Part shown: piece by piece, positions 1-64,000 of the stretch
How positions within the stretch are numbered: position 1 is the first letter of the stretch
Layout: every line of letters starts with the position of its first letter
DNA from: Lysobacter firmicutimachus
GTDB taxonomy: Bacteria; Pseudomonadota; Gammaproteobacteria; Xanthomonadales; Xanthomonadaceae
DNA: 64,000 nucleotides
NCBI RefSeq assembly: GCF_037027445.1
Contig: NZ_JBANDL010000002.1
Location: forward strand, 2,604,001 to 2,668,000
Direction of reading: 5' to 3'
Position numbers and translations under genes: made by a program
Notes under the pieces: model-generated
The model's database searches: none
Seen by the model: only the letters and a program-made list of their open reading frames with translations
What the model was told of the DNA's origin: nothing

Positions 1-1
1 A

Positions 2-847
2 GCGACCGCTGCGACGCCCGCGCCGTCCGCCGCCGATACGGGCGCATTCGCGTTCCGTATCGGCGCGCTGGAGGCTTACGCGCTGAAGGACGGCGATATC
101 GATGTGGCCAACGACGGCAAGACGTTCGCCATCGGCGAGCCGGCCGAACAGGTGGCGGCCTTGCTGACTGCCGCCGGGCAACCGACCGACACCTTGCACT
201 TGAGCATCCAGCCCTTGCTGGTGCGCAGCGGCGATCGGACGCTGCTGTTCGACACCGGCGCCGCCGGCGTCTCCTTCGCCCGTGCCGGCCGCTTGCCGGC
301 GGCGCTGAAAGCCGCCGGCGTCGAGCCCGCGCAGGTCAGCGATATCTTCATTTCGCACGCGCATCCGGACCATGTCGGCGGCCTGCGCGCGAGCGACGGC
401 GCCTTGGCTTTTCCGAACGCCGTGGTGCATCTGTCCAGGCCCGAGTGGGAGGCCTTGAAGGGCGATGCCGGCAACGCCGCTTTGGTCGCCGCGATCGCCC
501 CCAAGGTCCAGGCTTTCGAGCCCGACGCGGCGATCCTGCCCGGCTTGGTCGACGCAGTGGCGGTCGACGGCCACACCCCGGGGCATAGCGCGTACCGGAT
601 CGCGTCCGGCGACCAGCGCCTGTTGTATCTGGGCGACACCGCGCACCACTTCGTGATCTCGGTGCAGCGCCCCGAATGGACGGTCGACTACGATCGCGAC
701 GCGACGCTGGCCGAAGCCAGCCGGCGCGCCTTGCTGCAGCGCGCCGTCGACGAGGACATGCACGTGTACGCCGTGCATTTCCCGTTCCCGGGGCTGGGCC
801 GGATCAAGCGCCAAGGCGAGGGCTTCGCCTGGGCGCCCGACCGCTGA
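2..847 (+). CDS. MBL-fold metallo-hydrolase, 5' end outside window
   Basis: The reading frame is open from the first bases of the window, so the true start lies upstream; a GTG at 104 is not the likely start because family-like sequence (GAFAFRIGALEAYALKDG) precedes it. The zinc-ligand motif HAHPDH is encoded at 356-373, and a second metal-ligand pair appears as GHTPGHS and later YLGDTAHH. These are hallmarks of the metallo-beta-lactamase superfamily, hydrolases that bind two zinc ions. The Ala/Pro-rich stretch at the window edge resembles the sequence just after a signal peptide, so a periplasmic location is plausible but cannot be confirmed. The substrate cannot be deduced. No partner gene follows in the same direction. 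Confidence 0.85.
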   Translation, partial: ATAATPAPSAADTGAFAFRIGALEAYALKDGDIDVANDGKTFAIGEPAEQVAALLTAAGQPTDTLHLSIQPLLVRSGDRTLLFDTGAAGVSFARAGRLPAALKAAGVEPAQVSDIFISHAHPDHVGGLRASDGALAFPNAVVHLSRPEWEALKGDAGNAALVAAIAPKVQAFEPDAAILPGLVDAVAVDGHTPGHSAYRIASGDQRLLYLGDTAHHFVISVQRPEWTVDYDRDATLAEASRRALLQRAVDEDMHVYAVHFPFPGLGRIKRQGEGFAWAPDR

Positions 848-1050
848 GCGTTGAACATCGGATGGGGCGGGGCAGCGACACGCCGACGCGCGCGGACATG
901 CCGTCTCATTGTCGTTCCCGCATCGATCGCGCTTGCCACGCGGCCGGGAGACGAGGCCGCCCGTGATGCGGCGGCGATGCCGACACCGCTCAGGAGCGGG
1001 GCTGCGCCGAACGTGCGGAGATCTGCACGCCGATCGAACGCCGCGCGATC

Positions 1051-1150
1051 GGCAGGCGCTTACGCGGGCGCGAAGTGCGCCGGTTCGACTGGTGGCAGAG
1101 CGCGACCATCGACGGGGTGCGGTTCATCGCCACGCCGGCACAGCACTTCT
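1051..1150 (+). pseudogene. Remnant of NAPE-PLD-like MBL-fold hydrolase
   Basis: A short open stretch encodes RRFDWWQSATIDGVRF followed by ATPAQHFS. The combination of D-W-W-(E/Q)-S and TPAQHFS is typical of the N-acylphosphatidylethanolamine phospholipase D-like branch of the MBL fold. Neither the upstream HNHYDH-type metal motif nor the downstream half of the family is present. After about 1150 the frame continues only into the antisense of neighbouring genes. I read this as a decayed fragment. The rest of 848-1215 holds no recognisable gene. Confidence 0.5.
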
Positions 1151-1215
1151 CTCCGGCCGCAGCGGTCGAGGCCATCGCCCGCAGCGGTTACCCGGTGGCG
1201 GCGGTGATCGCGGCG

Positions 1216-1521
1216 TTACTGCCGGTCGGCGAAGAAGTTGTAGATCGGGCCGAACACCAGGGCGACATACCAGCCGCCGGCGAAGCTTTTGACCAGCCCG
1301 ATCAGCACCGCGGACCAGGTCAACAGCTGGAAATCCGGCAGCACGAGGGTCAACAGCGAGCGGGCGGCGGGCCAGGCCGGAACGAACAAGTGGGCGACCA
1401 CACAGAGCCCGAACGAGACCGACAAGAACAGGCTCAGCGCCATGCCCAGCGCGCCGACCGGGATGCGCGCCGCAGACCCGGTGCCATCGAGCCTGGATGC
1501 GGGAGTGGCGTTCATCGGCAT
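1216..1521 (-). CDS. Small membrane protein, DUF5676 family
   Basis: A 101-residue protein with two hydrophobic segments, roughly residues 25-48 (GALGMALSLFLSVSFGLCVV) and 60-78, ending in GGWYVALVFGPIYNFFADRQ. The terminal G-W-Y-x-x-x-x-x-x-P-I-Y-N-F-F signature is characteristic of the DUF5676 family of small inner-membrane proteins, whose function is unknown to me. Residues before the first transmembrane segment are less family-like, so an internal start (MALSLF, residue 27) is possible. A palindrome matching the FNR/Anr consensus lies 76-89 bases upstream, suggesting induction at low oxygen. The gene stands alone, reading away from the efflux operon stop. Confidence 0.75.
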   Translation of the reverse strand: MPMNATPASRLDGTGSAARIPVGALGMALSLFLSVSFGLCVVAHLFVPAWPAARSLLTLVLPDFQLLTWSAVLIGLVKSFAGGWYVALVFGPIYNFFADRQ

Positions 1522-1596
1522 GCTCCTTCTGGCGCGTTGTCCCGATCGGCTGCTTGGCAGCCGTGCCTACTACACCACCGGCCAAGCCGGCCGGGG

Positions 1597-1610
1597 TTGA
1601 CGTGGATCAA
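1597..1610. promoter_or_regulatory. FNR/Anr-type box upstream of the DUF5676 gene
   Basis: TTGACGTGGATCAA fits the TTGAY-N4-RTCAA dyad bound by FNR/Anr/Dnr regulators. It lies about 80 bases upstream of the DUF5676 start, which suits class II activation. Four such dyads occur in this window; the other three are beside the Hsp20, GNAT and DUF6868 genes. Confidence 0.55.
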
Positions 1611-1692
1611 GCCGGCCGCCCCTTCCTGGGCGGGCCGGCCGGCAAACCGGCGCGCGGTCGGCCCGGCGCGTGGCTCCGCGCCGGGCCCGCGG

Positions 1693-4600
1693 TCAGGCCG
1701 ACGGCGGTTGCGGCCAGGCCGGGTGCGAGGAGTGGTGGCGGAAGCGCCGGGTCAGCCACTCGCCGAGGTCGTCGATCACGGTGAACGCGGCCGGGATCAC
1801 GATCAGGCTCAGCAGGGTGGAAGTGATCAGGCCGCCGATCACCGCGATGGCCATCGGCGCACGGAAGCTGGAATCTCCGGAAAACCCCAGCGCGATCGGC
1901 AGCATGCCCGCGCCCATCGCCAGGGTCGTCATGATGATCGGCTGGGCGCGCTTGCGGCAGGCGTCGACCAGCGCGTCGTGCTGGCTCAGCCCGTGTTCGT
2001 CTTCGGCGATCACCGCATAGTCCACCAACAGGATCGAATTCTTGGTGGCGATGCCGATCAGCATCAGCAAACCGATCAACGCCGGCAGCGACAGCATGTT
2101 CTGGGTCAGCAGCAAGGCGCCGAACGCGCCGCCGGCGCACAGCGGCACCGCGGTCAGGATGGTCAGCGGCATCAGGGCGTGGTTGAACAGCAGCAACAGC
2201 ACCATGTAGATGCAGATCAAGCCCGCCGCCATCGCCAGCAAGAAGCCGACGAACAACTCGACGAAGACTTCGGCGTCGCCGGTATTGAGAAAGCTCACGC
2301 CCGGCGGCAGCTGCTTGACGCTGGGCAGCTGCTGCACCGTCTCCATCACCTCGCCGAGCGGGCGACCGTTGAGTTCGGCGGTCAGGGTGACGTTGCGCTG
2401 GCGCTGATAGCGCGAGATCTGCGACGGGCCGCTGCCCATGCGCACCTCGGCCACCGCCGCCAGCGGCACCGGGCCGTAGCGGCCGGGCACGCGCAATTGG
2501 CCGATCAGCGCGGGGTTCGACAGCGCCGCCTCGGCGAAGCCGACCCGGATCGGAATCTGGCGGTCGGGCAGATTGAGCTTGGCCAGGCGCTGCTCGTAAT
2601 CGCCGGCGGTGGCGATGCGCGCGGCCTCGGCGATGTCGGCGGTGGCTACGCCGAGGTCGGCCGCGCGGGCCGGGTTCGGCACGATCTGGATCTCCGGGCG
2701 CAACAGCGAAGCCGAAGAGGTGATGCTGCCCAGCCCTGGGATGCCGCGCAGGTCGCGCTCCAGCGCGATCGAGGCCTCCTGCAGGCGTTGCGGATCGTCG
2801 CCGGACAGCACCAGTTGCAACAGATTGCCCGGCTCGGAACTGACATAGCTCACCCGCACCCCGGGCAAGTCGGCCAGCCGGGCGCGGGCCACGCGCTCCA
2901 GTTCGCGCTGGTCGCGCTCGCGGTCGTCGGCCGCGCCCCAGTCCAGCACCAGGGTGGCCTTGCGTACGTCGGGCACCCCGGTCGTCGAGGGGTCGCCCAG
3001 ATCGAGCACGCTGCCGATCGCGGTGTAGACCTGCTTGAGCTCGGGAATGTCCTTCAACCGTTGGCGTGCGCGTTCGGCCACCGCCTGGGTTTCCTGCAGG
3101 CGCGTGCCCGGCGGCAGCTCCAGGCTCAGATTGCTGCGCCCCAGGTCGGACTGCGGGATGAAGGTGGCCGGAATCAGCGGCACCAGCGCCAGCGAGACGA
3201 CGAACAGACCGGTGGCGATCCACAGCGTGCGGGCGCGGTGGCGCAGCGCCGCATCGACCCAACCCAGGTACCAGCGCATCAGCCGGGAATCGGCCGGCTC
3301 CTCGCCGTGCGGCTTGAGCAGGTAGGCGGCCATCATCGGCGTCAGCAGGCGCGCTACCAGCAGCGAGAACAATACCGCCGTGGCCGCGGTCCAACCGAAC
3401 TCGCGGAAGAACTTGCCGGCGATGCCGGGCATGAACGCGACCGGCACGAACACCGCGGCCAGGGTCAGCGAGGTCGCGATCACCGCATTGCCGATCTCGC
3501 CGGCCGCCTCGCGGGCGGCCTCGATCGGCGGCTTGCCCATGCGCAGGTGGCGGACGATGTTCTCGATCTCGACGATGGCGTCGTCGACCAGGATGCCCAC
3601 CACCACCGACAAGGCCAGCAGGGTGATCAGGTTCAGCGTGAAACCGAACCAATGCATCACCGCGAAGGTCGGAATGATCGACAGCGGCAGGGCCAAGGCC
3701 GAAACCCAGGTCGCGCGCCAGTTGCGCAGGAACGCGAACACCACCAGCAAAGCCAGCAACGCGCCTTCCCACAGCATGGTCATCGACGAGTCGTAGGAGC
3801 GGTGGGTCTCGTCGATCACGGTGGTGACCAGGCGGAAGTCGATGCCCCGATGCTGCGCCTTGAGTTCCTCCAGCGCCTTGTGCACGCCGGCCTCGACCTC
3901 GACCTCGCTGGAACCGCGAGTGCGCGACATCGAGAACGCGACCACGTCGCGGCCGTCGAGCAGCGCGGCCTGGCTGGGATCGGCGGCGGCGTCGCTGACC
4001 CGGGCCAGCGCCGACAACCGCACCGAGCGTCCGTCGGGCAGGCTGATCGAATAGTCGCGCAGCGCTTGCGCGGTGCCGACCGTGCCCAGGGTGCGGATGG
4101 TCTGCTGGGCGCCATCGAGCTCGGCCTTGCCGCCGGCGCGCTCGACCTGGATCGCCGCCATCTGGCGCGACACGTCGCCGGCGGTGACCCCGTAGGCGAG
4201 CAGGGCGTTCGGGTCCAAGTCGACCCGCACCTGGCGTTGCACGCCGCCGACGCGGGTGACCCGGGCCACGCCCGGCACGCCGTACATCGCCCGGCTGACC
4301 TCGCGGTCCACGAACCAACTGGCCTCGTCGGCGCTCATCTGCGGCGCGACCAGGGCATAGGTCATCAGCGAGCCGCCGATGTCGACCTTGGAGATCACCG
4401 GCTCCTGGATGTCCTGCGGCAGGTCGGTGCGGATCCGCGTCACCGCGTCTCGGGTGTCGTCCAGCGCGGTGGCCAGGTCGGCTTCCAGCAGGAATTCGAT
4501 CTGGGTGGTGCTGACGCCTTCGCTGACGGTGGACATCACCCGCTTGACGTTGGTCACCGTGGCGACCGAATCCTCGATCTTGCGGGTAACCTCGGCCTCC

Positions 4601-4776
4601 AACTGGCTGGGCGAGGCGCCCGGCTGGGTCACCGTCACCGTGGTCATCGGGAATGCGATGTCGGGGAAGCGCGCTACCGGCAGTTGGTAGAAGCCCCACA
4701 ACCCAGCCACGCACAGCACGAAGAACACCATCACCGCCGGCAACGGGCGGCGGATCGCCCATGCGGAAAAATTCAT
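1693..4776 (-). CDS. RND efflux permease (AcrB/MexB-like, HAE1/MdtBC type)
   Basis: A 1027-residue inner-membrane proton-drug antiporter of normal length for the AcrB/CzcA superfamily. It starts MNFSAWAIRRPLPAVMVFFV, giving the usual first transmembrane helix, then FPDIAFPMTTVTVTQPGASPSQLE at the start of the first periplasmic porter loop. Motifs in the transmembrane domain such as GILVDDAIVEIEN (proton-relay helix 4) and the later IGIATKNSILLVDYA repeat are intact. It should export small toxic molecules or antibiotics together with the adaptor encoded immediately upstream and an outer-membrane factor encoded elsewhere, as no TolC-like gene is nearby. The start was chosen because its ATG overlaps the adaptor stop (ATGA), indicating translational coupling. 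Substrate specificity is not visible. Confidence 0.95.
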   Translation of the reverse strand: MNFSAWAIRRPLPAVMVFFVLCVAGLWGFYQLPVARFPDIAFPMTTVTVTQPGASPSQLEAEVTRKIEDSVATVTNVKRVMSTVSEGVSTTQIEFLLEADLATALDDTRDAVTRIRTDLPQDIQEPVISKVDIGGSLMTYALVAPQMSADEASWFVDREVSRAMYGVPGVARVTRVGGVQRQVRVDLDPNALLAYGVTAGDVSRQMAAIQVERAGGKAELDGAQQTIRTLGTVGTAQALRDYSISLPDGRSVRLSALARVSDAAADPSQAALLDGRDVVAFSMSRTRGSSEVEVEAGVHKALEELKAQHRGIDFRLVTTVIDETHRSYDSSMTMLWEGALLALLVVFAFLRNWRATWVSALALPLSIIPTFAVMHWFGFTLNLITLLALSVVVGILVDDAIVEIENIVRHLRMGKPPIEAAREAAGEIGNAVIATSLTLAAVFVPVAFMPGIAGKFFREFGWTAATAVLFSLLVARLLTPMMAAYLLKPHGEEPADSRLMRWYLGWVDAALRHRARTLWIATGLFVVSLALVPLIPATFIPQSDLGRSNLSLELPPGTRLQETQAVAERARQRLKDIPELKQVYTAIGSVLDLGDPSTTGVPDVRKATLVLDWGAADDRERDQRELERVARARLADLPGVRVSYVSSEPGNLLQLVLSGDDPQRLQEASIALERDLRGIPGLGSITSSASLLRPEIQIVPNPARAADLGVATADIAEAARIATAGDYEQRLAKLNLPDRQIPIRVGFAEAALSNPALIGQLRVPGRYGPVPLAAVAEVRMGSGPSQISRYQRQRNVTLTAELNGRPLGEVMETVQQLPSVKQLPPGVSFLNTGDAEVFVELFVGFLLAMAAGLICIYMVLLLLFNHALMPLTILTAVPLCAGGAFGALLLTQNMLSLPALIGLLMLIGIATKNSILLVDYAVIAEDEHGLSQHDALVDACRKRAQPIIMTTLAMGAGMLPIALGFSGDSSFRAPMAIAVIGGLITSTLLSLIVIPAAFTVIDDLGEWLTRRFRHHSSHPAWPQPPSA

Positions 4777-5873
4777 GGCGTCGGCTTCTCCGCCGCGACC
4801 ACGTGCACCCGATCGCCGTCGCCGAGGAAACCGGCGCCCGCGGCGACCACGCGCTCGCCGTCTTTCAGGCCTTCGACGATCTCGACCAGGCCCTGCGCGG
4901 TCTGACCGGTACGCACCCGCTGGCGCTGCACCGACTGCGCATCCTTCATCGTGAACACGTAGCTGTGGCCGTCGCGCTGCACCACCGCCGCGCTGGGCAC
5001 CATCAGGGCGCGGCCGGCGCCGGTGACGATCCGGCCTTCCACGTACACCCCTTGCTTGAGCGGTCCGGGATCGGGCAGGTCGGCATAGACCGTGCCGGTG
5101 CGGGTCTGCGCGTCCACGCCCGGGCTGACTGCGCGGATGCGGCCGGCGATGGTCCGGCCGCCATGCGGCAATTCGACCGTGTTGCCGACCGCAACCAGGG
5201 CCAGTTGGTCTTCCGGCAGCTCGGCGCGCCACTCCAGCCGGCCGTCGCGGATCAGCCGCAGCAGTTCGCTGCCGGCCGCGACCACTTGGCCGGGCTGCAC
5301 GAGGCGCTTGGAGATCACGCCGTCCGCGGGCGCACGCAACTCGGCGAAGTCGCGCCGGAGCCGGGCCGCATCGCGACCGGCGCGGGCGGTGGCGGTCTGC
5401 GCCTCGGCCTGCACCCGGGTGGCGCGCAGCTCGTCCAGATTGCCGGCGCTGATCAATTGCTGCGCGGCCAGCTTGGCGCCGCGCTCGTAACTGACCTGGG
5501 CCAACGACAGCGAGGCCTGGGCCTGCCGCAGCGAAGCCTCGGCCTGGGCCAGTTCGCTGTCCAGGGTGCGATGATCCAGGGTCAGCAGGACCTGGCCCTT
5601 GCGCACGCTCTGGCCGACGTCGACGTCGAGTGCGGTGACCCGTTGGCCGCTGAGCTCGACGCCCAGCTGCATTTCCTCGAACGCCGACACCGGCCCGGAC
5701 ACCAGCACGCTGCGCGCCAGTGGCCGCCACTGCGCCGGGGCCAGCGATACGGTCAGGGCCGACGCGCTCTTGGCTGCGGCCGGGTCGGCGTCTTCGTCGC
5801 CTGCGCACGCGCTCAGGGACAGGCACGCCGCGAGGAGGAGGGGGACTGGCCAACGCCGTGACCGTGCGCGCAT
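4773..5873 (-). CDS. RND efflux periplasmic adaptor (HlyD/AcrA family lipoprotein)
   Basis: A 366-residue adaptor linking the RND permease to an outer-membrane channel. Residues 1-24 form a lipoprotein signal with lipobox L-S-A-C, so the mature protein is probably anchored through Cys23 or so. The order of parts is standard: barrel-sandwich hybrid (ELSGQRVTALDVDVGQSVRKGQ), alpha-helical hairpin (LAQAEASLRQAQASLSLAQ), second lipoyl half (LRAPADGVISKRLVQPGQVV), beta-barrel and membrane-proximal domain. It is the first gene of a two-gene operon with a 4-base overlap. No regulator gene of the TetR or MarR kind is adjacent. Confidence 0.94.
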   Translation of the reverse strand: MRARSRRWPVPLLLAACLSLSACAGDEDADPAAAKSASALTVSLAPAQWRPLARSVLVSGPVSAFEEMQLGVELSGQRVTALDVDVGQSVRKGQVLLTLDHRTLDSELAQAEASLRQAQASLSLAQVSYERGAKLAAQQLISAGNLDELRATRVQAEAQTATARAGRDAARLRRDFAELRAPADGVISKRLVQPGQVVAAGSELLRLIRDGRLEWRAELPEDQLALVAVGNTVELPHGGRTIAGRIRAVSPGVDAQTRTGTVYADLPDPGPLKQGVYVEGRIVTGAGRALMVPSAAVVQRDGHSYVFTMKDAQSVQRQRVRTGQTAQGLVEIVEGLKDGERVVAAGAGFLGDGDRVHVVAAEKPTP

Positions 5874-6268
5874 GGGATTCCGTCGAGGTAGGTAAGAATA
5901 GGGGCGGCGCTGGATCGGGGCCGGCGTCGTGCGGACGGGCCGGAGCTGCGATCCGTGCGCGCATCGCGACCAAGCTAGGCGGGCGAGTTTAAGAAGGAAT
6001 TAATCGCCGGCACGGCCGTCCGCACGAACCAGGCGATCGAGCAGGACGGTCGCGCAGGGGCAGAGCAGGGCAGGCTGCGTGCGAAGCCGTCAGATTATGC
6101 CGCCGACCGGGCGCGCACGTCCGGCCGAACAGGCATGATCCCTGCGGCCGCATGACGCAGGCCGAGATGCCGGCCAGCGTTATGCGAAATCCGCTCGGCG
6201 CCGGCCGCGCCGACCTCCACCGATTCGATGTCCAGCGCCGCACAGCGCTTTCTTGACTCAGAACCCGC
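5874..6268. other. Intergenic region between efflux operon and ridA remnant
   Basis: About 395 bases separate the divergent efflux operon and the ridA-like gene. It must contain at least the leftward efflux promoter. I see no clear hairpin, operator dyad or conserved coding stretch; the short open frames here have Arg/Ala-rich translations typical of chance reading frames in GC-rich DNA. Confidence 0.4.
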
Positions 6269-6655
6269 ATGCCACTGATCGCCCACGACCCGCCCGAGCT
6301 GTTCCCGCCATACCGCGGCTATGTCCACGCCATGGAAGTCGCCGGCGGAAGCCGGTTGCTTTTCATCAGCGGACTCAACGCCTTCCAGTCCGACGGCACC
6401 ACCATGCCGGAATCGTTCGAGGACCAGGCGCTGCTGATCTGGAGCCACATCAAGACCATCCTGAACTCAGCCGGGCTCGGGATAGAGAACCTGGTGTCTC
6501 TGCGCACCTACCTGGCCGACCCGGCATTCGACGAGGCCAACGCCCGCATCCGCGCCGAACAGTAGGGATCGCATCGCGTCTCTTCGACGGTGATTTGCTG
6601 CACTTTGCTGGAGCCGACGTGGAAGCTGGAGGTCGAGGCGGTCGCCGCAGGCTAA
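6269..6655 (+). pseudogene. ridA: RidA family protein interrupted by an in-frame TAG
   Basis: The first 98 codons encode a RidA/YjgF-type enamine/imine deaminase N-terminal two-thirds (LLFISGLNAFQSDGT, then LGIENLVSLRTYLADP). An in-frame TAG at 6563-6565 stops it after RIRAEQ. The same frame then continues with GSHRVSSTVICCTLLEP and TWKLEVEAVAAG to a TAA at 6653-6655, which is the expected C-terminal strand and helix of RidA. No insertion or deletion is needed, so a single base change accounts for the break. RidA normally removes reactive 2-aminoacrylate-type intermediates as a trimer, and the truncated product would lack the conserved C-terminal part of the active-site cleft. A sequencing error is the alternative. 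Confidence 0.8.
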
Positions 6656-6758
6656 GCTCGCCGCCGGGCCGCACGCCGGTTGCGGGTCGCCTCCAGCCGC
6701 GGAGAACCGGAGCCGGGCAAGGGCACGGCCGCCGCCATCCGCGGCCCGAGACGAAGCC

Positions 6759-7619
6759 TCATCTCCGCCCTGCGGCGCAGATCGTCAGATTCGGAATCCG
6801 AACCGCGCCGCCCACGGTCGCATACGGCTGCAGGCGCTCGCTGAGCCTGCGGCCGAATTCCGCCCGCTGCGCGAGCGGGCGATCGCCGAGCAGGGCGGAG
6901 AACTCGGGCGACACGTCCATCAGGTATCGGCCGCAGTCTGCGGCGGACGAAAACTCGAGGGGCATCGTCATTTCCTCGCTGTGCACGTCGCGAAAGCCGG
7001 CGCGACGCATGGTCTCTTGCACTGCTACGCGCACAGGCGAGCACGCAGGCGAGGCGTCGGACGCGGACGGCGGCAAGCCGAACATCTCTTGCGCGACCGC
7101 CGCCGCCAGGCTCGCCATCGGTCGCCCCTGCGCCCCGGATGGCCAAACGGCGGTGACGAACCAACCATCGGAAACCAACAGGCGCCGGATCGCGGCCAAC
7201 GCCCCGGGCGGATCGGGCAGAGACGTCACCCCCCAGCGGCAGAGGATCGCATCGAAGCGGGCGCCGGCAACATCCAGCGTCGCCGCATCCGCCTGGATGA
7301 ATTCCACGTTCGCCAGTCCCTGTGCAGCGGCTCTTTCCTGGGCGATATCGAGCATCCGCGGCGAAAAGTCCGTCGCCACGACCCGCCCCGAGGGACCGAC
7401 GCAGCGCGCTGCCGATAGCGCGGGTTCGCCGATGCCGGTCCCGAGGTCCAGCACCCGCTGCCCGGGTCGGACCTGCGCCAGTTCGAGCATGCGAAGGCTG
7501 ACACGTTGCGCGCCGCCCTCGATGGTCGGCCACCATTTCCGCCAGCCGGCGGCGACCGCGTCCCATTGCCGGCGCTGCTCCTCGTCGTGGTGCATGGGGC
7601 GATCGGATTCGGCGCTCAT
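6759..7619 (-). CDS. Class I SAM-dependent methyltransferase
   Basis: A 286-residue protein with the Rossmann-fold methyltransferase signature: motif I VLDLGTGIGEPA at about residues 56-67 for S-adenosylmethionine binding, an acidic residue after strand 2 (ATDFSPRML), and post-motif DAATLDVAGARFDAILCRWG. It resembles the UbiE/Methyltransf_25 group, but its substrate cannot be assigned; quinones, natural products and small molecules are all possible. The gene is monocistronic and reads away from the PLD-like gene. The start MSAESDRP was kept since no better start follows before the conserved region. Confidence 0.85.
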   Translation of the reverse strand: MSAESDRPMHHDEEQRRQWDAVAAGWRKWWPTIEGGAQRVSLRMLELAQVRPGQRVLDLGTGIGEPALSAARCVGPSGRVVATDFSPRMLDIAQERAAAQGLANVEFIQADAATLDVAGARFDAILCRWGVTSLPDPPGALAAIRRLLVSDGWFVTAVWPSGAQGRPMASLAAAVAQEMFGLPPSASDASPACSPVRVAVQETMRRAGFRDVHSEEMTMPLEFSSAADCGRYLMDVSPEFSALLGDRPLAQRAEFGRRLSERLQPYATVGGAVRIPNLTICAAGRR

Positions 7620-7853
7620 GGGCTCAGTCTCCTGGTTCGACAGGCCAATCCAGGCCGCCCGGCCGAACTGGCGGCGGACGGCTGTGCGAGGACGTTCATC
7701 CTATCCCGCGCCTGCCTCGGATCGGCCAGATCCGGCGCCGGAGCCTGCGGAAACCTGAGCGGGGCAGGGTGGCCTTTCGCATGGCGGCCCTCCGTTCTCA
7801 GGGAAAACCGCGGCCTCCCGGGTCGCGTGGGCCACCGCCAGGGGGATGCCTCG

Positions 7854-9518
7854 ATGCGTGCGCGAAAGCAAGGCAACGGCTTGACCGTCAGAGCGATCGC
7901 AGGAACCAACACCGTCCTGCTCGCAATGAGCATGGACGAGGCCGCCCGCAAGGGCTGCCTGGGCTTCGCGATTCAGCGCACCGATCACACCGAGGACGAA
8001 AAGTACTGGATGCGCGGCCACAAGGTCTTCGCCGACACCGGCGCGCACGTGGCCGCGGGCCAGGATGTCTCCAGTCGATCCCATCCTTTCCAGTCGTTTC
8101 AGTGGTGCGACTATACCGCCAAGCCCGAGCACGACTACAGCTATCGGGTCGTGCCGTTGTTCGGTTCGCCGGGAAATTTGGCCGAAGGCGATGGGATCGC
8201 GGTGAAAGTGAGCACCGAGCCGAACAACGACGGCCGCCACGGCGTGTACTTCAATCGCGGCGCCTGTTCGTCGCAGGCCTATGCGCGCAATTTCGAGAAC
8301 AAGCACCCCAAGGACGTGGGTCCCGCCGCCTACGATTGGCTATCGCGTGGATTGTTCGAAGGAATGGCGGCCTTCATCGCGCGCGCCAAAGACGCCTCCT
8401 ATGCGTTGCATGGCGCCATTTACGAGTTCCAGCGCCCCGAAGCGCTGAGCGCGCTCAAAGCCGCCCGCGGCCGCAAGGCCAAGGTAAAAGTCGTCTTCGA
8501 CGCCATCCCCGGCGCAAACAAACCCAAAGAAAAGAACCTGAGCGCGATCGCCTCCGCCAAGCTTGTCCGGGAATCGTCCGGAAAGACCAAGGGCACGATC
8601 ATGCACAACAAATTCCTCGTGCTCAGCCACCGGAACCAGCCCATAGCCGTGTGGACGGGCTCGACGAACTGGACCGAAAACGGCATCTACGGACATTCCA
8701 ATTGCGGCCACGTCATAGAAGGCGCCGATATCGCGCAGCACTACCTGGACTACTGGACTCAGTTGTCCGGCGACCAGGCCTCCGAGGCGAATCGCGACTG
8801 GATGGACGAAAACGCCCCCGCGCCGCCTTCGCCTTGGTCGGACAAGACAGTCGCCGTGTTCTCTCCCAGAAACGACCTGTCGGTGCTGGATTGGTACGCC
8901 GAGCTTGCCGCATCGGCCAAAGCGGCCCTGTTCATGACCTTCGCCTTCGGCATGAACCGGCGCTTCCTCGAGGTCTACGAAAAGGACGACGACGTCCTGC
9001 GTTACGCCCTGATGGAGAAAGAGGGCAACGGCGCCGGGCTCGCGCAGGGGAAAATCGATATCCGGCGCATTCGCGCCCGGCGCAACGTAATCGTTGCGGT
9101 GGCCAACAACCTTCAACTGAATGTGCTCGATCGCTGGGTGGCCGAACGTCGGGCGCTCAGCCACGAAGCCAACGTCAAATGGATCCACACCAAGTACGCC
9201 CTGATCGACCCGCTGGGCAACAACCCGGTGGTCATTACCGGATCGGCGAATTTCAGCGAAGCGTCGACCCTGTCCAACGACGAAAACATGCTGGTGATCC
9301 GCGGCGACAAGCGGGTGGCGGATATCTACCTGACCGAGTTCATGCGCTTGCACTCGCATTACGCCTTCAGGGAAGCGGTCAAGATCGCTCGCGATAACGG
9401 GGAAGACTTCGAAGCCGAACGCGCACCGTTGGCGCCCGACGACAGTTGGCAAAAGGACCACTACAAGAAGGGCCACGATCGATGGTTGCGGCGGCGCTAT
9501 TTCGCCGATGTTGATTAG
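7854..9518 (+). CDS. Phospholipase D-like protein with two HKD motifs
   Basis: A 554-residue protein with two HxK(x)4D-type motifs: HNKFLVL at about residues 251-257 followed by WTGSTNWTENG, and HTKYALID at about 445-452 followed by TGSANFSEAS. This pair forms one PLD active site that cleaves phosphodiesters through a phosphohistidine intermediate; nucleases and phospholipases share it. In the first motif the Asp position is not conserved (HNKFLVLSH), which is worth noting. The start at 7854 is preceded by AGGGGG; the long in-frame upstream stretch overlaps the methyltransferase and is not protein-like. There is no signal peptide, so a cytoplasmic or particle-delivered role fits better than secretion. 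It could be a defence nuclease or an effector, but neither is shown. Confidence 0.88.
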   Translation: MRARKQGNGLTVRAIAGTNTVLLAMSMDEAARKGCLGFAIQRTDHTEDEKYWMRGHKVFADTGAHVAAGQDVSSRSHPFQSFQWCDYTAKPEHDYSYRVVPLFGSPGNLAEGDGIAVKVSTEPNNDGRHGVYFNRGACSSQAYARNFENKHPKDVGPAAYDWLSRGLFEGMAAFIARAKDASYALHGAIYEFQRPEALSALKAARGRKAKVKVVFDAIPGANKPKEKNLSAIASAKLVRESSGKTKGTIMHNKFLVLSHRNQPIAVWTGSTNWTENGIYGHSNCGHVIEGADIAQHYLDYWTQLSGDQASEANRDWMDENAPAPPSPWSDKTVAVFSPRNDLSVLDWYAELAASAKAALFMTFAFGMNRRFLEVYEKDDDVLRYALMEKEGNGAGLAQGKIDIRRIRARRNVIVAVANNLQLNVLDRWVAERRALSHEANVKWIHTKYALIDPLGNNPVVITGSANFSEASTLSNDENMLVIRGDKRVADIYLTEFMRLHSHYAFREAVKIARDNGEDFEAERAPLAPDDSWQKDHYKKGHDRWLRRRYFADVD

Positions 9519-9689
9519 CGCGGCGCATTGGTGCCCGCTGCGGACCCGGGCAGCCTCGCCGGCCAGCCAGAGAAGCGAGCAACGGCGCGGGGGCGGGCAC
9601 GGTCATCCGACCGACTGGCGGCCCGCAAACGAGTTATCCGGTCCGGTAGAACGGAGGCATGCAAGCCGCTCGTTCCGCCTGACCGGCGC

Positions 9690-10904
9690 TCACCCCTTGA
9701 AGCCTTCCGGTACGCCGGGGACGTCATTGAGGTCCAGTTCCAGGCGCACCCCCTCGCTGGTCTGCGCTCCCACGGTGAAGGCTTCCTGGGCCACGATCTT
9801 CAGTTCGGCGACACCGTCGACGGGCGCCACGTCGTGCTCGGCCGTGGCAAACGTGGGATGGAGGTAGAAGCGCACCGGCCCGTTCAGCGGTGGACCTCCG
9901 GGCAGCGGACTCACCGTCAGTCTCACGCCGTACTTGGAACCGCCCTCGGTCAGTTGCGTCACCTCGGCCTGGAGCTGGTATCCCCCGACGACCGCTTGTC
10001 CGCCGAAGCTGCCTTTGTGCGGATCGCTGTTCCAGAGTCCCTTCCAGGACTCTTCCACACGCGCTCGGGTGTCCATGCCGACGCCCACGGCGCTTGCCGC
10101 CAGTGCGTCGGCCGACGGCCTCGCGGGACCGGCCTTGCTCAAGAACCCCACCGCTTCCTCCAGTTCCGATGCGACCATCTGCGCGCGATCCTGCGCCTGG
10201 TCGCGCTCCTGCAGGGTCTGCTCGAGCGTCTCGACCGCTTGTAGGGCCCGTTCCTGCGCCTGGTCGCGCTCCCGCTCCGCCAATTCCCTTGCGCGCTTGA
10301 GTTCGGAAATGCTGCTTTGGTTGTCTTCCAGGAAAAGGGAGAAGTCCGTGCGGGTCCAGATGTAGCACGTCAGGAACCCGACCAGCGCGCTGGCCAGGAG
10401 GATGCAGCCCGCGATAACGGCGCCGCCTTTCCATCCCCAGCCTACGGCGGCCATCCGGGAGATTTCCGAGAAACCCTCGGCCAGCTCTCGCGCCTGCACC
10501 AGGCTCACGCCGACGATGATCTTGGTCAGCCAGTCGCTGATCTGTTCGAGGTTCGTGTTGTCGGTGAAACCGGACCGGACCGCATCAGTTTTCACCGTGA
10601 GCGCTCGGGGAATGCCGAACAGAAATCCGATCAGCGCACCCGCGGCCGCGGAGGCGCTGATCGCGAAAGTGACGGAGCCGAACTTGAAGAGCAGCGTGCC
10701 GGGTTCGGCCGACATCAGCAGTGCGCCGACGATCAGGATGATCACGGAAGTCACCACCACGTTGCGGAACGCCTCGATCCGGATCGCCGGGATCTCGCCT
10801 CCGGCGGTCCTGGCGCCGTGGGTGTCCTTGGCGTTTTTCGTGCTCTCCGGGTTGCCCCGGGCAACGGCGGCTTGCGTCCCTTCGCGCTGCGGTTGAGCGT
10901 TCAT
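9690..10904 (-). CDS. Membrane protein with coiled coil and prokaryotic YEATS domain
   Basis: A 404-residue protein in three parts. Residues about 45-95 hold two transmembrane segments (VVVTSVIILIVGALLM and an Ala/Gly-rich segment ending GFLFGIPRAL), with a third near 165-190. A heptad-rich coiled coil follows (about 200-255; RARELAERERDQAQER, then ETLEQTLQERDQAQDRA). The last 130 residues form a beta-rich domain with FYLHPTF and GAFTVGAQ-like signatures typical of prokaryotic YEATS (pYEATS), here reading QEAFTVGAQTSEGVRLELDL. pYEATS domains are known from predicted signalling and conflict systems and are thought to bind modified proteins or other ligands at membranes. The start is placed at MNAQPQ because AAGGAAGG precedes it. 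Its position beside the eCIS regulator is suggestive only. Confidence 0.8.
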   Translation of the reverse strand: MNAQPQREGTQAAVARGNPESTKNAKDTHGARTAGGEIPAIRIEAFRNVVVTSVIILIVGALLMSAEPGTLLFKFGSVTFAISASAAAGALIGFLFGIPRALTVKTDAVRSGFTDNTNLEQISDWLTKIIVGVSLVQARELAEGFSEISRMAAVGWGWKGGAVIAGCILLASALVGFLTCYIWTRTDFSLFLEDNQSSISELKRARELAERERDQAQERALQAVETLEQTLQERDQAQDRAQMVASELEEAVGFLSKAGPARPSADALAASAVGVGMDTRARVEESWKGLWNSDPHKGSFGGQAVVGGYQLQAEVTQLTEGGSKYGVRLTVSPLPGGPPLNGPVRFYLHPTFATAEHDVAPVDGVAELKIVAQEAFTVGAQTSEGVRLELDLNDVPGVPEGFKG

Positions 10905-11699
10905 GGGCCTTCCTTTGTTCTTGTCCAACCCGTCACAACGGCGCCCGGCCGGGGCTGCGGCCTGCCCCGGAGCGCAAGCGCTGGGACGAGCGTCGCCCCA
11001 GCCTGGGCGGCCGACTGGGGGGCGCAGTCATCGGAACCGCTTGACCGGGACCGGCCCCTGGATGCGGGAATGCCAGTCCGCACCCAGTCCCGGGATGCCA
11101 CTGGCGTCTCATAGTGTTCAGCGAGAGGGCGCTTCATCCAAACGCCGAAGGCAGTCCCACCGGGGATGGTGCGTACTACGACCACAGCGGGGCGCCATCG
11201 CGGCACGAGGATTCGTGTCCGGTCGCCGGGCGGCCTGACGTTGCCCCGGAGTATCCAATCGAGCGCGCGACTCGCGCGGAGAGGCGCACAGCCATGGACG
11301 GTCGCGCGGCACCGCTGGGGAAAAAGCTTCCGTGGGAAGCGTCGCCGTTGAAACGGACAGGGCGCCTGGCTCATGCGGGCGTTGGAGCCCGATCCTCTCG
11401 GCGGCGCTCGCCGGTGTTCCATCGATCGGCGGCGCCGATGCCTCCTGGTCAAGGGCAACGTTTCCGCCGGGACGAGCTCGCAGACATCCGGCTTTTCCGG
11501 AACGCCACGCCGTCCGTCATCGCCTTCGCATCGCAGACGCAGGTGAACACCGACGGCGCCCCGGACGGCTAACAGGGCGGAACGTCCCGAGGAGATTGCG
11601 GTGGCCCTAACATGAAAGCCCAAGAACAGTTTCCGGCCCCCCGTTGGTTTCGTGTTCCAGCGTTTCCGGGAATAAACTCCGATCAACTGCCGCGTCAAT
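10905..11699. other. About 800 bases without a convincing gene
   Basis: The region between the pYEATS gene and the sigma-54 activator gene is open in several frames on both strands, but all translations are Arg/Ser/Pro-rich without recognisable motifs. The last 130 bases are less GC-rich and probably contain the activator's own promoter. No tRNA-like or long hairpin structure was seen. Confidence 0.5.
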
Positions 11700-11719
11700 A
11701 TTGCGTGGAGAAACGCAAT
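11700..11719 (+). promoter_or_regulatory. Inverted repeat enclosing the RBS and start codon of the activator gene
   Basis: ATTGCGT-GGAGAA-ACGCAAT is a perfect 7-base inverted repeat. The loop holds the Shine-Dalgarno sequence GGAG and the right arm ends inside the ATG at 11718. It could be an mRNA hairpin limiting translation, or a DNA operator for feedback control. Confidence 0.5.
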
Positions 11720-12746
11720 GGCTAGGGATGGTCAGTCCGCATCGCGCCAGAGCGGCTTCGCCTCAGCCATGCTGGGGCAGTCCGAGGCTTACGGACAGAT
11801 GCGCGCGCTGCTGCATCGCTATGCCGGTTGCGACGTGCAGGTGCTGATCGAGGGCGAGACGGGTACGGGCAAGGAACTCGCCGCCAGGGAAATCCACTAT
11901 CTCAGCGAACGCAGCGAACGGCCGTTCGTACCCGTGAACTGCGGCGCGCTTCCCGACAACCTCATCGAGAACGAGCTGTTCGGGCACGAGCGCGGCGCCT
12001 ATACCGACGCCCGGAGCGCGCAGCCGGGGCTGATCGAACACGCGAGCGGTGGAACCCTGTTCCTCGACGAGGTGGATTCGCTTTCCAGCAAGGCGCAAGT
12101 GACCCTGCTTCGTTTCCTTGAGAACAACGAGTACCGCCCCGTTGGCGGAGGCGCGACGCGTGTGTCGACCGCCCGCGTGCTCGCAGCCTCCAATGCCTGC
12201 CTGGAAGCGCAGGCGGCGGCCGGCCTGTTCCGGCGCGATCTGCTCTACCGGCTCAACGCGCTGTACGTGCGCCTGCCGCCCCTGAGGGAGCGCGAAGGCG
12301 ACATACCGATGCTTGCCCGACACTTCCTGCGGCAGGTGGCCCTGCGGATGGAGCGGCCGGAAAAGCGCTGGACGGAAGAGGCGCAACGGGTGCTCGACGC
12401 GCACAGCTGGCCGGGCAATGTGCGCGAGCTGGAGAACGTGGTATTACGGGCGTATCTGGGGACCGAAGGCGCGACGATAGGCGCCTCCATCCTCCACGAC
12501 TTCATCGCGCCTGCGGCCGATCTTGCGCCGGCCACGCTTGCCGGCGTGTCCATGGCCGGCGCCGACCTGCACTTTGTTTCCGCGAAACGCAACGCCATGT
12601 GCGCGTTCGAGCGATCCTTCCTGTTGGACCTGATGGCGCGAACCGCGGGCAACATCAGTGCCGCAGCGCGCCTGTCCGGCACGGAGCGGAGGCAGCTGGG
12701 CAAGTTGCTGAAGAAGCACGGCATCGAGGCGACCGCGCTCCGCTAG
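11718..12746 (+). CDS. Sigma-54-dependent transcriptional activator (bacterial enhancer-binding protein), no sensor domain
   Basis: A 342-residue AAA+ activator of RpoN promoters. Walker A is GETGTGKE (46-53), Walker B is LFLDEVD (114-120), and the arginine-finger region is FRRDLLYRLNAL. A Fis-type helix-turn-helix closes the protein (ISAAARLSGTERRQLGKLLKKHG). Only about 17 residues precede the AAA+ domain, so there is no receiver, GAF or PAS domain; activity must be set by expression level, a partner protein or a ligand on the AAA+ domain. The loop that normally reads GAFTGA and contacts sigma-54 reads GAYTDA at residues 93-98. The gene lies about 270 bases upstream of the eCIS operon, which has a sigma-54 promoter, so it is the likely dedicated switch. 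Confidence 0.92.
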   Translation: MARDGQSASRQSGFASAMLGQSEAYGQMRALLHRYAGCDVQVLIEGETGTGKELAAREIHYLSERSERPFVPVNCGALPDNLIENELFGHERGAYTDARSAQPGLIEHASGGTLFLDEVDSLSSKAQVTLLRFLENNEYRPVGGGATRVSTARVLAASNACLEAQAAAGLFRRDLLYRLNALYVRLPPLREREGDIPMLARHFLRQVALRMERPEKRWTEEAQRVLDAHSWPGNVRELENVVLRAYLGTEGATIGASILHDFIAPAADLAPATLAGVSMAGADLHFVSAKRNAMCAFERSFLLDLMARTAGNISAAARLSGTERRQLGKLLKKHGIEATALR

Positions 12747-12864
12747 CGCAGGGCCTGCTTCATCTCCCTGAGCGCCCCTCCATGTGCGACGGTTCGACCG
12801 GAGCGCCCTTCTCCGGGATCGAAGCCGGCGCCGCCCGGCACGCGATTTCTCGCCCGCCGAAGAT

Positions 12865-12914
12865 GGGTGTTGACTGACCCGCCGCGCTTGAAAACCGGGT
12901 CAAACATGACCCGG
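12865..12914. promoter_or_regulatory. Two upstream activating palindromes for the eCIS promoter
   Basis: Site 2 is the perfect palindrome CCGGGTCA-AACA-TGACCCGG (12895-12914). Site 1 (12865-12880) has the same plan, GGGTGT-TGAC-TGACCC, with one intact half. The centres are 32 bases apart, about three helical turns, and lie roughly 95 and 127 bases upstream of the predicted transcription start. This is the usual position for an enhancer-binding protein's sites. There is no T-run after site 2, so it is unlikely to be a terminator. Confidence 0.65.
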
Positions 12915-12973
12915 CCGCCTCCCGGCTCGACGCGCAACGCCCGGAATAGAGCCCTTTCTCGCTTTCTCGGCGT

Positions 12974-12989
12974 TGGTACGACATTTGCT
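12974..12989 (+). promoter_or_regulatory. Sigma-54 (-24/-12) promoter of the eCIS operon
   Basis: TGGTACG-ACAT-TTGCT matches the RpoN consensus TGGCACG-N4-TTGCW with one change (C to T). The invariant GG (12975-12976) and GC (12987-12988) are 12 bases apart, as required. Transcription should start near 13000, about 17 bases before the first eCIS ATG, leaving just room for the GGAGG ribosome-binding site at 13006-13010. A 13-base palindrome, GCTTGAATCAAGC (12987-12999), overlaps the -12 element and start site. Confidence 0.78.
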
Positions 12990-13016
12990 TGAATCAAGCT
13001 GACGCGGAGGTGACGC

Positions 13017-13289
13017 ATGGGACCTAAGGAAAGCCTGGAGCGACACGCCGGGGGTGAAGTAGAGGACGCGGTGTTGGCCTATCTGGCGCAGCATCCCGAT
13101 GCCGCCGACACGCTCGACGGCATCGTGAGCTGGTGGTTGCCGCAGCAACGCTATGAAACCCAACGCCACCGCATCGAGCAGGCCTTGAAACAACTGATCG
13201 AGCGGGGCCAGCTGCGCTGCGACCGTCTTCCCGGCGGCGCCGTGCTGTACGCGCTCAGTCGCGCCGGGCCTCCGCAACAGCCGAACTGA
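13017..13289 (+). CDS. Small winged-helix-like protein at the head of the eCIS operon
   Basis: A 90-residue cytoplasmic protein, the first gene behind the sigma-54 promoter with a strong GGAGG site. The segment VEDAVLAYLAQHPDAADTLDGI, then RHRIEQALKQLIERGQLRCDRL followed by a GAVLYALS strand, has the helix-helix-helix-wing pattern of small winged-helix DNA-binding proteins. That suggests a local regulator, for example one modulating eCIS expression, but no family could be named with certainty. It could equally be a protein-binding wing domain used in assembly. Confidence 0.65.
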   Translation: MGPKESLERHAGGEVEDAVLAYLAQHPDAADTLDGIVSWWLPQQRYETQRHRIEQALKQLIERGQLRCDRLPGGAVLYALSRAGPPQQPN

Positions 13290-13304
13290 TCGACGGACCC
13301 CGCA

Positions 13305-13448
13305 ATGGCCAAGGAGATCGCCATGCAAGCCACACCGCGCCATCCAGGCGTCCCCGTCGAGGAGACCACGGGCGGTGCGCGCGGCTTCATGAACACGGCC
13401 GCATCGTTGGTTGCCTCTGCCGTTCGTCATCGGGAGGACGGCAGATGA
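13305..13448 (+). CDS. 47-residue ORF with a sheath-like N-terminal motif
   Basis: A short open frame (47 codons from 13305; an internal ATG at 13323 has a better ribosome-binding site, AAGGAG, giving 41 residues). Its stop overlaps the start of the cap gene (ATGATG), suggesting translational coupling. The peptide contains PRHPGVPVEETTGGARGF, which resembles the N-terminal TPGVYxEE strand of contractile sheath proteins, including both sheaths encoded downstream. It may be a tiny assembly factor or just a leader that couples translation. No family is recognised. Confidence 0.45.
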   Translation: MAKEIAMQATPRHPGVPVEETTGGARGFMNTAASLVASAVRHREDGR

Positions 13449-14047
13449 TGGTCGAGGCCATGACATTGCTGCTCAAGCAGCTCAACGACTACGTCGCGCA
13501 AGCGGACGGTGGTGCGCCCGGCGCGCCGGTGCAGGCCGTCTGGGGCAACGTCGCGCAGTTGGAGCGCCCGGAGGTGGCGAGCGAGCTCGAGAACCACATC
13601 GTGCTGACTTTGGTGAACCTCGAGGAAGAGCGCACGCTCAAGAACGGCAGGTCGTTCGCGACCGTGGGCCCATCGGATATCGCGTATCGCAACCGTCCGG
13701 TTCATCTGAACCTCTTCGTGCTGTTCACGGCGAACTACCGGAACTACGGCACGGCGCTGCGCCGGCTTTCGCAGGTTCTGGCCTTCTTCCAGGGCAAGCA
13801 GAAGTTCACGTTGGCGAACTCGCCGGGCGCGCTGCCGCAGGTGCCCATCGCCGAGTTCTCGTTAACCATGGATCTGCTGTCGCCGACGTTCGAGGAGGTC
13901 AATCACCTCTGGGGGTTCCTCGGCGCCAAGCAGGTCGCTTCGGTCCTCTATCGCGGTCGCCTGGTCGCGATCTCCGACGACCGCGTGCTGGCCGGCGGCG
14001 GCCGCATCCGCGAGATCGACGTCCTGAGCCGGGATGCGACCCAATGA
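13445..14047 (+). CDS. eCIS cap/tube terminator, DUF4255 (Afp16/Pvc16-like)
   Basis: A 200-residue protein matching the DUF4255 (Pvc16 N-terminal) family. It opens with MTLLLKQLNDYV and has the conserved region VLTLVNLEEERTLKN, followed by RPVHLNLFVLFTANYRNYGTAL and LRRLSQVLAFFQGKQKF. In Afp and PVC particles this protein caps the distal end of the tube and sheath and sets particle length; length is typical. It overlaps the preceding small ORF and the next gene by four bases each, so all three are translated as a coupled unit. Placing the cap gene first differs from the Afp and PVC loci, where it is last. Confidence 0.88.
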   Translation: MMVEAMTLLLKQLNDYVAQADGGAPGAPVQAVWGNVAQLERPEVASELENHIVLTLVNLEEERTLKNGRSFATVGPSDIAYRNRPVHLNLFVLFTANYRNYGTALRRLSQVLAFFQGKQKFTLANSPGALPQVPIAEFSLTMDLLSPTFEEVNHLWGFLGAKQVASVLYRGRLVAISDDRVLAGGGRIREIDVLSRDATQ

Positions 14048-15417
14048 TCCGCTACCGGACTTTGTTCGAGGTCGATATCGTCCACGATTACTTCGTGAAT
14101 CGCGGCGAGGTCGTGATCGAAGCGCAGCCGGACGAGGATCGGGCCGCGTTGGCGGCCTTGTACTCCACCGCTGACGTCTTCGAAATCGAACCCGATGCGC
14201 CTACGCGCGCAGCTCTGGCAGGGCACAAGCTTTTGTTCCGCAGCACGCGCAGCGGTTTCATCGTCGTCGTCCAGGCCGATGCATCGACGCCTCCGCGCCC
14301 CATCATCGCTCCCGGCGATGGGTTCAGGCTGGCGTTTGTGCTGCGCCTGCGCGATGCGCGGTTCGCGAACTACACGGAACTCGGGCCGCCATCGAGCTTC
14401 TACCGGTTCGGCAACGACGCGCAGAATCGAGTGGCCGGCGTCAGCTATCTCTCGCGGCCGATCCCCGCATTCGATACGACCCGCCGATACCTCGTTGGAG
14501 AGGTGAGATCCCAGGCGGCGGGCTCGACGTTCGACCTCTTCCTGGCGCTGCGGGACACCGGGCCGGCCGCAACGCCGGTCGCGGCGGACTGGCGGCGTAT
14601 CCCGGCCGACACGTTCAGCGCCGGCGAGACTTACCAATCCGGAGCGATCGTCCTCGCCGCAAACCGCGTCTACCGCGCGCTCGTGAACGCGCCGGGGACG
14701 AATCTGGCGAATGCGGCGGAGTGGCAGCCCCTGGAGCTGCTCGGCAACCAGTACGCCTCCGCCACGGACGCGATGGGCGTCGAGTTTGCGTTCGCGACGC
14801 TCGACATCGCTGCAGCCGCCTTGTCGAGCACCATCGTGCGCATTACCCGGGCCGGCGCAGCGGCTCCGGTTTCCGAGCAGCCGTTTGCGGCAGAGCAGGG
14901 CACGCTGAGCCGGGTGCAGGTCGATTTGCGCACGATGCCTTCCGGGACCTACCGACTGGAAGTCCTGGACGACACCCAGACCGCGGTTCCAGGCCAGTCC
15001 CGGTCGATCTTCGTCGCTGCCGACGCGCGCTCGACCGGCGCCTTCGGCGTGATCGAGATCCGGTCCGGCACCGCGGACTATGCGCTGCTCGACGGGGCCG
15101 GCGCGTTGCGCTCCCCGCGGTATGCGCTGCGCTTCCTCAATCGCGCGACCCGTTGGCGCTACATCTTTCCCGCGCCGCAGGCGGTCGGCGCGGGAGCGGA
15201 CGTCGCCCATGAAGGCTTGGATCAGCGCGTGCTCGTGACGGCCGCCGCACGTCCGTTGTCGCGCTTCGGCCCGGGATCTCTCCTCCAGGCCAACGTCGTG
15301 GCGACCCCGGCCTCCGAAGAGATCCTGCTCCCAGCGCCCGACGTCGAGCGCATGCGGCGAGAAAACGCCGAATGGTTCTCCGAAACCCATCTGCCGAACC
15401 TGACCGTAGGACCGTAA
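14044..15417 (+). CDS. eCIS-associated protein of unknown function with CBM5/12-like module
   Basis: A 457-residue protein encoded between the cap and first sheath genes, overlapping the cap gene by ATGA. It starts MIRYRTLFEVDIVHDYFVNRG, a pattern shared by uncharacterised proteins in other eCIS loci. Near the middle, GETYQSGAIVLAANRVYRAL followed by NLANAAEWQPL resembles the small chitin-binding CBM5/12 fold. The rest is rich in beta-strands. No signal peptide or membrane segment is present. A role on the particle surface or at the cap is plausible from position but not demonstrated. Confidence 0.6.
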   Translation: MIRYRTLFEVDIVHDYFVNRGEVVIEAQPDEDRAALAALYSTADVFEIEPDAPTRAALAGHKLLFRSTRSGFIVVVQADASTPPRPIIAPGDGFRLAFVLRLRDARFANYTELGPPSSFYRFGNDAQNRVAGVSYLSRPIPAFDTTRRYLVGEVRSQAAGSTFDLFLALRDTGPAATPVAADWRRIPADTFSAGETYQSGAIVLAANRVYRALVNAPGTNLANAAEWQPLELLGNQYASATDAMGVEFAFATLDIAAAALSSTIVRITRAGAAAPVSEQPFAAEQGTLSRVQVDLRTMPSGTYRLEVLDDTQTAVPGQSRSIFVAADARSTGAFGVIEIRSGTADYALLDGAGALRSPRYALRFLNRATRWRYIFPAPQAVGAGADVAHEGLDQRVLVTAAARPLSRFGPGSLLQANVVATPASEEILLPAPDVERMRRENAEWFSETHLPNLTVGP

Positions 15418-15420
15418 CCC

Positions 15421-16902
15421 ATGGCTCTGAATCTGAGAACTCCAGGCGTGTACATCGTGGAGGAGTCGAAGTTTCCTCCGTCCGTGGTGCCGGTCGAAAC
15501 CGCGATCCCCGCGTTCTTCGGCTACACGCGCAACGCCCAGTACAAGGGCAACAACCTCCTGAACCGTCCGGTGGCGGTGAATTCGCTGCTCGAGTTCCAG
15601 GAGATCTTCGGCCTGCCCCCGGTCATCGGAGGGTTTGCCATCTCGCTGGACGAGGAGGGCCGGGTGGCCGCGCCCGCCGCCGACCCGGGGCAGGGACCGA
15701 ATGCGCGGTTTCGCCTGGGCTACGCGCTGAGGCACTTCTACGACAATGGCGGCGGCCGCTGTTACGTGGTGAGCGTAGGCACCTATGCCGCCAGCGCCGT
15801 GGTCAACGACATCGTGGACGCGCATGTGGCGGGGCTGGAGGCATTGGCGCGCGAAGACGAGCCCACGCTGATCGTCTTTCCCGACCTGAGCGGGATGCGG
15901 CCCGCGCCCGGCGCCAACCCCGCCGAGGTCGCCGCCAACCTCGCCGCCACGCGCGCCGCCTATCACTCGGTGCTGGTGCAGGCCCTGAACCAGTGCGCCA
16001 CGCTGGGGGACCGCTTCCTGATCTGCGATCTGTGGGACGGCAACCAGCCGGGCAGCGAGGGCATCGCCGCCTTCCGCAACGGCATCGGCACGAGCAACCT
16101 GAAGTACGGCGCGGCTTACCACCCGCATATCCGGACCACCATGGCCTGGAACTGGGACGAGTCCAGCATCACCGTCACGCAGGTCGCGCGCCGGAACGAC
16201 GATGGAACCGTGGACCGGCCCAGCCCGCACAACGGCATGACCCTGGCCGCGCTCAAGGGCGGCGCGCCCAATTCCAGCCCGTTGATCTACGGCAACGCGC
16301 GCAACGAGCTGGCTCGTTTCACGGTCACCTTGCCGCCCGCCGCCGCGATGGCTGGCATCTATGCCACCGTGGACCGTACGCGCGGCGTGTGGAAGTCGCC
16401 GGCCAACCAGAGCCTGGCGTCGGTGATCGATCTGAGCGTGCGCATCGATCAGGACCTCAACGACATCATGAACGTGGAGCCCAGCGGCAAGGCGATCAAC
16501 GCTTTGCGCTTGTTCAGCGGCAAGGGCTTCCTGGTCTGGGGCGCGCGTACGCTGGCCGGCAACGACAACGAATGGCGCTACGTGTCCGTGCGGCGTTTCT
16601 TCAACATGGTCGAAGAGTCGACCCGCAAGGCCACAGAGCCGTTCGTGTTCGAGCCGAACGACGCGGGCACCTGGGCCAAGGTCAAGGCGATGATCGAGAA
16701 CTTCCTGGTCATCCAGTGGCGCGAAGGCGCGCTGGCCGGCGCCAAACCGGGCGACGCGTTCTACGTGAACGTGGGCCTGGGCTCCACCATGACGGCGCAG
16801 GACATCCTCGAAGGGCGCATGAACGTCGAGATCGGCATGGCGGTGGTCAGGCCTGCCGAGTTCGTGGTGCTGCGTTTCTCGCACAAGATGCAGGAGGCCT
16901 GA
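15421..16902 (+). CDS. eCIS contractile sheath protein 1 (Afp2/Pvc2-like)
   Basis: A 493-residue phage-tail-sheath-type protein. The N-terminal arm is LRTPGVYIVEESKFPPSVVPVE and the C-terminal half contains the conserved stretch GKGFLVWGARTLAGNDNEWRYV, then SVRRFFNMVEES. These terminal arms interlock neighbouring subunits. The sheath surrounds the tube and drives it outward when it contracts. The gene sits directly before a second, longer sheath gene with three bases between them; the two proteins are clearly paralogous in the N and C termini. Confidence 0.95.
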   Translation: MALNLRTPGVYIVEESKFPPSVVPVETAIPAFFGYTRNAQYKGNNLLNRPVAVNSLLEFQEIFGLPPVIGGFAISLDEEGRVAAPAADPGQGPNARFRLGYALRHFYDNGGGRCYVVSVGTYAASAVVNDIVDAHVAGLEALAREDEPTLIVFPDLSGMRPAPGANPAEVAANLAATRAAYHSVLVQALNQCATLGDRFLICDLWDGNQPGSEGIAAFRNGIGTSNLKYGAAYHPHIRTTMAWNWDESSITVTQVARRNDDGTVDRPSPHNGMTLAALKGGAPNSSPLIYGNARNELARFTVTLPPAAAMAGIYATVDRTRGVWKSPANQSLASVIDLSVRIDQDLNDIMNVEPSGKAINALRLFSGKGFLVWGARTLAGNDNEWRYVSVRRFFNMVEESTRKATEPFVFEPNDAGTWAKVKAMIENFLVIQWREGALAGAKPGDAFYVNVGLGSTMTAQDILEGRMNVEIGMAVVRPAEFVVLRFSHKMQEA

Positions 16903-16905
16903 CCC

Positions 16906-18966
16906 ATGCCGTACAAGACACCAGGTGTACACGTGGAGGAGATCTCCACGCTGGCGCCCTCCGTCGTGGCGGTGGAAACCGCCGTGCCGGTATTCATCGG
17001 CTACAGCGAGCGCGCGCAGAGCACCGCGGGCGAGGATCTTCGCTTCGTACCCACGCGCATCCGCTCGTTGCTCGACTATCAGCAATCATATGGCGGCGAA
17101 TACACGCCCGCCGCTTATCGGGTCGTGGTGGACACCGCTGCCGGCAACCTGGTTGGCGCGGTGTCGCCGCGCAACGCGGCCGACGTCGAGCGACGCTACT
17201 ACCTGGCCACCGCCCTGCGGCATTTCTACGCCAACGGCGGAGGCCCGTGCTATGTCGTTTCCGTGGGGTCGTACGCGGATGCGCCGGCGCTCGGCAATAC
17301 CACCACGCCCGCCGGCCTGCTCGGCGGGCTGTCGCGCGTAGAGGCCGTGGACGACCCGACGCTGCTCGTGTTCCCCGACGGCGTCTCGCTCAGCGCCGCT
17401 GAGATGGGATCGCTGCAGGTTGCGGCGTTGGCCCAGTGCGAGAAGCTGCAGGACCGCTTCGTCATCATGGACCTGGTGCAGGGCGACCAGCCGGTGTCCT
17501 TGGCGCTGGACCCGGTCGGCAACTTCCGCCAGAACGTGGGCACGTCGTCCCTGCGGTACGGAGCCGCCTACTACCCCTGGGTCCGGACCATCTACCGGCC
17601 GGACGTGGACTTCCGCCAACTCAACCTGGTCACCCCGGCGCTGGCGGCCATTCCCGCGGGGACCATCAACACGCTGACTGGCGACACGACGATCGACGGC
17701 CTCGTCACCGCGACGCGCTCGGCCGATACCGCCGCGACCACCGTCGTGGGCACGGTGAACGTCTCCGCCATGGCCGGACCGAACCCGCTCACGCTCACGC
17801 GCGCGAACTTCGGACAACTCAGCCAACACTATGCCAGGCTCCTCGATCTGCTGCGGCAGACGGACGCCGCCACTGCGGCCGCCACGGTGCGCCAGCGCTT
17901 CGCCAACCTGGTGCTCCTGGTCCGTGCCGTGGCGCTGGCGCTGCGCGCACTGCAGACTGCGGCGCCGTCGCTGCCTGCATCGGTCAATCTCGCCGTGACC
18001 GACCTGAGCAACGACTCCGAGCTCGCGGCCGGCATCTCGGCGCTGATCGCCTACGAAAAGAACGCGGACGTCATGGGATCGATCTCCGGTACGCGCGGGA
18101 TCGCCGAGGTCGAGGGCGACTACGCCGCTCTGAACGGTTCGCCCTGGATCGCACCCAACGCCAATGCGGGCGCCATCGCCGCCAGTGCCGACGCGTTCGG
18201 TGGCGCCACCGTGCGGGCCACGGCGCTGAATGCGGCCTCGGCGCTGCGCGGGCTGTTCGAGCGGCCGGCCGCCGCGGTGCTTGCGATCTTCGCCAGCGTG
18301 GAGTTTCTGGCCGACGAGGCGCAGAACCGGCTGTTCGAGAGGCATCCCGTGTTCGCCAACATCCTCGAGCAGGTCAACGGCGTCATGACCCTGCAGCCGC
18401 CCTCGGGCGCGGTGGCCGGCGTCTACTCGGCCGTGGACCGCACGCGAGGCGTGTGGAAGGCGCCGGCGAACGTGTCGGTGGCCGACATCAGCGGCGTGGC
18501 GGTGAAGATCAACGACAAAGCGCAGGAGGATCTGAACGTCACCAGCACGGGCAAGAGCATCAATGCCATCCGCACCTTCACGGGCAAGGGCTCGTTGGTC
18601 TGGGGCGCCCGGACCCTGGCCGGCAACGACAACGAATGGCGCTACGTGCCCGTGCGCCGATTCTTCAACATGGCCGAGGAATCGATCAAGAAGGCCACCG
18701 AGGTCTTCGTGTTCGAGCCCAACGACCGCGGCACCTGGGTGCGGGTTCGCGCCATGGTCGAGAACTTCCTGACGGTGCAGTGGCGGCAGGGCGCGCTCGC
18801 CGGTTCGGTTCCGCAGAAGGCGTTCTTCGTGAAGATCGGATTGGGCGAGACCATGACGGCCCAGGACATCCTGGAGGGAAGGATGATCGTGGAGGTCGGC
18901 ATGGCGGTCGTCCGGCCGGCCGAATTCATCGTGCTGCGCTTCGCGCACAAGATGCAGACCTCTTAA
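16906..18966 (+). CDS. eCIS contractile sheath protein 2, with a large central insertion
   Basis: A 686-residue sheath paralogue (YKTPGVHVEEISTLAPSVVAVE at the N terminus; GKGSLVWGARTLAGNDNEWRYV near the C terminus). It is about 190 residues longer than sheath 1. The extra part lies around residues 230-460 and is Ala-rich and helical (for example RQRFANLVLLVRAVALALRAL). In related sheaths this part of the protein is exposed on the particle surface. It may form the baseplate-proximal sheath ring or decorate the outside. Both sheath genes are in frame and apparently functional. Confidence 0.93.
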   Translation: MPYKTPGVHVEEISTLAPSVVAVETAVPVFIGYSERAQSTAGEDLRFVPTRIRSLLDYQQSYGGEYTPAAYRVVVDTAAGNLVGAVSPRNAADVERRYYLATALRHFYANGGGPCYVVSVGSYADAPALGNTTTPAGLLGGLSRVEAVDDPTLLVFPDGVSLSAAEMGSLQVAALAQCEKLQDRFVIMDLVQGDQPVSLALDPVGNFRQNVGTSSLRYGAAYYPWVRTIYRPDVDFRQLNLVTPALAAIPAGTINTLTGDTTIDGLVTATRSADTAATTVVGTVNVSAMAGPNPLTLTRANFGQLSQHYARLLDLLRQTDAATAAATVRQRFANLVLLVRAVALALRALQTAAPSLPASVNLAVTDLSNDSELAAGISALIAYEKNADVMGSISGTRGIAEVEGDYAALNGSPWIAPNANAGAIAASADAFGGATVRATALNAASALRGLFERPAAAVLAIFASVEFLADEAQNRLFERHPVFANILEQVNGVMTLQPPSGAVAGVYSAVDRTRGVWKAPANVSVADISGVAVKINDKAQEDLNVTSTGKSINAIRTFTGKGSLVWGARTLAGNDNEWRYVPVRRFFNMAEESIKKATEVFVFEPNDRGTWVRVRAMVENFLTVQWRQGALAGSVPQKAFFVKIGLGETMTAQDILEGRMIVEVGMAVVRPAEFIVLRFAHKMQTS

Positions 18967-18987
18967 CTTCTGCAGGGAGACGAGAAC

Positions 18988-19419
18988 ATGGCTGAGTATC
19001 CGTTGCCGAAATTCCACTTCGAGGTGGAGTGGGGTGGCACCCGCATCGGCTTCACCGAGGTCACCGGCTTGGAAGTGACCACGGAGAAGATCGAATACCG
19101 CGATGGCGCGAGCCCGGAGTATCACAAGATCCGCATGCCCGGCATGCAGACCTTCGGCGACCTCACGCTCAAGCGCGGCATCTTCGCGAACGACAACGAG
19201 TTCTACGCCTGGTGGGACTCGGTGTCGCTCAACACTATCGAGCGCCGCGACATCACCATCAGCCTGCTCAACGAGAACCACGACCCGGTCGTGATCTGGA
19301 AGGTGAAGAACGCGTGGCCAACGAAAGTGACATCCACCGATCTGAACTCCTCGGGCAACGAGAGCGCGATCGAGACGCTGGTGCTGGCCCATGAGGGCCT
19401 GACCATGGCGAACGGCTGA
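18988..19419 (+). CDS. eCIS inner tube protein (Afp1/Pvc1-like)
   Basis: A 143-residue member of the T4 gp19-like tube family: PLPKFHFEVEWGGTRIGFTEV, then GLEVTTEKIEYRDG, and LTLKRGIFANDNEFYAWW. Hexamer rings of this protein stack to make the hollow tube that carries cargo. It has a good ribosome-binding site (AGGGAGA) 21 bases after the sheath 2 stop. Length and motifs are typical. It is the main tube subunit, as the next gene encodes a longer variant. Confidence 0.94.
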   Translation: MAEYPLPKFHFEVEWGGTRIGFTEVTGLEVTTEKIEYRDGASPEYHKIRMPGMQTFGDLTLKRGIFANDNEFYAWWDSVSLNTIERRDITISLLNENHDPVVIWKVKNAWPTKVTSTDLNSSGNESAIETLVLAHEGLTMANG

Positions 19420-19422
19420 TCC

Positions 19423-19926
19423 ATGGACCTGAGCTACCCGCATCCGGGATTCCATTTCCTGGTGGTCTTCGAGCTGCTGCCGCAGTTCCCTTACGACACG
19501 CGCTGGCAAGAGGTGTCGGGCCTCAGCGTGAGCACGGAATTCGAGAGCTGGCCCGAAGGAGGCGAGAACCGCTACGCCCACCAGTTGCCCAAGAGCCTGC
19601 AGTTCGGCGAACTGACGCTCAAGCGCGGCAAGTTCATGGGGTCCGGGGTGCTGCACTGGGCGCGCAAGGCCATGGAGCAGTTCGAGTACAAGCCCGTCAA
19701 CCTGATGATCTCGCTGCTCGACGAGGAGCATCTGCCCCTCTACAACTGGTATGTGACCGGAGCCGTTCCCAAGCGCCTGGAGATTGCGGGCATCAATGCC
19801 GGCAGCAACGAGATCCTGATCGAATCGCTGGCCCTGCAGTACCAGTATTTCAAGTACTACGACCCGGCGAGCGTGGCCCTGGATGCGGCTGCGGCGCTCT
19901 CGGGCAGCGTGGGGGTGAGCTTCTGA
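19423..19926 (+). CDS. eCIS tube-initiating protein (Afp5/Pvc5-like)
   Basis: A 167-residue gp19-like protein diverged from the main tube subunit: HPGFHFLVVFELLPQFPYDT, SGLSVSTEFESWPEGG and the shared LTLKRGKFMGSG. In Afp and PVC particles the corresponding protein makes the first tube ring on the baseplate hub. It is four bases after the main tube gene and overlaps the DUF5908 gene by one base. Confidence 0.9.
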   Translation: MDLSYPHPGFHFLVVFELLPQFPYDTRWQEVSGLSVSTEFESWPEGGENRYAHQLPKSLQFGELTLKRGKFMGSGVLHWARKAMEQFEYKPVNLMISLLDEEHLPLYNWYVTGAVPKRLEIAGINAGSNEILIESLALQYQYFKYYDPASVALDAAAALSGSVGVSF

Positions 19927-20153
19927 TGCCCATCGAGATCCGCGAACTGGTGATTCGCGCCACGGTGGATCCCGCCGCGGGCGGGGGCGGGGGCGGTGGG
20001 CCGGGAAACTGCGGTCTCCCCGCGGGCAAAGACGGCCAGGATCAGGGCGGAGCACCCGGCGCCCACGCGGATTCCGCGCCCGCCGACGGCGACCTGGTGC
20101 AGGTCTGTGTGCGCGAAGTCATGCGCATCCTCGAACGCAAGGGAGAACGCTGA
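19926..20153 (+). CDS. DUF5908 family eCIS protein (Afp6/Pvc6-like)
   Basis: A 75-residue protein that begins MPIEIRELVIRATV, the defining sequence of the DUF5908 family found between the tube and LysM genes in eCIS loci. A Gly-rich linker and a C-terminal helix (VQVCVREVMRILERKGER) follow. The family has no established function in the particle; position suggests a role in assembling the hub or tube. It shares single-base stop/start overlaps on both sides. Confidence 0.82.
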   Translation: MPIEIRELVIRATVDPAAGGGGGGGPGNCGLPAGKDGQDQGGAPGAHADSAPADGDLVQVCVREVMRILERKGER

Positions 20154-20914
20154 TGCTGTTCGAGAAAGGAAAGCTCGAGAAGCTCACGCTGCGCGCGTTC
20201 AAGCCGGCGGCCAGTCCGGAGGACAAACCCGTCCCGTCGGATAGTCCGGAAGACACGTACGTGGTCCAGGTCAATCCGGGCACGTACACGCTGAACAAGC
20301 TGATCAACTACTCGCGCCAGACGGGGCAGGGCGATACGGCGTCCGAGGCGCTCTACAACAACACGCCTCCGGCGAATCTTTCCTTCGAATTCCTGTTCGA
20401 CGGCACCGGTGTCGTGCCCGAGCCCTCGGAGCTCGGCGACATTCCATTGGTGGGCGCCATCGCCTCAGCGCTGTCCGGACCGAAGAAGTTCGTGGTCATG
20501 GACGAGATCCAGAAGTTCGACCGCCTGGTACATGCGTTCGACGGCACCATCCACCGGCCGCGCGAGTTGCTGTTGGTCTGGGGCGCGCTGGTATTCCCCT
20601 GCGTGTTGACCTCGGTGAGCTACCGCTACACCTTGTTCAAGCCGGACGGCACGCCGCTGCGCGCCATTGCCGCTTGTTCGTTCTGCGAGCACGTCCCCAG
20701 GTCGCTGGCGGAGCGCAAGAAAAACGCCACTTCGCCGGATCTGACGCATCTGCGGGACGTGCGCGAGGGCGACACTCTTCCGGCCATGGCGTACGCCATC
20801 TACGGAAAGCCCGAGCTGTATCTCGAGGTCGCCCGCGTCAACAAGCTGGTGAATTTCCGCCGCCTGCGCCCGGCCAGCCGGGTCGCTTTCCCCCCGGTGG
20901 GGGTGAAGGCATGA
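20153..20914 (+). CDS. eCIS LysM-type baseplate protein (Afp7/Pvc7-like)
   Basis: A 253-residue protein with the N-terminal contractile-injection-system domain (VQVNPGTYTLNKLINY, LSFEFLFDGTGVVPE) and a short C-terminal LysM-like segment (REGDTLPAMAYAIYGKPELYL, VNKLVNFRRLRPASRV). In the particle it joins the tube-initiating ring to the hub, like gp53/LysM proteins of phage baseplates. Its stop overlaps the hub gene start (ATGA). Confidence 0.9.
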   Translation: MLFEKGKLEKLTLRAFKPAASPEDKPVPSDSPEDTYVVQVNPGTYTLNKLINYSRQTGQGDTASEALYNNTPPANLSFEFLFDGTGVVPEPSELGDIPLVGAIASALSGPKKFVVMDEIQKFDRLVHAFDGTIHRPRELLLVWGALVFPCVLTSVSYRYTLFKPDGTPLRAIAACSFCEHVPRSLAERKKNATSPDLTHLRDVREGDTLPAMAYAIYGKPELYLEVARVNKLVNFRRLRPASRVAFPPVGVKA

Positions 20915-22662
20915 GTGCGCTGCCCATCACTCGCCCCACCGACGTCATCACGCTGACCGTGCAGGTCGACGGCGCCGAGCTTCCGCGCACCGTGGCCTTG
21001 CAAGGCGTGGAGGTGGTCAATCAGGCGAACCGTGTGCCTTATGCCCGCCTGCGTATCGGCGACGGCGACGCGGCGCGCGGAGACTTCATGCGCAGTACCG
21101 GCGAGTTGTTCGTGCCGGGCAACAAGATCCAGATCGCGGCCGGATACCACGGCGAAACGGAAGCCATCTTCGGCGGCGTCATCCTGACCCAGCGGATCGT
21201 GTCCCGCGACGGCGCGTCCTGGCTGGAAGTGGAATGCCGCGACCCGGTGTTCGTCATGACGCTGGTGCGACGAAACCGCTATTTCGAGGAAATGAGCGAC
21301 AGCGATGTGGCGAAGAAGCTGTTGGGCGAGTATCCCGGCTCCGGCGTGAGCGCGGGCGAAGTCGCGAGCAGCGACGTAAGCCATCCGCAGCTGCTGCAGT
21401 ATCAGTCCAGCGACTGGGACTTCCTCGTGAGCCGCGTCGAGGCGGCGGGACAGCTGTGCTTCGCCGACGCAGGCAAGGTGGCCACGGTCAAGCCGACGCT
21501 GGACGACCCGCCGGCGGCAGCGCTTGATTATGGATTCACGGTGCTCGAACTCGATGCGGAGATCGACGCCCGCACCCAGTCCGGCGCCGTTCGCGCGGTG
21601 GCATGGGACCCGGCGGAGCAGACGCTGCTGGAAGCCAGCGCGAAGGACCCGGGCTGGAGCGGCAACGGCAACCTGGGCGCGTCGAAGTTGAGCGCCGCCG
21701 CCGGCCGCACCGAGGACGTGCTGTGGCACGGCGGCAGCCTGGCCAACGATCAGTTGCAGAAATGGGCCGACGGCGCGCTATTGCGGGCCCGGCTGGCCGC
21801 CGCTCGCGGCCGCGTTCGCTTCGTCGGCCTGACTGCCGTCAAGCCCGGGGCACTGCTGGAACTCTCGCGCCTGGGAGAACGCTTCAACGGCAAGGTCTAT
21901 GTCACCGGGGTGCGTCACGAGTTCAGCTCCGGCAGATGGATCACCGATGCCGAGTTCGGATTGCCGCGCGAGCCGCATGCTGCGCGCGTGGCGATGGACC
22001 ACCTGCCGGCCGCGGGACTCGCGGCCGCCGTGCATGGGCTGCAGATCGGGGTGGTCAGCGAACTGGCCGACGACCCCGGCAAGGAGCACCGGGTGCGGGT
22101 GAAGGTGCCGCTGGCCGGAATGGGCGAGCAGGGCGTTTGGGCGCGCGTGGCCACCCTGGATGCGGGCGACAAGCGCGGAACGTTCTTCCGGCCCGAGGTA
22201 GGCGACGAAGTCGTTCTGGGTTTCTTCCATGACGACCCCTCGCAGCCCGTGATCCTCGGCATGCTCCACAGCCGCAAGAAGGCGCCGCCGCTCGAAGCCA
22301 CGGCGGACAACCATACAAAGGCCTACGTGTCGCGCAGCGGGCTCACGCTCGAGTTCGACGACGACAAGAAAGTCATGACGCTGAGGACTCCCGGCAAGAA
22401 CCGTATCGTCCTCAGCGACGAGGACGGCGGCATCACGCTCGAGGACCAGCACGGCAACAAGCTGGTGCTGGGCGAGGAGGGCGTGGTCATCGAAAGCGCG
22501 AAGAAGGCCGTGGCGCTTACCGCCAAGACCAAGCTGGAGGCCAAGGCCAACAAGATCGCCCTGGAGTCCCAAACGACGCTGGAAGCCAAGGCGCAGGCCA
22601 AGGCCGAGGTTTCCAGCAGCGGAAACCTGACCCTCAAGGGGTCGATGGTGATGATCAACTGA
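20911..22662 (+). CDS. VgrG-like spike hub (Afp8/Pvc8-like)
   Basis: A 583-residue hub and spike protein related to VgrG and gp27/gp5. The N-terminal part has the gp27-like domain (GNKIQIAAGYHGETEAIFGG), then an OB-fold-like domain (VRVKVPLAGMGEQGVWARVA, PEVGDEVVLGFFHDDPSQPV). The C terminus is a beta-helix spike of repeated strands (KLEAKANKIALESQTTLEAK). The start MSALPITRP was selected because it overlaps the previous stop. It carries the PAAR tip encoded next. Confidence 0.93.
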   Translation: MSALPITRPTDVITLTVQVDGAELPRTVALQGVEVVNQANRVPYARLRIGDGDAARGDFMRSTGELFVPGNKIQIAAGYHGETEAIFGGVILTQRIVSRDGASWLEVECRDPVFVMTLVRRNRYFEEMSDSDVAKKLLGEYPGSGVSAGEVASSDVSHPQLLQYQSSDWDFLVSRVEAAGQLCFADAGKVATVKPTLDDPPAAALDYGFTVLELDAEIDARTQSGAVRAVAWDPAEQTLLEASAKDPGWSGNGNLGASKLSAAAGRTEDVLWHGGSLANDQLQKWADGALLRARLAAARGRVRFVGLTAVKPGALLELSRLGERFNGKVYVTGVRHEFSSGRWITDAEFGLPREPHAARVAMDHLPAAGLAAAVHGLQIGVVSELADDPGKEHRVRVKVPLAGMGEQGVWARVATLDAGDKRGTFFRPEVGDEVVLGFFHDDPSQPVILGMLHSRKKAPPLEATADNHTKAYVSRSGLTLEFDDDKKVMTLRTPGKNRIVLSDEDGGITLEDQHGNKLVLGEEGVVIESAKKAVALTAKTKLEAKANKIALESQTTLEAKAQAKAEVSSSGNLTLKGSMVMIN

Positions 22663-22679
22663 GGAACGGATCGACTGCC

Positions 22680-22967
22680 ATGCCGCCCGCTGCGCGCGCC
22701 AACGACATGCACGTCTGCCCCATGGTCACCGGTACGGTGCCGCACGTGGGCGGGCCGGCATTGCCCGGGGCGCCGACCGTGATGATCGGCGGCCAGCCCG
22801 CACTGCGGGTGGGCGACATGTTGACCTGCACCGGACCGCCGGACGTGGTGGTGGCCGGCAGCGGCAGCGTGATGATCGCGGGCATGCCGGCTGCGCGCCT
22901 GGGCGACAGCACCGCGCACGGCGGCAGTCTCGTCGTGGGCTGCTTCACTGTGATGATCGGAGGTTGA
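22680..22967 (+). CDS. PAAR-repeat spike tip protein (Pvc10-like)
   Basis: A 95-residue PAAR protein: it opens MPPAARANDMHVCP, then has GAPTVMIGGQPALRVGDMLTC and GMPAARLGDSTAHGG. Repeats of P-A-(A/L)-R and metal-binding Cys and His residues fold into a small cone at the end of the spike. It is a single domain with no fused toxin, so cargo must travel inside the tube or be attached otherwise. Confidence 0.93.
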   Translation: MPPAARANDMHVCPMVTGTVPHVGGPALPGAPTVMIGGQPALRVGDMLTCTGPPDVVVAGSGSVMIAGMPAARLGDSTAHGGSLVVGCFTVMIGG

Positions 22968-22968
22968 G

Positions 22969-23382
22969 GTGGCCGACAATCCTCAATTCCTCGGCAAGGG
23001 CTGGTCGTTTCCGGTGACGTTCGGCAACCAGGGGCGCAGCGTCGCCATGGCGGAGGCCGAGGACGACATCCGCCAGAGCCTCGACATCCTGCTGTCCACC
23101 GGACTGGGCGAACGCGTGATGCGCCCGGGCTTCGGCTGGAAACGCGACGCCCTGCTGTTCGAGCCGCTGTCGACGTCCTTCGCGTCGTACCTGGCGCAGG
23201 AGATCGAGAGCGCGATCTTGTTCTACGAATCGCGCATCGAACTCAACCGCGTGGACTTCGACCCCGCTGTCGACCAGGCCGGGCTCATTCTGATCCGCCT
23301 GGACTACACCATCCGCGCCACCAATACCCGCACCAACCTGGTCTATCCCTTCTACCTCGATCATGCGGAGGCGAAGGCCTGA
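22969..23382 (+). CDS. gp25-like baseplate wedge protein (Afp9/Pvc9-like)
   Basis: A 137-residue protein of the gp25/lysozyme-like baseplate family, with the characteristic EDDIRQSLDILLSTGLGERVM and RPGFGWKRDALLFEP. It nucleates the sheath on the baseplate. It begins with GTG one base after the PAAR stop, with AGGTTGAGGT as a weak ribosome-binding context; TTGAG overlap suggests coupling. Confidence 0.92.
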   Translation: MADNPQFLGKGWSFPVTFGNQGRSVAMAEAEDDIRQSLDILLSTGLGERVMRPGFGWKRDALLFEPLSTSFASYLAQEIESAILFYESRIELNRVDFDPAVDQAGLILIRLDYTIRATNTRTNLVYPFYLDHAEAKA

Positions 23383-23384
23383 CC

Positions 23385-26300
23385 ATGGACCTGTTCCGCC
23401 GCTATGGAAACCTGCTGCGGCCCGACGGCGCCAACCAGTTGCAGCGTTTGTTGCCCGGGCTGGAGGCGGACTACGTCGTGCCGGACGAGCGGTCGTTCTC
23501 CGACCTGCTCGCCTATGCGCATCGCGTGGCGGCGGAAGTTCGCTATTACGACCTGTCCGGCCAATCCACCGGCGATTGGCAGGCTCTGTTGGAGCCGCTG
23601 CTGGCGCCCGGCACCGACCGCATGCGCTCGGCCGGCGATCTTGAGCTGCTGCTGGCTTCGCGCTCGGACTGGCCACCGCACCTGGTGCTGTTTCTCGCGT
23701 TCCTCCGACTGTTCCAGCATCTGCAGGACGACCTCAACGATCTGACGCGTCGCCACCTGCTGCACTACTACACCCGTCAGCTGGGCCTGTTGCTTCGCGC
23801 ACCCGAGCGCGACTGCGTACACGCCGTCTTCGAGCTGGCGCAGAACGCGGCCGCGACGCGCTTGCCCGCGGGCACTTTGCTCGACGGCGGCAAGGACAGT
23901 GCGGGCCGGCAACTGGCCTACGCCCTGCAGAACGAGATCGTGGTCAACGCCGCCGTCGTGGCGCAGGTGCGCCGCGTTGTGGTGGAGGAGGACATCCAGC
24001 ACCATCGTCGCGTGTTCGTCGCCGACGGATTCTCCGCGCTCGAAGGGCCCGGGGGCTACACCTTCGGGCGGCAGCAGCTGGACCTCGATGTCTCGCAGCG
24101 CTTCATGCAGGAAGCGTCGCTGGGATTCGCCGTGGCCGCGCCCATCCTCAGGCTCGCCGAGGGCGAGCGTCGCATTACGCTGCGCGCGCATCTGCGCGTG
24201 GACGGCGCCGCCCCGATCAGCACGCAGGGGCTCACCGGTGCGGTCGCGGTGACCATGAGCGGCGCGGAAGGCTGGCTCACTCCGGATCGCGTGGAGGCCA
24301 CGCTGGTGGCCGATTCCGGCTCCGGGCAGCCTGCGCTTGACCTGACGATCGACGTGGGCTCGGCGTCTCCCGCGATCGTACCCTTCGATCCTGTCTTGCA
24401 CGGCGCCGGCATGACCAGCGACCGGCCTGTGCTGCGTTGCCTGGTGAATGGCGCATCCGGGACCTTCGAGCTCTTCGACCGCTTCGCCGTCGAGCGCATC
24501 GACCTGGCAGTGAGCGTGTCGGGGCTGCATGGCCTGGTGGTGCAAAGCGACGAAACCCCGCTGGATGCGGGCAAACCCATGCCCCTGTTCGGCAGCCAGC
24601 CGCGCATCGGCAGCGTGTTCTACGTGGGCAGCGAGGAGGCGTTCTCGAAGAGATTGGACTCGCTGACCTTCAACCTGGAGTGGAAGTCTCCGCCGCTCGA
24701 CCTGTTCGATCACTATCGCGGCTACTTCGACACCGTCAACAACACCCTGTCGGACACCTTCGCCAACAATTTCCGCGTCAGCGTGGACCTGTTGCACGAG
24801 CGGGCGTTCCGCCGGCTGCTGGTGAACCAGACGCTGTTCGAGCCGGTCACCGCCGATGTCAACGCCATCACAGCCAATGCCAGTGCGTTCAACTTCGCGT
24901 TTCAGGGGCTGGACTACCGCGAACAGCCCGATCTGCAGGTGCCCGACACCTTCGCACCTCAGAGCCGCGCCGGTTTCGCGCGCCTGGTGCTGAGCGAACC
25001 GACGCGCGACGATTTTGCGGTGTTCTCCGGTGCGGTGCCTTTCGAGGCTTTCGGCCACCCGGTGTTCGCGCAACGGTATGCCCGCCAGGCCATCAAGCTG
25101 GCGACTTCTCCGCCGGGCACGAATGTTCCGCTGCCCAGCGATCCATACACGCCAGTATTGAGTTCGCTGACCCTGGACTACCACGCGACGGGCGATTTCG
25201 TGCCCAACGACGACCAGCCGGCAGCGTACTTCGTGGTCGGCCCGCACGGTGCCGTGCGCGCCCCGGACCCCGCACAGGCTCGCCTGGTGCCGCGCCTGAG
25301 CGCTCGCGCGGAGTTGCTGCTGGGCATCGACCGCTTGCAACCGCCCGGCACGCTGACCCTGTACTTCGAGATCGACGCCGGCACGGCCGAGTCTGCCGAC
25401 GTGCTGGCCACCGGGGACACGCGATGGAGCTATCTCGGCGCCGGCGATCAGTGGCGCCCCTTGAGCGAGGGTTCCCTGCTCATCGACACCACACTGGGGT
25501 TCCAGAGTCCCGGCATCATCGCCATCGATGTGCCGGCCGCGGCCGTGCTCGAGCACCAGAGCCTGCCGTCCGGGCTGGCCTGGCTGCGCGCATCCATCGA
25601 CAAGCCGCCCGGGGGCGCCGCGCGCACGCTCTCGATCCGTTCGCAGGCCGCTGCCGCCCGCTTCGAACCGGGCGCTGCGCCGCTGGAGGAATTCGCGACC
25701 CATCTGCGGCAAGGCTTGCCGGCCGCTTCGATCAAGGCGCTGGTTCAGCGCAATGCGGCGATCCGCGCCATAACCCAGCCGCGGCCTTCCTTCGACGGGC
25801 GAGGGCCGGAAAGCAACGAGGATTTCGTTCGCCGCGCCAGCGAGCGGCTGCGTCACCGCCGGCGCCCTGTCACGCCCTGGGATATCGAGCGCCTGGCGCT
25901 CGAGCGTTTCCCCGAAGTGTTCAAGGCCAAGTGCCTGCCGCACACCGATGCGGACGGCAGGGCTCGCGCAGGCCATGCGGCCCTGGTGGTGGTGCCCAAC
26001 CTGCGCCGGGGCGGCGCCGCCAATCCGCTGGAGCCTCGCGCTGGCGAGGACCTGCTGGCACGCATCGCCGATTACTTCGACGGCCTCGGCACGCCGTTCC
26101 TGGACCTGCATGTGATCCGGCCGGTGTTCGAACGCGTTCGGGTCGAAGCCAAGGTCGTGTTCGGGCCCGGCTTCGACCCGGGCTACTACAGCGGCGTGTT
26201 GAACGAAGACCTGCGCCGCTTCCTGTCGCCCTGGGCGTACCAGGTGGGCGAGGACATCCCGTTCGGCGCGCGCATCTACCGTTCCGAGATCCTCGCATTC

Positions 26301-26648
26301 ATCGAGGGACGCCATTACGTCGACCACCTCGTCGGCCTGCGCATCTACCACACGTACTCGGGAACCAAGGCCGAGGGCATCGGCTCGATGGTCATCGACG
26401 AGGACTTCATCGTCCATGCACGGCCGAAGCCTGGCTTGGGAGAGATGCGGGTCGACGACGATTTCATCGTCGGGCGCGCATTCGAGTCGGCCGGCACCAC
26501 GCAGGCGCACGCGATCCTGGTCTCACATCCGCAACACCTCATCACGGCCGTGGCGCCCGGCGAGGAGGTGTGCTCGGGCGTGACGGCGCTCGGCATCGGC
26601 TACATGACCGTCCGCCTCGATTTCGAAGTCGGCTTGGAAGTGTCGTGA
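23385..26648 (+). CDS. Baseplate J-like wedge protein (Afp11/Pvc11-like)
   Basis: A 1087-residue protein that forms the baseplate wedge with the Afp12-like protein. The N terminus (MDLFRRYGNLLRPDGANQL) and the C-terminal part from about residue 790 (RPSFDGRGPESNEDFVRRAS, then RRRPVTPWDIERLALERFPE) match the gp6/baseplate J type used in eCIS. Middle domains are beta-rich and larger than in phage homologues. It lies two bases after the gp25 gene. Confidence 0.9.
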   Translation: MDLFRRYGNLLRPDGANQLQRLLPGLEADYVVPDERSFSDLLAYAHRVAAEVRYYDLSGQSTGDWQALLEPLLAPGTDRMRSAGDLELLLASRSDWPPHLVLFLAFLRLFQHLQDDLNDLTRRHLLHYYTRQLGLLLRAPERDCVHAVFELAQNAAATRLPAGTLLDGGKDSAGRQLAYALQNEIVVNAAVVAQVRRVVVEEDIQHHRRVFVADGFSALEGPGGYTFGRQQLDLDVSQRFMQEASLGFAVAAPILRLAEGERRITLRAHLRVDGAAPISTQGLTGAVAVTMSGAEGWLTPDRVEATLVADSGSGQPALDLTIDVGSASPAIVPFDPVLHGAGMTSDRPVLRCLVNGASGTFELFDRFAVERIDLAVSVSGLHGLVVQSDETPLDAGKPMPLFGSQPRIGSVFYVGSEEAFSKRLDSLTFNLEWKSPPLDLFDHYRGYFDTVNNTLSDTFANNFRVSVDLLHERAFRRLLVNQTLFEPVTADVNAITANASAFNFAFQGLDYREQPDLQVPDTFAPQSRAGFARLVLSEPTRDDFAVFSGAVPFEAFGHPVFAQRYARQAIKLATSPPGTNVPLPSDPYTPVLSSLTLDYHATGDFVPNDDQPAAYFVVGPHGAVRAPDPAQARLVPRLSARAELLLGIDRLQPPGTLTLYFEIDAGTAESADVLATGDTRWSYLGAGDQWRPLSEGSLLIDTTLGFQSPGIIAIDVPAAAVLEHQSLPSGLAWLRASIDKPPGGAARTLSIRSQAAAARFEPGAAPLEEFATHLRQGLPAASIKALVQRNAAIRAITQPRPSFDGRGPESNEDFVRRASERLRHRRRPVTPWDIERLALERFPEVFKAKCLPHTDADGRARAGHAALVVVPNLRRGGAANPLEPRAGEDLLARIADYFDGLGTPFLDLHVIRPVFERVRVEAKVVFGPGFDPGYYSGVLNEDLRRFLSPWAYQVGEDIPFGARIYRSEILAFIEGRHYVDHLVGLRIYHTYSGTKAEGIGSMVIDEDFIVHARPKPGLGEMRVDDDFIVGRAFESAGTTQAHAILVSHPQHLITAVAPGEEVCSGVTALGIGYMTVRLDFEVGLEVS

Positions 26649-26682
26649 AATCTCCAGATCAACATGAGCGGGTGGGTGACCT

Positions 26683-27756
26683 ATGAGCAACCAGACAAGG
26701 GACTTCCTGAAGAACTCCTACTTCAAGAACGGCGATCGGCCGGACCAGGGGGCGTTCGGCGACCTCATCGACAGCTGTTTGAACAAGGCGACCGACGGCC
26801 TCGACCTCGACGCCGACGGCACGCTGATGCTCTCGCGCGGCCTGCGCCTGGGCGACAGCGCCGTGCCCAATATCGCCGGCGGGCTGCGCTTCAACGGCGG
26901 CCAGCTGCAAGTCAACAATGGCGCCGGCTGGAGCAACGTCGGCGGCGGGGAAGGCGGCGGGTTCGCGGCCGTGGGCGCGGCCGGCGCGATCTCCTACAGC
27001 GCCGGCCGTGTCGGCATCAACACCGGCGCGGCGGAACCGGCGGCGAGGCTGGAAGTGGTGCTGGGCCCGAACACCGGGCCGGCCGAGCAGGCGCGCTTCG
27101 GCAACGCCATGGTCGGCAGCGGCGGCGCCGCCTTCAGTTCCTTCGCGCTGTTCGGACATCAGGCGCTGGGCGCGAATGTCGGCGCGGTGAATTCCAGCTA
27201 TGCGTTGAGACAGTCGAATACCGGGGCGGTAAATCTCAACGCAGCGACCGGGCAGGTACTGAGCCTGCGCCAGGGCGGCAACTCCGTGCGCCTAGGCATC
27301 ACGACCAACGGCAACGTCGTGGTCGGCTCCGAGTCCGAGCTGGCAGGGTCGGGCGCCGCCGTGTTCCAGGTGGCCGGCGGTGCGTTCAAGAACGACGGCA
27401 ACGGCGCTTGGGCCTTCACCTCCGACGCCCGGGTGAAGGACGATGTCCGTGATCTGGACGCAGGCCTGGCCGAGCTTCGCCGCGTGCGTCCGATCCGCTA
27501 TCGGTACAACGGCCTGGCCGGCACGCGCGCCGGCCAGCAGGGAGTGGGCGTCCTGGGCCAGGAGATCGAGGAGATCCTGCCCGAGACCGTGGAGAGACTG
27601 CCCACAGACTCGAACGCCGACGGCATGGAGGACCTGCGGGTGTTCAATCCTTCGGCGCTCACCTTCGTGCTCATCAACGCCGTCAAGCAACTCGCCGACA
27701 AGGTCGATGCGCTGGAGCACGCCCTGGCTCAGGCCAGGTCGCAGGCTGCGCGATGA
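26683..27756 (+). CDS. Tail-fibre-like protein with C-terminal S74 autoprotease (intramolecular chaperone) domain
   Basis: A 357-residue protein. The N terminus (QTRDFLKNSYFKNGDRPDQG) should attach to the baseplate. The middle is Gly/Ala-rich and fibre-like. The last 110 residues are a peptidase S74 domain: TSDARVKDDVRDLD contains the Ser-Lys pair that normally cleaves the chaperone off after trimerisation, and QQGVGVLGQEIEEILPETVE is also typical. This is the best candidate for the receptor-binding fibre that chooses the target cell. It is located between the two big baseplate genes and overlaps the next gene by ATGA. Confidence 0.88.
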   Translation: MSNQTRDFLKNSYFKNGDRPDQGAFGDLIDSCLNKATDGLDLDADGTLMLSRGLRLGDSAVPNIAGGLRFNGGQLQVNNGAGWSNVGGGEGGGFAAVGAAGAISYSAGRVGINTGAAEPAARLEVVLGPNTGPAEQARFGNAMVGSGGAAFSSFALFGHQALGANVGAVNSSYALRQSNTGAVNLNAATGQVLSLRQGGNSVRLGITTNGNVVVGSESELAGSGAAVFQVAGGAFKNDGNGAWAFTSDARVKDDVRDLDAGLAELRRVRPIRYRYNGLAGTRAGQQGVGVLGQEIEEILPETVERLPTDSNADGMEDLRVFNPSALTFVLINAVKQLADKVDALEHALAQARSQAAR

Positions 27757-30700
27757 GCCAGACGCTGCGCATTTCGGCTGCGCCGCCGGACCGGATCAGT
27801 CTGGACTACGCCAGGCTGCGCGAAGGCGGGATGCAATCGATCCGGGCCTTGGCCAAGGACAGTTGGACGGACCACAACGTCCACGACCCGGGCATCACGC
27901 TGCTCGAGGCGGCCAGCTACGCCATCACCGAGTTGGGGCTGAAGCTGCAGCTCGACATCGCCGACCTGCTGCGCAGCGGCCAGGCGCACGCCGAAGCGGA
28001 GTACGAACCGGCGCACCGTGTGCTGCCGGTGGGTCCGGTCAATGCGCGGGATTTGCGCGCCCTCCTGCTCGACCACCCGCTGGTGAGCGACGCCCAGATC
28101 TTCCATCCCGGACAGAACGAGGTCGCCTTCTACGAAGTCGATGCCGATCCCCCTCTCACGTTCGTGCCGCCGCCCGTCGCGCCGGTGCGCTCGCGCACCG
28201 CCGGGCTCTACGACGTACTGGTAGAACTGTCCCAACGCGACCTCAACAGCAATACCTATCCGCTTCCGGTGCTGGCGGCCGGCGATACCTGGGATATCGA
28301 AGTCGCGTTGCCCTGCTGGGACGACATCGAGGCCGCGCCCTTCCATCGGCCCGTGACGCTCGACGCCGTCGTCATGCTCCCCGATGCCGGAGTTTTCTGG
28401 CGCGCGCTGCCGGAACCCCAAAGCTATTTCGGACGCATCCGGGTGGATTACACGGACCTCTCCGGGGCGCCCGGCAGCATGCAGGCCTGGGTGCTTCTGC
28501 GCGTGGTGGAGAAGATCGCGCAGCCCGGCCTGGTGGTGCCGGCCATTCTGGTCGCGGCACGGGCGGCGATCGAAACGAACCTACCCGGGGCGCCGCTGTC
28601 GCGCTTCGCCATTCGCGTTCGCGAGGCGGCCGTCGCCGTCGCGCAGCTGGCCGATTATGTCGCCGGCTGGCGAAACCTGGGCGAACAGGCCGTGCGCATC
28701 GGGCTGGCGCGCGTGCAGGAAATCGCCTTGAACGCCCGCCTTGAGGTCACCGGCGGCATCGACGTCGAAGCGCTGTTGGCGCGCATCTTCCTGGACATCG
28801 ACGCAATGCTGTCGCCGTACGTGCGTTTCCAGTCGCTGGCGGAGCGTCGCGTCGCCGAACCCGACCCCGACTCGATCTACGACGGGCCGCTGCTGCGCCG
28901 GGGCTTCCTCGATCGCGCCACCAGCGGCCGGGCGATACCCGATGTGATCTACACCTCCGACATCTTGCGGCGGATCATGCAACGCCGCGGCGGTGGCGGC
29001 GACGACGTGGTCACTCAGGAGGACGTGGCGGCGCGCGACATCGTCGCCGTCACCGACCTGACCCTGGCCAACTTCATCAACAACCGGCCCATTACCTCGG
29101 GCGCCGAGGACTGCCTGCACCTGGTGCAGATCGCACGCTACCGTCCGCGCCTGAGCCTGGCCAAGTCGCGCATCACCGTCGTGCGCAACGATGTGGAGGT
29201 GGCCTACGACACGGCGCGCGTGCTCAGCCTCTTCCAAGCCATGCAGGCACAGGCTTTGGATGAAGCCTTTACGGACGCTCCGTCGCCCGTCTGGCCGGTG
29301 GTATCCGGCGACGTCCTGCCGGTGGACGAATACACCCCCTTGCAAATGGATCTTCCGGCGTTGTTCGGCACCGGCGATGCGGCGCTGCCGGACAGCGCCA
29401 GCGCCGAGCGGCACGCCGCCGTGCGTCAGCTCCAGGGCTATCTGCTCCTGTTCGAGCAGTTCCTGGGCGACATGACCGCGCAGTTGGGCCACATCAACCG
29501 CTTCTATTCCGGGAACGGCGAGGCCGGGACGACTTACGTCACACGCCCGCCGTTCGACCTGCCTGGCGCGCCGCGGTTGCTACGGCAGTTCCCCGCCGGC
29601 GGCAACTGGGCCGCCTTCATCGCCGACCCGGACAACCCGGTGGCCGGTGCTCTGCGCCAGGCCGCGGAGACCCGCGAGCGTCTGCTCGATCGGCGCAATC
29701 GCATCCTGGACCATCGGCTGGCGCGCCAGGGCGAGGACGCCGCGGCACTGGCGCAGGAGGTGCATCGCTGGGCCCGCGCCGAACTGGACGTACGCGCCTT
29801 GCCGCCGGCGCAGCAGGAGCAACGGGTCGCAGACCGACGCGAAGCCGCCGATGCCCGTCTGCTGCGCTTGAAATCCGCGCTGCTGCGCGAAACGCCGGAA
29901 CTCAGTGCGATGCGCCTGCAGGCGCTCAGCAACCCCGTCCAGCGCGACGAAGGGATGCTTGCCGTCCTGGCCGAAGGCGTCGGTTTCCGCTGGATGCTGA
30001 GCCCGGACGGCCAGCCGCGGTTGCGCGGCGCGGCTCCCGAGGTCACGGACATCATGGCCGCGATCTCCGGCGAGCGCGCCCTGGCCTTCGCCGCGCGAAC
30101 CAGCAACTACATCGGCTTCGACAGCGGTAGTGGCGTTTTCCGCCTGCGGCTCACCGACGGCGCAGGCGTCGCAGCTCAGGCGATCGCGGAGAGTGTCCAG
30201 ACCTTCGTCTCGCTGGTCGCAGCGAACGCCGCCGCGCCGGCGCTGGCGGCGCTGTTCGCCGCCGCGCGCATCGAGCCCTCCCTGTCGCCGCTCGAGCGCA
30301 AGCTGGCCCATCACAGCGGGATACGGAACGCGCGCCGACGTCGCGCGCTCCGCCCCATCGGCGACTTCTTCGAGATCTTCGACGAACCCGCGCCCCCGGG
30401 GTTCGTCGGCCGTCGTTGGCGGCTTCGCGAAACCATGCCCGCTGGCGCGGTGCTGCTGGCCAGCGACGTGCGCTACGACGACACCACGGCGGCCGGCGCC
30501 GTGGCGCTGGCGGAGCAATCCATCGGCCGCGTGCTGCGTTACGGGATGGACGAATGGAACTATCGCGCGGTCCCCGCGGGCGGCAATACGTTCGCGATCC
30601 AGTTGCGCGACCCGACGGGCATATTGCTGGCGGTGGGGCAGGGAACCTTCGCCAGCGCCGCTCTCGCCCGGGCGGGCATCGAGGCCGCGGTCGCGATGCT

Positions 30701-31172
30701 CTATCGCGAGTACGGCGCCGAGACGATGTATCTGCTGGAGCACCTGCTGTTGCGGCCGCTCGCGAACACGGATGCGCTCCTGTCGCTGCCGGAAGGCGAG
30801 GGACGCGAGCGCGATCCCTACAGCCACCGCTTGTCGCTGGTCTTGCCCTCGGGCTATGCACGCGACTTCGCGCTCGCGCCCGCCGATGCCGTGCGCACCC
30901 CCGTGACGCCGGACCGCTTCCGCAGTTCGGAATTCCGGCGGCACGTAGAGGGAATGATCCAGCGCTGCTGTCCTGCCCATCTGTTGATCAAGGTGTTTTG
31001 GGTGGACCGCGAATCCCCGGCGAGCGCATCGCCGGCAAGCTTCGACACGTTCGAGACCCGGTATCTCGCCTGGTTGGACACGGTGCTGGTCCCGGGCGCA
31101 CCCGCCGCAGCGGTATCCGCCGCGCGCAATGCCCTGGTGGAGGCGCTCAATGCGATCGCCAATGACGCCTAA
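27753..31172 (+). CDS. Large baseplate wedge protein (Afp12/Pvc12-like)
   Basis: A 1139-residue protein. The opening contains SWTDHNVHDPGITLLEAASYA, the H-D-P-G-I-T signature of Afp12-like baseplate proteins, and ITELGLKLQLDIADLL. The rest has the expected repeats of baseplate-wedge domains. Together with the Afp11-like protein it makes the ring that anchors fibres and sheath. Its end overlaps the tape measure gene by 11 bases. Confidence 0.9.
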   Translation: MSQTLRISAAPPDRISLDYARLREGGMQSIRALAKDSWTDHNVHDPGITLLEAASYAITELGLKLQLDIADLLRSGQAHAEAEYEPAHRVLPVGPVNARDLRALLLDHPLVSDAQIFHPGQNEVAFYEVDADPPLTFVPPPVAPVRSRTAGLYDVLVELSQRDLNSNTYPLPVLAAGDTWDIEVALPCWDDIEAAPFHRPVTLDAVVMLPDAGVFWRALPEPQSYFGRIRVDYTDLSGAPGSMQAWVLLRVVEKIAQPGLVVPAILVAARAAIETNLPGAPLSRFAIRVREAAVAVAQLADYVAGWRNLGEQAVRIGLARVQEIALNARLEVTGGIDVEALLARIFLDIDAMLSPYVRFQSLAERRVAEPDPDSIYDGPLLRRGFLDRATSGRAIPDVIYTSDILRRIMQRRGGGGDDVVTQEDVAARDIVAVTDLTLANFINNRPITSGAEDCLHLVQIARYRPRLSLAKSRITVVRNDVEVAYDTARVLSLFQAMQAQALDEAFTDAPSPVWPVVSGDVLPVDEYTPLQMDLPALFGTGDAALPDSASAERHAAVRQLQGYLLLFEQFLGDMTAQLGHINRFYSGNGEAGTTYVTRPPFDLPGAPRLLRQFPAGGNWAAFIADPDNPVAGALRQAAETRERLLDRRNRILDHRLARQGEDAAALAQEVHRWARAELDVRALPPAQQEQRVADRREAADARLLRLKSALLRETPELSAMRLQALSNPVQRDEGMLAVLAEGVGFRWMLSPDGQPRLRGAAPEVTDIMAAISGERALAFAARTSNYIGFDSGSGVFRLRLTDGAGVAAQAIAESVQTFVSLVAANAAAPALAALFAAARIEPSLSPLERKLAHHSGIRNARRRRALRPIGDFFEIFDEPAPPGFVGRRWRLRETMPAGAVLLASDVRYDDTTAAGAVALAEQSIGRVLRYGMDEWNYRAVPAGGNTFAIQLRDPTGILLAVGQGTFASAALARAGIEAAVAMLYREYGAETMYLLEHLLLRPLANTDALLSLPEGEGRERDPYSHRLSLVLPSGYARDFALAPADAVRTPVTPDRFRSSEFRRHVEGMIQRCCPAHLLIKVFWVDRESPASASPASFDTFETRYLAWLDTVLVPGAPAAAVSAARNALVEALNAIANDA

Positions 31173-32634
31173 CCGCCACCGCATCCAGCGTCAGGTCATG
31201 GAGCTCACGGTCGGCGATGCCAGAGCAGCGCCGGGCATCCAGGAGCAACTGGCCCGCGCCTGCCGCGAGCCGCTGCTCAAGGGGATGGAGCAGGTGTTCG
31301 ATGCGGTGGCCTCGGCGCACGAACTGCTGCGGCTGGACCGCGTGGAGATCGACGTGGGCCGGATCGAGGGCGCGGACTGGGCGCCGGAGTTCGAGCGGCG
31401 CCTGCTGGCCGAATTGGGGAGGCAACTGGAAGGCCGCGCCGCGGAAGCGCAGCGCCAACGCAGCGCGCAGGCAAGCGAGGAAGGCGGCGGGGAATTCGAA
31501 GCCTTCATGTTCTTCCTGCGACACGGAAGACTGCCTTGGTGGAGACGGGCGCCGGACGCGGATTGGCCGCCCCTCTTCGAAGCAGCCGATGCGCGACGCA
31601 TCGAGGCGGTGCGTTCGCTGTTCGAGGAGGAACCGCGCATCCTGCCACGCCTGATCGATGCCTTGGACGATCCCCGCCTCGAGACGCTGGTCGCCGGCGT
31701 CGGGGCGGCACGCGATTGCACCGCGGCGCTGCGCGAACTGCTCCCCGCGGACTCTCCGGCGGCGTATCAGCGCTGGCGTCAAGCGTTCTGGAGCGCAGTG
31801 CTCGGATGGTCTCTGGCGCGAGGCGACGCCGTCTCCGGCGCGGCCCTGGTCCAGTCGTTGTTGGCCGATCGCTGCAGACTGGCGATGGAGCAATCGCGGC
31901 ATCGGAGCGATGTCATGAGCGCATCCACGGGCGAGGCAAGCCCCCCCGTCATCAGGCCGGTAACGACTTCCGCCTTGCCTGCGCCCTGGCGCGAGTGGTG
32001 CGAAGCCGCGCTCCAGGACATGGGGCAGGGCGCATCGATCGCCCCCGCAGCGAGCAGGCCTGTGCCGGCGGCCCCCGGCCCGGGCGCTCCGCGGCGCGAG
32101 GCGCCGGGACGAAAAGTCGAACCCGCGATGGGGGAAGCGGTCTATCTGCCCTGCGTCGGCATCCTGCTGTTGCACCCCTTCCTCGCGGCGCTGTTCGACG
32201 ACCGCGGCTTGCTGGAACGTGGTTGCTTCGTCGACGAGGGAGCGAGGCAGCGTGGTGCGCAACTGCTGGGTCACCTCGCGACCGGGCTTGCCCGGACGCC
32301 GGAGTACGAACTGGGCTTCGCCAAGCTGCTCACCGGCATCGCGCTGGACTCGCCACTGGAAAGCCTCTGGCTCGAAGAACAGGACATCGCCGCCTGTGCC
32401 GAGCTGCTCGACGCCGTACTCGGCCATTGGACGGCGTTGCGCAGCAGTTCGGCGGCATGGCTGCGCAGCCAGTTCTTCCTGCGCGAGGGCAAGCTGGAGG
32501 CGGTGGAGGGCGGCTACCGCGTGACAGTGGAACGTCGCGCACAGGATGTGCTGCTCGCGCGACTGCCCTGGGGCTTCGGGGTGATCTCGCTGCCGTGGCT
32601 CAACGACAGGATTTTCGTGCAGTGGCTGGATTAG
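31162..32634 (+). CDS. eCIS tape measure protein (Afp14/Pvc14-like)
   Basis: A 490-residue protein matching the contractile injection system tape measure family at its N terminus (RHRIQRQVMELTVGDARAAP, LLRLDRVEIDVGRI) and C terminus (GITLLLxxPFL-type motif read here as GILLLHPFLAALFDDRG, then PWGFGVISLPWLNDRIFVQW). It should set tube length. The start MTPNRHRIQR is within the end of the previous gene; upstream residues in the same frame are not family-like. The protein is short compared with the tape measures of Afp and PVC, which suggests a shorter particle. Confidence 0.85.
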   Translation: MTPNRHRIQRQVMELTVGDARAAPGIQEQLARACREPLLKGMEQVFDAVASAHELLRLDRVEIDVGRIEGADWAPEFERRLLAELGRQLEGRAAEAQRQRSAQASEEGGGEFEAFMFFLRHGRLPWWRRAPDADWPPLFEAADARRIEAVRSLFEEEPRILPRLIDALDDPRLETLVAGVGAARDCTAALRELLPADSPAAYQRWRQAFWSAVLGWSLARGDAVSGAALVQSLLADRCRLAMEQSRHRSDVMSASTGEASPPVIRPVTTSALPAPWREWCEAALQDMGQGASIAPAASRPVPAAPGPGAPRREAPGRKVEPAMGEAVYLPCVGILLLHPFLAALFDDRGLLERGCFVDEGARQRGAQLLGHLATGLARTPEYELGFAKLLTGIALDSPLESLWLEEQDIAACAELLDAVLGHWTALRSSSAAWLRSQFFLREGKLEAVEGGYRVTVERRAQDVLLARLPWGFGVISLPWLNDRIFVQWLD

Positions 32635-32708
32635 GCGACGGTGTTCTGACACGAGGCGCGCGATTTAAATCCAGTGCGAAAACGTCAGCGTCCGATACGG
32701 AGTGACCC

Positions 32709-32756
32709 ATGAAACCAGCCAACGTAATTCGACGCCCAAGGAGGAGTGACTCATGA
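32709..32756 (+). CDS. 15-codon leader ORF from a duplicated start region
   Basis: GAGTGACCCATGAAACCAGCC (bases 32700-32720) is repeated with few changes at 32744-32764, where it forms the start of the VWD gene. The first copy opens a 15-codon frame (MKPANVIRRPRRSDS) whose stop overlaps the second ATG (ATGA). A GGAGGAG lies between them. It may couple or attenuate translation of the VWD gene; a chance duplication is the alternative. Confidence 0.4.
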   Translation: MKPANVIRRPRRSDS

Positions 32757-34279
32757 AATCAGCCAGAGCGATGAAACGCAGCCGGGAGCTCGGCATTCCG
32801 GCGATCCTGATGATGGTCGGTGCCTGCGGCATCCCGTCCGTCGCCTGGGCGGATCCTCAGGACCTGCCCATCCCGTGCGCAGACTTCCAGTACTCGTACG
32901 CGGCCAAGCCGGGCGAGGCGATCACGGCCACGGACATAGAGACCAACAAGGATGCCTATTGGGTGTTCGAGAACGGGGGAGGGAACCTGAGTTGCTCGGG
33001 GACTGGCCCGTTCACCTGCGCCGGGCTGACAGTGACCGTGCCCGCGCCGGATGTCGTGCATTCGCCCGCGGCCCCTGACGGCAAGACCACGGTCGCCGGC
33101 ACGGCCGCGGCGCTGGGCGAGCAGGATCAGTTCAGTCTGACGGCTTCCGATGCGTCCGACCCCGCCAAGAAGTGCAAGGGCACCTATCTGTTCCACGTTA
33201 CGGCCGAAGGCGGCGGCTGGGGCGACCCCCATCTGACCACCGTCGACGGCGTCCACTACGACTTCCAGAGCGCCGGCGAATTCACCGCGCTGCGCGACGA
33301 CAAGCTGGAAATCCAGACGCGTCAGACCGCCGTGCCCACGGCCACCATCCCGATCACCAACGCCTACACGGGCATCACGCATTGCGTCGCGGTGTACACC
33401 GCGGTGGCGGCCCGCGTCGGCAGCAGCCGCGTCACCTTGCAACCCAATCCGAACGTAGAGGAAACGCGCAAGGGCATGGAGCTGCGAGTGAATGGCAAAT
33501 TGGTCCAGCTGACCGATGCCGGCATCGTACTCAACGCCAGCAGTGCAACGTCGGGGGCCGCGATCGGAGGCATCGACGGCCACATCCGCAAGGCCGCCGA
33601 TGGCGCGATCGAGATCATCGACGCCCGCGGTACGCAACTGGTGGTCACCCCGCGGTTCTGGGACGGGCCGAAGGTCTGGTATCTGAACGTCAACGTGTAC
33701 CAGACCTCGGCGACCCAGGGCACGATGGGCGTGGTCCCCGAAGGCAGTTGGATTCCGGCGTTGCCCGACGGTACGTCGCTCGGCTCGATGCCCGAGTCCA
33801 TCGATCAGCGCTACCAGGACCTGTACGAGAAGTTCGCCGATGCGTGGCGGGTCACCGATGCAAGCAGCCTGTTCGACTACGCGTCGGGCAGCAATACGGC
33901 GACGTTCACCCTGGACGAGTGGCCGCGCAACTCGCCGCAGTCCTGCGACCTGGCCGGCCAGACCTCGGTGCAGCCGGCGACCGAGGCGGTGGCGCAGGCC
34001 GCGTGCGCGGCGGTCACCGATCCGGTGCGCAAGGCGGATTGCGTGTTCGACGTGATGGTCACCGGCCATGAGGGCTTCGGCAAGAGCTACGAGACCATGC
34101 AGAGATTCCAGCCCCTCGGCACGGGCACGTGGTACAGCCCCGCGCCGCCCAAGGTCGACGGCGGTCAGCCCGGCAACAACCCGGGCGGTCTGGGCGCCGT
34201 GTTCAAGAAATGGTGGTGGCTGATCCTGCTGCTGTTGCTGATCGTCTTCCTGCTGATGAGGAAGAAGAGTTCGCCGTAA
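32753..34279 (+). CDS. Secreted, membrane-anchored von Willebrand D-type domain protein in the eCIS operon
   Basis: A 508-residue protein with a signal peptide (about residues 1-33, ending SVAWA). A VWD-type domain begins near residue 155 with GGGWGDPHLTTVDGVHYDFQ, the standard G-D-P-H-(x)n-D-G-x-x-Y-x-F signature, and continues with beta strands and paired cysteines. At the C terminus a strong transmembrane helix (WWWLILLLLLIVFLLM) is followed by RKKSSP, giving a type I inner-membrane topology with the VWD domain outside the cytoplasm. Not a standard particle part. It could tether particles or help their release, or bind an envelope partner; this is inference. It follows a 118-base gap and may have its own promoter. 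Confidence 0.75.
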   Translation: MKSARAMKRSRELGIPAILMMVGACGIPSVAWADPQDLPIPCADFQYSYAAKPGEAITATDIETNKDAYWVFENGGGNLSCSGTGPFTCAGLTVTVPAPDVVHSPAAPDGKTTVAGTAAALGEQDQFSLTASDASDPAKKCKGTYLFHVTAEGGGWGDPHLTTVDGVHYDFQSAGEFTALRDDKLEIQTRQTAVPTATIPITNAYTGITHCVAVYTAVAARVGSSRVTLQPNPNVEETRKGMELRVNGKLVQLTDAGIVLNASSATSGAAIGGIDGHIRKAADGAIEIIDARGTQLVVTPRFWDGPKVWYLNVNVYQTSATQGTMGVVPEGSWIPALPDGTSLGSMPESIDQRYQDLYEKFADAWRVTDASSLFDYASGSNTATFTLDEWPRNSPQSCDLAGQTSVQPATEAVAQAACAAVTDPVRKADCVFDVMVTGHEGFGKSYETMQRFQPLGTGTWYSPAPPKVDGGQPGNNPGGLGAVFKKWWWLILLLLLIVFLLMRKKSSP

Positions 34280-34286
34280 CCCGGCA

Positions 34287-34312
34287 AGCCGGGCGGGCTT
34301 CGTCCCGCCCGG
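34287..34312 (+). terminator. Strong hairpin between the VWD and cargo genes
   Basis: GCCGGGCGGG-CTTCGT-CCCGCCCGGC is a perfect 10-base stem. No T-run follows; instead the ribosome-binding site GGGAGG of the next gene starts at its foot. It may slow transcription or protect processed mRNA ends rather than terminate fully. Confidence 0.5.
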
Positions 34313-34324
34313 CGGGAGGCCGCC

Positions 34325-35176
34325 ATGGGCAGACGCAGGCGCAGACAAGCGGAAGGCACGCAGACCCGCGATGCGGCGTTCTTCAAGCCGCAGAGCGGGC
34401 CCGCGGCCGGCGATCCGTTCTTCAAGCCCGCGGCCGCCGGCGATGCGCCCGTGCTGCAAAAGGAGGACGCCCCCGGCGCAGCCCAGGAGGAAGAGAAGAA
34501 AGACCCGATCACCGAGGGGTTGAAGACCGCCGCCGAGAAACTCGGGGAGAACGAATCGTTCAAGAAGTGGTACGAGCCGCGCCTCACCCGCCTGAAGTAC
34601 ACGCTATGGGACAGGGCGAGCCCGGCCGAGAAGGCTGCGATGTTGAGTTTCGCCGGTGTGAACCTGGGCATGGCGGGGCTGGCGTTTGCATCGAACCCGC
34701 AACTGCGCGAAACCCTGTCGGGCGTGAACATCGGCAAGTTGCTGGGGCTGATTCCGTACTCGCCCATCGATGGCTTCAGCTACAAACTTCCCGCGGCCGG
34801 GAAGCATGAAACCGAGTTCTCCGCGGACTTCACCCTCGGCCCCTATCTGGACCTGTGGAAGAAACGCCCGGCGTACATTCCGTCGGGCGCGACATTCGGC
34901 CTGGAGTCCGGCTACGACCCCACAGGCAGGGGATTCAACTTGACCGGCGGAAAGTTCGGCCTCGATTTCCTGGACGGCGCGCTGAAGGCCGAAGGCAAGA
35001 CGTTCAAATCGTTGAGCCCGTACCCGATGCTGATGCCCGGCATGGCGCCGGGCTACGAGCCGACCTGGCTCATGAACCAGACCCCGGGCATGCCGGACCT
35101 CCAACGACCGGGATTCCAGTTCATGTTGAACATGGACATATTGAAGCTGTTTCCGGGCTTGAAGAAGAGATTCTGA
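34325..35176 (+). CDS. Probable eCIS cargo with double FFKP N-terminal motif
   Basis: A 283-residue soluble protein of no recognised family. Its N terminus is basic (MGRRRRRQAEG) followed by two FFKP motifs at residues 19-22 and 32-35 and then VLQKE. The DUF4157 protein encoded next has the same plan (FFSP at 18-21, FFAP at 29-32, then IQAK). A shared N-terminal pattern in two neighbouring, otherwise unlike proteins suggests a packaging signal for the tube lumen. The C-terminal 150 residues are beta-rich (SADFTLGPYLDLWKKRPAYI, LTGGKFGLDFLDGA) and might form a membrane-associated fold. Activity is unknown. Confidence 0.6.
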   Translation: MGRRRRRQAEGTQTRDAAFFKPQSGPAAGDPFFKPAAAGDAPVLQKEDAPGAAQEEEKKDPITEGLKTAAEKLGENESFKKWYEPRLTRLKYTLWDRASPAEKAAMLSFAGVNLGMAGLAFASNPQLRETLSGVNIGKLLGLIPYSPIDGFSYKLPAAGKHETEFSADFTLGPYLDLWKKRPAYIPSGATFGLESGYDPTGRGFNLTGGKFGLDFLDGALKAEGKTFKSLSPYPMLMPGMAPGYEPTWLMNQTPGMPDLQRPGFQFMLNMDILKLFPGLKKRF

Positions 35177-35179
35177 GCC

Positions 35180-38100
35180 GTGCGAACAAAGACCGCCGCC
35201 AAGGAAGCTTCGGGTCATGCGAGCAAGTCGTTTTTCAGCCCGCACAGGGCGAGCGCGGCATCGTTCTTCGCGCCGATGATCCAGGCGAAATGCGCGTCTT
35301 GCGAAGCCGAGGAAACTGCGAAACTCAAGGAGGAAGGGCCTCCGGATTTGCAGGCGAAGTGCGACGCTTGCGATCACGAGCCTCCGAAGCTGCAGCGCCG
35401 CGACGCGCCCGTACAGGCCAAGCTTTCGCTGGGCACCCCGGGCGACCGCTTCGAGCAGGAGGCGGATCAGATGGCCGACACCGTAATGCGGATGCCGGAT
35501 CCTGCGGCCCCGATGCAGGTTTCCTCGACCGCTGGCGCCGGCGTTCAGCGTGACTCGGCGGAGAGCTGCTCGGCCAAGGACGAGCCGCCCGAACCCGGAG
35601 AGATAAACGAAGAGACCGAGGACATCGACCTCGTCAACCCGAAAGAAACGCCCGTAAGCCCGAAGCGTGAGGGGGGCGATTCAGCCGCTCCGGCCGATCT
35701 CGAATCGCGTATCGATGCCGCCAAGGGAAGCGGCACAGCGCTTCCCCCGGACACGCGCGACTTCATGGAATCCAGATTCGGCCACGACTTTTCTCAAGTG
35801 AAGATCCACACCGGCGCGGCTTCGGCCGCCATGAACCGCGATATCCACAGTCATGCGTTCACCAGCGGCACCGACATTCACTTCGCGCCAGGGCAGTACC
35901 GTCCCGACACGGACTCCGGCAAGCACCTGCTTGCCCATGAGCTCACGCATGTCGTGCAGCAGACAGGTTCGCGCGGTGGAGACGGCGCCATCCAGCAGAT
36001 GGCGAGCCGACGACAAATATCGCGCGCGGGCAGCAATTACGAGACGAAGTGGTACCAGAACACCTCCTACGTTTCGGGCAAAGCCACCCACGGAATCATC
36101 GAGAGGCTATTGCGCGAGTCGGACGCCGCGCTGGTTACCGAGGCGGCGATCCCGGGCGCGGATCGCTTCGCCCCCGGCATGAACAAGGTCGGCGTGGCGG
36201 ACCTGTACATGTCCACGCCGGCAAAGACGGTCTCGGGAGTCAAGGCGTACAAGGAAGCCGAAACCGAACACGAAATCGTGTCGATGGACAAGCCATCGTC
36301 GAAGTTCCTGGGCACCCAGCCCGCAGTGGCGTCCGCGCCCACGCGGCCAGATCGCAAGAAGGGCGTTCGCGGCTGGAAGGGCGACTTCCCGTCGCACATC
36401 TGGCTGGGCGAACTCAAACCGTGGAACGCCGGAAAGTTGGCGGCAGGCGTGGCCCAGCTGGACAGCTACGCGCTGGGATACAACGCCTTCGTTAAGCGGG
36501 TGAATCAGCTCAGCGGCGGCAAGACGCGCGGCAGCATCTCCTTCGATCGTCTCAAGCTCAAACTGCCCGGCTTCCTGGACTTCGACAATTGGGACGCACA
36601 GCACAAGATCGGCTCGCCGAAAACCGAGTATGGCGACCGGCGATTGTGGGTCGCCTACGTCGGCGGCGGCGTCTATCTGTACAAGGATCTCGCGAAGGGG
36701 CTGGACACTCCCCCCGACGAATACTTCACCAAGCACCTCGCGGAGATGCGGGAACTCAAGAAGTCGATGACGGACTCGCATCCCCATCCGGGGAAGATGG
36801 CCAGCCCCAAGACGATCGCGGCTCCCGCTCCGGTCGTCTCGCGTGCGCCATCGGGTGCCGCCACGCGGCATATCCAGCGCCACACCAAGGACCGGCCCGA
36901 TAGCTACTGGAAAGAGCGCGGGGCGGCCTGGGAGAAGAAGCGCGGCGCCTGGGGCGGCGACTTCCGGAAGTTCTTGGATTCCAAGCTCTCCGGCCATCGC
37001 GACAAGGTCAAGTTCGAAAAGCGCATAGGCAAGGCGGGCGGCAAGCTTTCCGGCACGGGCGAAAAGGAGGTCAGGGAATACAAGCAACTGATGTTCTGGA
37101 GCGGTCGCGCGGGGAAGTACCTCGGAAAAGTGCGATTCATGCTGGGAAGTGCGTGGGACAAGGTGATCGGCGTCTTCGAGCGCAAGAAGAAGCCCATGGA
37201 AGACGTGCGCACCAAGGTCCAGGGAGTCAAGGCGGGCGGCATGACCAAGATCGGTTGGGCCAGCAAGCTGCTGACTGTTGTCGTGAGCGCGTGCAAAGTA
37301 GCATTCACAGCGTTCATCACGGAGAGCTTCAACTTCTTCGCGGATTGCTTCCACAGCGCAATGGACAAGCTTGTCGAGAGGTTCAATGAAGAACTCAACG
37401 AAAGCTTCGGCGACGAGATCTGCCGCGCCCGCAAGTCGTTCGAGGAGAGCAAGGAGAAGCTCGAGACCGAATGGGGCGATGTGATCAGGCAGCTCGAAGC
37501 GCTCGTCACCGCCGTCCAGGACGCCAAGCGCTGGATGGATATCGCGACCACAGCGGTCGACCTCATCCGCATCGGCGTTCAGATAGTTTCCTGCGTCTCT
37601 CCGCCGGCGCTGGGCTGCCTGTGGGGCCTCGTTGCCCAACTGGGCATCGGCGCCATGGTGAGCATCGTCATCGGCACGGATTGGTTCAATCGGGAAATCG
37701 TTACGCCGAATGTCCGCGAGCTGCTACGCACCCACATCGCTCCCACCTACCAGAAGCTCATCAATAACGTGCTGGGCCCCAATCTGTCCAAATATCACTG
37801 CCACATCGCCGACGACGCGATTCCCGCCATGAAGTTCGAGGCCAAGGGCGGAATCGCCGACAATTCGGATGCGATGCGCGCCCATCGCGACCAGTGGGAG
37901 AAGGAATTCGAGCCGCAGATCCTGAAGGACCTTCAGACCGTATTCGGAAAACCGGGCGGCAAAGCGGTCACCAAGGAGGAAATGCTGGACTTGCTCAAGC
38001 GCATCAAGGATAGCGGGCTCTCGATGCAAGAGTTCAAGGACCGGCAGACAGCGAGGGCGCTGCTCGAACAGGCGCGCGAAAGCAAGACGGGAAAGCTCAA

Positions 38101-38908
38101 TCTCGAGGACGCCAAGCGGGAGGCCGTCAAGAAGGACCCTCCCTCTCCGAAGCCAGAAGTCGAGAGAAAGATCGACTACCCGCATGCTCGCGAGCAGAAC
38201 GTCGTCTACAAGAAGATTCGCGGGTGGGAGCCGACATTGTTCATCGCGAAACCCGGCATCAAGGCGGATTCGGATGAATTCGCGAACGCAATCTATGACA
38301 TGCAGGGAAAACTGGGCATGAAGCAGGACGGCATCGCCGGTGATGCCACCCTGCTGGCGTTCTACGACAAGAATGGAAAGAAGAAGGATTTCTTCTATAA
38401 AGAAACCGTCGCAGCCCTGGAGAAACAGAAGGCCGACCGGGAAAAGGCGGCCAAGGAAAGAGCAGCGAAGGAAAAGGCTGCACAGGACAAGGTCGACGCG
38501 GACAAGCAGTACGCCCAAGCCACCAAGGGGCTGGACCCGTCGGTCAAGGTCGTGAAAGCGCACGAAGTCGTTCCCGCCAACAAGGACTGGATCGTCCCCA
38601 AGGGCATCGGCGTCCAGATCGTCAACTTCTGGTCGTACATCGAGTGGTCGAAGAACCCGCTCAACTTCGACGTTCCGAAGCCGCCTGCCTTCGTCGATCT
38701 GGATATCGTGGTCGACGGCAAGCACGTGTACCGGGTATTGAATGTCGCAGTGAATAGACTCTATGTAACGAAAGGATTTGGCGTTGGACTTTGCCGTTGG
38801 AACGCCAACCTGGAACTGCTCGACGGCATCCGCCTCGACACGAGCAATGGCGTTGTGCAGCTGTACCATACGCTGTGGTGCCTTAGCGATGACTACAGTG
38901 TTCCGTGA
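35180..38908 (+). CDS. Large DUF4157 eCIS cargo/effector candidate
   Basis: A 1242-residue protein starting with GTG. Residues 1-100 carry the double FF motif, paired cysteines (CASC, CDAC) and LSLGTPGDRFEQEADQMADTV, the standard lead-in to DUF4157. DUF4157 spans about residues 180-270 with the zinc-protease motif HELTH at 253-257. This domain accompanies eCIS loci widely and is thought to mark cargo. A hydrophobic, helical region follows around 690-870 (KLLTVVVSACKVAFTAFI; ALGCLWGLVAQLGIGAMVSI), which could insert into membranes. Near the C terminus lie a peptidoglycan-binding-like segment (MQGKLGMKQDGIAGDATLLAF) and a Lys/Ala coiled coil. The catalytic toxin activity, if any, is not recognised. 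Confidence 0.8.
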   Translation: MRTKTAAKEASGHASKSFFSPHRASAASFFAPMIQAKCASCEAEETAKLKEEGPPDLQAKCDACDHEPPKLQRRDAPVQAKLSLGTPGDRFEQEADQMADTVMRMPDPAAPMQVSSTAGAGVQRDSAESCSAKDEPPEPGEINEETEDIDLVNPKETPVSPKREGGDSAAPADLESRIDAAKGSGTALPPDTRDFMESRFGHDFSQVKIHTGAASAAMNRDIHSHAFTSGTDIHFAPGQYRPDTDSGKHLLAHELTHVVQQTGSRGGDGAIQQMASRRQISRAGSNYETKWYQNTSYVSGKATHGIIERLLRESDAALVTEAAIPGADRFAPGMNKVGVADLYMSTPAKTVSGVKAYKEAETEHEIVSMDKPSSKFLGTQPAVASAPTRPDRKKGVRGWKGDFPSHIWLGELKPWNAGKLAAGVAQLDSYALGYNAFVKRVNQLSGGKTRGSISFDRLKLKLPGFLDFDNWDAQHKIGSPKTEYGDRRLWVAYVGGGVYLYKDLAKGLDTPPDEYFTKHLAEMRELKKSMTDSHPHPGKMASPKTIAAPAPVVSRAPSGAATRHIQRHTKDRPDSYWKERGAAWEKKRGAWGGDFRKFLDSKLSGHRDKVKFEKRIGKAGGKLSGTGEKEVREYKQLMFWSGRAGKYLGKVRFMLGSAWDKVIGVFERKKKPMEDVRTKVQGVKAGGMTKIGWASKLLTVVVSACKVAFTAFITESFNFFADCFHSAMDKLVERFNEELNESFGDEICRARKSFEESKEKLETEWGDVIRQLEALVTAVQDAKRWMDIATTAVDLIRIGVQIVSCVSPPALGCLWGLVAQLGIGAMVSIVIGTDWFNREIVTPNVRELLRTHIAPTYQKLINNVLGPNLSKYHCHIADDAIPAMKFEAKGGIADNSDAMRAHRDQWEKEFEPQILKDLQTVFGKPGGKAVTKEEMLDLLKRIKDSGLSMQEFKDRQTARALLEQARESKTGKLNLEDAKREAVKKDPPSPKPEVERKIDYPHAREQNVVYKKIRGWEPTLFIAKPGIKADSDEFANAIYDMQGKLGMKQDGIAGDATLLAFYDKNGKKKDFFYKETVAALEKQKADREKAAKERAAKEKAAQDKVDADKQYAQATKGLDPSVKVVKAHEVVPANKDWIVPKGIGVQIVNFWSYIEWSKNPLNFDVPKPPAFVDLDIVVDGKHVYRVLNVAVNRLYVTKGFGVGLCRWNANLELLDGIRLDTSNGVVQLYHTLWCLSDDYSVP

Positions 38909-39038
38909 CCAATCAACGATAAGCGCAGGGAGCTGAGCCGGGCACCGACGGATTAGCTGCCTTCCGGGAATATCACACGTCTCTGCCCACCATCACGCCG
39001 GACGCCGACATGCAAGCCATGGCGCAGAAGGAGACTCA

Positions 39039-40442
39039 ATGAACGCTGGAGCCGGCACCTTAGCAAGACACATCGAGCCCTTGCGGATTCCGACAAAGGC
39101 GCGCGACACAGAGGGGCGCGCCTATCTTCACCGGGCGTTCGAACAATTCGAGGCGTTGCTCGAGCGTCATCTGCGCGCGCACCTTCAGCGAGACATCGAC
39201 TGCGTCCTGATGCCGACCGTGATCGACCCGCCCGATCCCGATGATGATGCGCCCTATGCCCGCCTGGTGAGGGAGCAGCGCCTCGATAGCGAGTCGCAGG
39301 CCCTGCTGTTGCTTGCACTCGCCCCATTGGTCAGGTCGGACTTTCTCGATCGCCTGGTCCAGAATCTCGCACCCGGCGCGGGGGATTACCCGCTCCTCGG
39401 CGGCATCCGCGGCAAACAACACCGCGGTTTTTTGCCAACGGGCGACACGGCGTTATTCGTCATGGCGGGCGACGACCTGGGCGAGCGACTACGCTGGCAG
39501 AAGTTACTGGGTGGCGATCACCCGCTGATACAGAGGCGCATCGTCTATCTCGAAGAGTCGGTCGACGGCGATCCGCCGATGAGTGGCCGTTTGTTGGTCG
39601 ATGAGGAAACCGCGGATCGCATCATCAACGGCAAGCCGCGCCCGCCGCGATCTTCATCCAAGTTTCCCGCGCAGAAGCTGTCCACGGACATGGAGTGGGA
39701 CGATCTGGTTCTCCAGCCGCGTACGCTCGCCGAAATCCGCGACCTCGAGACCTGGGTGCGTCACGGGCAGGTGCTGCTCGACGACTGGCAGATGCGCCGC
39801 AAGTTGCGCCCGGGCTGCCGCGCACTGTTCCACGGCCCGCCAGGCACGGGCAAGACGGTCACGGCGATGCTGTTGGGAAAAGTCACGGGACGCGAGGTTT
39901 ATCGCGTCGATCTTTCCATGGTGGTGTCCAAGTACATCGGCGAAACCGAGAAGAACCTGGCCGGACTGTTCGACCGAGCGGAGCGCAAGGATTGGATCCT
40001 GTTCTTCGACGAAGCCGATGCGCTGTTCGGAAAGCGCACGCAGGTTCGCGATGCACATGATCGCTACGCCAACCAGGAAGTCTCGTTCCTGCTGCAGCGG
40101 ATCGAGACCTTCGAAGGCCTGGCCATTCTCGCCTCGAATCTCGCGGGGAATGTCGACGAAGCCTTCGCGCGCCGCTTCGAACACATCGTCAACTTTCCGA
40201 TGCCGCGCCAAGGCGAGCGCCTGCTCATCTGGCAGAAAGGGCTGCCGCCCGCCGCCTCGCTGGAGCCCGGCATTGACCTTGCGCGCATCGCCACTCGTTA
40301 TGAGCTGAGCGGCGGAATGATCATGAACGTCATTCGCTACGTTTCGATGCAGGCCATTTCCCGTGATGAGCGCGTGCTGCGCCTGCAGGATTTCCTTGAC
40401 GGCATTCGCCGCGAATACGCAAAAGAGAACAAACTCGAATGA
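39039..40442 (+). CDS. eCIS AAA+ ATPase (Afp15/Pvc15-like)
   Basis: A 467-residue protein with one AAA+ module: Walker A GPPGTGKT (about 266-273), Walker B ILFFDEAD (about 320-327) and sensor/Arg-finger region FARRFEHIVNFPMP. The N-terminal 230 residues are the variable domain of Afp15/Pvc15-type ATPases. In PVC this ATPase is needed for assembly and for loading cargo, acting as a chaperone. It is the last particle gene, and its stop overlaps an ATG of the inovirus remnant, showing how closely the phage DNA abuts the operon. Confidence 0.93.
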   Translation: MNAGAGTLARHIEPLRIPTKARDTEGRAYLHRAFEQFEALLERHLRAHLQRDIDCVLMPTVIDPPDPDDDAPYARLVREQRLDSESQALLLLALAPLVRSDFLDRLVQNLAPGAGDYPLLGGIRGKQHRGFLPTGDTALFVMAGDDLGERLRWQKLLGGDHPLIQRRIVYLEESVDGDPPMSGRLLVDEETADRIINGKPRPPRSSSKFPAQKLSTDMEWDDLVLQPRTLAEIRDLETWVRHGQVLLDDWQMRRKLRPGCRALFHGPPGTGKTVTAMLLGKVTGREVYRVDLSMVVSKYIGETEKNLAGLFDRAERKDWILFFDEADALFGKRTQVRDAHDRYANQEVSFLLQRIETFEGLAILASNLAGNVDEAFARRFEHIVNFPMPRQGERLLIWQKGLPPAASLEPGIDLARIATRYELSGGMIMNVIRYVSMQAISRDERVLRLQDFLDGIRREYAKENKLE

Positions 40443-40552
40443 AAGTTTCTTTTGGCGCCGTAGCCCGAAGCATCGCCAAGATGGCCCGCCACCTCACCCG
40501 GGGCGTAGGGCAGGGGACCGCATTCGGCGATATAACCGGTGTCCACGATTAA
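40439..40552 (+). pseudogene. zot: Zot C-terminal remnant
   Basis: An open frame of 37 codons ends GQGTAFGDITGVHD, resembling the ends of both Zot proteins in the window (QVTAYGDIGVGA and QISTYGDLAVPA). Just beyond, in another frame, GGTAATTCCAGT encodes GNSS, matching the last residues of P2 Zot (GNSS) and P1 Zot (GDSS). The two pieces in different frames show a decayed, frameshifted gene end. Its ATG overlaps the ATPase stop, so a coupled 37-residue peptide might still be made. Confidence 0.6.
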
Positions 40553-40572
40553 ACCGGTCGGTAATTCCAGTC

Positions 40573-40675
40573 AAACGCATCACCCGCGCCTGCTCCGGCA
40601 TTGCGTGGAACGCCAAGCGGACCACTCGCGCCAGGTCAAACCAGGCGCGCTACCACTCCCGCTGACCCGCTTTTC
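40573..40675 (+). repeat. Conserved post-zot noncoding block, copy in P0
   Basis: About 100 bases from AAACGCATCACCCGCGCC to GCTGACCCGCTTTTC. Equivalent sequence occurs in P1 and, inverted, in P2. It has GCGCC/GGCGC-rich inverted repeats and no open frame kept among the copies. A packaging signal or replication origin is likely, as in other filamentous phages. Confidence 0.55.
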
Positions 40676-40708
40676 CCGGCTATTCTTTCCGTACAGGGAG
40701 GAACCGTC

Positions 40709-41119
40709 ATGAAGACATGGATTTGCTATGCCGTACTGCTGTTGTCGCCCGCTGCGTCCGCACAGATGGTGTACAAATGCATAGGCAAGGGCGGGGCGGT
40801 CTCGTACCAAAGCGACCCCTGCGCGGGTACCAAAACTGCCAAGTCCTGGACGGCCACACCCGAAGCGCCTCCTACGAACGAAGAGCTTTGGCGGCGACAT
40901 CGAGCCCAAAAGAAGGCCGATGCTGACTCGCGCTATTTGTCTCGGATCGCCGGCCGATCTCGGTCGGGGGCAGCCGCCGGGGCAGCCGTCACCACAGGTT
41001 CGTTTGGCACTAGCCAATGCGAAAACATGAAACGCATGCGCGATGCCAACGTTACCAATGACACCGGTTATGACGGTCGCCGGGCTTGGGCCGATCAGGT
41101 TTACGACGCCTGCAAATGA
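40709..41119 (+). CDS. DUF4124-like secreted inovirus accessory protein (P0)
   Basis: A 136-residue protein with a signal peptide (residues 1-19, ending ASAQ) and the short DUF4124-type motif MVYKCIGKGGAVSYQSDPC. It ends in MKRMRDANVTNDTGYDGRRA, which is nearly the same in the P1 paralogue. GGGAGGA precedes the start. DUF4124 domains are small beta folds of unknown function found in exported proteins. The gene is intact although the rest of its prophage is lost, so it could be a kept moron gene. Confidence 0.75.
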   Translation: MKTWICYAVLLLSPAASAQMVYKCIGKGGAVSYQSDPCAGTKTAKSWTATPEAPPTNEELWRRHRAQKKADADSRYLSRIAGRSRSGAAAGAAVTTGSFGTSQCENMKRMRDANVTNDTGYDGRRAWADQVYDACK

Positions 41120-41140
41120 AAAAGGCCCCTGACAGGGCCT
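41118..41140 (-). terminator. Terminator of the P0 DUF3653 gene
   Basis: On the minus strand AGGCCCTGTCAGGGGCCT is followed by TTTTCATT. It lies between two convergent genes and should stop leftward transcripts. A 14-base palindrome, CTGGCGATCGCCAG, sits at 41150-41163, between this hairpin and the gene. Confidence 0.65.
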
Positions 41141-41167
41141 CGTTCATTTCTGGCGATCGCCAGTGTC

Positions 41168-41500
41168 TCAGCCGGCAGTGACGCCGCCGACCCGGAAGTC
41201 GGCCAACTCGATCACTACGACCTTGACCGGCTGACGGCCTCGGGCGGCCGGGGTGGCTTCCCGGCGGTTCCGGGCAGAGCTGGCCCGATCTGTACCGGCC
41301 TCGCGCCACAACAGCCCACGCAAGCGCTCAGGGCTCACGCGTTCGCCGCCGGGGCCGACCAGATCACGCCCGCGCAAGCGCCAGCCGGACCAGGGCCCGG
41401 TGAGGTTGAAGTGGTTGTGGGCCTGTTGCTGCAGCAACGCGGCGGCGCAGTCGTTCGGGCATTTCTGGCCCTCAGACCAGCACGGGGGACGAGTCGTCAC
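41168..41500 (-). CDS. DUF3653 inovirus protein (P0)
   Basis: A 110-residue protein with FNLTGPWSGWRLRGRDLVGP and ERVSPERLRGLLWREAG, the DUF3653 signature seen in Xanthomonas filamentous phages. A GTG start at 41500 has a perfect AGGAGG five bases upstream. The N terminus has several cysteines (PPCWSEGQKCPNDC). Function unknown; a regulatory role is often presumed from its position. It is almost identical to the P1 copy and is also in frame with the P1 repressor upstream. Confidence 0.75.
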   Translation of the reverse strand: MTTRPPCWSEGQKCPNDCAAALLQQQAHNHFNLTGPWSGWRLRGRDLVGPGGERVSPERLRGLLWREAGTDRASSARNRREATPAARGRQPVKVVVIELADFRVGGVTAG

Positions 41501-41953
41501 GGTGACCTCCTGTCGGTGTGAGTACCGCCAGGAGGCCACGCAGGAAGCGCAGGAGCCGCGACCACGTACGGCACCCATAATTTCGCATAATGCATAGCCC
41601 GTGCCGCGCTCCACGCCCTGGGAGGCGGCCTTAGCAGGGGCGGGCAGCGACAGCACGCACAGCACTAGCGCGAACGCCGCCGCAGCCCCAAGTTGGCGCG
41701 CCAGGGCGGCCCATACCTTCCGATCCTCGTTGGATCGCGCACGCTCCGACTCGATCAGAGCCAGCCACCCGCCAGGTTCTTGCCCGATGGCTTTCGCCAT
41801 TGCCGCGATCACATGAGCTTCCGCCTGTTTGCCTTGCTTCCGCCAGCCACTTACGGTTGCGCGGTGGATGCCCAGCGCGATCGCCGCAGCGTTGTCTGAC
41901 GGGATTCCGCGCGCCTCGCGGTACTTGTCGAGTAGTTTCAGGGTTGCGCTCAT
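41168..41953 (-). CDS. P1 repressor (DUF3693-like) fused in frame through the attachment site to DUF3653
   Basis: From ATG 41953 the frame is open for 261 residues. Residues 1-70 hold a helix-turn-helix (GIPSDNAAAIALGIHRATVSGWRKQG) typical of DUF3693-type inovirus repressors. A hydrophobic segment follows (LGAAAAFALVLCVLSL). Near residue 120 the frame crosses the dif-like site (GYALCEIM) and continues into the P0 DUF3653 gene. In P2 the repressor also ends across its att site, so the 3' end of this gene is normally supplied by the integration target. Whether the 261-residue fusion is made, or translation restarts at the GTG at 41500, is unknown. Confidence 0.65.
   Translation of the reverse strand: MSATLKLLDKYREARGIPSDNAAAIALGIHRATVSGWRKQGKQAEAHVIAAMAKAIGQEPGGWLALIESERARSNEDRKVWAALARQLGAAAAFALVLCVLSLPAPAKAASQGVERGTGYALCEIMGAVRGRGSCASCVASWRYSHRQEVTVTTRPPCWSEGQKCPNDCAAALLQQQAHNHFNLTGPWSGWRLRGRDLVGPGGERVSPERLRGLLWREAGTDRASSARNRREATPAARGRQPVKVVVIELADFRVGGVTAG
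41581..41606. other. Left attachment site of P1 (XerC arm + core)
   Basis: TTTCGCATAA (XerC-type arm) and core TGCATA are followed by GCCCGTGCCG instead of a XerD arm. Compared with the full site at 48749, only the phage-side arm is degenerate, as expected for attL of a dif-integrating phage. Confidence 0.7.
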
Positions 41954-42022
41954 GTCTCCGCCCGGTTGACAGTCGATGTCTCCGGGGAATATACATGCCT
42001 CCGATGTCTCCGCGATGGAGAC
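41952..42022 (+). promoter_or_regulatory. P1 early promoter with three repressor-like operators
   Basis: TTGACA (41966-41971) and TATACA (41990-41995) are 18 bases apart, a good sigma-70 promoter reading right toward the replication genes. The motif ATGTCTCCG occurs at 41952, 41976 and 42004; the middle copy lies in the spacer and the last pairs with GGAGAC to make an inverted repeat. The first overlaps the repressor start. This layout fits control of both directions by the P1 repressor. Confidence 0.65.
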
Positions 42023-42105
42023 GGACGGGCGCCAGCGGGGACGGCCGCTCGGCCTCCCCCTAGACCCGGGGCGGCCGTCCCCGCAACTAGGGAGGGGTAG
42101 GGGAC

Positions 42106-42366
42106 ATGGCACAGCACATCAGCACCACGCTCGCCGAGCTGGCTTGGGATCAATACGAGGTCGCTAGCGCCGCAGCATCGCGCTACCTCAAGGGCGATCA
42201 ACTCGACTTCATCACCACCACCGACGAACGCGCGGTGTGTGCCTTCTGGTTCGACACCTTCGTAGCGTGCGAGCGCGAGTCGCTTGCGCACGTCGCGACC
42301 ACCGCGACGCCGATGCGCAAAGCTCGCTGCACTGGTAACGCCAAGGACGGCATGCGCCATGACTGA
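42106..42366 (+). CDS. Conserved early inovirus protein (P1)
   Basis: An 86-residue soluble protein with QHISTTLAELAWDQYEVASA and RYLKGDQLDFITTTDERA. The P2 copy at 54865 is about 80 percent identical by eye, and both lie first in the replication operon. No known domain was recognised. GGGGTAGGGG precedes the start. Acidic and helical, it might help replication or counter host defences, but this is speculation. Confidence 0.7.
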   Translation: MAQHISTTLAELAWDQYEVASAAASRYLKGDQLDFITTTDERAVCAFWFDTFVACERESLAHVATTATPMRKARCTGNAKDGMRHD

Positions 42367-42544
42367 AAACGTCATCTACGTAGATTTCCGCCGGCAGGCA
42401 GCTACGGCACAGACTCGGGTGTCTTCTCGCTTTCTGCTATCTCCGGCCACGCTACGCGAAGTGCATGAGCGATTTCAGCACGCCACGCCTCACGAAATTG
42501 ATGCGTGGCTCCGGAGCCTTCTGACAGAAGGGTGTCACTCATGA
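42359..42544 (+). CDS. Small P1 early protein overlapping the upstream gene
   Basis: A 61-residue frame (TENVIYVDFRRQAATAQTRV) that overlaps the preceding gene by eight bases and has AAGGAC upstream. P2 has an unrelated 48-residue Cys-rich gene at the same place with the same overlap, so this is a variable slot. It overlaps an antisense gene (42402-42698); one of the two may not be real. Confidence 0.5.
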   Translation: MTENVIYVDFRRQAATAQTRVSSRFLLSPATLREVHERFQHATPHEIDAWLRSLLTEGCHS

Positions 42545-42698
42545 GATGCATGGCCGACACCACACCTTTGCGCGTCTCCGCGCTATCGCGGCTGGCATAT
42601 AGCAGCCCGAGAACCAGTGTTTCCAGGGCAAGGATTCTGGCCTCGATTTCTTTTTGGTACGACAGCGGCTTTTCCGGCTTGGGGCTATTGCTGCGCAT
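42402..42698 (-). CDS. Antisense small helical protein in P1
   Basis: A 98-residue frame on the minus strand with a protein-like, mostly helical translation (KEIEARILALETLVLGLLYA; SAMHLMSDTLLSEG) and GGAG nine bases before the ATG. It overlaps the + strand gene 42359-42544 by 143 bases. P2 has no equivalent. It might be a moron gene or a regulator of the rep operon by antisense transcription. Confidence 0.5.
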   Translation of the reverse strand: MRSNSPKPEKPLSYQKEIEARILALETLVLGLLYASRDSAETRKGVVSAMHLMSDTLLSEGSGATHQFREAWRAEIAHALRVAWPEIAESEKTPESVP

Positions 42699-42734
42699 CG
42701 TGCTTGCTCCGGTCAGTGTTGCGGGGATTGTGGC

Positions 42735-43925
42735 ATGACGGTGACTACTAACCTTGTCGGGGTCAGCAATGACTACTGCTGGCGCTGCGGCATGGCGTCC
42801 GATCACTATTTCGGTGACGGCTGCTGTTGGGCGTGTACCGAATATGCCCCCAGCGACCGGGGGGCGAAAAGCCCGTGTAGTAACACGGGCCAAAATGCAC
42901 TGATCCCCAAGCGCCGAGGAAGCCTCACGAAGCCGAGGCGTTCTATTCCCAAGGGCGATCCCGGTGTCGGCGCCTTGGTGGACTACCTGTCGTTGACCCT
43001 GAGCGACGCAACGGGCTTGCTTGAGCTGGTCGGCGAAGAGGATTTTGCCGCGAAGCTGATCGCGATGCTGTTCGGCCGTGCCTGCGGCTTGACCGCCACC
43101 GAGCTTTCGGGCGCAGGTTTCCAGGGCTACACGAACAGTGCCCTTGTGATCGGGCCTGGCGGCGAAGTCGCCGGCAAAGTCGGCATCGGCGGGAACAACG
43201 ACACGGCACACGTGTCGTTGACCGGTGCAGGCACCGCATGCATTACCGACTGGCAACGCGCCGTGCACGGCCTGCTGCAACTGGGGGCGCGCATCACGCG
43301 CTGCGACCTGGCGTTCGATGACTACCTCGGCCAGTACTTCGATCCGCGCGACATGCACGAAGCCGTACAAGCCGGCGAACTGGTCGTGCGCGCCAACGGA
43401 CCAGGGAAACCGCCAAAAACCCGCTACCTCACCGACCACGGCAGCGGGGCGGGGTGCACGTTCTACGCCGGCCAAAAGGGGCACAAAGAGCTGTGCGTCT
43501 ACCACAAGGGCAGGGAGCAGGGCGACCCCGATAGCCCGTGGGTTCGCGTTGAAGTGCGCTTCTACTCCAAGCGTCAGCAGCTTCCGCCCGAGATGCTCTT
43601 GCAGCCGCTCGCGTACCTGCGCGCTGCTTACAACGTGTGCGAAGCGATTCCGGCTGACGTGACCGAACGGCTGCGCACTGTGCGCGCGAAGGTCGAGGCG
43701 ACGGCGGTCGCGTGGGCGCGCTTCATCAAGAACCAGGTGGGCCGCTCGCTGGCCCTGGTGCACCAAGTCTTCGGCGACGACGCGGACGCCTATATCCGCG
43801 AAGCCCTCTGCCGACCGGGTGTTCCCGGCAGATTCAAGGGATTCAGCAGCGAACACCTCATGCAGTACCTACGAGAAGGGCTCGGTCATGTTGACCGCCG
43901 CGATCCGGTGGGCGCTCTGGCTTGA
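42735..43925 (+). CDS. P1 replication initiation protein (Rep_trans-type)
   Basis: A 396-residue rolling-circle replication protein of the type seen in Xanthomonas and Vibrio inoviruses. The N terminus has Cys pairs (YCWRCG; GCCWAC) that may bind zinc. The core has VDYLSLTLSDATGLLEL, ARITRCDLAFDDYLGQYFDP and CTFYAGQKGHKELCVYHKGR, then WVRVEVRFYSKRQQLPPEML, all typical of the replication initiation factor family, which nicks the double-strand origin. The start MTVTTN was chosen as upstream residues lack similarity to P2. It is nearly identical to the P2 protein except at the first 15 residues. Confidence 0.9.
   Translation: MTVTTNLVGVSNDYCWRCGMASDHYFGDGCCWACTEYAPSDRGAKSPCSNTGQNALIPKRRGSLTKPRRSIPKGDPGVGALVDYLSLTLSDATGLLELVGEEDFAAKLIAMLFGRACGLTATELSGAGFQGYTNSALVIGPGGEVAGKVGIGGNNDTAHVSLTGAGTACITDWQRAVHGLLQLGARITRCDLAFDDYLGQYFDPRDMHEAVQAGELVVRANGPGKPPKTRYLTDHGSGAGCTFYAGQKGHKELCVYHKGREQGDPDSPWVRVEVRFYSKRQQLPPEMLLQPLAYLRAAYNVCEAIPADVTERLRTVRAKVEATAVAWARFIKNQVGRSLALVHQVFGDDADAYIREALCRPGVPGRFKGFSSEHLMQYLREGLGHVDRRDPVGALA
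42871..42890 (+). other. Perfect stem-loop inside P1 rep, candidate nick site
   Basis: GCCCGTGT-AGTA-ACACGGGC, an 8-base perfect stem with a 4-base loop. Unchanged in P2 rep (54578-54597). Such hairpins inside rep genes often mark the double-strand origin of rolling-circle elements, but no nick site has been shown. Confidence 0.45.
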
Positions 43926-43954
43926 GCGCAACCGCCCCAACCAGGAGAAAAGCC

Positions 43955-44224
43955 ATGCACGTTGAATTCAAGAGCAAGACCAGCGCCAACCATCGCGAAT
44001 ACAAGAACAAGTGGTACGGCGAACAGCAGGCGGCACTGCACGTTGCCGGCGCGGACTACCCGCTGCCGTTCAAGGTCAACGTCGAGCGCGGCCATGAGTA
44101 CGAACCGGGCCAGTACAACCTTGCCGGGGACAGCTTCGGCACCGATCAGCACGGCAATCTGCGGTTGAACCGTGTCCGCATTGGCTCGCGCATCAGCGCG
44201 CCGCCGTCGCTGCCGAAGGGCTAA
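43955..44224 (+). CDS. ssDNA-binding protein (G5P-like, P1)
   Basis: An 89-residue protein located where inoviruses encode the protein that coats progeny single-stranded DNA. It has VEFKSKTSANHREYKNKWYG, YPLPFKVNVERGHEYEPGQY and LAGDSFGTDQHGNLRLNRV; the OB-like strand pattern is shared with the P2 protein of identical length. CAGGAGAA precedes MHVEF, which fixes the start. Confidence 0.78.
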   Translation: MHVEFKSKTSANHREYKNKWYGEQQAALHVAGADYPLPFKVNVERGHEYEPGQYNLAGDSFGTDQHGNLRLNRVRIGSRISAPPSLPKG

Positions 44225-44227
44225 CCC

Positions 44228-44434
44228 ATGCCCGAGACCGTGCTGATCCAGGCCTGCAAGGCCTCCGATTTCGATGCCGCCACGCAGACGTGCGCGCATC
44301 CGATTTGGGCCACCTATGAGCCTTCGCCGTTCCCGGCGCTCTCGGTGGAAGAGGGCGCGGTCATCGGTGCCGCCATCGTCGCCTGCTGGGCGGTTGGTGC
44401 CGGCTTCAAAGCGATTTACCGCGTCGTGCGTTGA
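44228..44434 (+). CDS. Small inovirus membrane protein before the coat gene (P1)
   Basis: A 68-residue protein with a polar N-terminal half containing two Cys residues (QACKASDFDAATQTCAHPIW) and one transmembrane segment (GAVIGAAIVACWAVGAGF). P2 has the same layout at 52973. It is likely a minor virion or assembly protein. Exact role unknown. Confidence 0.7.
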   Translation: MPETVLIQACKASDFDAATQTCAHPIWATYEPSPFPALSVEEGAVIGAAIVACWAVGAGFKAIYRVVR

Positions 44435-44483
44435 ACGAGGCAACGCGCCACGCCACCTCCCCAACCTCGTAGGAGAAACCGCA

Positions 44484-44690
44484 ATGCAGAAGATCACCGC
44501 CAAGACTACCGCTCTCGCCACTATCGCCGCCGCTTCGCTCGTCGCCTCGCCGGCCTTCGCCGCCATCGACGTGAGCGAGGCCAAGACCGCCATCGGCGAG
44601 GCCGCCGTTGCCGGCGCCGTGATCGGCCTCGCCGTGCTGGTGATGCTGGTCGGCATCAAGGTCTTCAAGTGGGTGCGCGGCGGCATGTAA
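44484..44690 (+). CDS. Major coat protein (G8P-like, P1)
   Basis: A 68-residue preprotein: signal peptide of about 26 residues ending SPAFA, an acidic-to-polar N-terminal stretch (AIDVSEAKTAIGEA), one transmembrane helix (GAVIGLAVLVMLVGIKVF) and a basic C terminus (KWVRGGM) that contacts DNA. This is the classic layout of the main filament subunit. AGGAGA lies before the ATG, and a terminator follows, as in other filamentous phages. Confidence 0.9.
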   Translation: MQKITAKTTALATIAAASLVASPAFAAIDVSEAKTAIGEAAVAGAVIGLAVLVMLVGIKVFKWVRGGM

Positions 44691-44721
44691 GTGCCGCCCC
44701 GTATCGGACCGCAACCGAGAC

Positions 44722-44746
44722 AGGGCAGGGCATTCCTGCCCTTTCT
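44722..44746 (+). terminator. Terminator after the P1 coat gene
   Basis: AGGGCAGG-GCATT-CCTGCCCT followed by TTCTC. It should make coat mRNA more abundant than that of the downstream genes. Confidence 0.65.
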
Positions 44747-44763
44747 CGTTCCAGGGGAACGAC

Positions 44764-44826
44764 ATGGGTTACTTCGTCCTAATCGCGATTCTCGGCCTCG
44801 GGTGGCTGGCCCTCAACCATGACTAA
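44764..44826 (+). CDS. 20-residue transmembrane peptide (G7P/G9P-like, P1)
   Basis: ATG at 44764 opens MGYFVLIAILGLGWLALNHD, one hydrophobic helix, with AGGGGAACGAC upstream. Its end overlaps the adsorption gene start by eight bases. P2 encodes a similar 22-residue peptide in exactly the same slot (MEYAGYFVMLALLGFAWLAF...). Such peptides are the size of the pVII and pIX end proteins of Ff phages. Confidence 0.7.
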   Translation: MGYFVLIAILGLGWLALNHD

Positions 44827-46174
44827 GTTCACCGTCATCCTCGCTCTGCTGCTCGCCGCCATCGCGCCATCGGCACATGCAGAGACCGACGCGACTTGTT
44901 CGCGCTCGGCCGACGTCAACCCGGGCATCGGCTGCAAAGATCAAGGCATGGCGACGACAGCAGCACTCGCGGCATTGCAGGACAGCATTAAGCGCTATCC
45001 GAGCCCGAGCTATCCGGACATGGTGGCGTGCGGCATATCGCCCGACAACGAGCAGCCGCCGAACGGTGTGCGCGTCCAGGCCTGCGCATCGGGGTCCAAT
45101 CCGCTGCCGGTCCGCACCTATATTCGCTATTACGATCAGTCGTGCGCGACGCGTCCGAACCTGTATCAGGGCGGCGACGTTGAAATCACCAGGGGCGACA
45201 CCTTTTGTGGCAACGGCTGTGAGTACAAGATCGAGCCGACCAAGAAACAAACCCTCGACACGCCGGGCAAAGATGACGTTGTTTTCGCTCGCGGCACGCT
45301 CAAGCCGAGTGGCAAAGCCTGCGCGTCGCCGAACCCGCCACCGCTGACGCCGCCGAAGGGGCAGGTGTGCGTCGAAACGCTGGGCGGGCACACGGTGTGC
45401 TATCGCGATGACGGCAAGACCTGCGTGACCAGCGGTACGACCGGCCGCACTTACTGCGCGCCAGACGGGCACGGAACCAACGCGACCAATCCGAACCGTA
45501 CCGAGAACGTGACCATTTCGCCGCCGGTGCCCGGGCAGACGCCGCCGCCTGCAAAGCCACCGACCCCGCGCCCCGGCGAGGACTGGAAGCCCAATGGCAC
45601 GGCCAACATCACCAATCACACCGGCGGCAACGTCAGCAACATCACGATCAACAACAACGCCGGCACGCCAAACACGAATCCGAACGACGGCAACCCGGAC
45701 GACGGTTCCGGCAATCCTGGCTTACCGGGTGGCGGTGGCGGGACGGGGACCAGTCAGGGCGACGGAGACGGTGGTCTCAAGCCGAATTCCGTTGGCGGCG
45801 GCGGTTCGTGCGGCTCTGGCTACTCTTGCAGCGGCGGCGATCAAGCGCTGTGCGCGATCTTGCGCGAACAGCATCAAGCACGCTGCAACGCCGAGAAGGG
45901 CGCAGGCGAGGGTGACTTGGGCGGCGCTGAGGGCGGCATGGGCGAGGGCATCGGCAAGCTCTTCGGCGGCGAAGGCCCTTCCACCAGCGTTCTCGACGTC
46001 CTGGGTAACTACATCGGCTCGCAGCCCGGTTGCCCGAGCAATCCGCAGGTCGATGCCGGCTCCTGGGGCTCGTTCGAACTGCCGCTCGACAAGATTTGCC
46101 CGCACTTGAAGCTGCTCGGCACGCTGCTGCTCGGCTTTGCTTACCTGCTCGCCGTCAAAATCATGTTGGAGTGA
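44819..46174 (+). CDS. Adsorption (G3P-like) tip protein, P1
   Basis: A 451-residue protein: signal peptide (ending PSAHA), an N-terminal Cys-containing domain that probably binds the receptor, a Pro/Asn/Gly-rich linker (NGTANITNHTGGNVSNITIN, then a GGGGTG-rich part), a Cys-rich C-terminal domain and a final transmembrane anchor (LLGTLLLGFAYLLAVKIM). This is the plan of pIII-type proteins, which bind pili and entry receptors. The N-terminal half shares a weak pattern with P2 (PSYPDMVACG/PSYPDWVVCG), but the middle is completely different. Confidence 0.85.
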   Translation: MTKFTVILALLLAAIAPSAHAETDATCSRSADVNPGIGCKDQGMATTAALAALQDSIKRYPSPSYPDMVACGISPDNEQPPNGVRVQACASGSNPLPVRTYIRYYDQSCATRPNLYQGGDVEITRGDTFCGNGCEYKIEPTKKQTLDTPGKDDVVFARGTLKPSGKACASPNPPPLTPPKGQVCVETLGGHTVCYRDDGKTCVTSGTTGRTYCAPDGHGTNATNPNRTENVTISPPVPGQTPPPAKPPTPRPGEDWKPNGTANITNHTGGNVSNITINNNAGTPNTNPNDGNPDDGSGNPGLPGGGGGTGTSQGDGDGGLKPNSVGGGGSCGSGYSCSGGDQALCAILREQHQARCNAEKGAGEGDLGGAEGGMGEGIGKLFGGEGPSTSVLDVLGNYIGSQPGCPSNPQVDAGSWGSFELPLDKICPHLKLLGTLLLGFAYLLAVKIMLE

Positions 46175-46180
46175 CCGACC

Positions 46181-46468
46181 ATGTTTAGTGTTCTACGTGA
46201 TGCAGTGTTGGCCGGTGGGATGACCCTCATCGGCAAGTTCGTCGCCAAGATCGCGCTTGCGCTGGGCGGCTCGTTCGTGATCGCGGAATACGTGCTGACC
46301 CCGGTCTATACCGCCATCATGGCGGCGATCACGTCCGCCGGCTCCGGTGGCGACATGGCCGCATGGTTGGAGCTGGCTCGTATTCCCGACGTCGTATCGG
46401 TGCTTTTCGCCGCCTACGGCGTGCGCAGCGCGCAGAAATTCGTGTTCCGTCGCGGCGCGGGGGGCTGA
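46181..46468 (+). CDS. DUF2523 minor coat protein (G6P-like, P1)
   Basis: A 95-residue protein with three hydrophobic stretches (LAGGMTLIGKFVAKIALALGG; YVLTPVYTAIMAAI; VVSVLFAAYGVRSAQ). Its place between the adsorption and zot genes is standard for pVI-like DUF2523 proteins, which hold pIII on the virion end. Confidence 0.82.
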   Translation: MFSVLRDAVLAGGMTLIGKFVAKIALALGGSFVIAEYVLTPVYTAIMAAITSAGSGGDMAAWLELARIPDVVSVLFAAYGVRSAQKFVFRRGAGG

Positions 46469-46470
46469 CG

Positions 46471-47736
46471 ATGCCAATCAAGGCCATCACCGGCACACCG
46501 GGTGCCGGTAAAACGCTCTCCATGCTGGAAGAGCTGTGCAAGGCGGTCGGCATCGACCCGCGCAAGTTCCGCACGTCGGATGAGTTGATCGACGCGCTGC
46601 GCAACCGCAGCGACCCACGCTTGATCTTCGTCTGCAACGTCGAAGGCTTGCAGCCCGGCATCTTCGAAACGCTCGATGATCCGCTCGACTGGGAGAACTG
46701 CCCGGATGGTTCGCTGATCGCGATCGATGAGGTTTGGCAGTTCCTTGGCTCGCATCTGCCGGCCGCCAAGAACGATTCGCGCGTGCTGAATCTGGCTAAG
46801 CACCGTCATCGCGGCTTCGACTTCATTTTCACCATGCAACAGCCGGGGCAGCTGTCGTCGTTCGTGCGTGGCCTGGTCGGCGAACACGTCCACGTGTCGC
46901 GCCGCTTCGGCACGCAGATCACTGAGCGCTTTCAGTGGCCGGCGATGTGCGACGACCCGAACAGCGTGCAGCAGCGCAAGCGCGGCAGCGGCGGCATCCC
47001 CTGGACGTATCCGCCGACCGTGATGGGCCTGTATCAGTCCGCCACGGTGCACACGGTCAAGCGCAAGCTGCCGCTGCGCGTGGTCGCGCTTCCGCTGCTG
47101 GCGTTGGCGTTCGTCGCATTGATGGGCCTGGGTGCGTGGAAGGTCTACAAGATGGTGACGCCGAAAGAGGCGGCGCCGGCGGCCGCAGCGCAGCGGAGCG
47201 AGCAGGGGGCGCCGGCGGTGCCGACCTCGCCGCAACCGCAATCGACTCCCAAGCTCACAGCGGCGGAATGGGCCGAACGCCAGACACCACGCGTTGCGGA
47301 AATGCCGTGGTCCGCGCCGATCTTCGACGGCCGCCAGGCGCACGCCGAGCCCCGCTTGCTGTGCTACATCAGCTACCGGGACAGCGACGACGGCGAGTGC
47401 AAATGCTTCACCGAGCAGGCGACGCGCTACTACATCGCCGACGAGTCGTGCCGGCGAGTGGCCCGCGACGGCGAGCCCTACAACCCGTACCGCCGACCAG
47501 GTCGAATCCTGACGACCGACTCCGGCCAGCCGGCGGAGAACATCGGCGGCTCGCCTGGCCTACGCCGCACCCGGGAGCCGAGCGGTCGACCTGGCGCCGT
47601 GGACGCCGCAGCCACGCCAGGCGCCGTCATCGCCGGCGACCAGGTCACCGCCTACGGTGATATCGGCGTGGGCGCCACAGCGCGGCCCACCGCGCCAGAG
47701 AGCTACGCAGGGAGCGGGGAGGGGGATTCCAGCTAA
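46471..47736 (+). CDS. zot: Zot-like assembly ATPase (G1P, P1)
   Basis: A 421-residue inner-membrane ATPase that drives virion extrusion. Walker A is GTPGAGKT (residues 8-15), Walker B region is SLIAIDEVWQF, and HRHRGFDFIFTMQQP is a family signature. One transmembrane helix (VVALPLLALAFVALMGLGAW, about 205-225) separates the cytoplasmic ATPase from a periplasmic tail rich in Pro and Ala. Start at 46471 is two bases after the DUF2523 stop. The protein ends GEGDSS. Confidence 0.92.
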   Translation: MPIKAITGTPGAGKTLSMLEELCKAVGIDPRKFRTSDELIDALRNRSDPRLIFVCNVEGLQPGIFETLDDPLDWENCPDGSLIAIDEVWQFLGSHLPAAKNDSRVLNLAKHRHRGFDFIFTMQQPGQLSSFVRGLVGEHVHVSRRFGTQITERFQWPAMCDDPNSVQQRKRGSGGIPWTYPPTVMGLYQSATVHTVKRKLPLRVVALPLLALAFVALMGLGAWKVYKMVTPKEAAPAAAAQRSEQGAPAVPTSPQPQSTPKLTAAEWAERQTPRVAEMPWSAPIFDGRQAHAEPRLLCYISYRDSDDGECKCFTEQATRYYIADESCRRVARDGEPYNPYRRPGRILTTDSGQPAENIGGSPGLRRTREPSGRPGAVDAAATPGAVIAGDQVTAYGDIGVGATARPTAPESYAGSGEGDSS

Positions 47737-47838
47737 ACGCCCCACCCGCGCCTGCGCCGGCATTGCACAAAACGCCAGGCGGACCACCCGCGCAAGGCCG
47801 ACGCCAGGCGCGCCACAGCTCCCGCTGACCCCGCTTTT
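47735..47838 (+). repeat. Conserved post-zot noncoding block, copy in P1
   Basis: Equivalent to 40573-40675 and the reverse of 49725-49829. It begins inside the zot stop codon and ends GCTGACCCCGCTTTT. The three copies are clearly related although the Zot coding regions beside them are divergent. Confidence 0.55.
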
Positions 47839-47875
47839 GCTGTTAGCCTCCGCGCATCTCGACAAGGATGTTGTT

Positions 47876-48283
47876 ATGCGCCACCTACCTTTGCTGCTCT
47901 GCTTGGCCGGTTTTAACGCGTCGGCGCAGGACATTCACAAGTGCGTGAACGGCAAGGAAATCACCTATCAGTCAGAGCCGTGCGGCCCTGATCAAACCTA
48001 TGTCAAGACGTGGGGGACGGAGGGCAGCAGCAGCCCTGCTTACGGAAAGGTGCGGTCTTTGCCGCCGCCCGCCGTTGACTCTGGATACCTCGCAAGGCAG
48101 GCCAGGCGGGCGCGGAACGGAGCAGGGCCAGGCACGGTGATCCGACCGACTGGCAGCTCACAAACGAGCTGCGAGGATATGAAGCGCATGCGGGACGCCT
48201 ATCTCGAAAGCGACTATGGCAGGAATACGGGGTACGACGGCCGTCGAGCTTGGCAGGATCGGGTCTACGACGCCTGTAAATAA
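47876..48283 (+). CDS. DUF4124-like secreted protein (P1)
   Basis: A 135-residue paralogue of the P0 protein: signal peptide (ending NASAQ), CVNGKEITYQSEPCG motif and a conserved C terminus (CEDMKRMRDAYLESDYG then YDGRRAWQDRVYDACK). GACAAGGATG lies before the ATG. In both P0 and P1 it follows the noncoding block. Its role, perhaps in the envelope of the infected host, is unknown. Confidence 0.75.
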   Translation: MRHLPLLLCLAGFNASAQDIHKCVNGKEITYQSEPCGPDQTYVKTWGTEGSSSPAYGKVRSLPPPAVDSGYLARQARRARNGAGPGTVIRPTGSSQTSCEDMKRMRDAYLESDYGRNTGYDGRRAWQDRVYDACK

Positions 48284-48284
48284 A

Positions 48285-48308
48285 TGAAAAAGGCCCCTCG
48301 CGGGGCCT
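48285..48308 (-). terminator. Terminator of the P1 DUF3653 gene
   Basis: On the minus strand AGGCCCCGCGAGGGGCCT is followed by TTTTTCATTT, a strong intrinsic terminator for leftward transcription. CTGGCGATCGCCAG recurs at 48318-48331. Confidence 0.75.
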
Positions 48309-48335
48309 CGTTCATTTCTGGCGATCGCCAGCGTC

Positions 48336-48668
48336 TCAGCCGACAGTGACGCCGCCGACCCGGAAGTCGGCCAACTCGATCACCACGACCTTCACCGGCT
48401 GACGGCCTCGGGCGGCCTGGGCGGCTTCCCGGCGGTTCCGGGCAGAGCTGGCCCGATCCGTACCGGCTTCCCGCCACAACAGCCCGCGCAAGCGCTCCGG
48501 GCTCACGCGTTCGCCACCGGGCCCGACCAGATCACGGCCACGTAAGCGCCAACCGGACCAGGGGCCAGTGAGGTTGAAATGGTTGTGGGCCTGTTGCTGC
48601 AGCAACGCGGCGGCGCAGTCGTTCGGGCATTTCTGGCCCTCAGACCAGCACGGGGGACGATTCGTCAC
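48336..48668 (-). CDS. DUF3653 inovirus protein (P1)
   Basis: A 110-residue near-copy of the P0 gene (only a few substitutions, such as TTRPP to TNRPP and near the C terminus). GTG start with AGGAGG five bases upstream. The in-frame region upstream to 48764 crosses the dif site and is probably not translated here. It reads against the rest of P1, so it may be expressed during lysogeny. Confidence 0.75.
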   Translation of the reverse strand: MTNRPPCWSEGQKCPNDCAAALLQQQAHNHFNLTGPWSGWRLRGRDLVGPGGERVSPERLRGLLWREAGTDRASSARNRREAAQAARGRQPVKVVVIELADFRVGGVTVG

Positions 48669-48748
48669 GGTGACCTCCTGTCGGTGTGAGTACCGCCAGG
48701 AGAGCACGCAGGAAACGCACCAATCGCGACCAGATGCCCAGGCATCTA

Positions 48749-48776
48749 ATTTCGCATAATGCATATTATGTTCTCG
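48749..48776. other. Complete dif-like site between P1 and P2
   Basis: TTTCGCATAA (XerC arm), TGCATA core and TTATGTTCTC (XerD arm) make a complete dif-like sequence that resembles Xanthomonas and E. coli dif. The left arm belongs to P1's right end and the right arm to P2's left end. It is probably the site that can still be used by XerC/XerD. Confidence 0.75.
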
Positions 48777-48873
48777 TGCGTTGCGATCCTGGGCCGCTTC
48801 TTTGCTGGTCTCGTTCCGTGCGTCTTTCGCGCGCTACCGTTGGCAACACAGGCAACCACAAGGAGTGTGACGC

Positions 48874-49131
48874 GTGAACCATGACTTCACGGACGAATGG
48901 TACGGATGGCGGCTGCGAGGTCGCCATCTCGTTTCAGAGGACGGCCAACGCATGACGGTCGAGCGCCTGCGCGGTCTGATGTGGCGCGATCAGATGGAAC
49001 TGCGGCTAGCGGGCTTTGCCTCGCGGAACGCGGCTGAGCGCGCCAAGCGTGCGCCGGGCCGGGGCTTCAAGGTCAAGGTCGTCGTGATCGAGCTGGCCGA
49101 CTTCCGTGTAGGCGGCGTCACGGCCGGCTGA
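48874..49131 (+). CDS. DUF3653 inovirus protein (P2)
   Basis: An 85-residue protein shorter at the N terminus than the P0/P1 versions, with WYGWRLRGRHLVSEDGQRMT and VERLRGLMWRD, and the identical end VKVVVIELADFRVGGVTAG. GTG start preceded by AAGGAGTG. Relative to its phage it is antisense to the structural genes, as in P1. Confidence 0.75.
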   Translation: MNHDFTDEWYGWRLRGRHLVSEDGQRMTVERLRGLMWRDQMELRLAGFASRNAAERAKRAPGRGFKVKVVVIELADFRVGGVTAG

Positions 49132-49158
49132 GACGCTGGCGATCGCCAGAAATGAACG

Positions 49159-49182
49159 AGGCCCCCAACCGGGGGCCTTTTT
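49159..49182 (+). terminator. Terminator of the P2 DUF3653 gene
   Basis: AGGCCCCC-AACC-GGGGGCCT then TTTTC; an 8-base perfect stem with a T-run. CTGGCGATCGCCAG (49136-49149) precedes it, as in the other two copies. Confidence 0.85.
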
Positions 49183-49212
49183 CTTATCCTAGCTTCGACT
49201 ACCGGGGGGCTT

Positions 49213-49602
49213 ATGGAAGAGAGACGACACATCATCAGAAGCGATGAAGCCACAAAATGGGGCTGGCTTGGCCCCGGCCTGACCGTCTTTGTATTGATCG
49301 GGCTGGTCGGAACCGCAATAGCGACCGCTTACATCATCGGAAAGCAGCAGGCAGCCGCCAAGGACAGACAGGCCGCCCTACTGGCTTCACGTGCCCTGGC
49401 GGAAAAGCAAGGTGTCCGAAAGCAGTTCGACGCACTACGAGCCGAGCGCGACACGCTTCGCGCTGACGTAGCTCGACTCTACGCCGAGCTGGAAAAGCTT
49501 AGGCGGCAGCAACAGCCCGAGCCTAGCGCCGCCTCCCGATGCATCAACGGCCAACGGCTGATAAAGCGCGGCGCCGAATGGTCCGATAGCGGCCCCTGCT
49601 AG
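49213..49602 (+). CDS. Transmembrane coiled-coil protein with C-terminal Cys motif (P2 accessory)
   Basis: A 129-residue protein: short cytoplasmic start, one transmembrane helix (GPGLTVFVLIGLVGTAIATA, about 20-42), a long heptad-rich helix (about 55-100; RAERDTLRADVARLYAELEK) and an end reading CINGQRLIKRGAEWSDSGPC. The end recalls the C-x-N-G...C motif of the DUF4124 proteins in P0 and P1 (CVNGKEITYQSEPC). It occupies the DUF4124 slot but on the opposite strand. It could be a lysogenic conversion or exclusion factor; function unknown. Confidence 0.7.
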   Translation: MEERRHIIRSDEATKWGWLGPGLTVFVLIGLVGTAIATAYIIGKQQAAAKDRQAALLASRALAEKQGVRKQFDALRAERDTLRADVARLYAELEKLRRQQQPEPSAASRCINGQRLIKRGAEWSDSGPC

Positions 49603-49612
49603 ACACGACGAA

Positions 49613-49636
49613 AAGGCCTCCAATCGGGGGCCTTCT
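49613..49636 (+). terminator. Terminator after the P2 accessory gene
   Basis: AAGGCCTCC-AATC-GGGGGCCTT with one mismatch, followed by CTCGTT. Weak T-run. The minus-strand side has GGCCTTTTCGTCG, so it may also act on leftward transcripts. Confidence 0.55.
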
Positions 49637-49724
49637 CGTTGGTGTTGTCGATCGGCGACCCTCGGAAAGCATTACGGGGCAAGGCTTTCAGCGGACCACT
49701 CCCCGCGGTCGAGCTCTCGGCGCC

Positions 49725-49829
49725 GAAAAGCGGGTCAGCGGGAGCGGTGGCGCGCCTGGTGCCGCACTGACGCGGGTGGTCCGTCTGGCGTTTCGTGCAA
49801 TGCCGGCGCAGGCGCGGGTGAGGCGTTTA
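49725..49829 (-). repeat. Conserved post-zot noncoding block, copy in P2
   Basis: Reverse complement of the P1 and P0 blocks, again starting at the zot stop codon. Conservation here, next to strongly diverged genes, indicates selection on the DNA itself. Confidence 0.55.
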
Positions 49830-50969
49830 GCTGGAATTCCCGGCCGGCTCCGACGCGGGCACGGCAAGGTCGCCATACGTGCTGATCTGCCCTGCCCTCA
49901 GAACGGCGCCCGCGCTCGCCTGGGGCGCGTTCGGCGCTGACGGTGGCGACGGTGCGGGCTCATCCTGCCGCGCAGCCTGGGGCGCGGCGGCGAGCTGCCT
50001 GTAAGGGTTATAGACCGGGCCATCCCGAGCGATGCGCCGGCACTCGCCCTGACTAATGTCGTAGCGCGTGCCCTGCTCCGTCAGGCAGGTGCAACTCGCG
50101 TCGCGGTGGCCGCCGTCCGCATCGGTGCCGGCCTCCGCGGACATGCAGAGCAACTGAGGATCGGCCGTGGGCTGGCGCTGGTCAAAAACGGGCGCGGTCC
50201 AGGGCATGGTGGCGAAACGCGGAAGATGCGCCTTGGCGTAGTCGCCGGGGGTGTCGTAGTGGACGCCGGCCGCGTCCGGCGCGCCCCCACGCGTGCCGCG
50301 CGGAGCCGCGCCAGCCACGCCCGCCGAGGCGGACTTATTCTCGGCGGCGAACTTCTCGATCTTCGACTCATAGCTGTGCTTGAGGTAGAGCGAGCCGCAG
50401 AGCAGCAGAAAGAGCAGAACTGCAATCCAGCGCAGCCACATCGGCACGTGCAGCCGGCTCGTATTGAGAACCGTAGACGTGTAGTACTGAAAAACATCGT
50501 TGGGGCGAATCCACTGCGACTCATCGGAGCAGGCCGCCTTAACGTTCCCCTGGTACGAACTCCAGCGCTTGAGCGTGGTGGCCTTCCCGAAGCGGCGCTT
50601 AACGTGCACGTGTTCTTCGTAGAGGCCACGGAGGAACGGATCGAGCTGCAAGCCCTGTTGCGCGATCAGGATGAAGTCGAAGCCGCGATGACGATGCCGC
50701 GCCATCGCATCCACGTGACCGGGGACCTTCGATCCCGCATTTCGGTTCGGAAACGTCCCATAGCACTCGTCCAGCACGACGACAGAGCCATCGGGCAAAG
50801 ACTGCCAGTCCTGCGGGTTGTCGATCGGCTTGAAGCCAAGCTGATCATAGGCAAGGTCTTTGATGCCGTGCGCGTAGACCTCACGCCCTTCCTTCTTGAG
50901 CTTCATCGCGCGCCAAAGCGCATAAGCCGTTTTTCCGTGGCCCGGCTGGCCGGTGACGAGCATCAGCAT
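49827..50969 (-). CDS. zot: Zot-like assembly ATPase (G1P, P2)
   Basis: A 380-residue protein: Walker A GQPGHGKT (residues 7-14), Walker B region SVVVLDECYGTF, family motif HRHRGFDFILIAQQGLQLDP, a transmembrane helix (WLRWIAVLLFLLLCGSLYL, about 185-205) and a periplasmic tail ending AGNSS. It is only distantly similar to P1 Zot, although both tails share MPW(S/T)AP(I/V)FD and a YNPYR motif. It drives export of P2 virions. Confidence 0.92.
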   Translation of the reverse strand: MLMLVTGQPGHGKTAYALWRAMKLKKEGREVYAHGIKDLAYDQLGFKPIDNPQDWQSLPDGSVVVLDECYGTFPNRNAGSKVPGHVDAMARHRHRGFDFILIAQQGLQLDPFLRGLYEEHVHVKRRFGKATTLKRWSSYQGNVKAACSDESQWIRPNDVFQYYTSTVLNTSRLHVPMWLRWIAVLLFLLLCGSLYLKHSYESKIEKFAAENKSASAGVAGAAPRGTRGGAPDAAGVHYDTPGDYAKAHLPRFATMPWTAPVFDQRQPTADPQLLCMSAEAGTDADGGHRDASCTCLTEQGTRYDISQGECRRIARDGPVYNPYRQLAAAPQAARQDEPAPSPPSAPNAPQASAGAVLRAGQISTYGDLAVPASEPAGNSS

Positions 50970-50975
50970 GTTCTG

Positions 50976-51260
50976 TTACCCCAGCTTGGCAAGCATGACT
51001 TTTTGCGTGGCCTTGGCCGCCATCGCCGAGAGAATCAGCGTAATGGCGATATCGAGTTTCAAGGCGCCGAAATAGGCGATTAGTAGCGAAGGCAGCGTGC
51101 CAACCTTGACTTGAATCAGGCCGATCAAGGCGGGGAACGCAATCTCTTTGACCGCCGCGCCGATGCCGATAGCGAGAAGGACGCGGCCAACGATTCCAGG
51201 CAGATAGGTTCGAAGTGCGTTGAGTAGCGCGGAGACGAGCGCGCCGATAATCAAAGGCAT
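50976..51260 (-). CDS. DUF2523 minor coat protein (G6P-like, P2)
   Basis: A 94-residue hydrophobic protein (GRVLLAIGIGAAVKEIAFPA; SLLIAYFGALKLDIAITLIL) in the slot before zot. Sequence differs greatly from the P1 protein, but size, segments and the closing A-x-K-A-(T/S)-Q-K pattern agree. Confidence 0.8.
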   Translation of the reverse strand: MPLIIGALVSALLNALRTYLPGIVGRVLLAIGIGAAVKEIAFPALIGLIQVKVGTLPSLLIAYFGALKLDIAITLILSAMAAKATQKVMLAKLG

Positions 51261-51262
51261 GG

Positions 51263-52642
51263 TCAGGGCCTCGCGAGAATGAAAATGGCGGTGACGAGCG
51301 CAAATACGTTGAACACGATTCCGGCCCAGCTAATGAGGGTGCACCACGACGCAGGAGGCGACGCCAGTTCACTCATGAATCCGCCAGTGAGAGCGCTACC
51401 GCCCGACGTAACGCCGAAGCCCGGACAAGTGCCGCCACCACCGACGAAGCCGGATGCATTAAGGCCACTCCCGTCGAGGCGCTGAGAAGGCGCCCATATA
51501 TTCGTGTCGCCGGGTGCGCCGCCGGCGCCGGGGTCTTGGCTCATGCCTGGAACTTTCGTCCAGTCGGGTTGCTGCCCTGCACCGCCAACTGTGCCGCCCG
51601 CGTTGGCCTCCATCCGCTCAAGCGCGCAGCGCATGCGCCACGTTTGCAGGAGGCTGGCGTATTCCATTGCGTTGCACTTTTCACCCGTGCAAACCGGCAT
51701 CGCATTGCAGGCGCCGCCTGTGATGTTCTCGTTTCGCCGCGTGTTGCAGTCTATGCGCCATTGGATGCGCGCCTGACCGCAGAGGATGTTGTCGCCGGAA
51801 CACTGCGGCGGGTTCTTACAATCGTCGCCGCCAGAGAACTTGCCGTCGTCCTCGCCGGGGTCGGGATCGCCGTCGCCGTCGCCGTCTTTCTTGCAACTGC
51901 CGTCCTGGCCGCGCACCTGTCCGGCCGGGCATTTGCCGTCATCGACGCAACTTCCGTCCGGCCCCTTGGTCTGGCCGGCGGGACACTCTTCTTTGTTCGG
52001 GGTGCACTTGCCTTGAGAGTCCATATGCTGGCCGTTCGGGCACTGCTGGTCCGGAACGCACTTGCCTTCCTCCAGCCTCGTACCTGTAGGACACTCGGGC
52101 GGGCCGTCCGGCAAACAGTTCACGGACATGAGAGAGGACGCAACGCCACCGCCGGGCACGTAGCCGGGCGGACACTTATAGTCCCACACGTCGCACGACC
52201 GACCGGTCGCAACTTTCTTTGGTGGATTTTTTCCATCGTTGAAAAAGCGATGCTCGCACCCCGCGTCGCACCTCATGGTGCCGTTGATCGCGACGCTGTT
52301 AGATAGCCTTTCACCCAGCGACGAGCAGGTGTTGTTGTAGTAACGGGTATACGCGGCAACGCCAGTGCTATTAGTAGGCGATAGGCAAATCTTGACCGCA
52401 ACAGCGGACGGCGGAGGATCATTGGTGAGGCCGCAAACCACCCAGTCGGGATAGCTCGGGTTCCCGGCATCCACGCGTCCACGCGCGGCGGCGAACGCCG
52501 CCGCTGCGGCATCGCCTTCATTTGCGCAACCGTCATCCACGCTCAATGAATACGACTTAGAACAGGTTCCGGTGGTCGCGAATGCGGCAGGCGCAGCGAG
52601 AACGGAAAGAAGGGCGAGAAAGATCAGGAGCGCTTGGCGCAT
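51263..52642 (-). CDS. Adsorption (G3P-like) tip protein with Cys-rich repeats, P2
   Basis: A 459-residue protein with a signal peptide (ending APAAFA) and a C-terminal transmembrane anchor (GIVFNVFALVTAIFILARP). Residues about 180-255 contain tandem units of the form C-P-x-G-(T/Q)-(x)n-G-x-C, such as CPNGQHMDSQGKC, CPAGQTKGPDGSC and CPAGQVRGQDGSC. An Asp/Gly acidic linker (DGDGDGDPDPGEDDG) follows. The repeats replace the Asn/Gly linker of P1, so P2 probably uses another receptor. Confidence 0.85.
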   Translation of the reverse strand: MRQALLIFLALLSVLAAPAAFATTGTCSKSYSLSVDDGCANEGDAAAAAFAAARGRVDAGNPSYPDWVVCGLTNDPPPSAVAVKICLSPTNSTGVAAYTRYYNNTCSSLGERLSNSVAINGTMRCDAGCEHRFFNDGKNPPKKVATGRSCDVWDYKCPPGYVPGGGVASSLMSVNCLPDGPPECPTGTRLEEGKCVPDQQCPNGQHMDSQGKCTPNKEECPAGQTKGPDGSCVDDGKCPAGQVRGQDGSCKKDGDGDGDPDPGEDDGKFSGGDDCKNPPQCSGDNILCGQARIQWRIDCNTRRNENITGGACNAMPVCTGEKCNAMEYASLLQTWRMRCALERMEANAGGTVGGAGQQPDWTKVPGMSQDPGAGGAPGDTNIWAPSQRLDGSGLNASGFVGGGGTCPGFGVTSGGSALTGGFMSELASPPASWCTLISWAGIVFNVFALVTAIFILARP

Positions 52643-52644
52643 GA

Positions 52645-52713
52645 CTAGCCCTCAAATGCGAGCCAAGCGAATCCGAGAAGCGCGAGCATCACGAAATAGC
52701 CTGCGTATTCCAT
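52645..52713 (-). CDS. 22-residue transmembrane peptide (G7P/G9P-like, P2)
   Basis: From ATG at 52713: MEYAGYFVMLALLGFAWLAF, then EG and TAG. It matches the P1 peptide in position, length and several residues (GYFV, LLG/ILG, W-L-A). No clear ribosome-binding site is seen, so coupling to upstream translation or a weak site is likely. Confidence 0.6.
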   Translation of the reverse strand: MEYAGYFVMLALLGFAWLAFEG

Positions 52714-52722
52714 AACGAACAC

Positions 52723-52742
52723 AGGGGCGGTTGCCCGCCCCT
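52723..52742 (-). terminator. Hairpin after the P2 coat gene
   Basis: On the minus strand AGGGGCGG-GCAA-CCGCCCCT, an 8-base perfect stem, in the same place as the P1 post-coat terminator. The following sequence GTGTTCGTT is only weakly T-rich. Confidence 0.5.
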
Positions 52743-52754
52743 GCCCTATGTCGA

Positions 52755-52961
52755 TTAGTTGGCGACTCGCTTGCCGGAGCGAACCATGAGGACGATGCCG
52801 GCGATGCCGAGGACAATGCCGCCGATCAGCAGCAGCTCGGGCTTATCGACGCCGGAACTGACGGCCTCGGCCATTGCGCCGGCGTTGGCGGCGGCGGCGA
52901 AAGCGGTCAGGGACAGCGCGGTCAGGCCCTGCTTGACGCGGGTGGCGATCTTGGTGTGCAT
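52755..52961 (-). CDS. Major coat protein (G8P-like, P2)
   Basis: A 68-residue preprotein with signal peptide (ending AAANA), short acidic segment (AEAVSSGVDKPE), a transmembrane helix (LLLIGGIVLGIAGIVLMV) and basic tail (RSGKRVAN). Same length as P1 but no clear identity beyond layout. AGGAGATACC precedes the ATG. Confidence 0.88.
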   Translation of the reverse strand: MHTKIATRVKQGLTALSLTAFAAAANAGAMAEAVSSGVDKPELLLIGGIVLGIAGIVLMVRSGKRVAN

Positions 52962-52972
52962 GGTGGTATCTC

Positions 52973-53188
52973 CTAAACATTGGCAGTGCGACGAGCCTGC
53001 TTGATGTAGAACCCGATAGCCCAAGCGCCGATGATCACAGCGGACACTTGGATGCCTTCGACAACGTCGAGCGCAGGCGGAAAACTCGACGCAGGACCGT
53101 AGAAGGGCGCTGCGCACTCACCGGTTGCGGCGTTGTAGTCCGCTGCCTTGCAGTACTGGACTAGGAACTGTGCGGGTTGCTCTTCCAT
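52973..53188 (-). CDS. Small inovirus membrane protein before the coat gene (P2)
   Basis: A 71-residue protein: two Cys in the N-terminal half (YCKAADYNAATGECAAPFYG) and one transmembrane segment (VSAVIIGAWAIGFYI). It clearly corresponds to the P1 protein (CKASDFDAATQTCAHP). Role in the virion or in assembly unknown. Confidence 0.7.
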   Translation of the reverse strand: MEEQPAQFLVQYCKAADYNAATGECAAPFYGPASSFPPALDVVEGIQVSAVIIGAWAIGFYIKQARRTANV

Positions 53189-53242
53189 GATCGTTCTCGG
53201 TATCAGGCCGCCCGCCGCGAGCGACGGTCGGCCTACTGGCGG

Positions 53243-53512
53243 TTACTTGGTGGTCGGGACCGGCGGCGGCGTATCGACGCGCTTGCCGAGGCGAACGCGG
53301 GAAAGGATCAGGTTGCCGTGCTTGTCGTTGCCGAACGAATCGCCAGCCAGCTCATAACGACCCGGCTGGAATTCCTTGCCGACCTCGACATTAAGCTTGA
53401 ACGGGCGCGGATAGTCGGACCCGGTATCGAGCGCGGCCTGCTGATCTCCGTACATGCGATCGCGGTACGGCCGCTGGTTGGTAACGGTGGTGCTCTTCAC
53501 GACGACGTGCAT
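53243..53512 (-). CDS. ssDNA-binding protein (G5P-like, P2)
   Basis: An 89-residue counterpart of the P1 protein, same length, sharing MHV, YGxQQAAL, YPxPFKxNVE and LAGDSFGxDxHGNL. Expected to coat single-stranded progeny DNA and displace at assembly. GGAGATAAAGCC precedes the start. Confidence 0.78.
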   Translation of the reverse strand: MHVVVKSTTVTNQRPYRDRMYGDQQAALDTGSDYPRPFKLNVEVGKEFQPGRYELAGDSFGNDKHGNLILSRVRLGKRVDTPPPVPTTK

Positions 53513-53542
53513 GGCTTTATCTCCTGGTTGTGGCGGTTGCGC

Positions 53543-54736
53543 TCAAGCCAGAGCGCCCACCGGATCGCGGCGGTCAACATGACCGAGCCCTTCTCGTAGG
53601 TATTGCATGAGGTGTTCACTACCGAATCCCTTGAATATGCCGGGAACACCTGGGCGGCAGAGGGCTTCGCGGATGTAGGCGTCCGCGTCATCGCCAAAGA
53701 CTTGGTGCACCAGGGTCAACGACCGACCCACCTGATTTTTGATAAAGCGCACCCAAGCGACCGCCGTCGCCTCGACCTTCGCGCGCACAGTGCGTAGTCG
53801 TTCGGTCACGTCAGCAGGAATCGCTTCGCACACGTTGTACGCAGCGCGCAGGTACGCGAGCGGCTGCAAGAGCATCTCGGGCGGAAGCTGCTGACGCTTG
53901 GAGTAGAAGCGCACTTCCACGCGAACCCACGGGCTATCGGGGTCGCCCTGCTCCCTGCCCTTGTGGTAAACGCAAAGCTCTTTGTGCCCCTTCTGGCCGG
54001 CGTAGAACGTGCACCCTGCTCCGCTGCCGTGGTCAGTGAGGTAACGGGTTTTGGGTGGTTTCCCTGGCCCATTGGCGCGCACGACCAGTTCGCCGGCTTG
54101 CACGGCCTCATGCATATCGCGCGGGTCGAAGTACTGGCCGAGGTAGTCATCGAACGCTAGATCGCAACGCGTGATGCGCGCGCCCAGTTGCAGCAGGCCG
54201 TGCACGGCGCGCTGCCAGTCGGTGATGCACGCGGTGCCCGCACCGGTCAACGACACGTGCGCGGTGTCGTTGTTGCCGCCGATGCCAACCTTGCCGGCGA
54301 CTTCGCCACCAGGGCCGATGACCAGGGCGCTGTTGGTGTAGCCCTGGAAGCCTGCGCCGGAAAGCTCTGTAGCGGTCAGGCCACAGGCACGCCCGAACAG
54401 CATGGCGATCAGCTTCGCGGCGAATTCCTCTTCGCCGACCAACTCAAGCAGTCCCGTTGCGTCGCTTAGCGTCAACGACAGGTAGTCCACCAAAGCGCCG
54501 ACACCGGGATCACCCTTGGGAATAGAACGCCTCGGCTTCGTGAGGCTGCCTCGGCGCTTGGGGATCAGTGCATTTTGGCCCGTGTTACTACACGGGCTTT
54601 TCGCCCCCCGGTCGCTGGGGGCATATTCGGTACACGCCCAACAGCAGCCGTCGCCGAAGTAGTGGTCGGCAGTCATGCCGCAGCGCCAGCAATAGTCATT
54701 GCTCACCGCAACGAGCCCCGAGCCGTCAGCCATGAC
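53543..54736 (-). CDS. P2 replication initiation protein (Rep_trans-type)
   Basis: A 397-residue protein that differs from P1 Rep in only a handful of places after residue 15 (for example GEEEFAAKL versus GEEDFAAKL, and GIFKGFGSEH versus GRFKGFSSEH). The N terminus MADGSGLVAVSNDYCWRC replaces MTVTTNLVGVSNDYCWRC. The start at 54736 follows GGGAAGA. Identity at the DNA level is also high, which makes the two rep genes a 1.1-kb inverted repeat. Confidence 0.9.
   Translation of the reverse strand, partial: VMADGSGLVAVSNDYCWRCGMTADHYFGDGCCWACTEYAPSDRGAKSPCSNTGQNALIPKRRGSLTKPRRSIPKGDPGVGALVDYLSLTLSDATGLLELVGEEEFAAKLIAMLFGRACGLTATELSGAGFQGYTNSALVIGPGGEVAGKVGIGGNNDTAHVSLTGAGTACITDWQRAVHGLLQLGARITRCDLAFDDYLGQYFDPRDMHEAVQAGELVVRANGPGKPPKTRYLTDHGSGAGCTFYAGQKGHKELCVYHKGREQGDPDSPWVRVEVRFYSKRQQLPPEMLLQPLAYLRAAYNVCEAIPADVTERLRTVRAKVEATAVAWVRFIKNQVGRSLTLVHQVFGDDADAYIREALCRPGVPGIFKGFGSEHLMQYLREGLGHVDRRDPVGALA
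54578..54597 (-). other. Stem-loop inside P2 rep, candidate nick site
   Basis: Same 20-base perfect hairpin as at 42871-42890, here on the other strand. Confidence 0.45.
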
Positions 54737-54872
54737 GAATCTTCCCGTTACAGCGGTGCAGGCGGTCGCCGCAGCGATAACAGATGACACCGGGGACCCG
54801 GCCGGCGTCGGACGCATCGCCGTAGTGATGGCCGAACAGCTCGCAGAGAACTCGGCGGAACAGGTTACGCAT
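54726..54872 (-). CDS. 48-residue Cys-rich protein (P2)
   Basis: MRNLFRRVLCELFGHHYGDA leads to CYRCGDRLHRCNGK near the C terminus. Three or four cysteines with two histidines suggest a small zinc-binding fold. The start overlaps the upstream gene by eight bases, exactly as for the unrelated 61-residue gene of P1. Its 3' end overlaps rep by 11 bases. Confidence 0.6.
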   Translation of the reverse strand: MRNLFRRVLCELFGHHYGDASDAGRVPGVICYRCGDRLHRCNGKIRHG

Positions 54873-55158
54873 GGCGCTTGCCCTCCTTGGCGCTACCAGT
54901 GCGGTGAGCATTGCGCATCGGCGTCGCGGCGGTCGCGACGTGCACGAGCGACTCGCGCTCGCAGGCGATGAACGTGTCGCGCCAGAAGTCGCGCAATGCG
55001 CGCTCATCGGCGACGGTGACGAAGTCGAGTTGGTCGCCCTTGAGGTAGCGCGATGCTGCGGCGCTAGCGACCTCGTATTGATCCCACGCCAGCTCGGCGA
55101 GCGTGGTGCTGATGTGCTGCATCCCGTTCGCGGGATAGCCATTGCGCGAAAAGATCAT
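54865..55158 (-). CDS. Conserved early inovirus protein (P2)
   Basis: A 97-residue homologue of the 42106 protein (QHISTTLAELAWDQYEVASA identical; later DFVTVADERALRDFWRDTFI). The start ATGATC follows AGGGGAG; an internal methionine (residue 13) aligns with the P1 start. First gene of the leftward replication operon. Confidence 0.7.
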   Translation of the reverse strand: MIFSRNGYPANGMQHISTTLAELAWDQYEVASAAASRYLKGDQLDFVTVADERALRDFWRDTFIACERESLVHVATAATPMRNAHRTGSAKEGKRHA

Positions 55159-55241
55159 CTCCCCTGCCCCTCCATAGAGGCAGGAACGGCGGCACCGACT
55201 GGGGAGGGCGCCGGGCCCCGTCCCTGCCGGCAGCCCATTTA

Positions 55242-55300
55242 GCTACGGGTGTAGACGCTAGCCGGCTACAGCCGTAGCCGTCAACGGGTGTAGGCTACGG
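55242..55300 (-). promoter_or_regulatory. P2 operator region
   Basis: The perfect dyad GGCTAC-AGCC-GTAGCC (55264-55279) is flanked by GCTACGGGTGTAG (55242-55254) and GTGTAGGCTACGGCC (55288-55302). On the minus strand TTGACG (55284-55279) and TAGCGT 18 bases on are a possible promoter, with the dyad in the spacer as in P1. The motif differs fully from that of P1, so immunity is probably separate. Confidence 0.55.
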
Positions 55301-55328
55301 CCGTCATCTCACTCGCGGAGACAGTCTT

Positions 55329-55742
55329 ATGGATTGGGTCGCTTTTTTTGAGGCCACCAGAGTGGCCGCTCGCGTGAAGAACTTCGCCGAACTGGCTCCG
55401 CTCCTGGGGATCAGCGATGGGGCTATTTCCCACTATCGCACCGGCAAAAGGCTACCAACGGCCTGGATCATCGCCGATTGCCTGAGAATCCAAGGGCATT
55501 CCTCCCCCGAAAAAGAGGCGGCCAAAATCCTCAAAGTGGCCGCGCACACATCGGAAGAGCGTGCCTTTTGGCGGCGTCTATCAGCGACGGCGGCGGCCCT
55601 GATGCTATGCGCAATGCCGTTCTCCGCCCCGACCTCTACTATCAATCACTTAGCGTCGGCGGCGTCCGAGCAATGCATATTATGTTATCAGGCCCGGCAC
55701 CACCCAGACTTCGCTCGATTTACCCAACCACCCCGGACATGA
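55329..55742 (+). CDS. P2 repressor (DUF3693-like)
   Basis: A 137-residue protein: N-terminal helix-turn-helix (NFAELAPLLGISDGAISHYRTGK), a linker, and a hydrophobic segment (LSATAAALMLCAMPFSAP). Its last codons run through the attachment site (EQCILCYQARHH), so the final 20 residues depend on the DNA next to the integrated phage. It reads away from the replication operon, giving a divergent switch. Confidence 0.72.
   Translation: MDWVAFFEATRVAARVKNFAELAPLLGISDGAISHYRTGKRLPTAWIIADCLRIQGHSSPEKEAAKILKVAAHTSEERAFWRRLSATAAALMLCAMPFSAPTSTINHLASAASEQCILCYQARHHPDFARFTQPPRT
55664..55690. other. Right attachment site of P2 (core + XerD arm)
   Basis: GTCCGAGCAA (degenerate), TGCATA core and TTATGTTATC (XerD-type arm). 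Here the XerC arm is the degenerate one, opposite to P1's outer site. Confidence 0.68.
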
Positions 55743-55817
55743 GCTGCCCAGCTCGCCGTCTTGCGGCCACGGGAAACGGTGCCCCCCCCCAGCTACGCGG
55801 CCTGCGTCGGCACCTCC

Positions 55818-56207
55818 AACGTCAACGGCAACATCCAGAACGCCATCGACCGTCGACCCGACTCGGTCACCCAGGCAGCACAGTCGACTTCTAGGCCCCA
55901 GCGCGCCGGCGCAGCGCGGAATCTCGATCTGGTCGGTGCGCCGGGCTGCGCTCACGCATAACCGTACCCAAAGGTCCGCACTCGGACTCACCATCCCGAT
56001 GATTTCGCCCCGAACGTCAACGGCAACATCCAGAACGCCATCGACCGTCGACCCGACTCGGTCACCCAGGCAGCACAGTCGACTTCTAGGCCCCAGCGCG
56101 CCGGCGCAGCGCGGAATCTCGATCTGGTCGGTGCGCCGGGCTGCGCTCACGCATGACCGTACCCAAAGGTCCGCACTCGGACTCACCATCCCGATGATTT
56201 CGCCCCG
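55818..56207. repeat. 195-bp tandem duplication
   Basis: Two adjacent copies (55818-56012 and 56013-56207), each beginning AACGTCAACGGCAACATC and ending GATGATTTCGCCCCG. They differ at one base (CATAACC against CATGACC). The length is a multiple of three, which keeps chance frames open across both copies. No gene is recognised in the whole stretch 55743-56474, and the repeat's role is unknown. Confidence 0.85.
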
Positions 56208-56369
56208 AATGCGTTCGCCCCGAATGCACGGGCGACACGCCTTTAACTGGCGATGGATCGCCGGGTGGCCGGCCGATCACTCCAGGCTCCGCAGGCAGCG
56301 GATACCGATTCGTTACGCGTCACGGCCCGTGCCGATCCTTACCCTCCGCATTGCCAACGCCGAACAAAA

Positions 56370-56385
56370 CTTCGCATAATGTTTC
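56370..56385. other. Isolated XerC-arm half of a dif-like site
   Basis: CTTCGCATAATGTTTC has an intact XerC-type arm but neither the TGCATA core nor a XerD arm. It may mark the edge of an older, lost phage insertion about 0.7 kb beyond P2. Confidence 0.4.
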
Positions 56386-56474
56386 CAGGTCGACCGCGTT
56401 GATGGCGAGCATCCGGCCTAGGTTGCAGCACCATCGGCGACTGCCGCAGCACGATCAGCAGACAGGGTGACGAT

Positions 56475-56954
56475 ATGACCGGAGAACACCCGATCCGGGT
56501 CCGACTCGAGCAGGACGAGGACTATGCTTTCCGTGTGGAGTTCGACGAGGCCGGGCTGGATGCCCTGCTCGTCGACGAACAACCCCCGCTCGGCGAAGGA
56601 CGCGGCCCCAACCCTGCCCACCTGTTGCTCACCGGCATCGCCCATTGCCTCGCCGCAAGCCTGCTGTTCTCGCTGCGCAAGTACGGCAATGGGCCAGACA
56701 AGTTGCGCGGGGAAATCAGCGCCACCCTGATCCGAAACGCCCAAGGGCGCTGGCGTATCCCCCGCATTTCGGCGGAACTCTATTTGCCGGATGGCAACGA
56801 GCAGTACCTCCATCTCGAACGGATTCTGCAGCAGTTCGAGGAGTTCTGCATCGTCACTCAAAGCGTTCGCCAAGGCATCAACGTCGACGTCACCGTGTAC
56901 GATGCGCATCGTCATCGCCTGCTCGGCGACAAGAGTTTCGAGGCCGGCTCATGA
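56475..56954 (+). CDS. OsmC family protein
   Basis: A 159-residue OsmC/Ohr-type protein (YAFRVEFDEAGLDALLVDEQ; PNPAHLLLTGIAHCLAASLL). The helix with G-I-A-H-C-L-A-A-S matches the position of the peroxidatic cysteine of OsmC proteins, which reduce organic peroxides as dimers. The second typical Cys is replaced by the EFCIVTQSV segment (Cys about residue 125). It overlaps trxC by four bases, suggesting thioredoxin as its reductant. Confidence 0.85.
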   Translation: MTGEHPIRVRLEQDEDYAFRVEFDEAGLDALLVDEQPPLGEGRGPNPAHLLLTGIAHCLAASLLFSLRKYGNGPDKLRGEISATLIRNAQGRWRIPRISAELYLPDGNEQYLHLERILQQFEEFCIVTQSVRQGINVDVTVYDAHRHRLLGDKSFEAGS

Positions 56955-57403
56955 GCGACGCTGCGACGATCGCCTGTCCGCATTGCCACGCGCTGAACCG
57001 CGTTCCGCGTTCGCGTCTGCGCGACGCGCCCGGGTGCGGCCGCTGCCATAAACCGCTGTTCGCAGGCCAACCGGTCGCGCTCGATCCGCACAGTTTCGCC
57101 GTGCACGCGGAGCGGAGCGATTTGCCCTTGCTGGTCGACTTTTGGGCCCCGTGGTGCGGCCCGTGCCGGGCAATGGCGCCCCAGTTCGAGGCCGCTGCGG
57201 CGCAGCTCGAGCCCATGCTGCGCCTGGCCAAGATCGACACCGAGGCGCAGCCGGGCCTCGGTGCGAGCCACGCGGTGCGCAGCATCCCTACCCTGGCGCT
57301 GTTCCACCATGGAAAGGAACTTGCCCGGCGCTCGGGCGCGGTGTCGACCGCCGACATCGTACGCTGGGCGAGCGCCGAACTCGCCCGCGGCATGTCGCGA
57401 TGA
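56951..57403 (+). CDS. trxC: Thioredoxin TrxC (thioredoxin 2 type)
   Basis: A 150-residue protein with an N-terminal zinc ribbon (CPHCHALNRVP and CGRCHKPL) and a thioredoxin domain with active site WAPWCGPCR. This domain pair defines TrxC, a cytoplasmic disulphide reductase induced by oxidative stress. The gene is coupled to osmC by an ATGA overlap; the pair likely works in peroxide repair. Confidence 0.93.
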   Translation: MSDAATIACPHCHALNRVPRSRLRDAPGCGRCHKPLFAGQPVALDPHSFAVHAERSDLPLLVDFWAPWCGPCRAMAPQFEAAAAQLEPMLRLAKIDTEAQPGLGASHAVRSIPTLALFHHGKELARRSGAVSTADIVRWASAELARGMSR

Positions 57404-57540
57404 AGACCGACGCCGGAAAGGGCCGCGTGCGCTGCATTGGCGGACGCATGCTTGAGACACGCATGCTTGAGAACAGCCCGGCGCGCTGACGAACGGCCTC
57501 CCGAACGAATCCCTACCGGCTGGAGCGATCTTCGCCTGCG

Positions 57541-57554
57541 TTGACCCGGATCAA
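57541..57554. promoter_or_regulatory. FNR/Anr-type box upstream of the DUF6868 gene
   Basis: TTGACCCGGATCAA, centred 60 bases before the ATG at 57608. Fits TTGAY-N4-RTCAA exactly. Confidence 0.6.
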
Positions 57555-57607
57555 TTCGCCCGCGCCGAGAAAACGGCACGATCGCAGCGACGACGGGAGG
57601 TGCATCG

Positions 57608-57859
57608 ATGATGACACTGCCGCAACTGCAATCCTTCCTGCTGCTCGGTGCCTCGCTCAACTACGCGATATTGCTGCTCGGCTTCTTGGCCTGGGTGCTG
57701 ATCGGCGACGCCCTTTGCCGCTTGCACGCGCGTTGGTTCACACTGGATCGCGCCCAGATTCATCAGGCGGCCTATTTGCTCTTCGGCGCATACAAGCTGG
57801 CGATCTGGCTGTTCTTCATCGTCCCTTGGCTGACCTTGTACCTGCTGCGCCAGGGCTGA
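57608..57859 (+). CDS. Small membrane protein, DUF6868 family
   Basis: An 83-residue protein with two transmembrane segments (YAILLLGFLAWVLIGDALC; LAIWLFFIVPWLTLYLL) separated by a conserved loop RLHARWFTLDRAQIHQAAYL. The loop pattern H-x-R-W-F is typical of DUF6868. Function unknown. The FNR box just upstream suggests low-oxygen expression. It may be co-transcribed with the CarS-like gene 97 bases downstream. Confidence 0.75.
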   Translation: MMTLPQLQSFLLLGASLNYAILLLGFLAWVLIGDALCRLHARWFTLDRAQIHQAAYLLFGAYKLAIWLFFIVPWLTLYLLRQG

Positions 57860-57956
57860 GGTTCGCCCGCCTCGACCGGCGGTCTGATTTGTCCCAGCCG
57901 CCCGCCACCGCGAACGTTGAGGCCTCCTGCAGAGTCGGTACCGCTGCGAATCGCCG

Positions 57957-58478
57957 ATGGCGACCTTTATGTCCGAACTCATCGATCGCGCACTGCAACT
58001 GCTCTACTTCATGGCCCCGGCCTATGTCGCCAACATGGCGCCGCCTTTCGTGCGCTACTGGCGGGGCTGGAATCGACCGATCCACGCGCCGAGCCTGGGC
58101 GAGCACAAGACCGTGCTCGGCTTCGCGTTCGGGGTACTGGCCGCGGTACCCATCGCGGCCGTGCAGAAAGCGCTCGCCCTTCCCGCTCCTCTCGTCGACT
58201 ACACGCACTGGCCCTGGATCGGACTGGGCTTCGGTATCGGCGCGATGATCGGGGACTGCGTCAAGAGCTATTTCAAGCGGCGACGGAAGATCGCTCCCGG
58301 TGCGCCTTGGATACCGTTCGACCAGTTGGACTTCGTGCTGGGATCGCTGTTGCTGGTCGGCCCGTTCGCCGCATTGTCGGTCGCAGACGCGGTCTTCCTT
58401 CTGGCGATCTCGCTGATCGGCGACATTCTCGTCAACCGGATCGCTTTTCGGTTGGGCATCAAGACCAGTCCCTGGTGA
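57957..58478 (+). CDS. CDP-archaeol synthase-like membrane protein (CarS/DUF46)
   Basis: A 173-residue protein with five or so hydrophobic stretches and the signatures VANMAPPFVRYW, LGEHKTVLGFAFGVL, GFGIGAMIGDCVKSYFKRR and PFDQLDFVLGSLL, which match CarS-type CTP transferases. In archaea CarS activates unsaturated archaetidic acid with CTP; in bacteria the homologues are less studied and probably use another lipid acceptor. It is alone apart from the DUF6868 gene. A second methionine (MSELIDR, 57969) could be the start. Confidence 0.75.
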   Translation: MATFMSELIDRALQLLYFMAPAYVANMAPPFVRYWRGWNRPIHAPSLGEHKTVLGFAFGVLAAVPIAAVQKALALPAPLVDYTHWPWIGLGFGIGAMIGDCVKSYFKRRRKIAPGAPWIPFDQLDFVLGSLLLVGPFAALSVADAVFLLAISLIGDILVNRIAFRLGIKTSPW

Positions 58479-58591
58479 ACCGCGCCAGAAACTGGACGAA
58501 GCGGAACCGGGACAGGTCCGAGATGCCTACTTTGGCAGAGCCCTTTCCCGGCCCGCGGGTTTTCGCCGCTGGGGACGCGGCGCTCCGCCCG

Positions 58592-59146
58592 CTACAGGGA
58601 CAGTTCGTAGATCACCTGGCTGGCGTCGTCGGGATCGACCCGGCTCTGGAAACCCAAATAGCGCGCCAGATCCCGCATCTGCACATTCTCGGCGGAATCG
58701 ATCGAGCTCATGCGTCGGATTCCGCGAGCGCGGGCGACCTCGATCAAGTGGCGCATCAGCAGTGTGCCCAACCCCTTGTGCTGCCATGCGTCGCTGACTG
58801 TCACCGCGCATTCGCATTGCGTGCCTTCCTGATCGGTGCTGTAGCGGCTGACGCCGACGATGCGGTCGTGGCCGTCTTCGGCGACCACCGCAACGAAAGC
58901 GACTTCGTGCACGTAATCGACGTGGGTAAACCGCTCGAGCATCGCGTCGCTGGGGCATTTGACCTGCCCCAGAAAACGATAGCGCCTGGCCTCGGCGGAC
59001 AATCCCTCGATGAACGCGCGCTCGGCCTCCTTGTCCTGCGGCAGGATCGGACGGATCAGAACATGGCTGCGATCGCGCAGCGTCTCCGACCAACGCGGAT
59101 ACTCCGGCCCGGCGGAAGGGGTGAACAGCAAAGGACCATGGCTCAT
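58592..59146 (-). CDS. GNAT family N-acetyltransferase
   Basis: A 184-residue protein with the acyl-CoA-binding motif (VSDAWQHKGLGTLLMRHLIE; Q/R-x-x-G-x-G/A form) and IRPILPQDKEAERAFIEGLS near the start. It resembles the C-terminal domain of protein acetyltransferases (Pat), which modify lysines of metabolic enzymes. The substrate is not known. It diverges from hsp20 with two FNR-type boxes between them. Confidence 0.85.
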   Translation of the reverse strand: MSHGPLLFTPSAGPEYPRWSETLRDRSHVLIRPILPQDKEAERAFIEGLSAEARRYRFLGQVKCPSDAMLERFTHVDYVHEVAFVAVVAEDGHDRIVGVSRYSTDQEGTQCECAVTVSDAWQHKGLGTLLMRHLIEVARARGIRRMSSIDSAENVQMRDLARYLGFQSRVDPDDASQVIYELSL

Positions 59147-59201
59147 GACGATTCTCCTGCGGTCGTGTCCGTCAAGCTAGACCCGGTGTTTCGCCGGCCG
59201 C

Positions 59202-59257
59202 TTGATCCAGGTCAAGCAGCGACCGGTCGGTTGCCGCCGCGCCTTGACCCGGGTCAA
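59202..59257. promoter_or_regulatory. Two FNR/Anr-type boxes between the GNAT and Hsp20 genes
   Basis: TTGATCCAGGTCAA (59202-59215) and TTGACCCGGGTCAA (59244-59257), centres 42 bases apart. The left one is 62 bases from the GNAT start and the right one 88 bases from the Hsp20 start, so one for each direction is likely. Confidence 0.65.
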
Positions 59258-59338
59258 GCTCCACATCGATCGCCGATCCACACTGACGTCGCCGCCGGCG
59301 ATTCGCGCCGGCCGGCATCGCCAATCAGGAGACGCGCC

Positions 59339-59779
59339 ATGGCACTGCCCACCACTTGGAATCCGGTCGGCCCGCTCGCCCGGATCGATCCCTTCTTCGA
59401 CGAATGGCTCAACGGACTCGGCGTCCGTCCCGCCCTGGCCAAGGAGTACGAGCGGGCGATGGAAATGCGCCTGGACGTGCGCGAGGACGAGGACCATTAC
59501 AGCGTCCTCATCGACCTGCCCGGCGTCAAGAAAACCGACATCGACGTGTCCGTCGAAGGCCACCAGGTCAGCATCCGGGCGGAAGTGAACCGCGACAAGT
59601 CGGACAAAAAGGGCAAGCAGATCCATAGCGAGCGCTTCAGCGGCCAAGCGTATCGCTCGTTCCGACTGCCGCTGGAAATCGACGGCGAAAAGGCGACGGC
59701 GGCCTACGACGGCGGCGTGCTGAGCCTCAATCTGCCCAAGAAGAACGCAGCGTCCGGCAAGCGGATCTCGGTCGGCTGA
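59339..59779 (+). CDS. Hsp20/alpha-crystallin small heat shock protein
   Basis: A 146-residue chaperone with an alpha-crystallin domain (VREDEDHYSVLIDLPGVKKT, DIDVSVEGHQVSIRAEV, then the end strands GGVLSLNLPKK) and a short C-terminal extension KRISVG carrying the I-x-V motif used for oligomerisation. It binds unfolding proteins without ATP. The FNR box upstream suggests oxygen control beside heat control. Confidence 0.93.
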   Translation: MALPTTWNPVGPLARIDPFFDEWLNGLGVRPALAKEYERAMEMRLDVREDEDHYSVLIDLPGVKKTDIDVSVEGHQVSIRAEVNRDKSDKKGKQIHSERFSGQAYRSFRLPLEIDGEKATAAYDGGVLSLNLPKKNAASGKRISVG

Positions 59780-59923
59780 ACGCCGGATGCCGACGGGCCA
59801 AGCCGGGGGCGGCGAGCGCAACGCCGCTGCCGGCCCGGCGCCCGCACCGATGCGAACGGACCCGCCGCCGAGCCTGCCGTATCGCCGGATCCGTTCTGCA
59901 ACGGCGCGATTTCGCTCCTGCGC

Positions 59924-60322
59924 CTAAAGGTCGCGGCAACGCTGATAGCGCCCCTCGCGATCGCGCAGTTGTTCCCAGCCGTTGTCGAGCCGCTTCATGG
60001 CCAACTGGCCGATGCAGGCCAGGCCGTACTGCCGCGCCGGCGCCGAGCCGTGCGCCGGCAGGCCGATCACGCTCGGCGACGGATGCGGCCGTCCCAGGCC
60101 GCGGGCCAGCACCATCGAGGCGTTGTAGTCGGTGTTCTCGCAAACCTGGCGCAGCCACGGCTGTGCCGGGTGGTGTTCGGTCAAGCGCTTGCAGTCCACC
60201 GGCCGGTAGCTGACCGTGATGGCGCGTGCCGGCGCCGCGGGACGCGGTTTCGGCGCGGACACGTGCAATTGCGCCGTCGCCAGCGCCGGCCACAAGGCCA
60301 AGACCAAGATCGGAATTCGCAT
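59924..60322 (-). CDS. Secreted hypothetical protein
   Basis: A 132-residue protein with signal peptide (MRIPILVLALWPALATAQ). The mature part has four cysteines (for example VDCKRLTEH, RQVCENTDYN, LACIGQ, RCRDL), probably forming two disulphides. No family recognised. It is followed on the same strand by no close neighbour but lies near another small secreted protein gene. Confidence 0.65.
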   Translation of the reverse strand: MRIPILVLALWPALATAQLHVSAPKPRPAAPARAITVSYRPVDCKRLTEHHPAQPWLRQVCENTDYNASMVLARGLGRPHPSPSVIGLPAHGSAPARQYGLACIGQLAMKRLDNGWEQLRDREGRYQRCRDL

Positions 60323-60414
60323 CCCTGCCCCCTCAGGCGTTCTCCATCGGACCTACCGTTCCGGCGCGAGCATCCAGCCTACGACGGCGCTCGCATCTCA
60401 CCGGTGCCGCGCCG

Positions 60415-60717
60415 TCAACGGCATTCGGCCTTGCCCGGCTGAATGCGGAATTTCTGCGGCCCCGGCATGGTCGACTTCTCGTAGATCACCTTCACCAGCA
60501 CCGAACAGGTCTGCGACGACACGCGATAGCCGCCCTGGGCCCGCTCGATGCGCTCGATCGGCGCCTGCTTCAACGCTGCGGCCACGTCCTGGCTGCCGGT
60601 GACGGCCTGGATTTCGCGGCTGCTTTGCCAAAACGGCGGCAGCGCGGCCCAGGCCGGCACCGCCGAGGCCAGCAGTAGGGTCGCGATCGCCAGGCGATGA
60701 ATCGTCGTGCTGCGCAT
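60415..60717 (-). CDS. Secreted hypothetical protein
   Basis: A 100-residue protein with a signal peptide (ending PAWAA). The mature part contains SQTCSVLVKVIYEKS and ends GKAECR, so one disulphide is likely. The segment QGGYRVSSQTCSVLVKV looks like a small beta fold. It is 92 bases upstream of the other secreted gene in the same direction, so the two may form an operon. Function unknown. Confidence 0.65.
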   Translation of the reverse strand: MRSTTIHRLAIATLLLASAVPAWAALPPFWQSSREIQAVTGSQDVAAALKQAPIERIERAQGGYRVSSQTCSVLVKVIYEKSTMPGPQKFRIQPGKAECR

Positions 60718-60911
60718 GGCCCTGTCCCTCCGCCGGGCGTCGTCGTGCGCCCTCGCCCGCCGATCCTAGCGCGCTTGCGCACGCTTTGCTGCGCGCACCG
60801 CGATCCAGGATGAGCAATCGGTCGCATTCGGTCCGGCCCCGACGCAACGAGGCTGCCACATCGGCTCGCTACGGTGACGTTTCCCCCAGCCCTACGTGCC
60901 GAGCCGCCGCC

Positions 60912-62498
60912 ATGCACGATCGCGACGATACCGCCCTGCCCCGCCGCCGTTTTCTAGGTCAAAGCGCCGCTGCCCTCGGGTGGGGCGCCGCTCGTCTCGC
61001 CCTGCCCACCCTGGCCGCGCCGGCGGTGATCGCATCGGAGACAGCGCGGCCGCGCCTGGATTACGGCATCCAATTCGGCGATGTCGGCGCACAAGGAGCC
61101 ACTGTCTGGGCACGCAGCGACCGTGTTTCGCGCATGTGGGTGGAGATCGACCGCGACGAACGCTTCCGCCGCCCACTGCGCCTGTGCGGTCCTTGGGCCA
61201 CCGCGGGCAGCGACTTCACCGCCCGCCTGGACCTGCCCTTGCGGCCCGACGGTGCCGCACGCCATGTGCGGGTCGCGTTCGAGGACGCCGATAGCGGCTT
61301 GCGCAGCGCATGGAGCGAAGGCCGTTTGCGCGCCGCGCCGGATCGTTCGCGGCCGGTGCGATTCGTATGGGGCGGCGACGTCGCCGGCCAGGGCTGGGGC
61401 ATCAATCCGGAGATCGGCGGCATGCGCATCTTCGAGGCCATGCGCCGGCGGGACCCCGACTTCTTCCTGCACTCCGGCGACAGCGTCTATGCCGACGGGC
61501 CGATCGCCGCCGAGCAGGCCGCCGAAGACGGGCGGATCTGGCGCAACCTGGTCGCCGAAGGCGTGCATAAGGTCGCCGAAACCTTGGACGAGTACCGCGG
61601 CCGCTACCGTTACAACCTGCGCGATGCGCACCTGCGCCGATTCGCCGCGCAGGTGCCGCAGCTGTGGCAGTGGGACGATCACGAAGTGGTCAACAACTGG
61701 TCGCCGGGCAAGGATCTGAACGCCGATCCGCGTTATGCGGTGAAGGATGTCGACCTGCTGGTGCGGCGTGCGCGCCAGGCCTTTCTCGAGTACTCGCCGC
61801 AGCGTCGGCTGCGCGATGCTGCGGCGACGCGGATCGACCGGGTCGTGCACTACGGCCCGCTGCTGGACGTGTTCATGCTCGACATGCGCAGCTATCGCGG
61901 CCCCAATACGCACAATCTGCAGACTGCGCCGGATGCCGATACCGTCTTCCTCGGCCGTCGCCAACTGCGCGAACTGATCCACAACCTGCGCCGCTCGCGC
62001 GCGACCTGGAAGATCGTCGCCGCCGATATGCCGCTGGGCCTGCAGGTGCCGGACGGCAGCGACACCGCCGGTCGCAAGCGCTGGGAAGCGGTCGCCAATG
62101 CCGATCCGGGTCTGCCGCGCGGGCGCGAGCTGGAGTTCGCCGAATTGCTGCGGGCGATCCGCGACGTACCCAACGTGGTCTGGCTGACCGCCGACGTGCA
62201 TTACTGCGCCGCGCACTATTACGACCCGAACCGGGCGGCATTCCAGGATTTCGCGCCGTTCTGGGAGTTCGTCGCCGGGCCGCTCAATGCCGGTTCGTTC
62301 GGGCCGAACGCGTTGGATGCGACTTTCGGCCCGCAGGTGGTGTTCCAGAAGGCGCCGCCGCATGCCAACGCCTCGCCGCTGGCGGGCTATCAGTTCTTCG
62401 GCGAGGTCAATATCGATCCGTTGACCCGCGAGTTGCGGGTGGACTTGCGCGATCTCGACGGGCGCAGCGTGTATGCCAAGAGCTTGGCGGCGGCTTGA
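60912..62498 (+). CDS. PhoD-like alkaline phosphatase/phosphodiesterase (Tat-exported)
   Basis: A 528-residue protein. A twin-arginine signal (LPRRRFLGQSAAALGWG) directs folded export to the periplasm. The PhoD N-terminal domain (IQFGDVGAQGATVWARSD) is followed by the metallophosphatase core: FVWGGDVAGQGWGINPEIGG, FFLHSGDSVYADGP, QWDDHEVVNNW and WLTADVHYCAAHYY, which include the metal ligands. PhoD enzymes bind Ca and Fe and cleave phosphomono- and diesters to gain phosphate. The start precedes the Tat signal by ten residues; upstream in-frame residues are unlike the family. Confidence 0.93.
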   Translation: MHDRDDTALPRRRFLGQSAAALGWGAARLALPTLAAPAVIASETARPRLDYGIQFGDVGAQGATVWARSDRVSRMWVEIDRDERFRRPLRLCGPWATAGSDFTARLDLPLRPDGAARHVRVAFEDADSGLRSAWSEGRLRAAPDRSRPVRFVWGGDVAGQGWGINPEIGGMRIFEAMRRRDPDFFLHSGDSVYADGPIAAEQAAEDGRIWRNLVAEGVHKVAETLDEYRGRYRYNLRDAHLRRFAAQVPQLWQWDDHEVVNNWSPGKDLNADPRYAVKDVDLLVRRARQAFLEYSPQRRLRDAAATRIDRVVHYGPLLDVFMLDMRSYRGPNTHNLQTAPDADTVFLGRRQLRELIHNLRRSRATWKIVAADMPLGLQVPDGSDTAGRKRWEAVANADPGLPRGRELEFAELLRAIRDVPNVVWLTADVHYCAAHYYDPNRAAFQDFAPFWEFVAGPLNAGSFGPNALDATFGPQVVFQKAPPHANASPLAGYQFFGEVNIDPLTRELRVDLRDLDGRSVYAKSLAAA

Positions 62499-62542
62499 GG
62501 GTTAGCGGCTTGGGGAACTGGCGGCGCAACGGCCGCTGGGTT

Positions 62543-62599
62543 GCAGGTCGCGGCGTAGCGACCGGGACGGGACGCGGTCGCGGCTCGTGCCGCTCCTAC
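62543..62599. repeat. GTAGGAGC-type intergenic repeat (REP-like)
   Basis: On the minus strand GTAGGAGCGGCACGAGCCGC is followed within 40 bases by GGTCGCTACGCCGCGACC. This imperfect hairpin pair is a familiar intergenic repeat of Xanthomonas, Stenotrophomonas and Lysobacter genomes. It lies between the phoD stop and a convergent gene. Confidence 0.6.
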
Positions 62600-62624
62600 T
62601 CCCTGAAACCGGATTCGCTGGGGC

Positions 62625-63125
62625 TCAATGCTTGAGATCCAGCCTGGCGGTCTTGTCGCGGTAGCTGCGCTTGGGATCGGCGCCGAGCAGCAGCTTCACC
62701 CCGGCCAGCAGGCTGTTCTCGTTGAGCCAGACTTCGGCCTGGTCCGGATCAAACCGCAGCAGGGCGAGCTTGGGATCGTCCTTGCCGCCCTCGTACCAGG
62801 CGGCGATGAAGGGATTCCACAGCCGCTCGATCACCGCACGGTCGAGCCGGCGATGCAGTTGACCGGTCACGGTCGCGAACAGTGCATGGTCTTTCGAGGC
62901 CAGGGTCATCACCGCCGCAGCCGAGTCGCCGTCCTGGGCCTGCACCAGCCCGTTGTCGGTCGCGGTGAAAAACCATATCGGCCCGTGCGCGTGCTCGTAC
63001 AGCGCGGTCATCGGCCGCGGCAAACCGAGGCGGCCGCCTGCGCTCTCCAAGCCCAGCATCACGGTGCGGTCGGACTCCAGTGCCTTCCAGAATTTCTGCT
63101 CGAGTTCCTGCGGGGTATGCGACAT
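62625..63125 (-). CDS. Pyridoxamine 5'-phosphate oxidase family protein (general stress protein type)
   Basis: A 166-residue split-barrel flavin-binding protein of the general stress protein 26 type (LEQKFWKALESDRTVMLGLE; GPIWFFTATDN; KDHALFATVTGQLHRRLDRA; LWNPFIAAWYEGGKDDPKLA). It probably binds FMN or a related cofactor. Not the vitamin B6 enzyme PdxH itself, since the substrate residues differ. It reads toward phoD and follows the cupin gene. Confidence 0.85.
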   Translation of the reverse strand: MSHTPQELEQKFWKALESDRTVMLGLESAGGRLGLPRPMTALYEHAHGPIWFFTATDNGLVQAQDGDSAAAVMTLASKDHALFATVTGQLHRRLDRAVIERLWNPFIAAWYEGGKDDPKLALLRFDPDQAEVWLNENSLLAGVKLLLGADPKRSYRDKTARLDLKH

Positions 63126-63185
63126 GTACGGTCTCCTGAACGCTGGGTCGAAGTCGAGCGATCGATAGCCGGTGGGCCGGGCAGC

Positions 63186-63527
63186 TCAACGTTTGCCGGC
63201 CGGGAGCGGGTCTTGGTCCGGGTCGTAAGCCGGCGGCGTATAGAAATTGACGGTCTTGAGCAGACTGCGGCCGGTATTGCGGATTTCGTGGCGCTCGCCG
63301 CGTTCGATCGCGATCAGGCTGCCGGCGCGCAAGGTCCGCCGCACGCCCTCGACGATCGCCACGCCGGTGCCGGACACGACGTACAGCCATTGGTCGGCGC
63401 CGCGATGGCGATTGTCCGGACCGCCCTCGCTGTCGCCGGGCGCGATCACCATCTCGGCGGCCTGGGCGCGGCGCAACGTGAACGCGACCCGAAACCCTTT
63501 GCCGAAGCGAAAATGCTTGTATTGCAT
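63186..63527 (-). CDS. Cupin domain protein
   Basis: A 113-residue single-domain cupin. Motif 1 is GGPDNRHRGADQWLYVVSG (His and Glu/Gln positions for metal), and motif 2 is SLIAIERGERHEIRNTG. It might be a small dioxygenase, isomerase or sensor; the substrate is unknown. The start at MQYKHF was chosen because upstream residues in this frame lack cupin similarity. Confidence 0.82.
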   Translation of the reverse strand: MQYKHFRFGKGFRVAFTLRRAQAAEMVIAPGDSEGGPDNRHRGADQWLYVVSGTGVAIVEGVRRTLRAGSLIAIERGERHEIRNTGRSLLKTVNFYTPPAYDPDQDPLPAGKR

Positions 63528-63667
63528 CTGGGTTCTCCCTTGCGATGGCCACAGCCTCGCGGTTGCGGCGTTAAGCGCGCACAGCGGCGGCGTGAAGAAA
63601 CCCGCATTCACGCCGCGACAACGAAGCGAGCCCAAGCATCGACCCACCCTCTACCCGGAATCGCAGC

Positions 63668-64000
63668 TTGCCTACCGCGCATCGATCCGCCGCCTCGCCC
63701 CAGCGCCTGCGCATCGGCTGCGCAGGCTGGTCGCTGCCGGCCGCATCCCGATCGCACTTCGGCGCCGGCGACAGCGTCCTGCAGCGCTACGCCAGCCGTT
63801 TCGATGCGGTCGAGATCAACTCCTCGTTCTATCGCCCGCACCGGCGTGCGACCTACGAACGCTGGGCGGCCAGCGTGCCCGACGGCTTCCGCTTCAGCGT
63901 GAAGCTGCCGCGCAGCATCACCCACGAGGCCGGCTTGCGCAGCGTCGGCGAACCGCTCGCCGAGTTCGTCGGCCAGGTCGAAGGGCTAGGCGCCAAGCTC
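63668..64000 (+). CDS. DUF72 family protein, 3' end outside window
   Basis: At least 111 residues with LRIGCAGWSLPAASRSHFGA, FDAVEINSSFYRPHRRATYE and VPDGFRFSVKLPRSITHEAG, the N-terminal half of a TIM-barrel DUF72 protein (YecE family). Function is not known for the family. No ATG or GTG is close; a TTG at 63668 is the best visible start. The gene continues past the window edge. Confidence 0.85.
   Translation, partial: MPTAHRSAASPQRLRIGCAGWSLPAASRSHFGAGDSVLQRYASRFDAVEINSSFYRPHRRATYERWAASVPDGFRFSVKLPRSITHEAGLRSVGEPLAEFVGQVEGLGAKL

Follow-up and report, generated by a model that had tools for sequence, protein, structure and literature searches.

Introduction

Bernard et al. are said to have described in 2011 the control of T6SS by sigma-54 and an enhancer-binding protein (EBP). 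Sigma-54 control of T6SS is established, according to the accessible part of PMC6653060. The locus described here lies in a stretch of 64,000 nucleotides of Lysobacter firmicutimachus (the window) and resembles those systems in that an EBP gene stands beside a contractile injection cluster for which sigma-54 dependence is predicted, and in that pairs of such an EBP with a small, unnamed neighbour protein (wH) are also found beside T6SS genes (L034, L120 and L131). It differs from them in its injector, which is an eCIS, in an EBP that lacks an N-terminal domain, and in the wH gene that opens the operon.

A second system of similar layout is that of PspF and pspA, in which pspF is divergent from pspA and PspA is a coiled-coil protein that regulates PspF. 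The window shares with it paired sites upstream, near -100, an EBP devoid of an N-terminal domain, and a first operon gene encoding a regulator of the EBP, a role for which wH is a candidate. The divergent pspF and the coiled-coil PspA set that system apart, and the window EBP, with 252 and 207.9 bits, stays below the cut-offs of both PspF equivalogs of NCBIfam, which are 443.55 and 529 bits, respectively. The same genome also encodes RtcR, which like the window EBP adjoins an exact -24/-12 promoter. RtcR, however, controls other genes, its N-terminal part is long, and its gene and its target are divergently arranged.

To our knowledge, the trigger of eCIS production is known for few systems. 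The eCIS regulators named in the consulted part of Geller et al. (2021, PMC8213781) are of the GerE/LuxR type, BTAD and RfaH, which are adjacent to their loci like the window EBP but belong to different protein families. A term search found no occurrence of the word sigma in the main text of PMC8213781, and none of sigma or RpoN in the searched text of a 2023 review (PMC10598620) and a 2025 survey (PMC12210884). Within a literature search that set aside subscription papers and preprints, no paper contained both whole words eCIS and RpoN, and no report of sigma-54 control of an eCIS was found among the listed titles and first parts of abstracts. The literature covered in this way agrees with a remark in a preliminary description of this DNA, that no eCIS with such a complete control unit is known to have been described. 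Here we present a locus in which, judging by its sequence, this soil bacterium appears to turn on its injector genes through a dedicated sigma-54 switch. Similar switches, accompanied by the unnamed small protein, recur beside injectors of other bacteria and seem to pass from one injector to another as a whole.

The particle locus

As far as its genes tell, the particle encoded in the window is an eCIS. A single locus on the + strand comprises the gene of a Pvc16_N protein, the first recognised particle gene (13445-14047), two sheath genes (15421-16902 and 16906-18966), two tube genes matching Phage_T4_gp19 (18988-19419 and 19423-19926), a CIS_tube gene (20153-20914), a PAAR protein gene (22680-22967), the gene of a CIS_TMP tape measure protein (31129-32634), a gene with an eCIS_core domain that is a candidate cargo (35180-38908, first 540 residues scanned) and, as the last gene of the co-directional run, an AAA ATPase gene (39039-40442). 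Both window sheaths match Phage_sheath_1C rather than the TssB/TssC type that, with Hcp, marks a T6SS; TssBC and Hcp queries gave no match in L070, the 16.9-kb stretch of the same locus covered by that search. At the limits used, the locus had no match that would indicate carriage by a phage or a plasmid.

Promoter and operators

The intergenic stretch that follows the EBP gene and extends to the next gene of the + strand (12747-13016) holds a -24/-12 element and two palindromes. The element, located at 12973-12989 on the + strand, reads TTGGTACGACATTTGCT, that is, TTGGTACG-ACAT-TTGCT. It contains the GG and GC dinucleotides in the context of TTGGCACG-N4-TTGCW, the sigma-54 consensus, from which it departs by one base (T for C). 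The near-perfect promoter claimed in the preliminary description was confirmed, and its exact form is rare: TTGGYACG-N4-TTGCW occurs three times in the 5.3-Mb genome (G000), at this site and at positions 929136 and 3672705. Allowing up to one mismatch, the genome contained 15 sites, while the control pattern, its reverse, had 9, so this class is hardly enriched, so that only the exact class is informative. Inside the window, the promoter alone matched TGGCACG-N4-TTGCW with no more than one mismatch, and there was no excess of matches with two (7 observed, 12.7 expected).

The exact site at 929136 has rtcR on one side (730.9 bits with the NCBIfam model RtcR, whose cut-off is 650) and an rtcB-like gene on the other; the latter matches the RtcB-family models with scores below their cut-offs. 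The rtcR/rtcB pair is sigma-54 controlled, and this exact -24/-12 site therefore served as a positive control for the promoter pattern. Reading the DNA that surrounds the third exact site (C2:3672705, L057) did not reveal its target. The genome has one rpoN gene (PF04552, 7.1e-63).

As a usual rule, sigma-54 transcription starts about 12 nt past the -12 element, which predicts a start at about 13000 for the window promoter. The distance from the end of the -12 element to the ATG at 13017 is 27 nt. The 17 bases said to precede the first eCIS message fit the predicted leader (from about 13000 to the ATG at 13017). The promoter is followed first by wH, which is no recognised particle gene.

The two palindromes were said to share the plan GGGTCA-N4-TGACCC. 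Both are real and their spacing of 32 bp (about three helical turns) stands, whereas the plan does not. The proximal one, CCGGGTCA-AACA-TGACCCGG, is perfectly symmetric over 20 bp (12895-12914) and contains an exact GGGTCA-N4-TGACCC at 12897-12912, but the distal one (GGGTGTTGACTGACCC, 12865-12880) has two mismatches to that pattern. Matches with up to three mismatches occur at chance level in the whole window (32 versus 31.4 expected), and the pattern is therefore weak evidence for the distal site. Relatives keep the outer arms only, and we replaced the plan with GGGT-N8-ACCC, to which both palindromes correspond exactly; neither is assigned to a strand. The distal operator ends 92 nt and the proximal core (12897-12912) 60 nt ahead of the -24 element.

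Across G000, GGGT-N8-ACCC was not enriched (52 sites, 57 for the reversed control). The two window sites were, nevertheless, the only pair less than 2 kb apart among the 50 of 52 sites listed, and by an arithmetic estimate the chance of finding two in a 270-bp gap at the genome density is about 3e-6. Comparing the positions of the 14 other promoter sites with up to one mismatch with those same 50 of 52 sites revealed no nearby GGGT-N8-ACCC, which supports, within this genome, the view that the control is dedicated.

The first gene of the operon

The wH gene (13017-13289, + strand) encodes a protein of 90 aa of an unnamed, winged-helix-like family, with no match in Pfam or NCBIfam at E 0.001. 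An alignment of 15 relatives retrieved 406 related proteins, and in an alignment of 59 sequences the residues D31, T32, G35, I36 and W39 were invariant. The predicted structure, of moderate confidence (pLDDT 71.6), consists of two helical stretches and, after them, a wing of two strands. Many winged helices appear among the weak sequence and structure matches of wH, and a Foldseek search with the model gave no match at E <= 0.001.

We gathered 63 genome loci solely through wH. In 46 of them, an EBP gene precedes wH by no more than 1 kb and in the same orientation; it was divergent in 4 and elsewhere in 3; it was not seen in the fetched DNA of the other 10, 3 of which had less than 1 kb upstream. 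Genes of eCIS-type sheath, tube or Pvc16 lay near wH in 39 loci and T6SS genes in 2, while 22 loci had neither, 6 of these with less than 3 kb downstream. The genes scanned downstream at these 22 loci included those of a Tad pilus (L113), polysaccharide chain length (L096), DUF2589 with an amidase (L102) and outer-membrane proteins (L127). In the sequences compared, the more constant association is thus that of EBP with wH, rather than that of wH with a particle. These EBP-wH pairs ahead of Tad-pilus, polysaccharide and other genes make it less likely that wH is a component of the particle; wH is more likely a regulatory partner of the EBP.

Nearly identical EBPs and wH genes were found in L113, L114 and L115, which come from MAGs named NC10 and Nitrospirae. 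These names likely reflect mis-binning or misnaming; since L113 and L115 carry near-identical EBPs under different phylum names, binning errors have to be allowed for.

The enhancer-binding protein

The EBP gene claimed to lie directly upstream was found at 11718-12746 on the + strand. Its product of 342 aa has a Sigma54_activat AAA+ domain with Walker A (PF00158, 1.8e-57), AAA_lid_14 and a C-terminal Fis-type HTH (HTH_8), and is too short to include an N-terminal regulatory domain. In the identical EBP of L070 no more than 45 aa separate the first possible start from Walker A. Lengths counted from the first possible start are upper bounds, and by this count more than 120 residues precede Walker A in 22 of the 49 EBPs measured, often in remote lineages such as Nitrospirota, Acidobacteriota and Planctomycetota, with L085 and L086 as the Lysobacterales among the 22. 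Six of 10 long N-terminal pieces weakly matched the receiver domain PF00072 (E 0.001-0.12), all below its cut-off. FleQ structures were among the best PDB sequence matches; a FleQ-like control by c-di-GMP was considered and not kept. In a phylogenetic tree with a small outgroup, the wH-linked EBPs fell on one side of a branch (93/88) and the six other EBPs of G000, together with L039, on the other, and the window EBP was placed inside the Rhodanobacteraceae.

In the alignment, the L1 loop of the window EBP reads GAYTDA, so that the second Gly of GAFTGA is missing. GAFTDA or GAYTDA was found in 31 of 53 EBPs at wH loci (one too short to read), and the six other EBPs of G000 have G at the position of the D. 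TyrR is an EBP relative that acts as a repressor or as a sigma-70 activator, and the altered loop would suit an EBP working in a similar manner without sigma-54, with the -24/-12 match being incidental. We consider this highly improbable, because the loop Thr is kept, GAFTDA and GAYTDA are among the loop variants listed as compatible with activation in the accessible part of a Desulfovibrio survey (PMC4641369), the -24/-12 element recurs beside these EBPs in many lineages, and no sigma-70-like site was found on the + strand.

We then compared the recognition helix of the EBP with the palindromes present at each locus. Among EBPs of the HTH class LGKLL, GGGT-N8-ACCC was found in 20 of 24 loci and GGACA-N4-TGTCC in none, whereas in the class AFx (23 rows, including the truncated L118) GGACA-N4-TGTCC was present in 10 of 23 with up to one mismatch (5 exact) and GGGT-N8-ACCC in 3; the classes are clades that were named after a first look at the data, and their rows are related and so represent few independent events. 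Six further rows of other HTH types were left out of the Fisher tables for these classes (GGGT-N8-ACCC in 1 of 6, GGACA-N4-TGTCC in none). Of 1925 background windows, 9 contained GGGT-N8-ACCC and 26 contained GGACA-N4-TGTCC with up to one mismatch. By these counts, the recognition-helix class tracks the operator sequence, though wH shares that phylogeny. GGACA-N4-TGTCC is a probable operator of the other EBP class. This palindrome is common to the DNA upstream of wH in L091, L108, L109, L117, L124, L127 and L132, from distant phyla and Rhizobacter.

The shared phylogeny bears on whether wH, and not the EBP, binds the palindromes, as a winged-helix repressor of its own operon, with the EBP acting from another place or independently of these sites. 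The winged-helix-like look of wH and its place as first gene would agree with this, as would the genome G046, in which wH is the linked partner of operator and promoter at the eCIS (L107, L194) and the EBP relative lies on another contig. Yet the fold match of wH is not significant, the operator sequence follows the class of the EBP recognition helix, and a phased pair of sites upstream of -24 is poor for simple repression and typical of activator sites. We regard binding by wH as unlikely and favour the EBP as the protein that would bind the palindromes; the arrangement in G046 suggests that there it may act in trans.

Recurrence among relatives

To the window we added 16 regions taken from the top of the list of EBP matches, giving 17 loci. 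Promoters were scored on a scale of 25 points, our own weighting of the consensus with C or T permitted at the fifth base, which was fixed after the window had been seen but before the relatives were. Scores of 23-25 were obtained behind the EBP gene in 14 of the 17 loci, the same 14 that had eCIS-type sheath genes in the DNA fetched. L027, L034 and L039 scored 17-20 and showed no eCIS-type sheath genes in the fetched stretch, although L034 has T6SS sheath and tube genes. In L034, the TssB and TssC models match one 796-aa frame (9244-11634), in a T6SS locus adjoining the EBP-wH pair. The conservation check proposed for GGGTCA-N4-TGACCC failed for the pattern as written, but an exact GGGT-N8-ACCC between EBP gene and promoter recurred in 10 of the 17 loci (window, L024-L026 and L028-L033), with none in L027 and L034-L039. 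The single sites of L024-L026, 118-119 nt away, and of L029-L031, one in each, count against the proposed control unit.

Taking a score of at least 22 as a strong -24/-12 element, 43 of the 63 wH loci qualified, versus 25 of 1924 windows of the same length taken from these loci and 12 of 1260 shuffles; 20 of the 63 scored lower, which counts against the proposed switch. The proportion was 31 of 39 in loci with eCIS-type genes and 12 of 24 in the others. In 24 of the 63 loci an exact GGGT-N8-ACCC lay no more than 150 nt from the highest-scoring promoter match; in 39 it was missing, which again counts against the switch. Sites ended 60-63 nt upstream in 16 loci, L070 included, and 92-96 nt upstream in 10, including L070 with the distal sequence of the window. 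There were 12 operator pairs, 10 of them with a pitch of 32-34 bp. Against this regularity stand the pairs of L118 (70 bp) and L122 (56 bp) and sites at other distances in L085, L118, L121 and L122; in L084 and L074 the pair is displaced by about 11 and 22 bp, that is, by whole helical turns.

In a sample of the order, wH had a match in 33 of 299 genomes (37 matches). Considering the best 30 of the 37, window included, 21 scored at least 22 versus 0 of 90 control windows, and an EBP gene lay within 1.5 kb upstream in 20 and was not found there in 10. A different layout, which counts against the unit, was observed in L197, L203 and L205, where EBP and wH adjoin with no promoter match of 20 or more between them. 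Overall, the parts that the preliminary description assembled (promoter, operators, adjacent EBP and rpoN) are all present, and promoter, operator and EBP recur jointly at injector loci.

A general rule for eCIS was rejected. CIS_tube was found in 16 of 398 genomes of the phylum, with scores under the curated cut-off in 2 of these, and in the 15 testable ones (G339, ending at a contig end, was left out) wH lay inside the stretch fetched around the particle genes only in G000, the window, and G046 (2 of 15, or 1 of 14 without the window). An EBP profile (E 1e-30) had no match in 21 stretches around eCIS genes, that of G046 included. CIS_TMP was found in 6 of 200 genomes of the order, with wH by the eCIS in G000, G046 and G175, in the last just past the fetched eCIS stretch; no wH lay within about 4.5-5 kb of the eCIS of G106 and G117, and the stretch fetched from G150 ended inside a sheath gene. 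With wH by the particle in 2 of 15 genomes, the EBP-wH unit would be one mode among several of controlling these loci.

Mosaic origin of the locus

Alignment with blastn showed that window positions 11766-12758 and 12875-13365 have 81% and 74% DNA identity, respectively, to Dyella sp. SG609 (L071). The second block takes in about 60 bp of the sheath gene located behind wH in L071, and the piece between the two blocks, with the distal operator, did not align to L071. From 13433 on, the window has 82-85% identity to the eCIS loci L032, L033, L101 (Lysobacter sp. ISL-50) and L107. Protein identities to L071 are 82% for the EBP, 75% for wH and about 40% for the sheath matches, while those to L101 are 87-93% for six particle proteins, 48% for the EBP and 36% for wH. 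By these comparisons, the control unit of the window is Dyella-like and is joined to a Lysobacter-type particle at 13366-13432. A 47-aa ORF at the joint (13305-13448, + strand), whose stop overlaps the start of the Pvc16 gene (ATGA), is a relic that descends from the first part of a Dyella-type sheath gene. By eye, Rhodanobacter OK091 (L073) has a similar sheath-like start behind wH. The pattern is best explained by transfer of the control unit, in one piece, from a Dyella-type injector, a direction that we infer. Neither the mosaic nature of the locus nor that of wH figured in the preliminary description.

At a junction where two histories meet, the particle genes might use a promoter of their own and leave the sigma-54 promoter to drive wH and the relic ORF only, and promoters outside the sigma-70 consensus would be invisible to our scan. 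This seems improbable. No sigma-70-like site was found on the + strand, nor any terminator-like site on it between 13017 and 23674; such sites are at chance level and fall on that strand at 23674, 32458 and 41123, the last behind the locus. Moreover, the relatives with the same particle, L101 and L107, likewise carry wH and a -24/-12 element ahead of Pvc16, and the overlap of the relic ORF with the Pvc16 start suggests coupling. We therefore retain a single operon under the sigma-54 promoter. The claim that one protein switches the whole 27-kb locus is consistent with the single direction of all assigned genes from 13017 to 40442 and with the want of sigma-70-like sites on the + strand, and goes no further than consistency.

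Discussion

We propose, with a probability of roughly 0.85, that the eCIS of the window is a single operon governed by a sigma-54 switch. The EBP would bind both GGGT-N8-ACCC operators on the same face of the helix, contact the RNA polymerase-sigma54 complex held closed at 12973-12989 and, by hydrolysing ATP, open the promoter of the operon, with wH transcribed first and the eCIS genes after it. As a sensory domain is missing from the N-terminus of the EBP, control of its activity most likely comes in trans. The best candidate for a partner would be wH, which usually comes first after the promoter and would probably act as a feedback inhibitor or co-regulator following a logic like that of PspF and PspA. 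In the window, this Dyella-type control unit would now stand ahead of a particle of another lineage.

A broader proposal, which we offer tentatively and as one whole, is that EBP and wH together make up a two-gene switch, mobile and open to swapping, found under eight or nine phylum names, and that wH, as an EBP partner of a new class, reports or limits the production of injection machines. The ancestral EBPs would have carried a degenerate receiver-like domain that was lost in Lysobacterales, leaving wH as the main control input, and the window would be a natural promoter swap with a relic of the donor sheath gene at the joint.

Sigma-54 promoters provide tight, default-off control, which is suited to such large particles. 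The comparison yields a testable control unit in Lysobacter and Dyella, made up of operators, promoter, activator and candidate partner, and a second candidate operator code for the distant EBP class. Finally, wH may serve as a marker gene for finding such switches without knowing their cargo.
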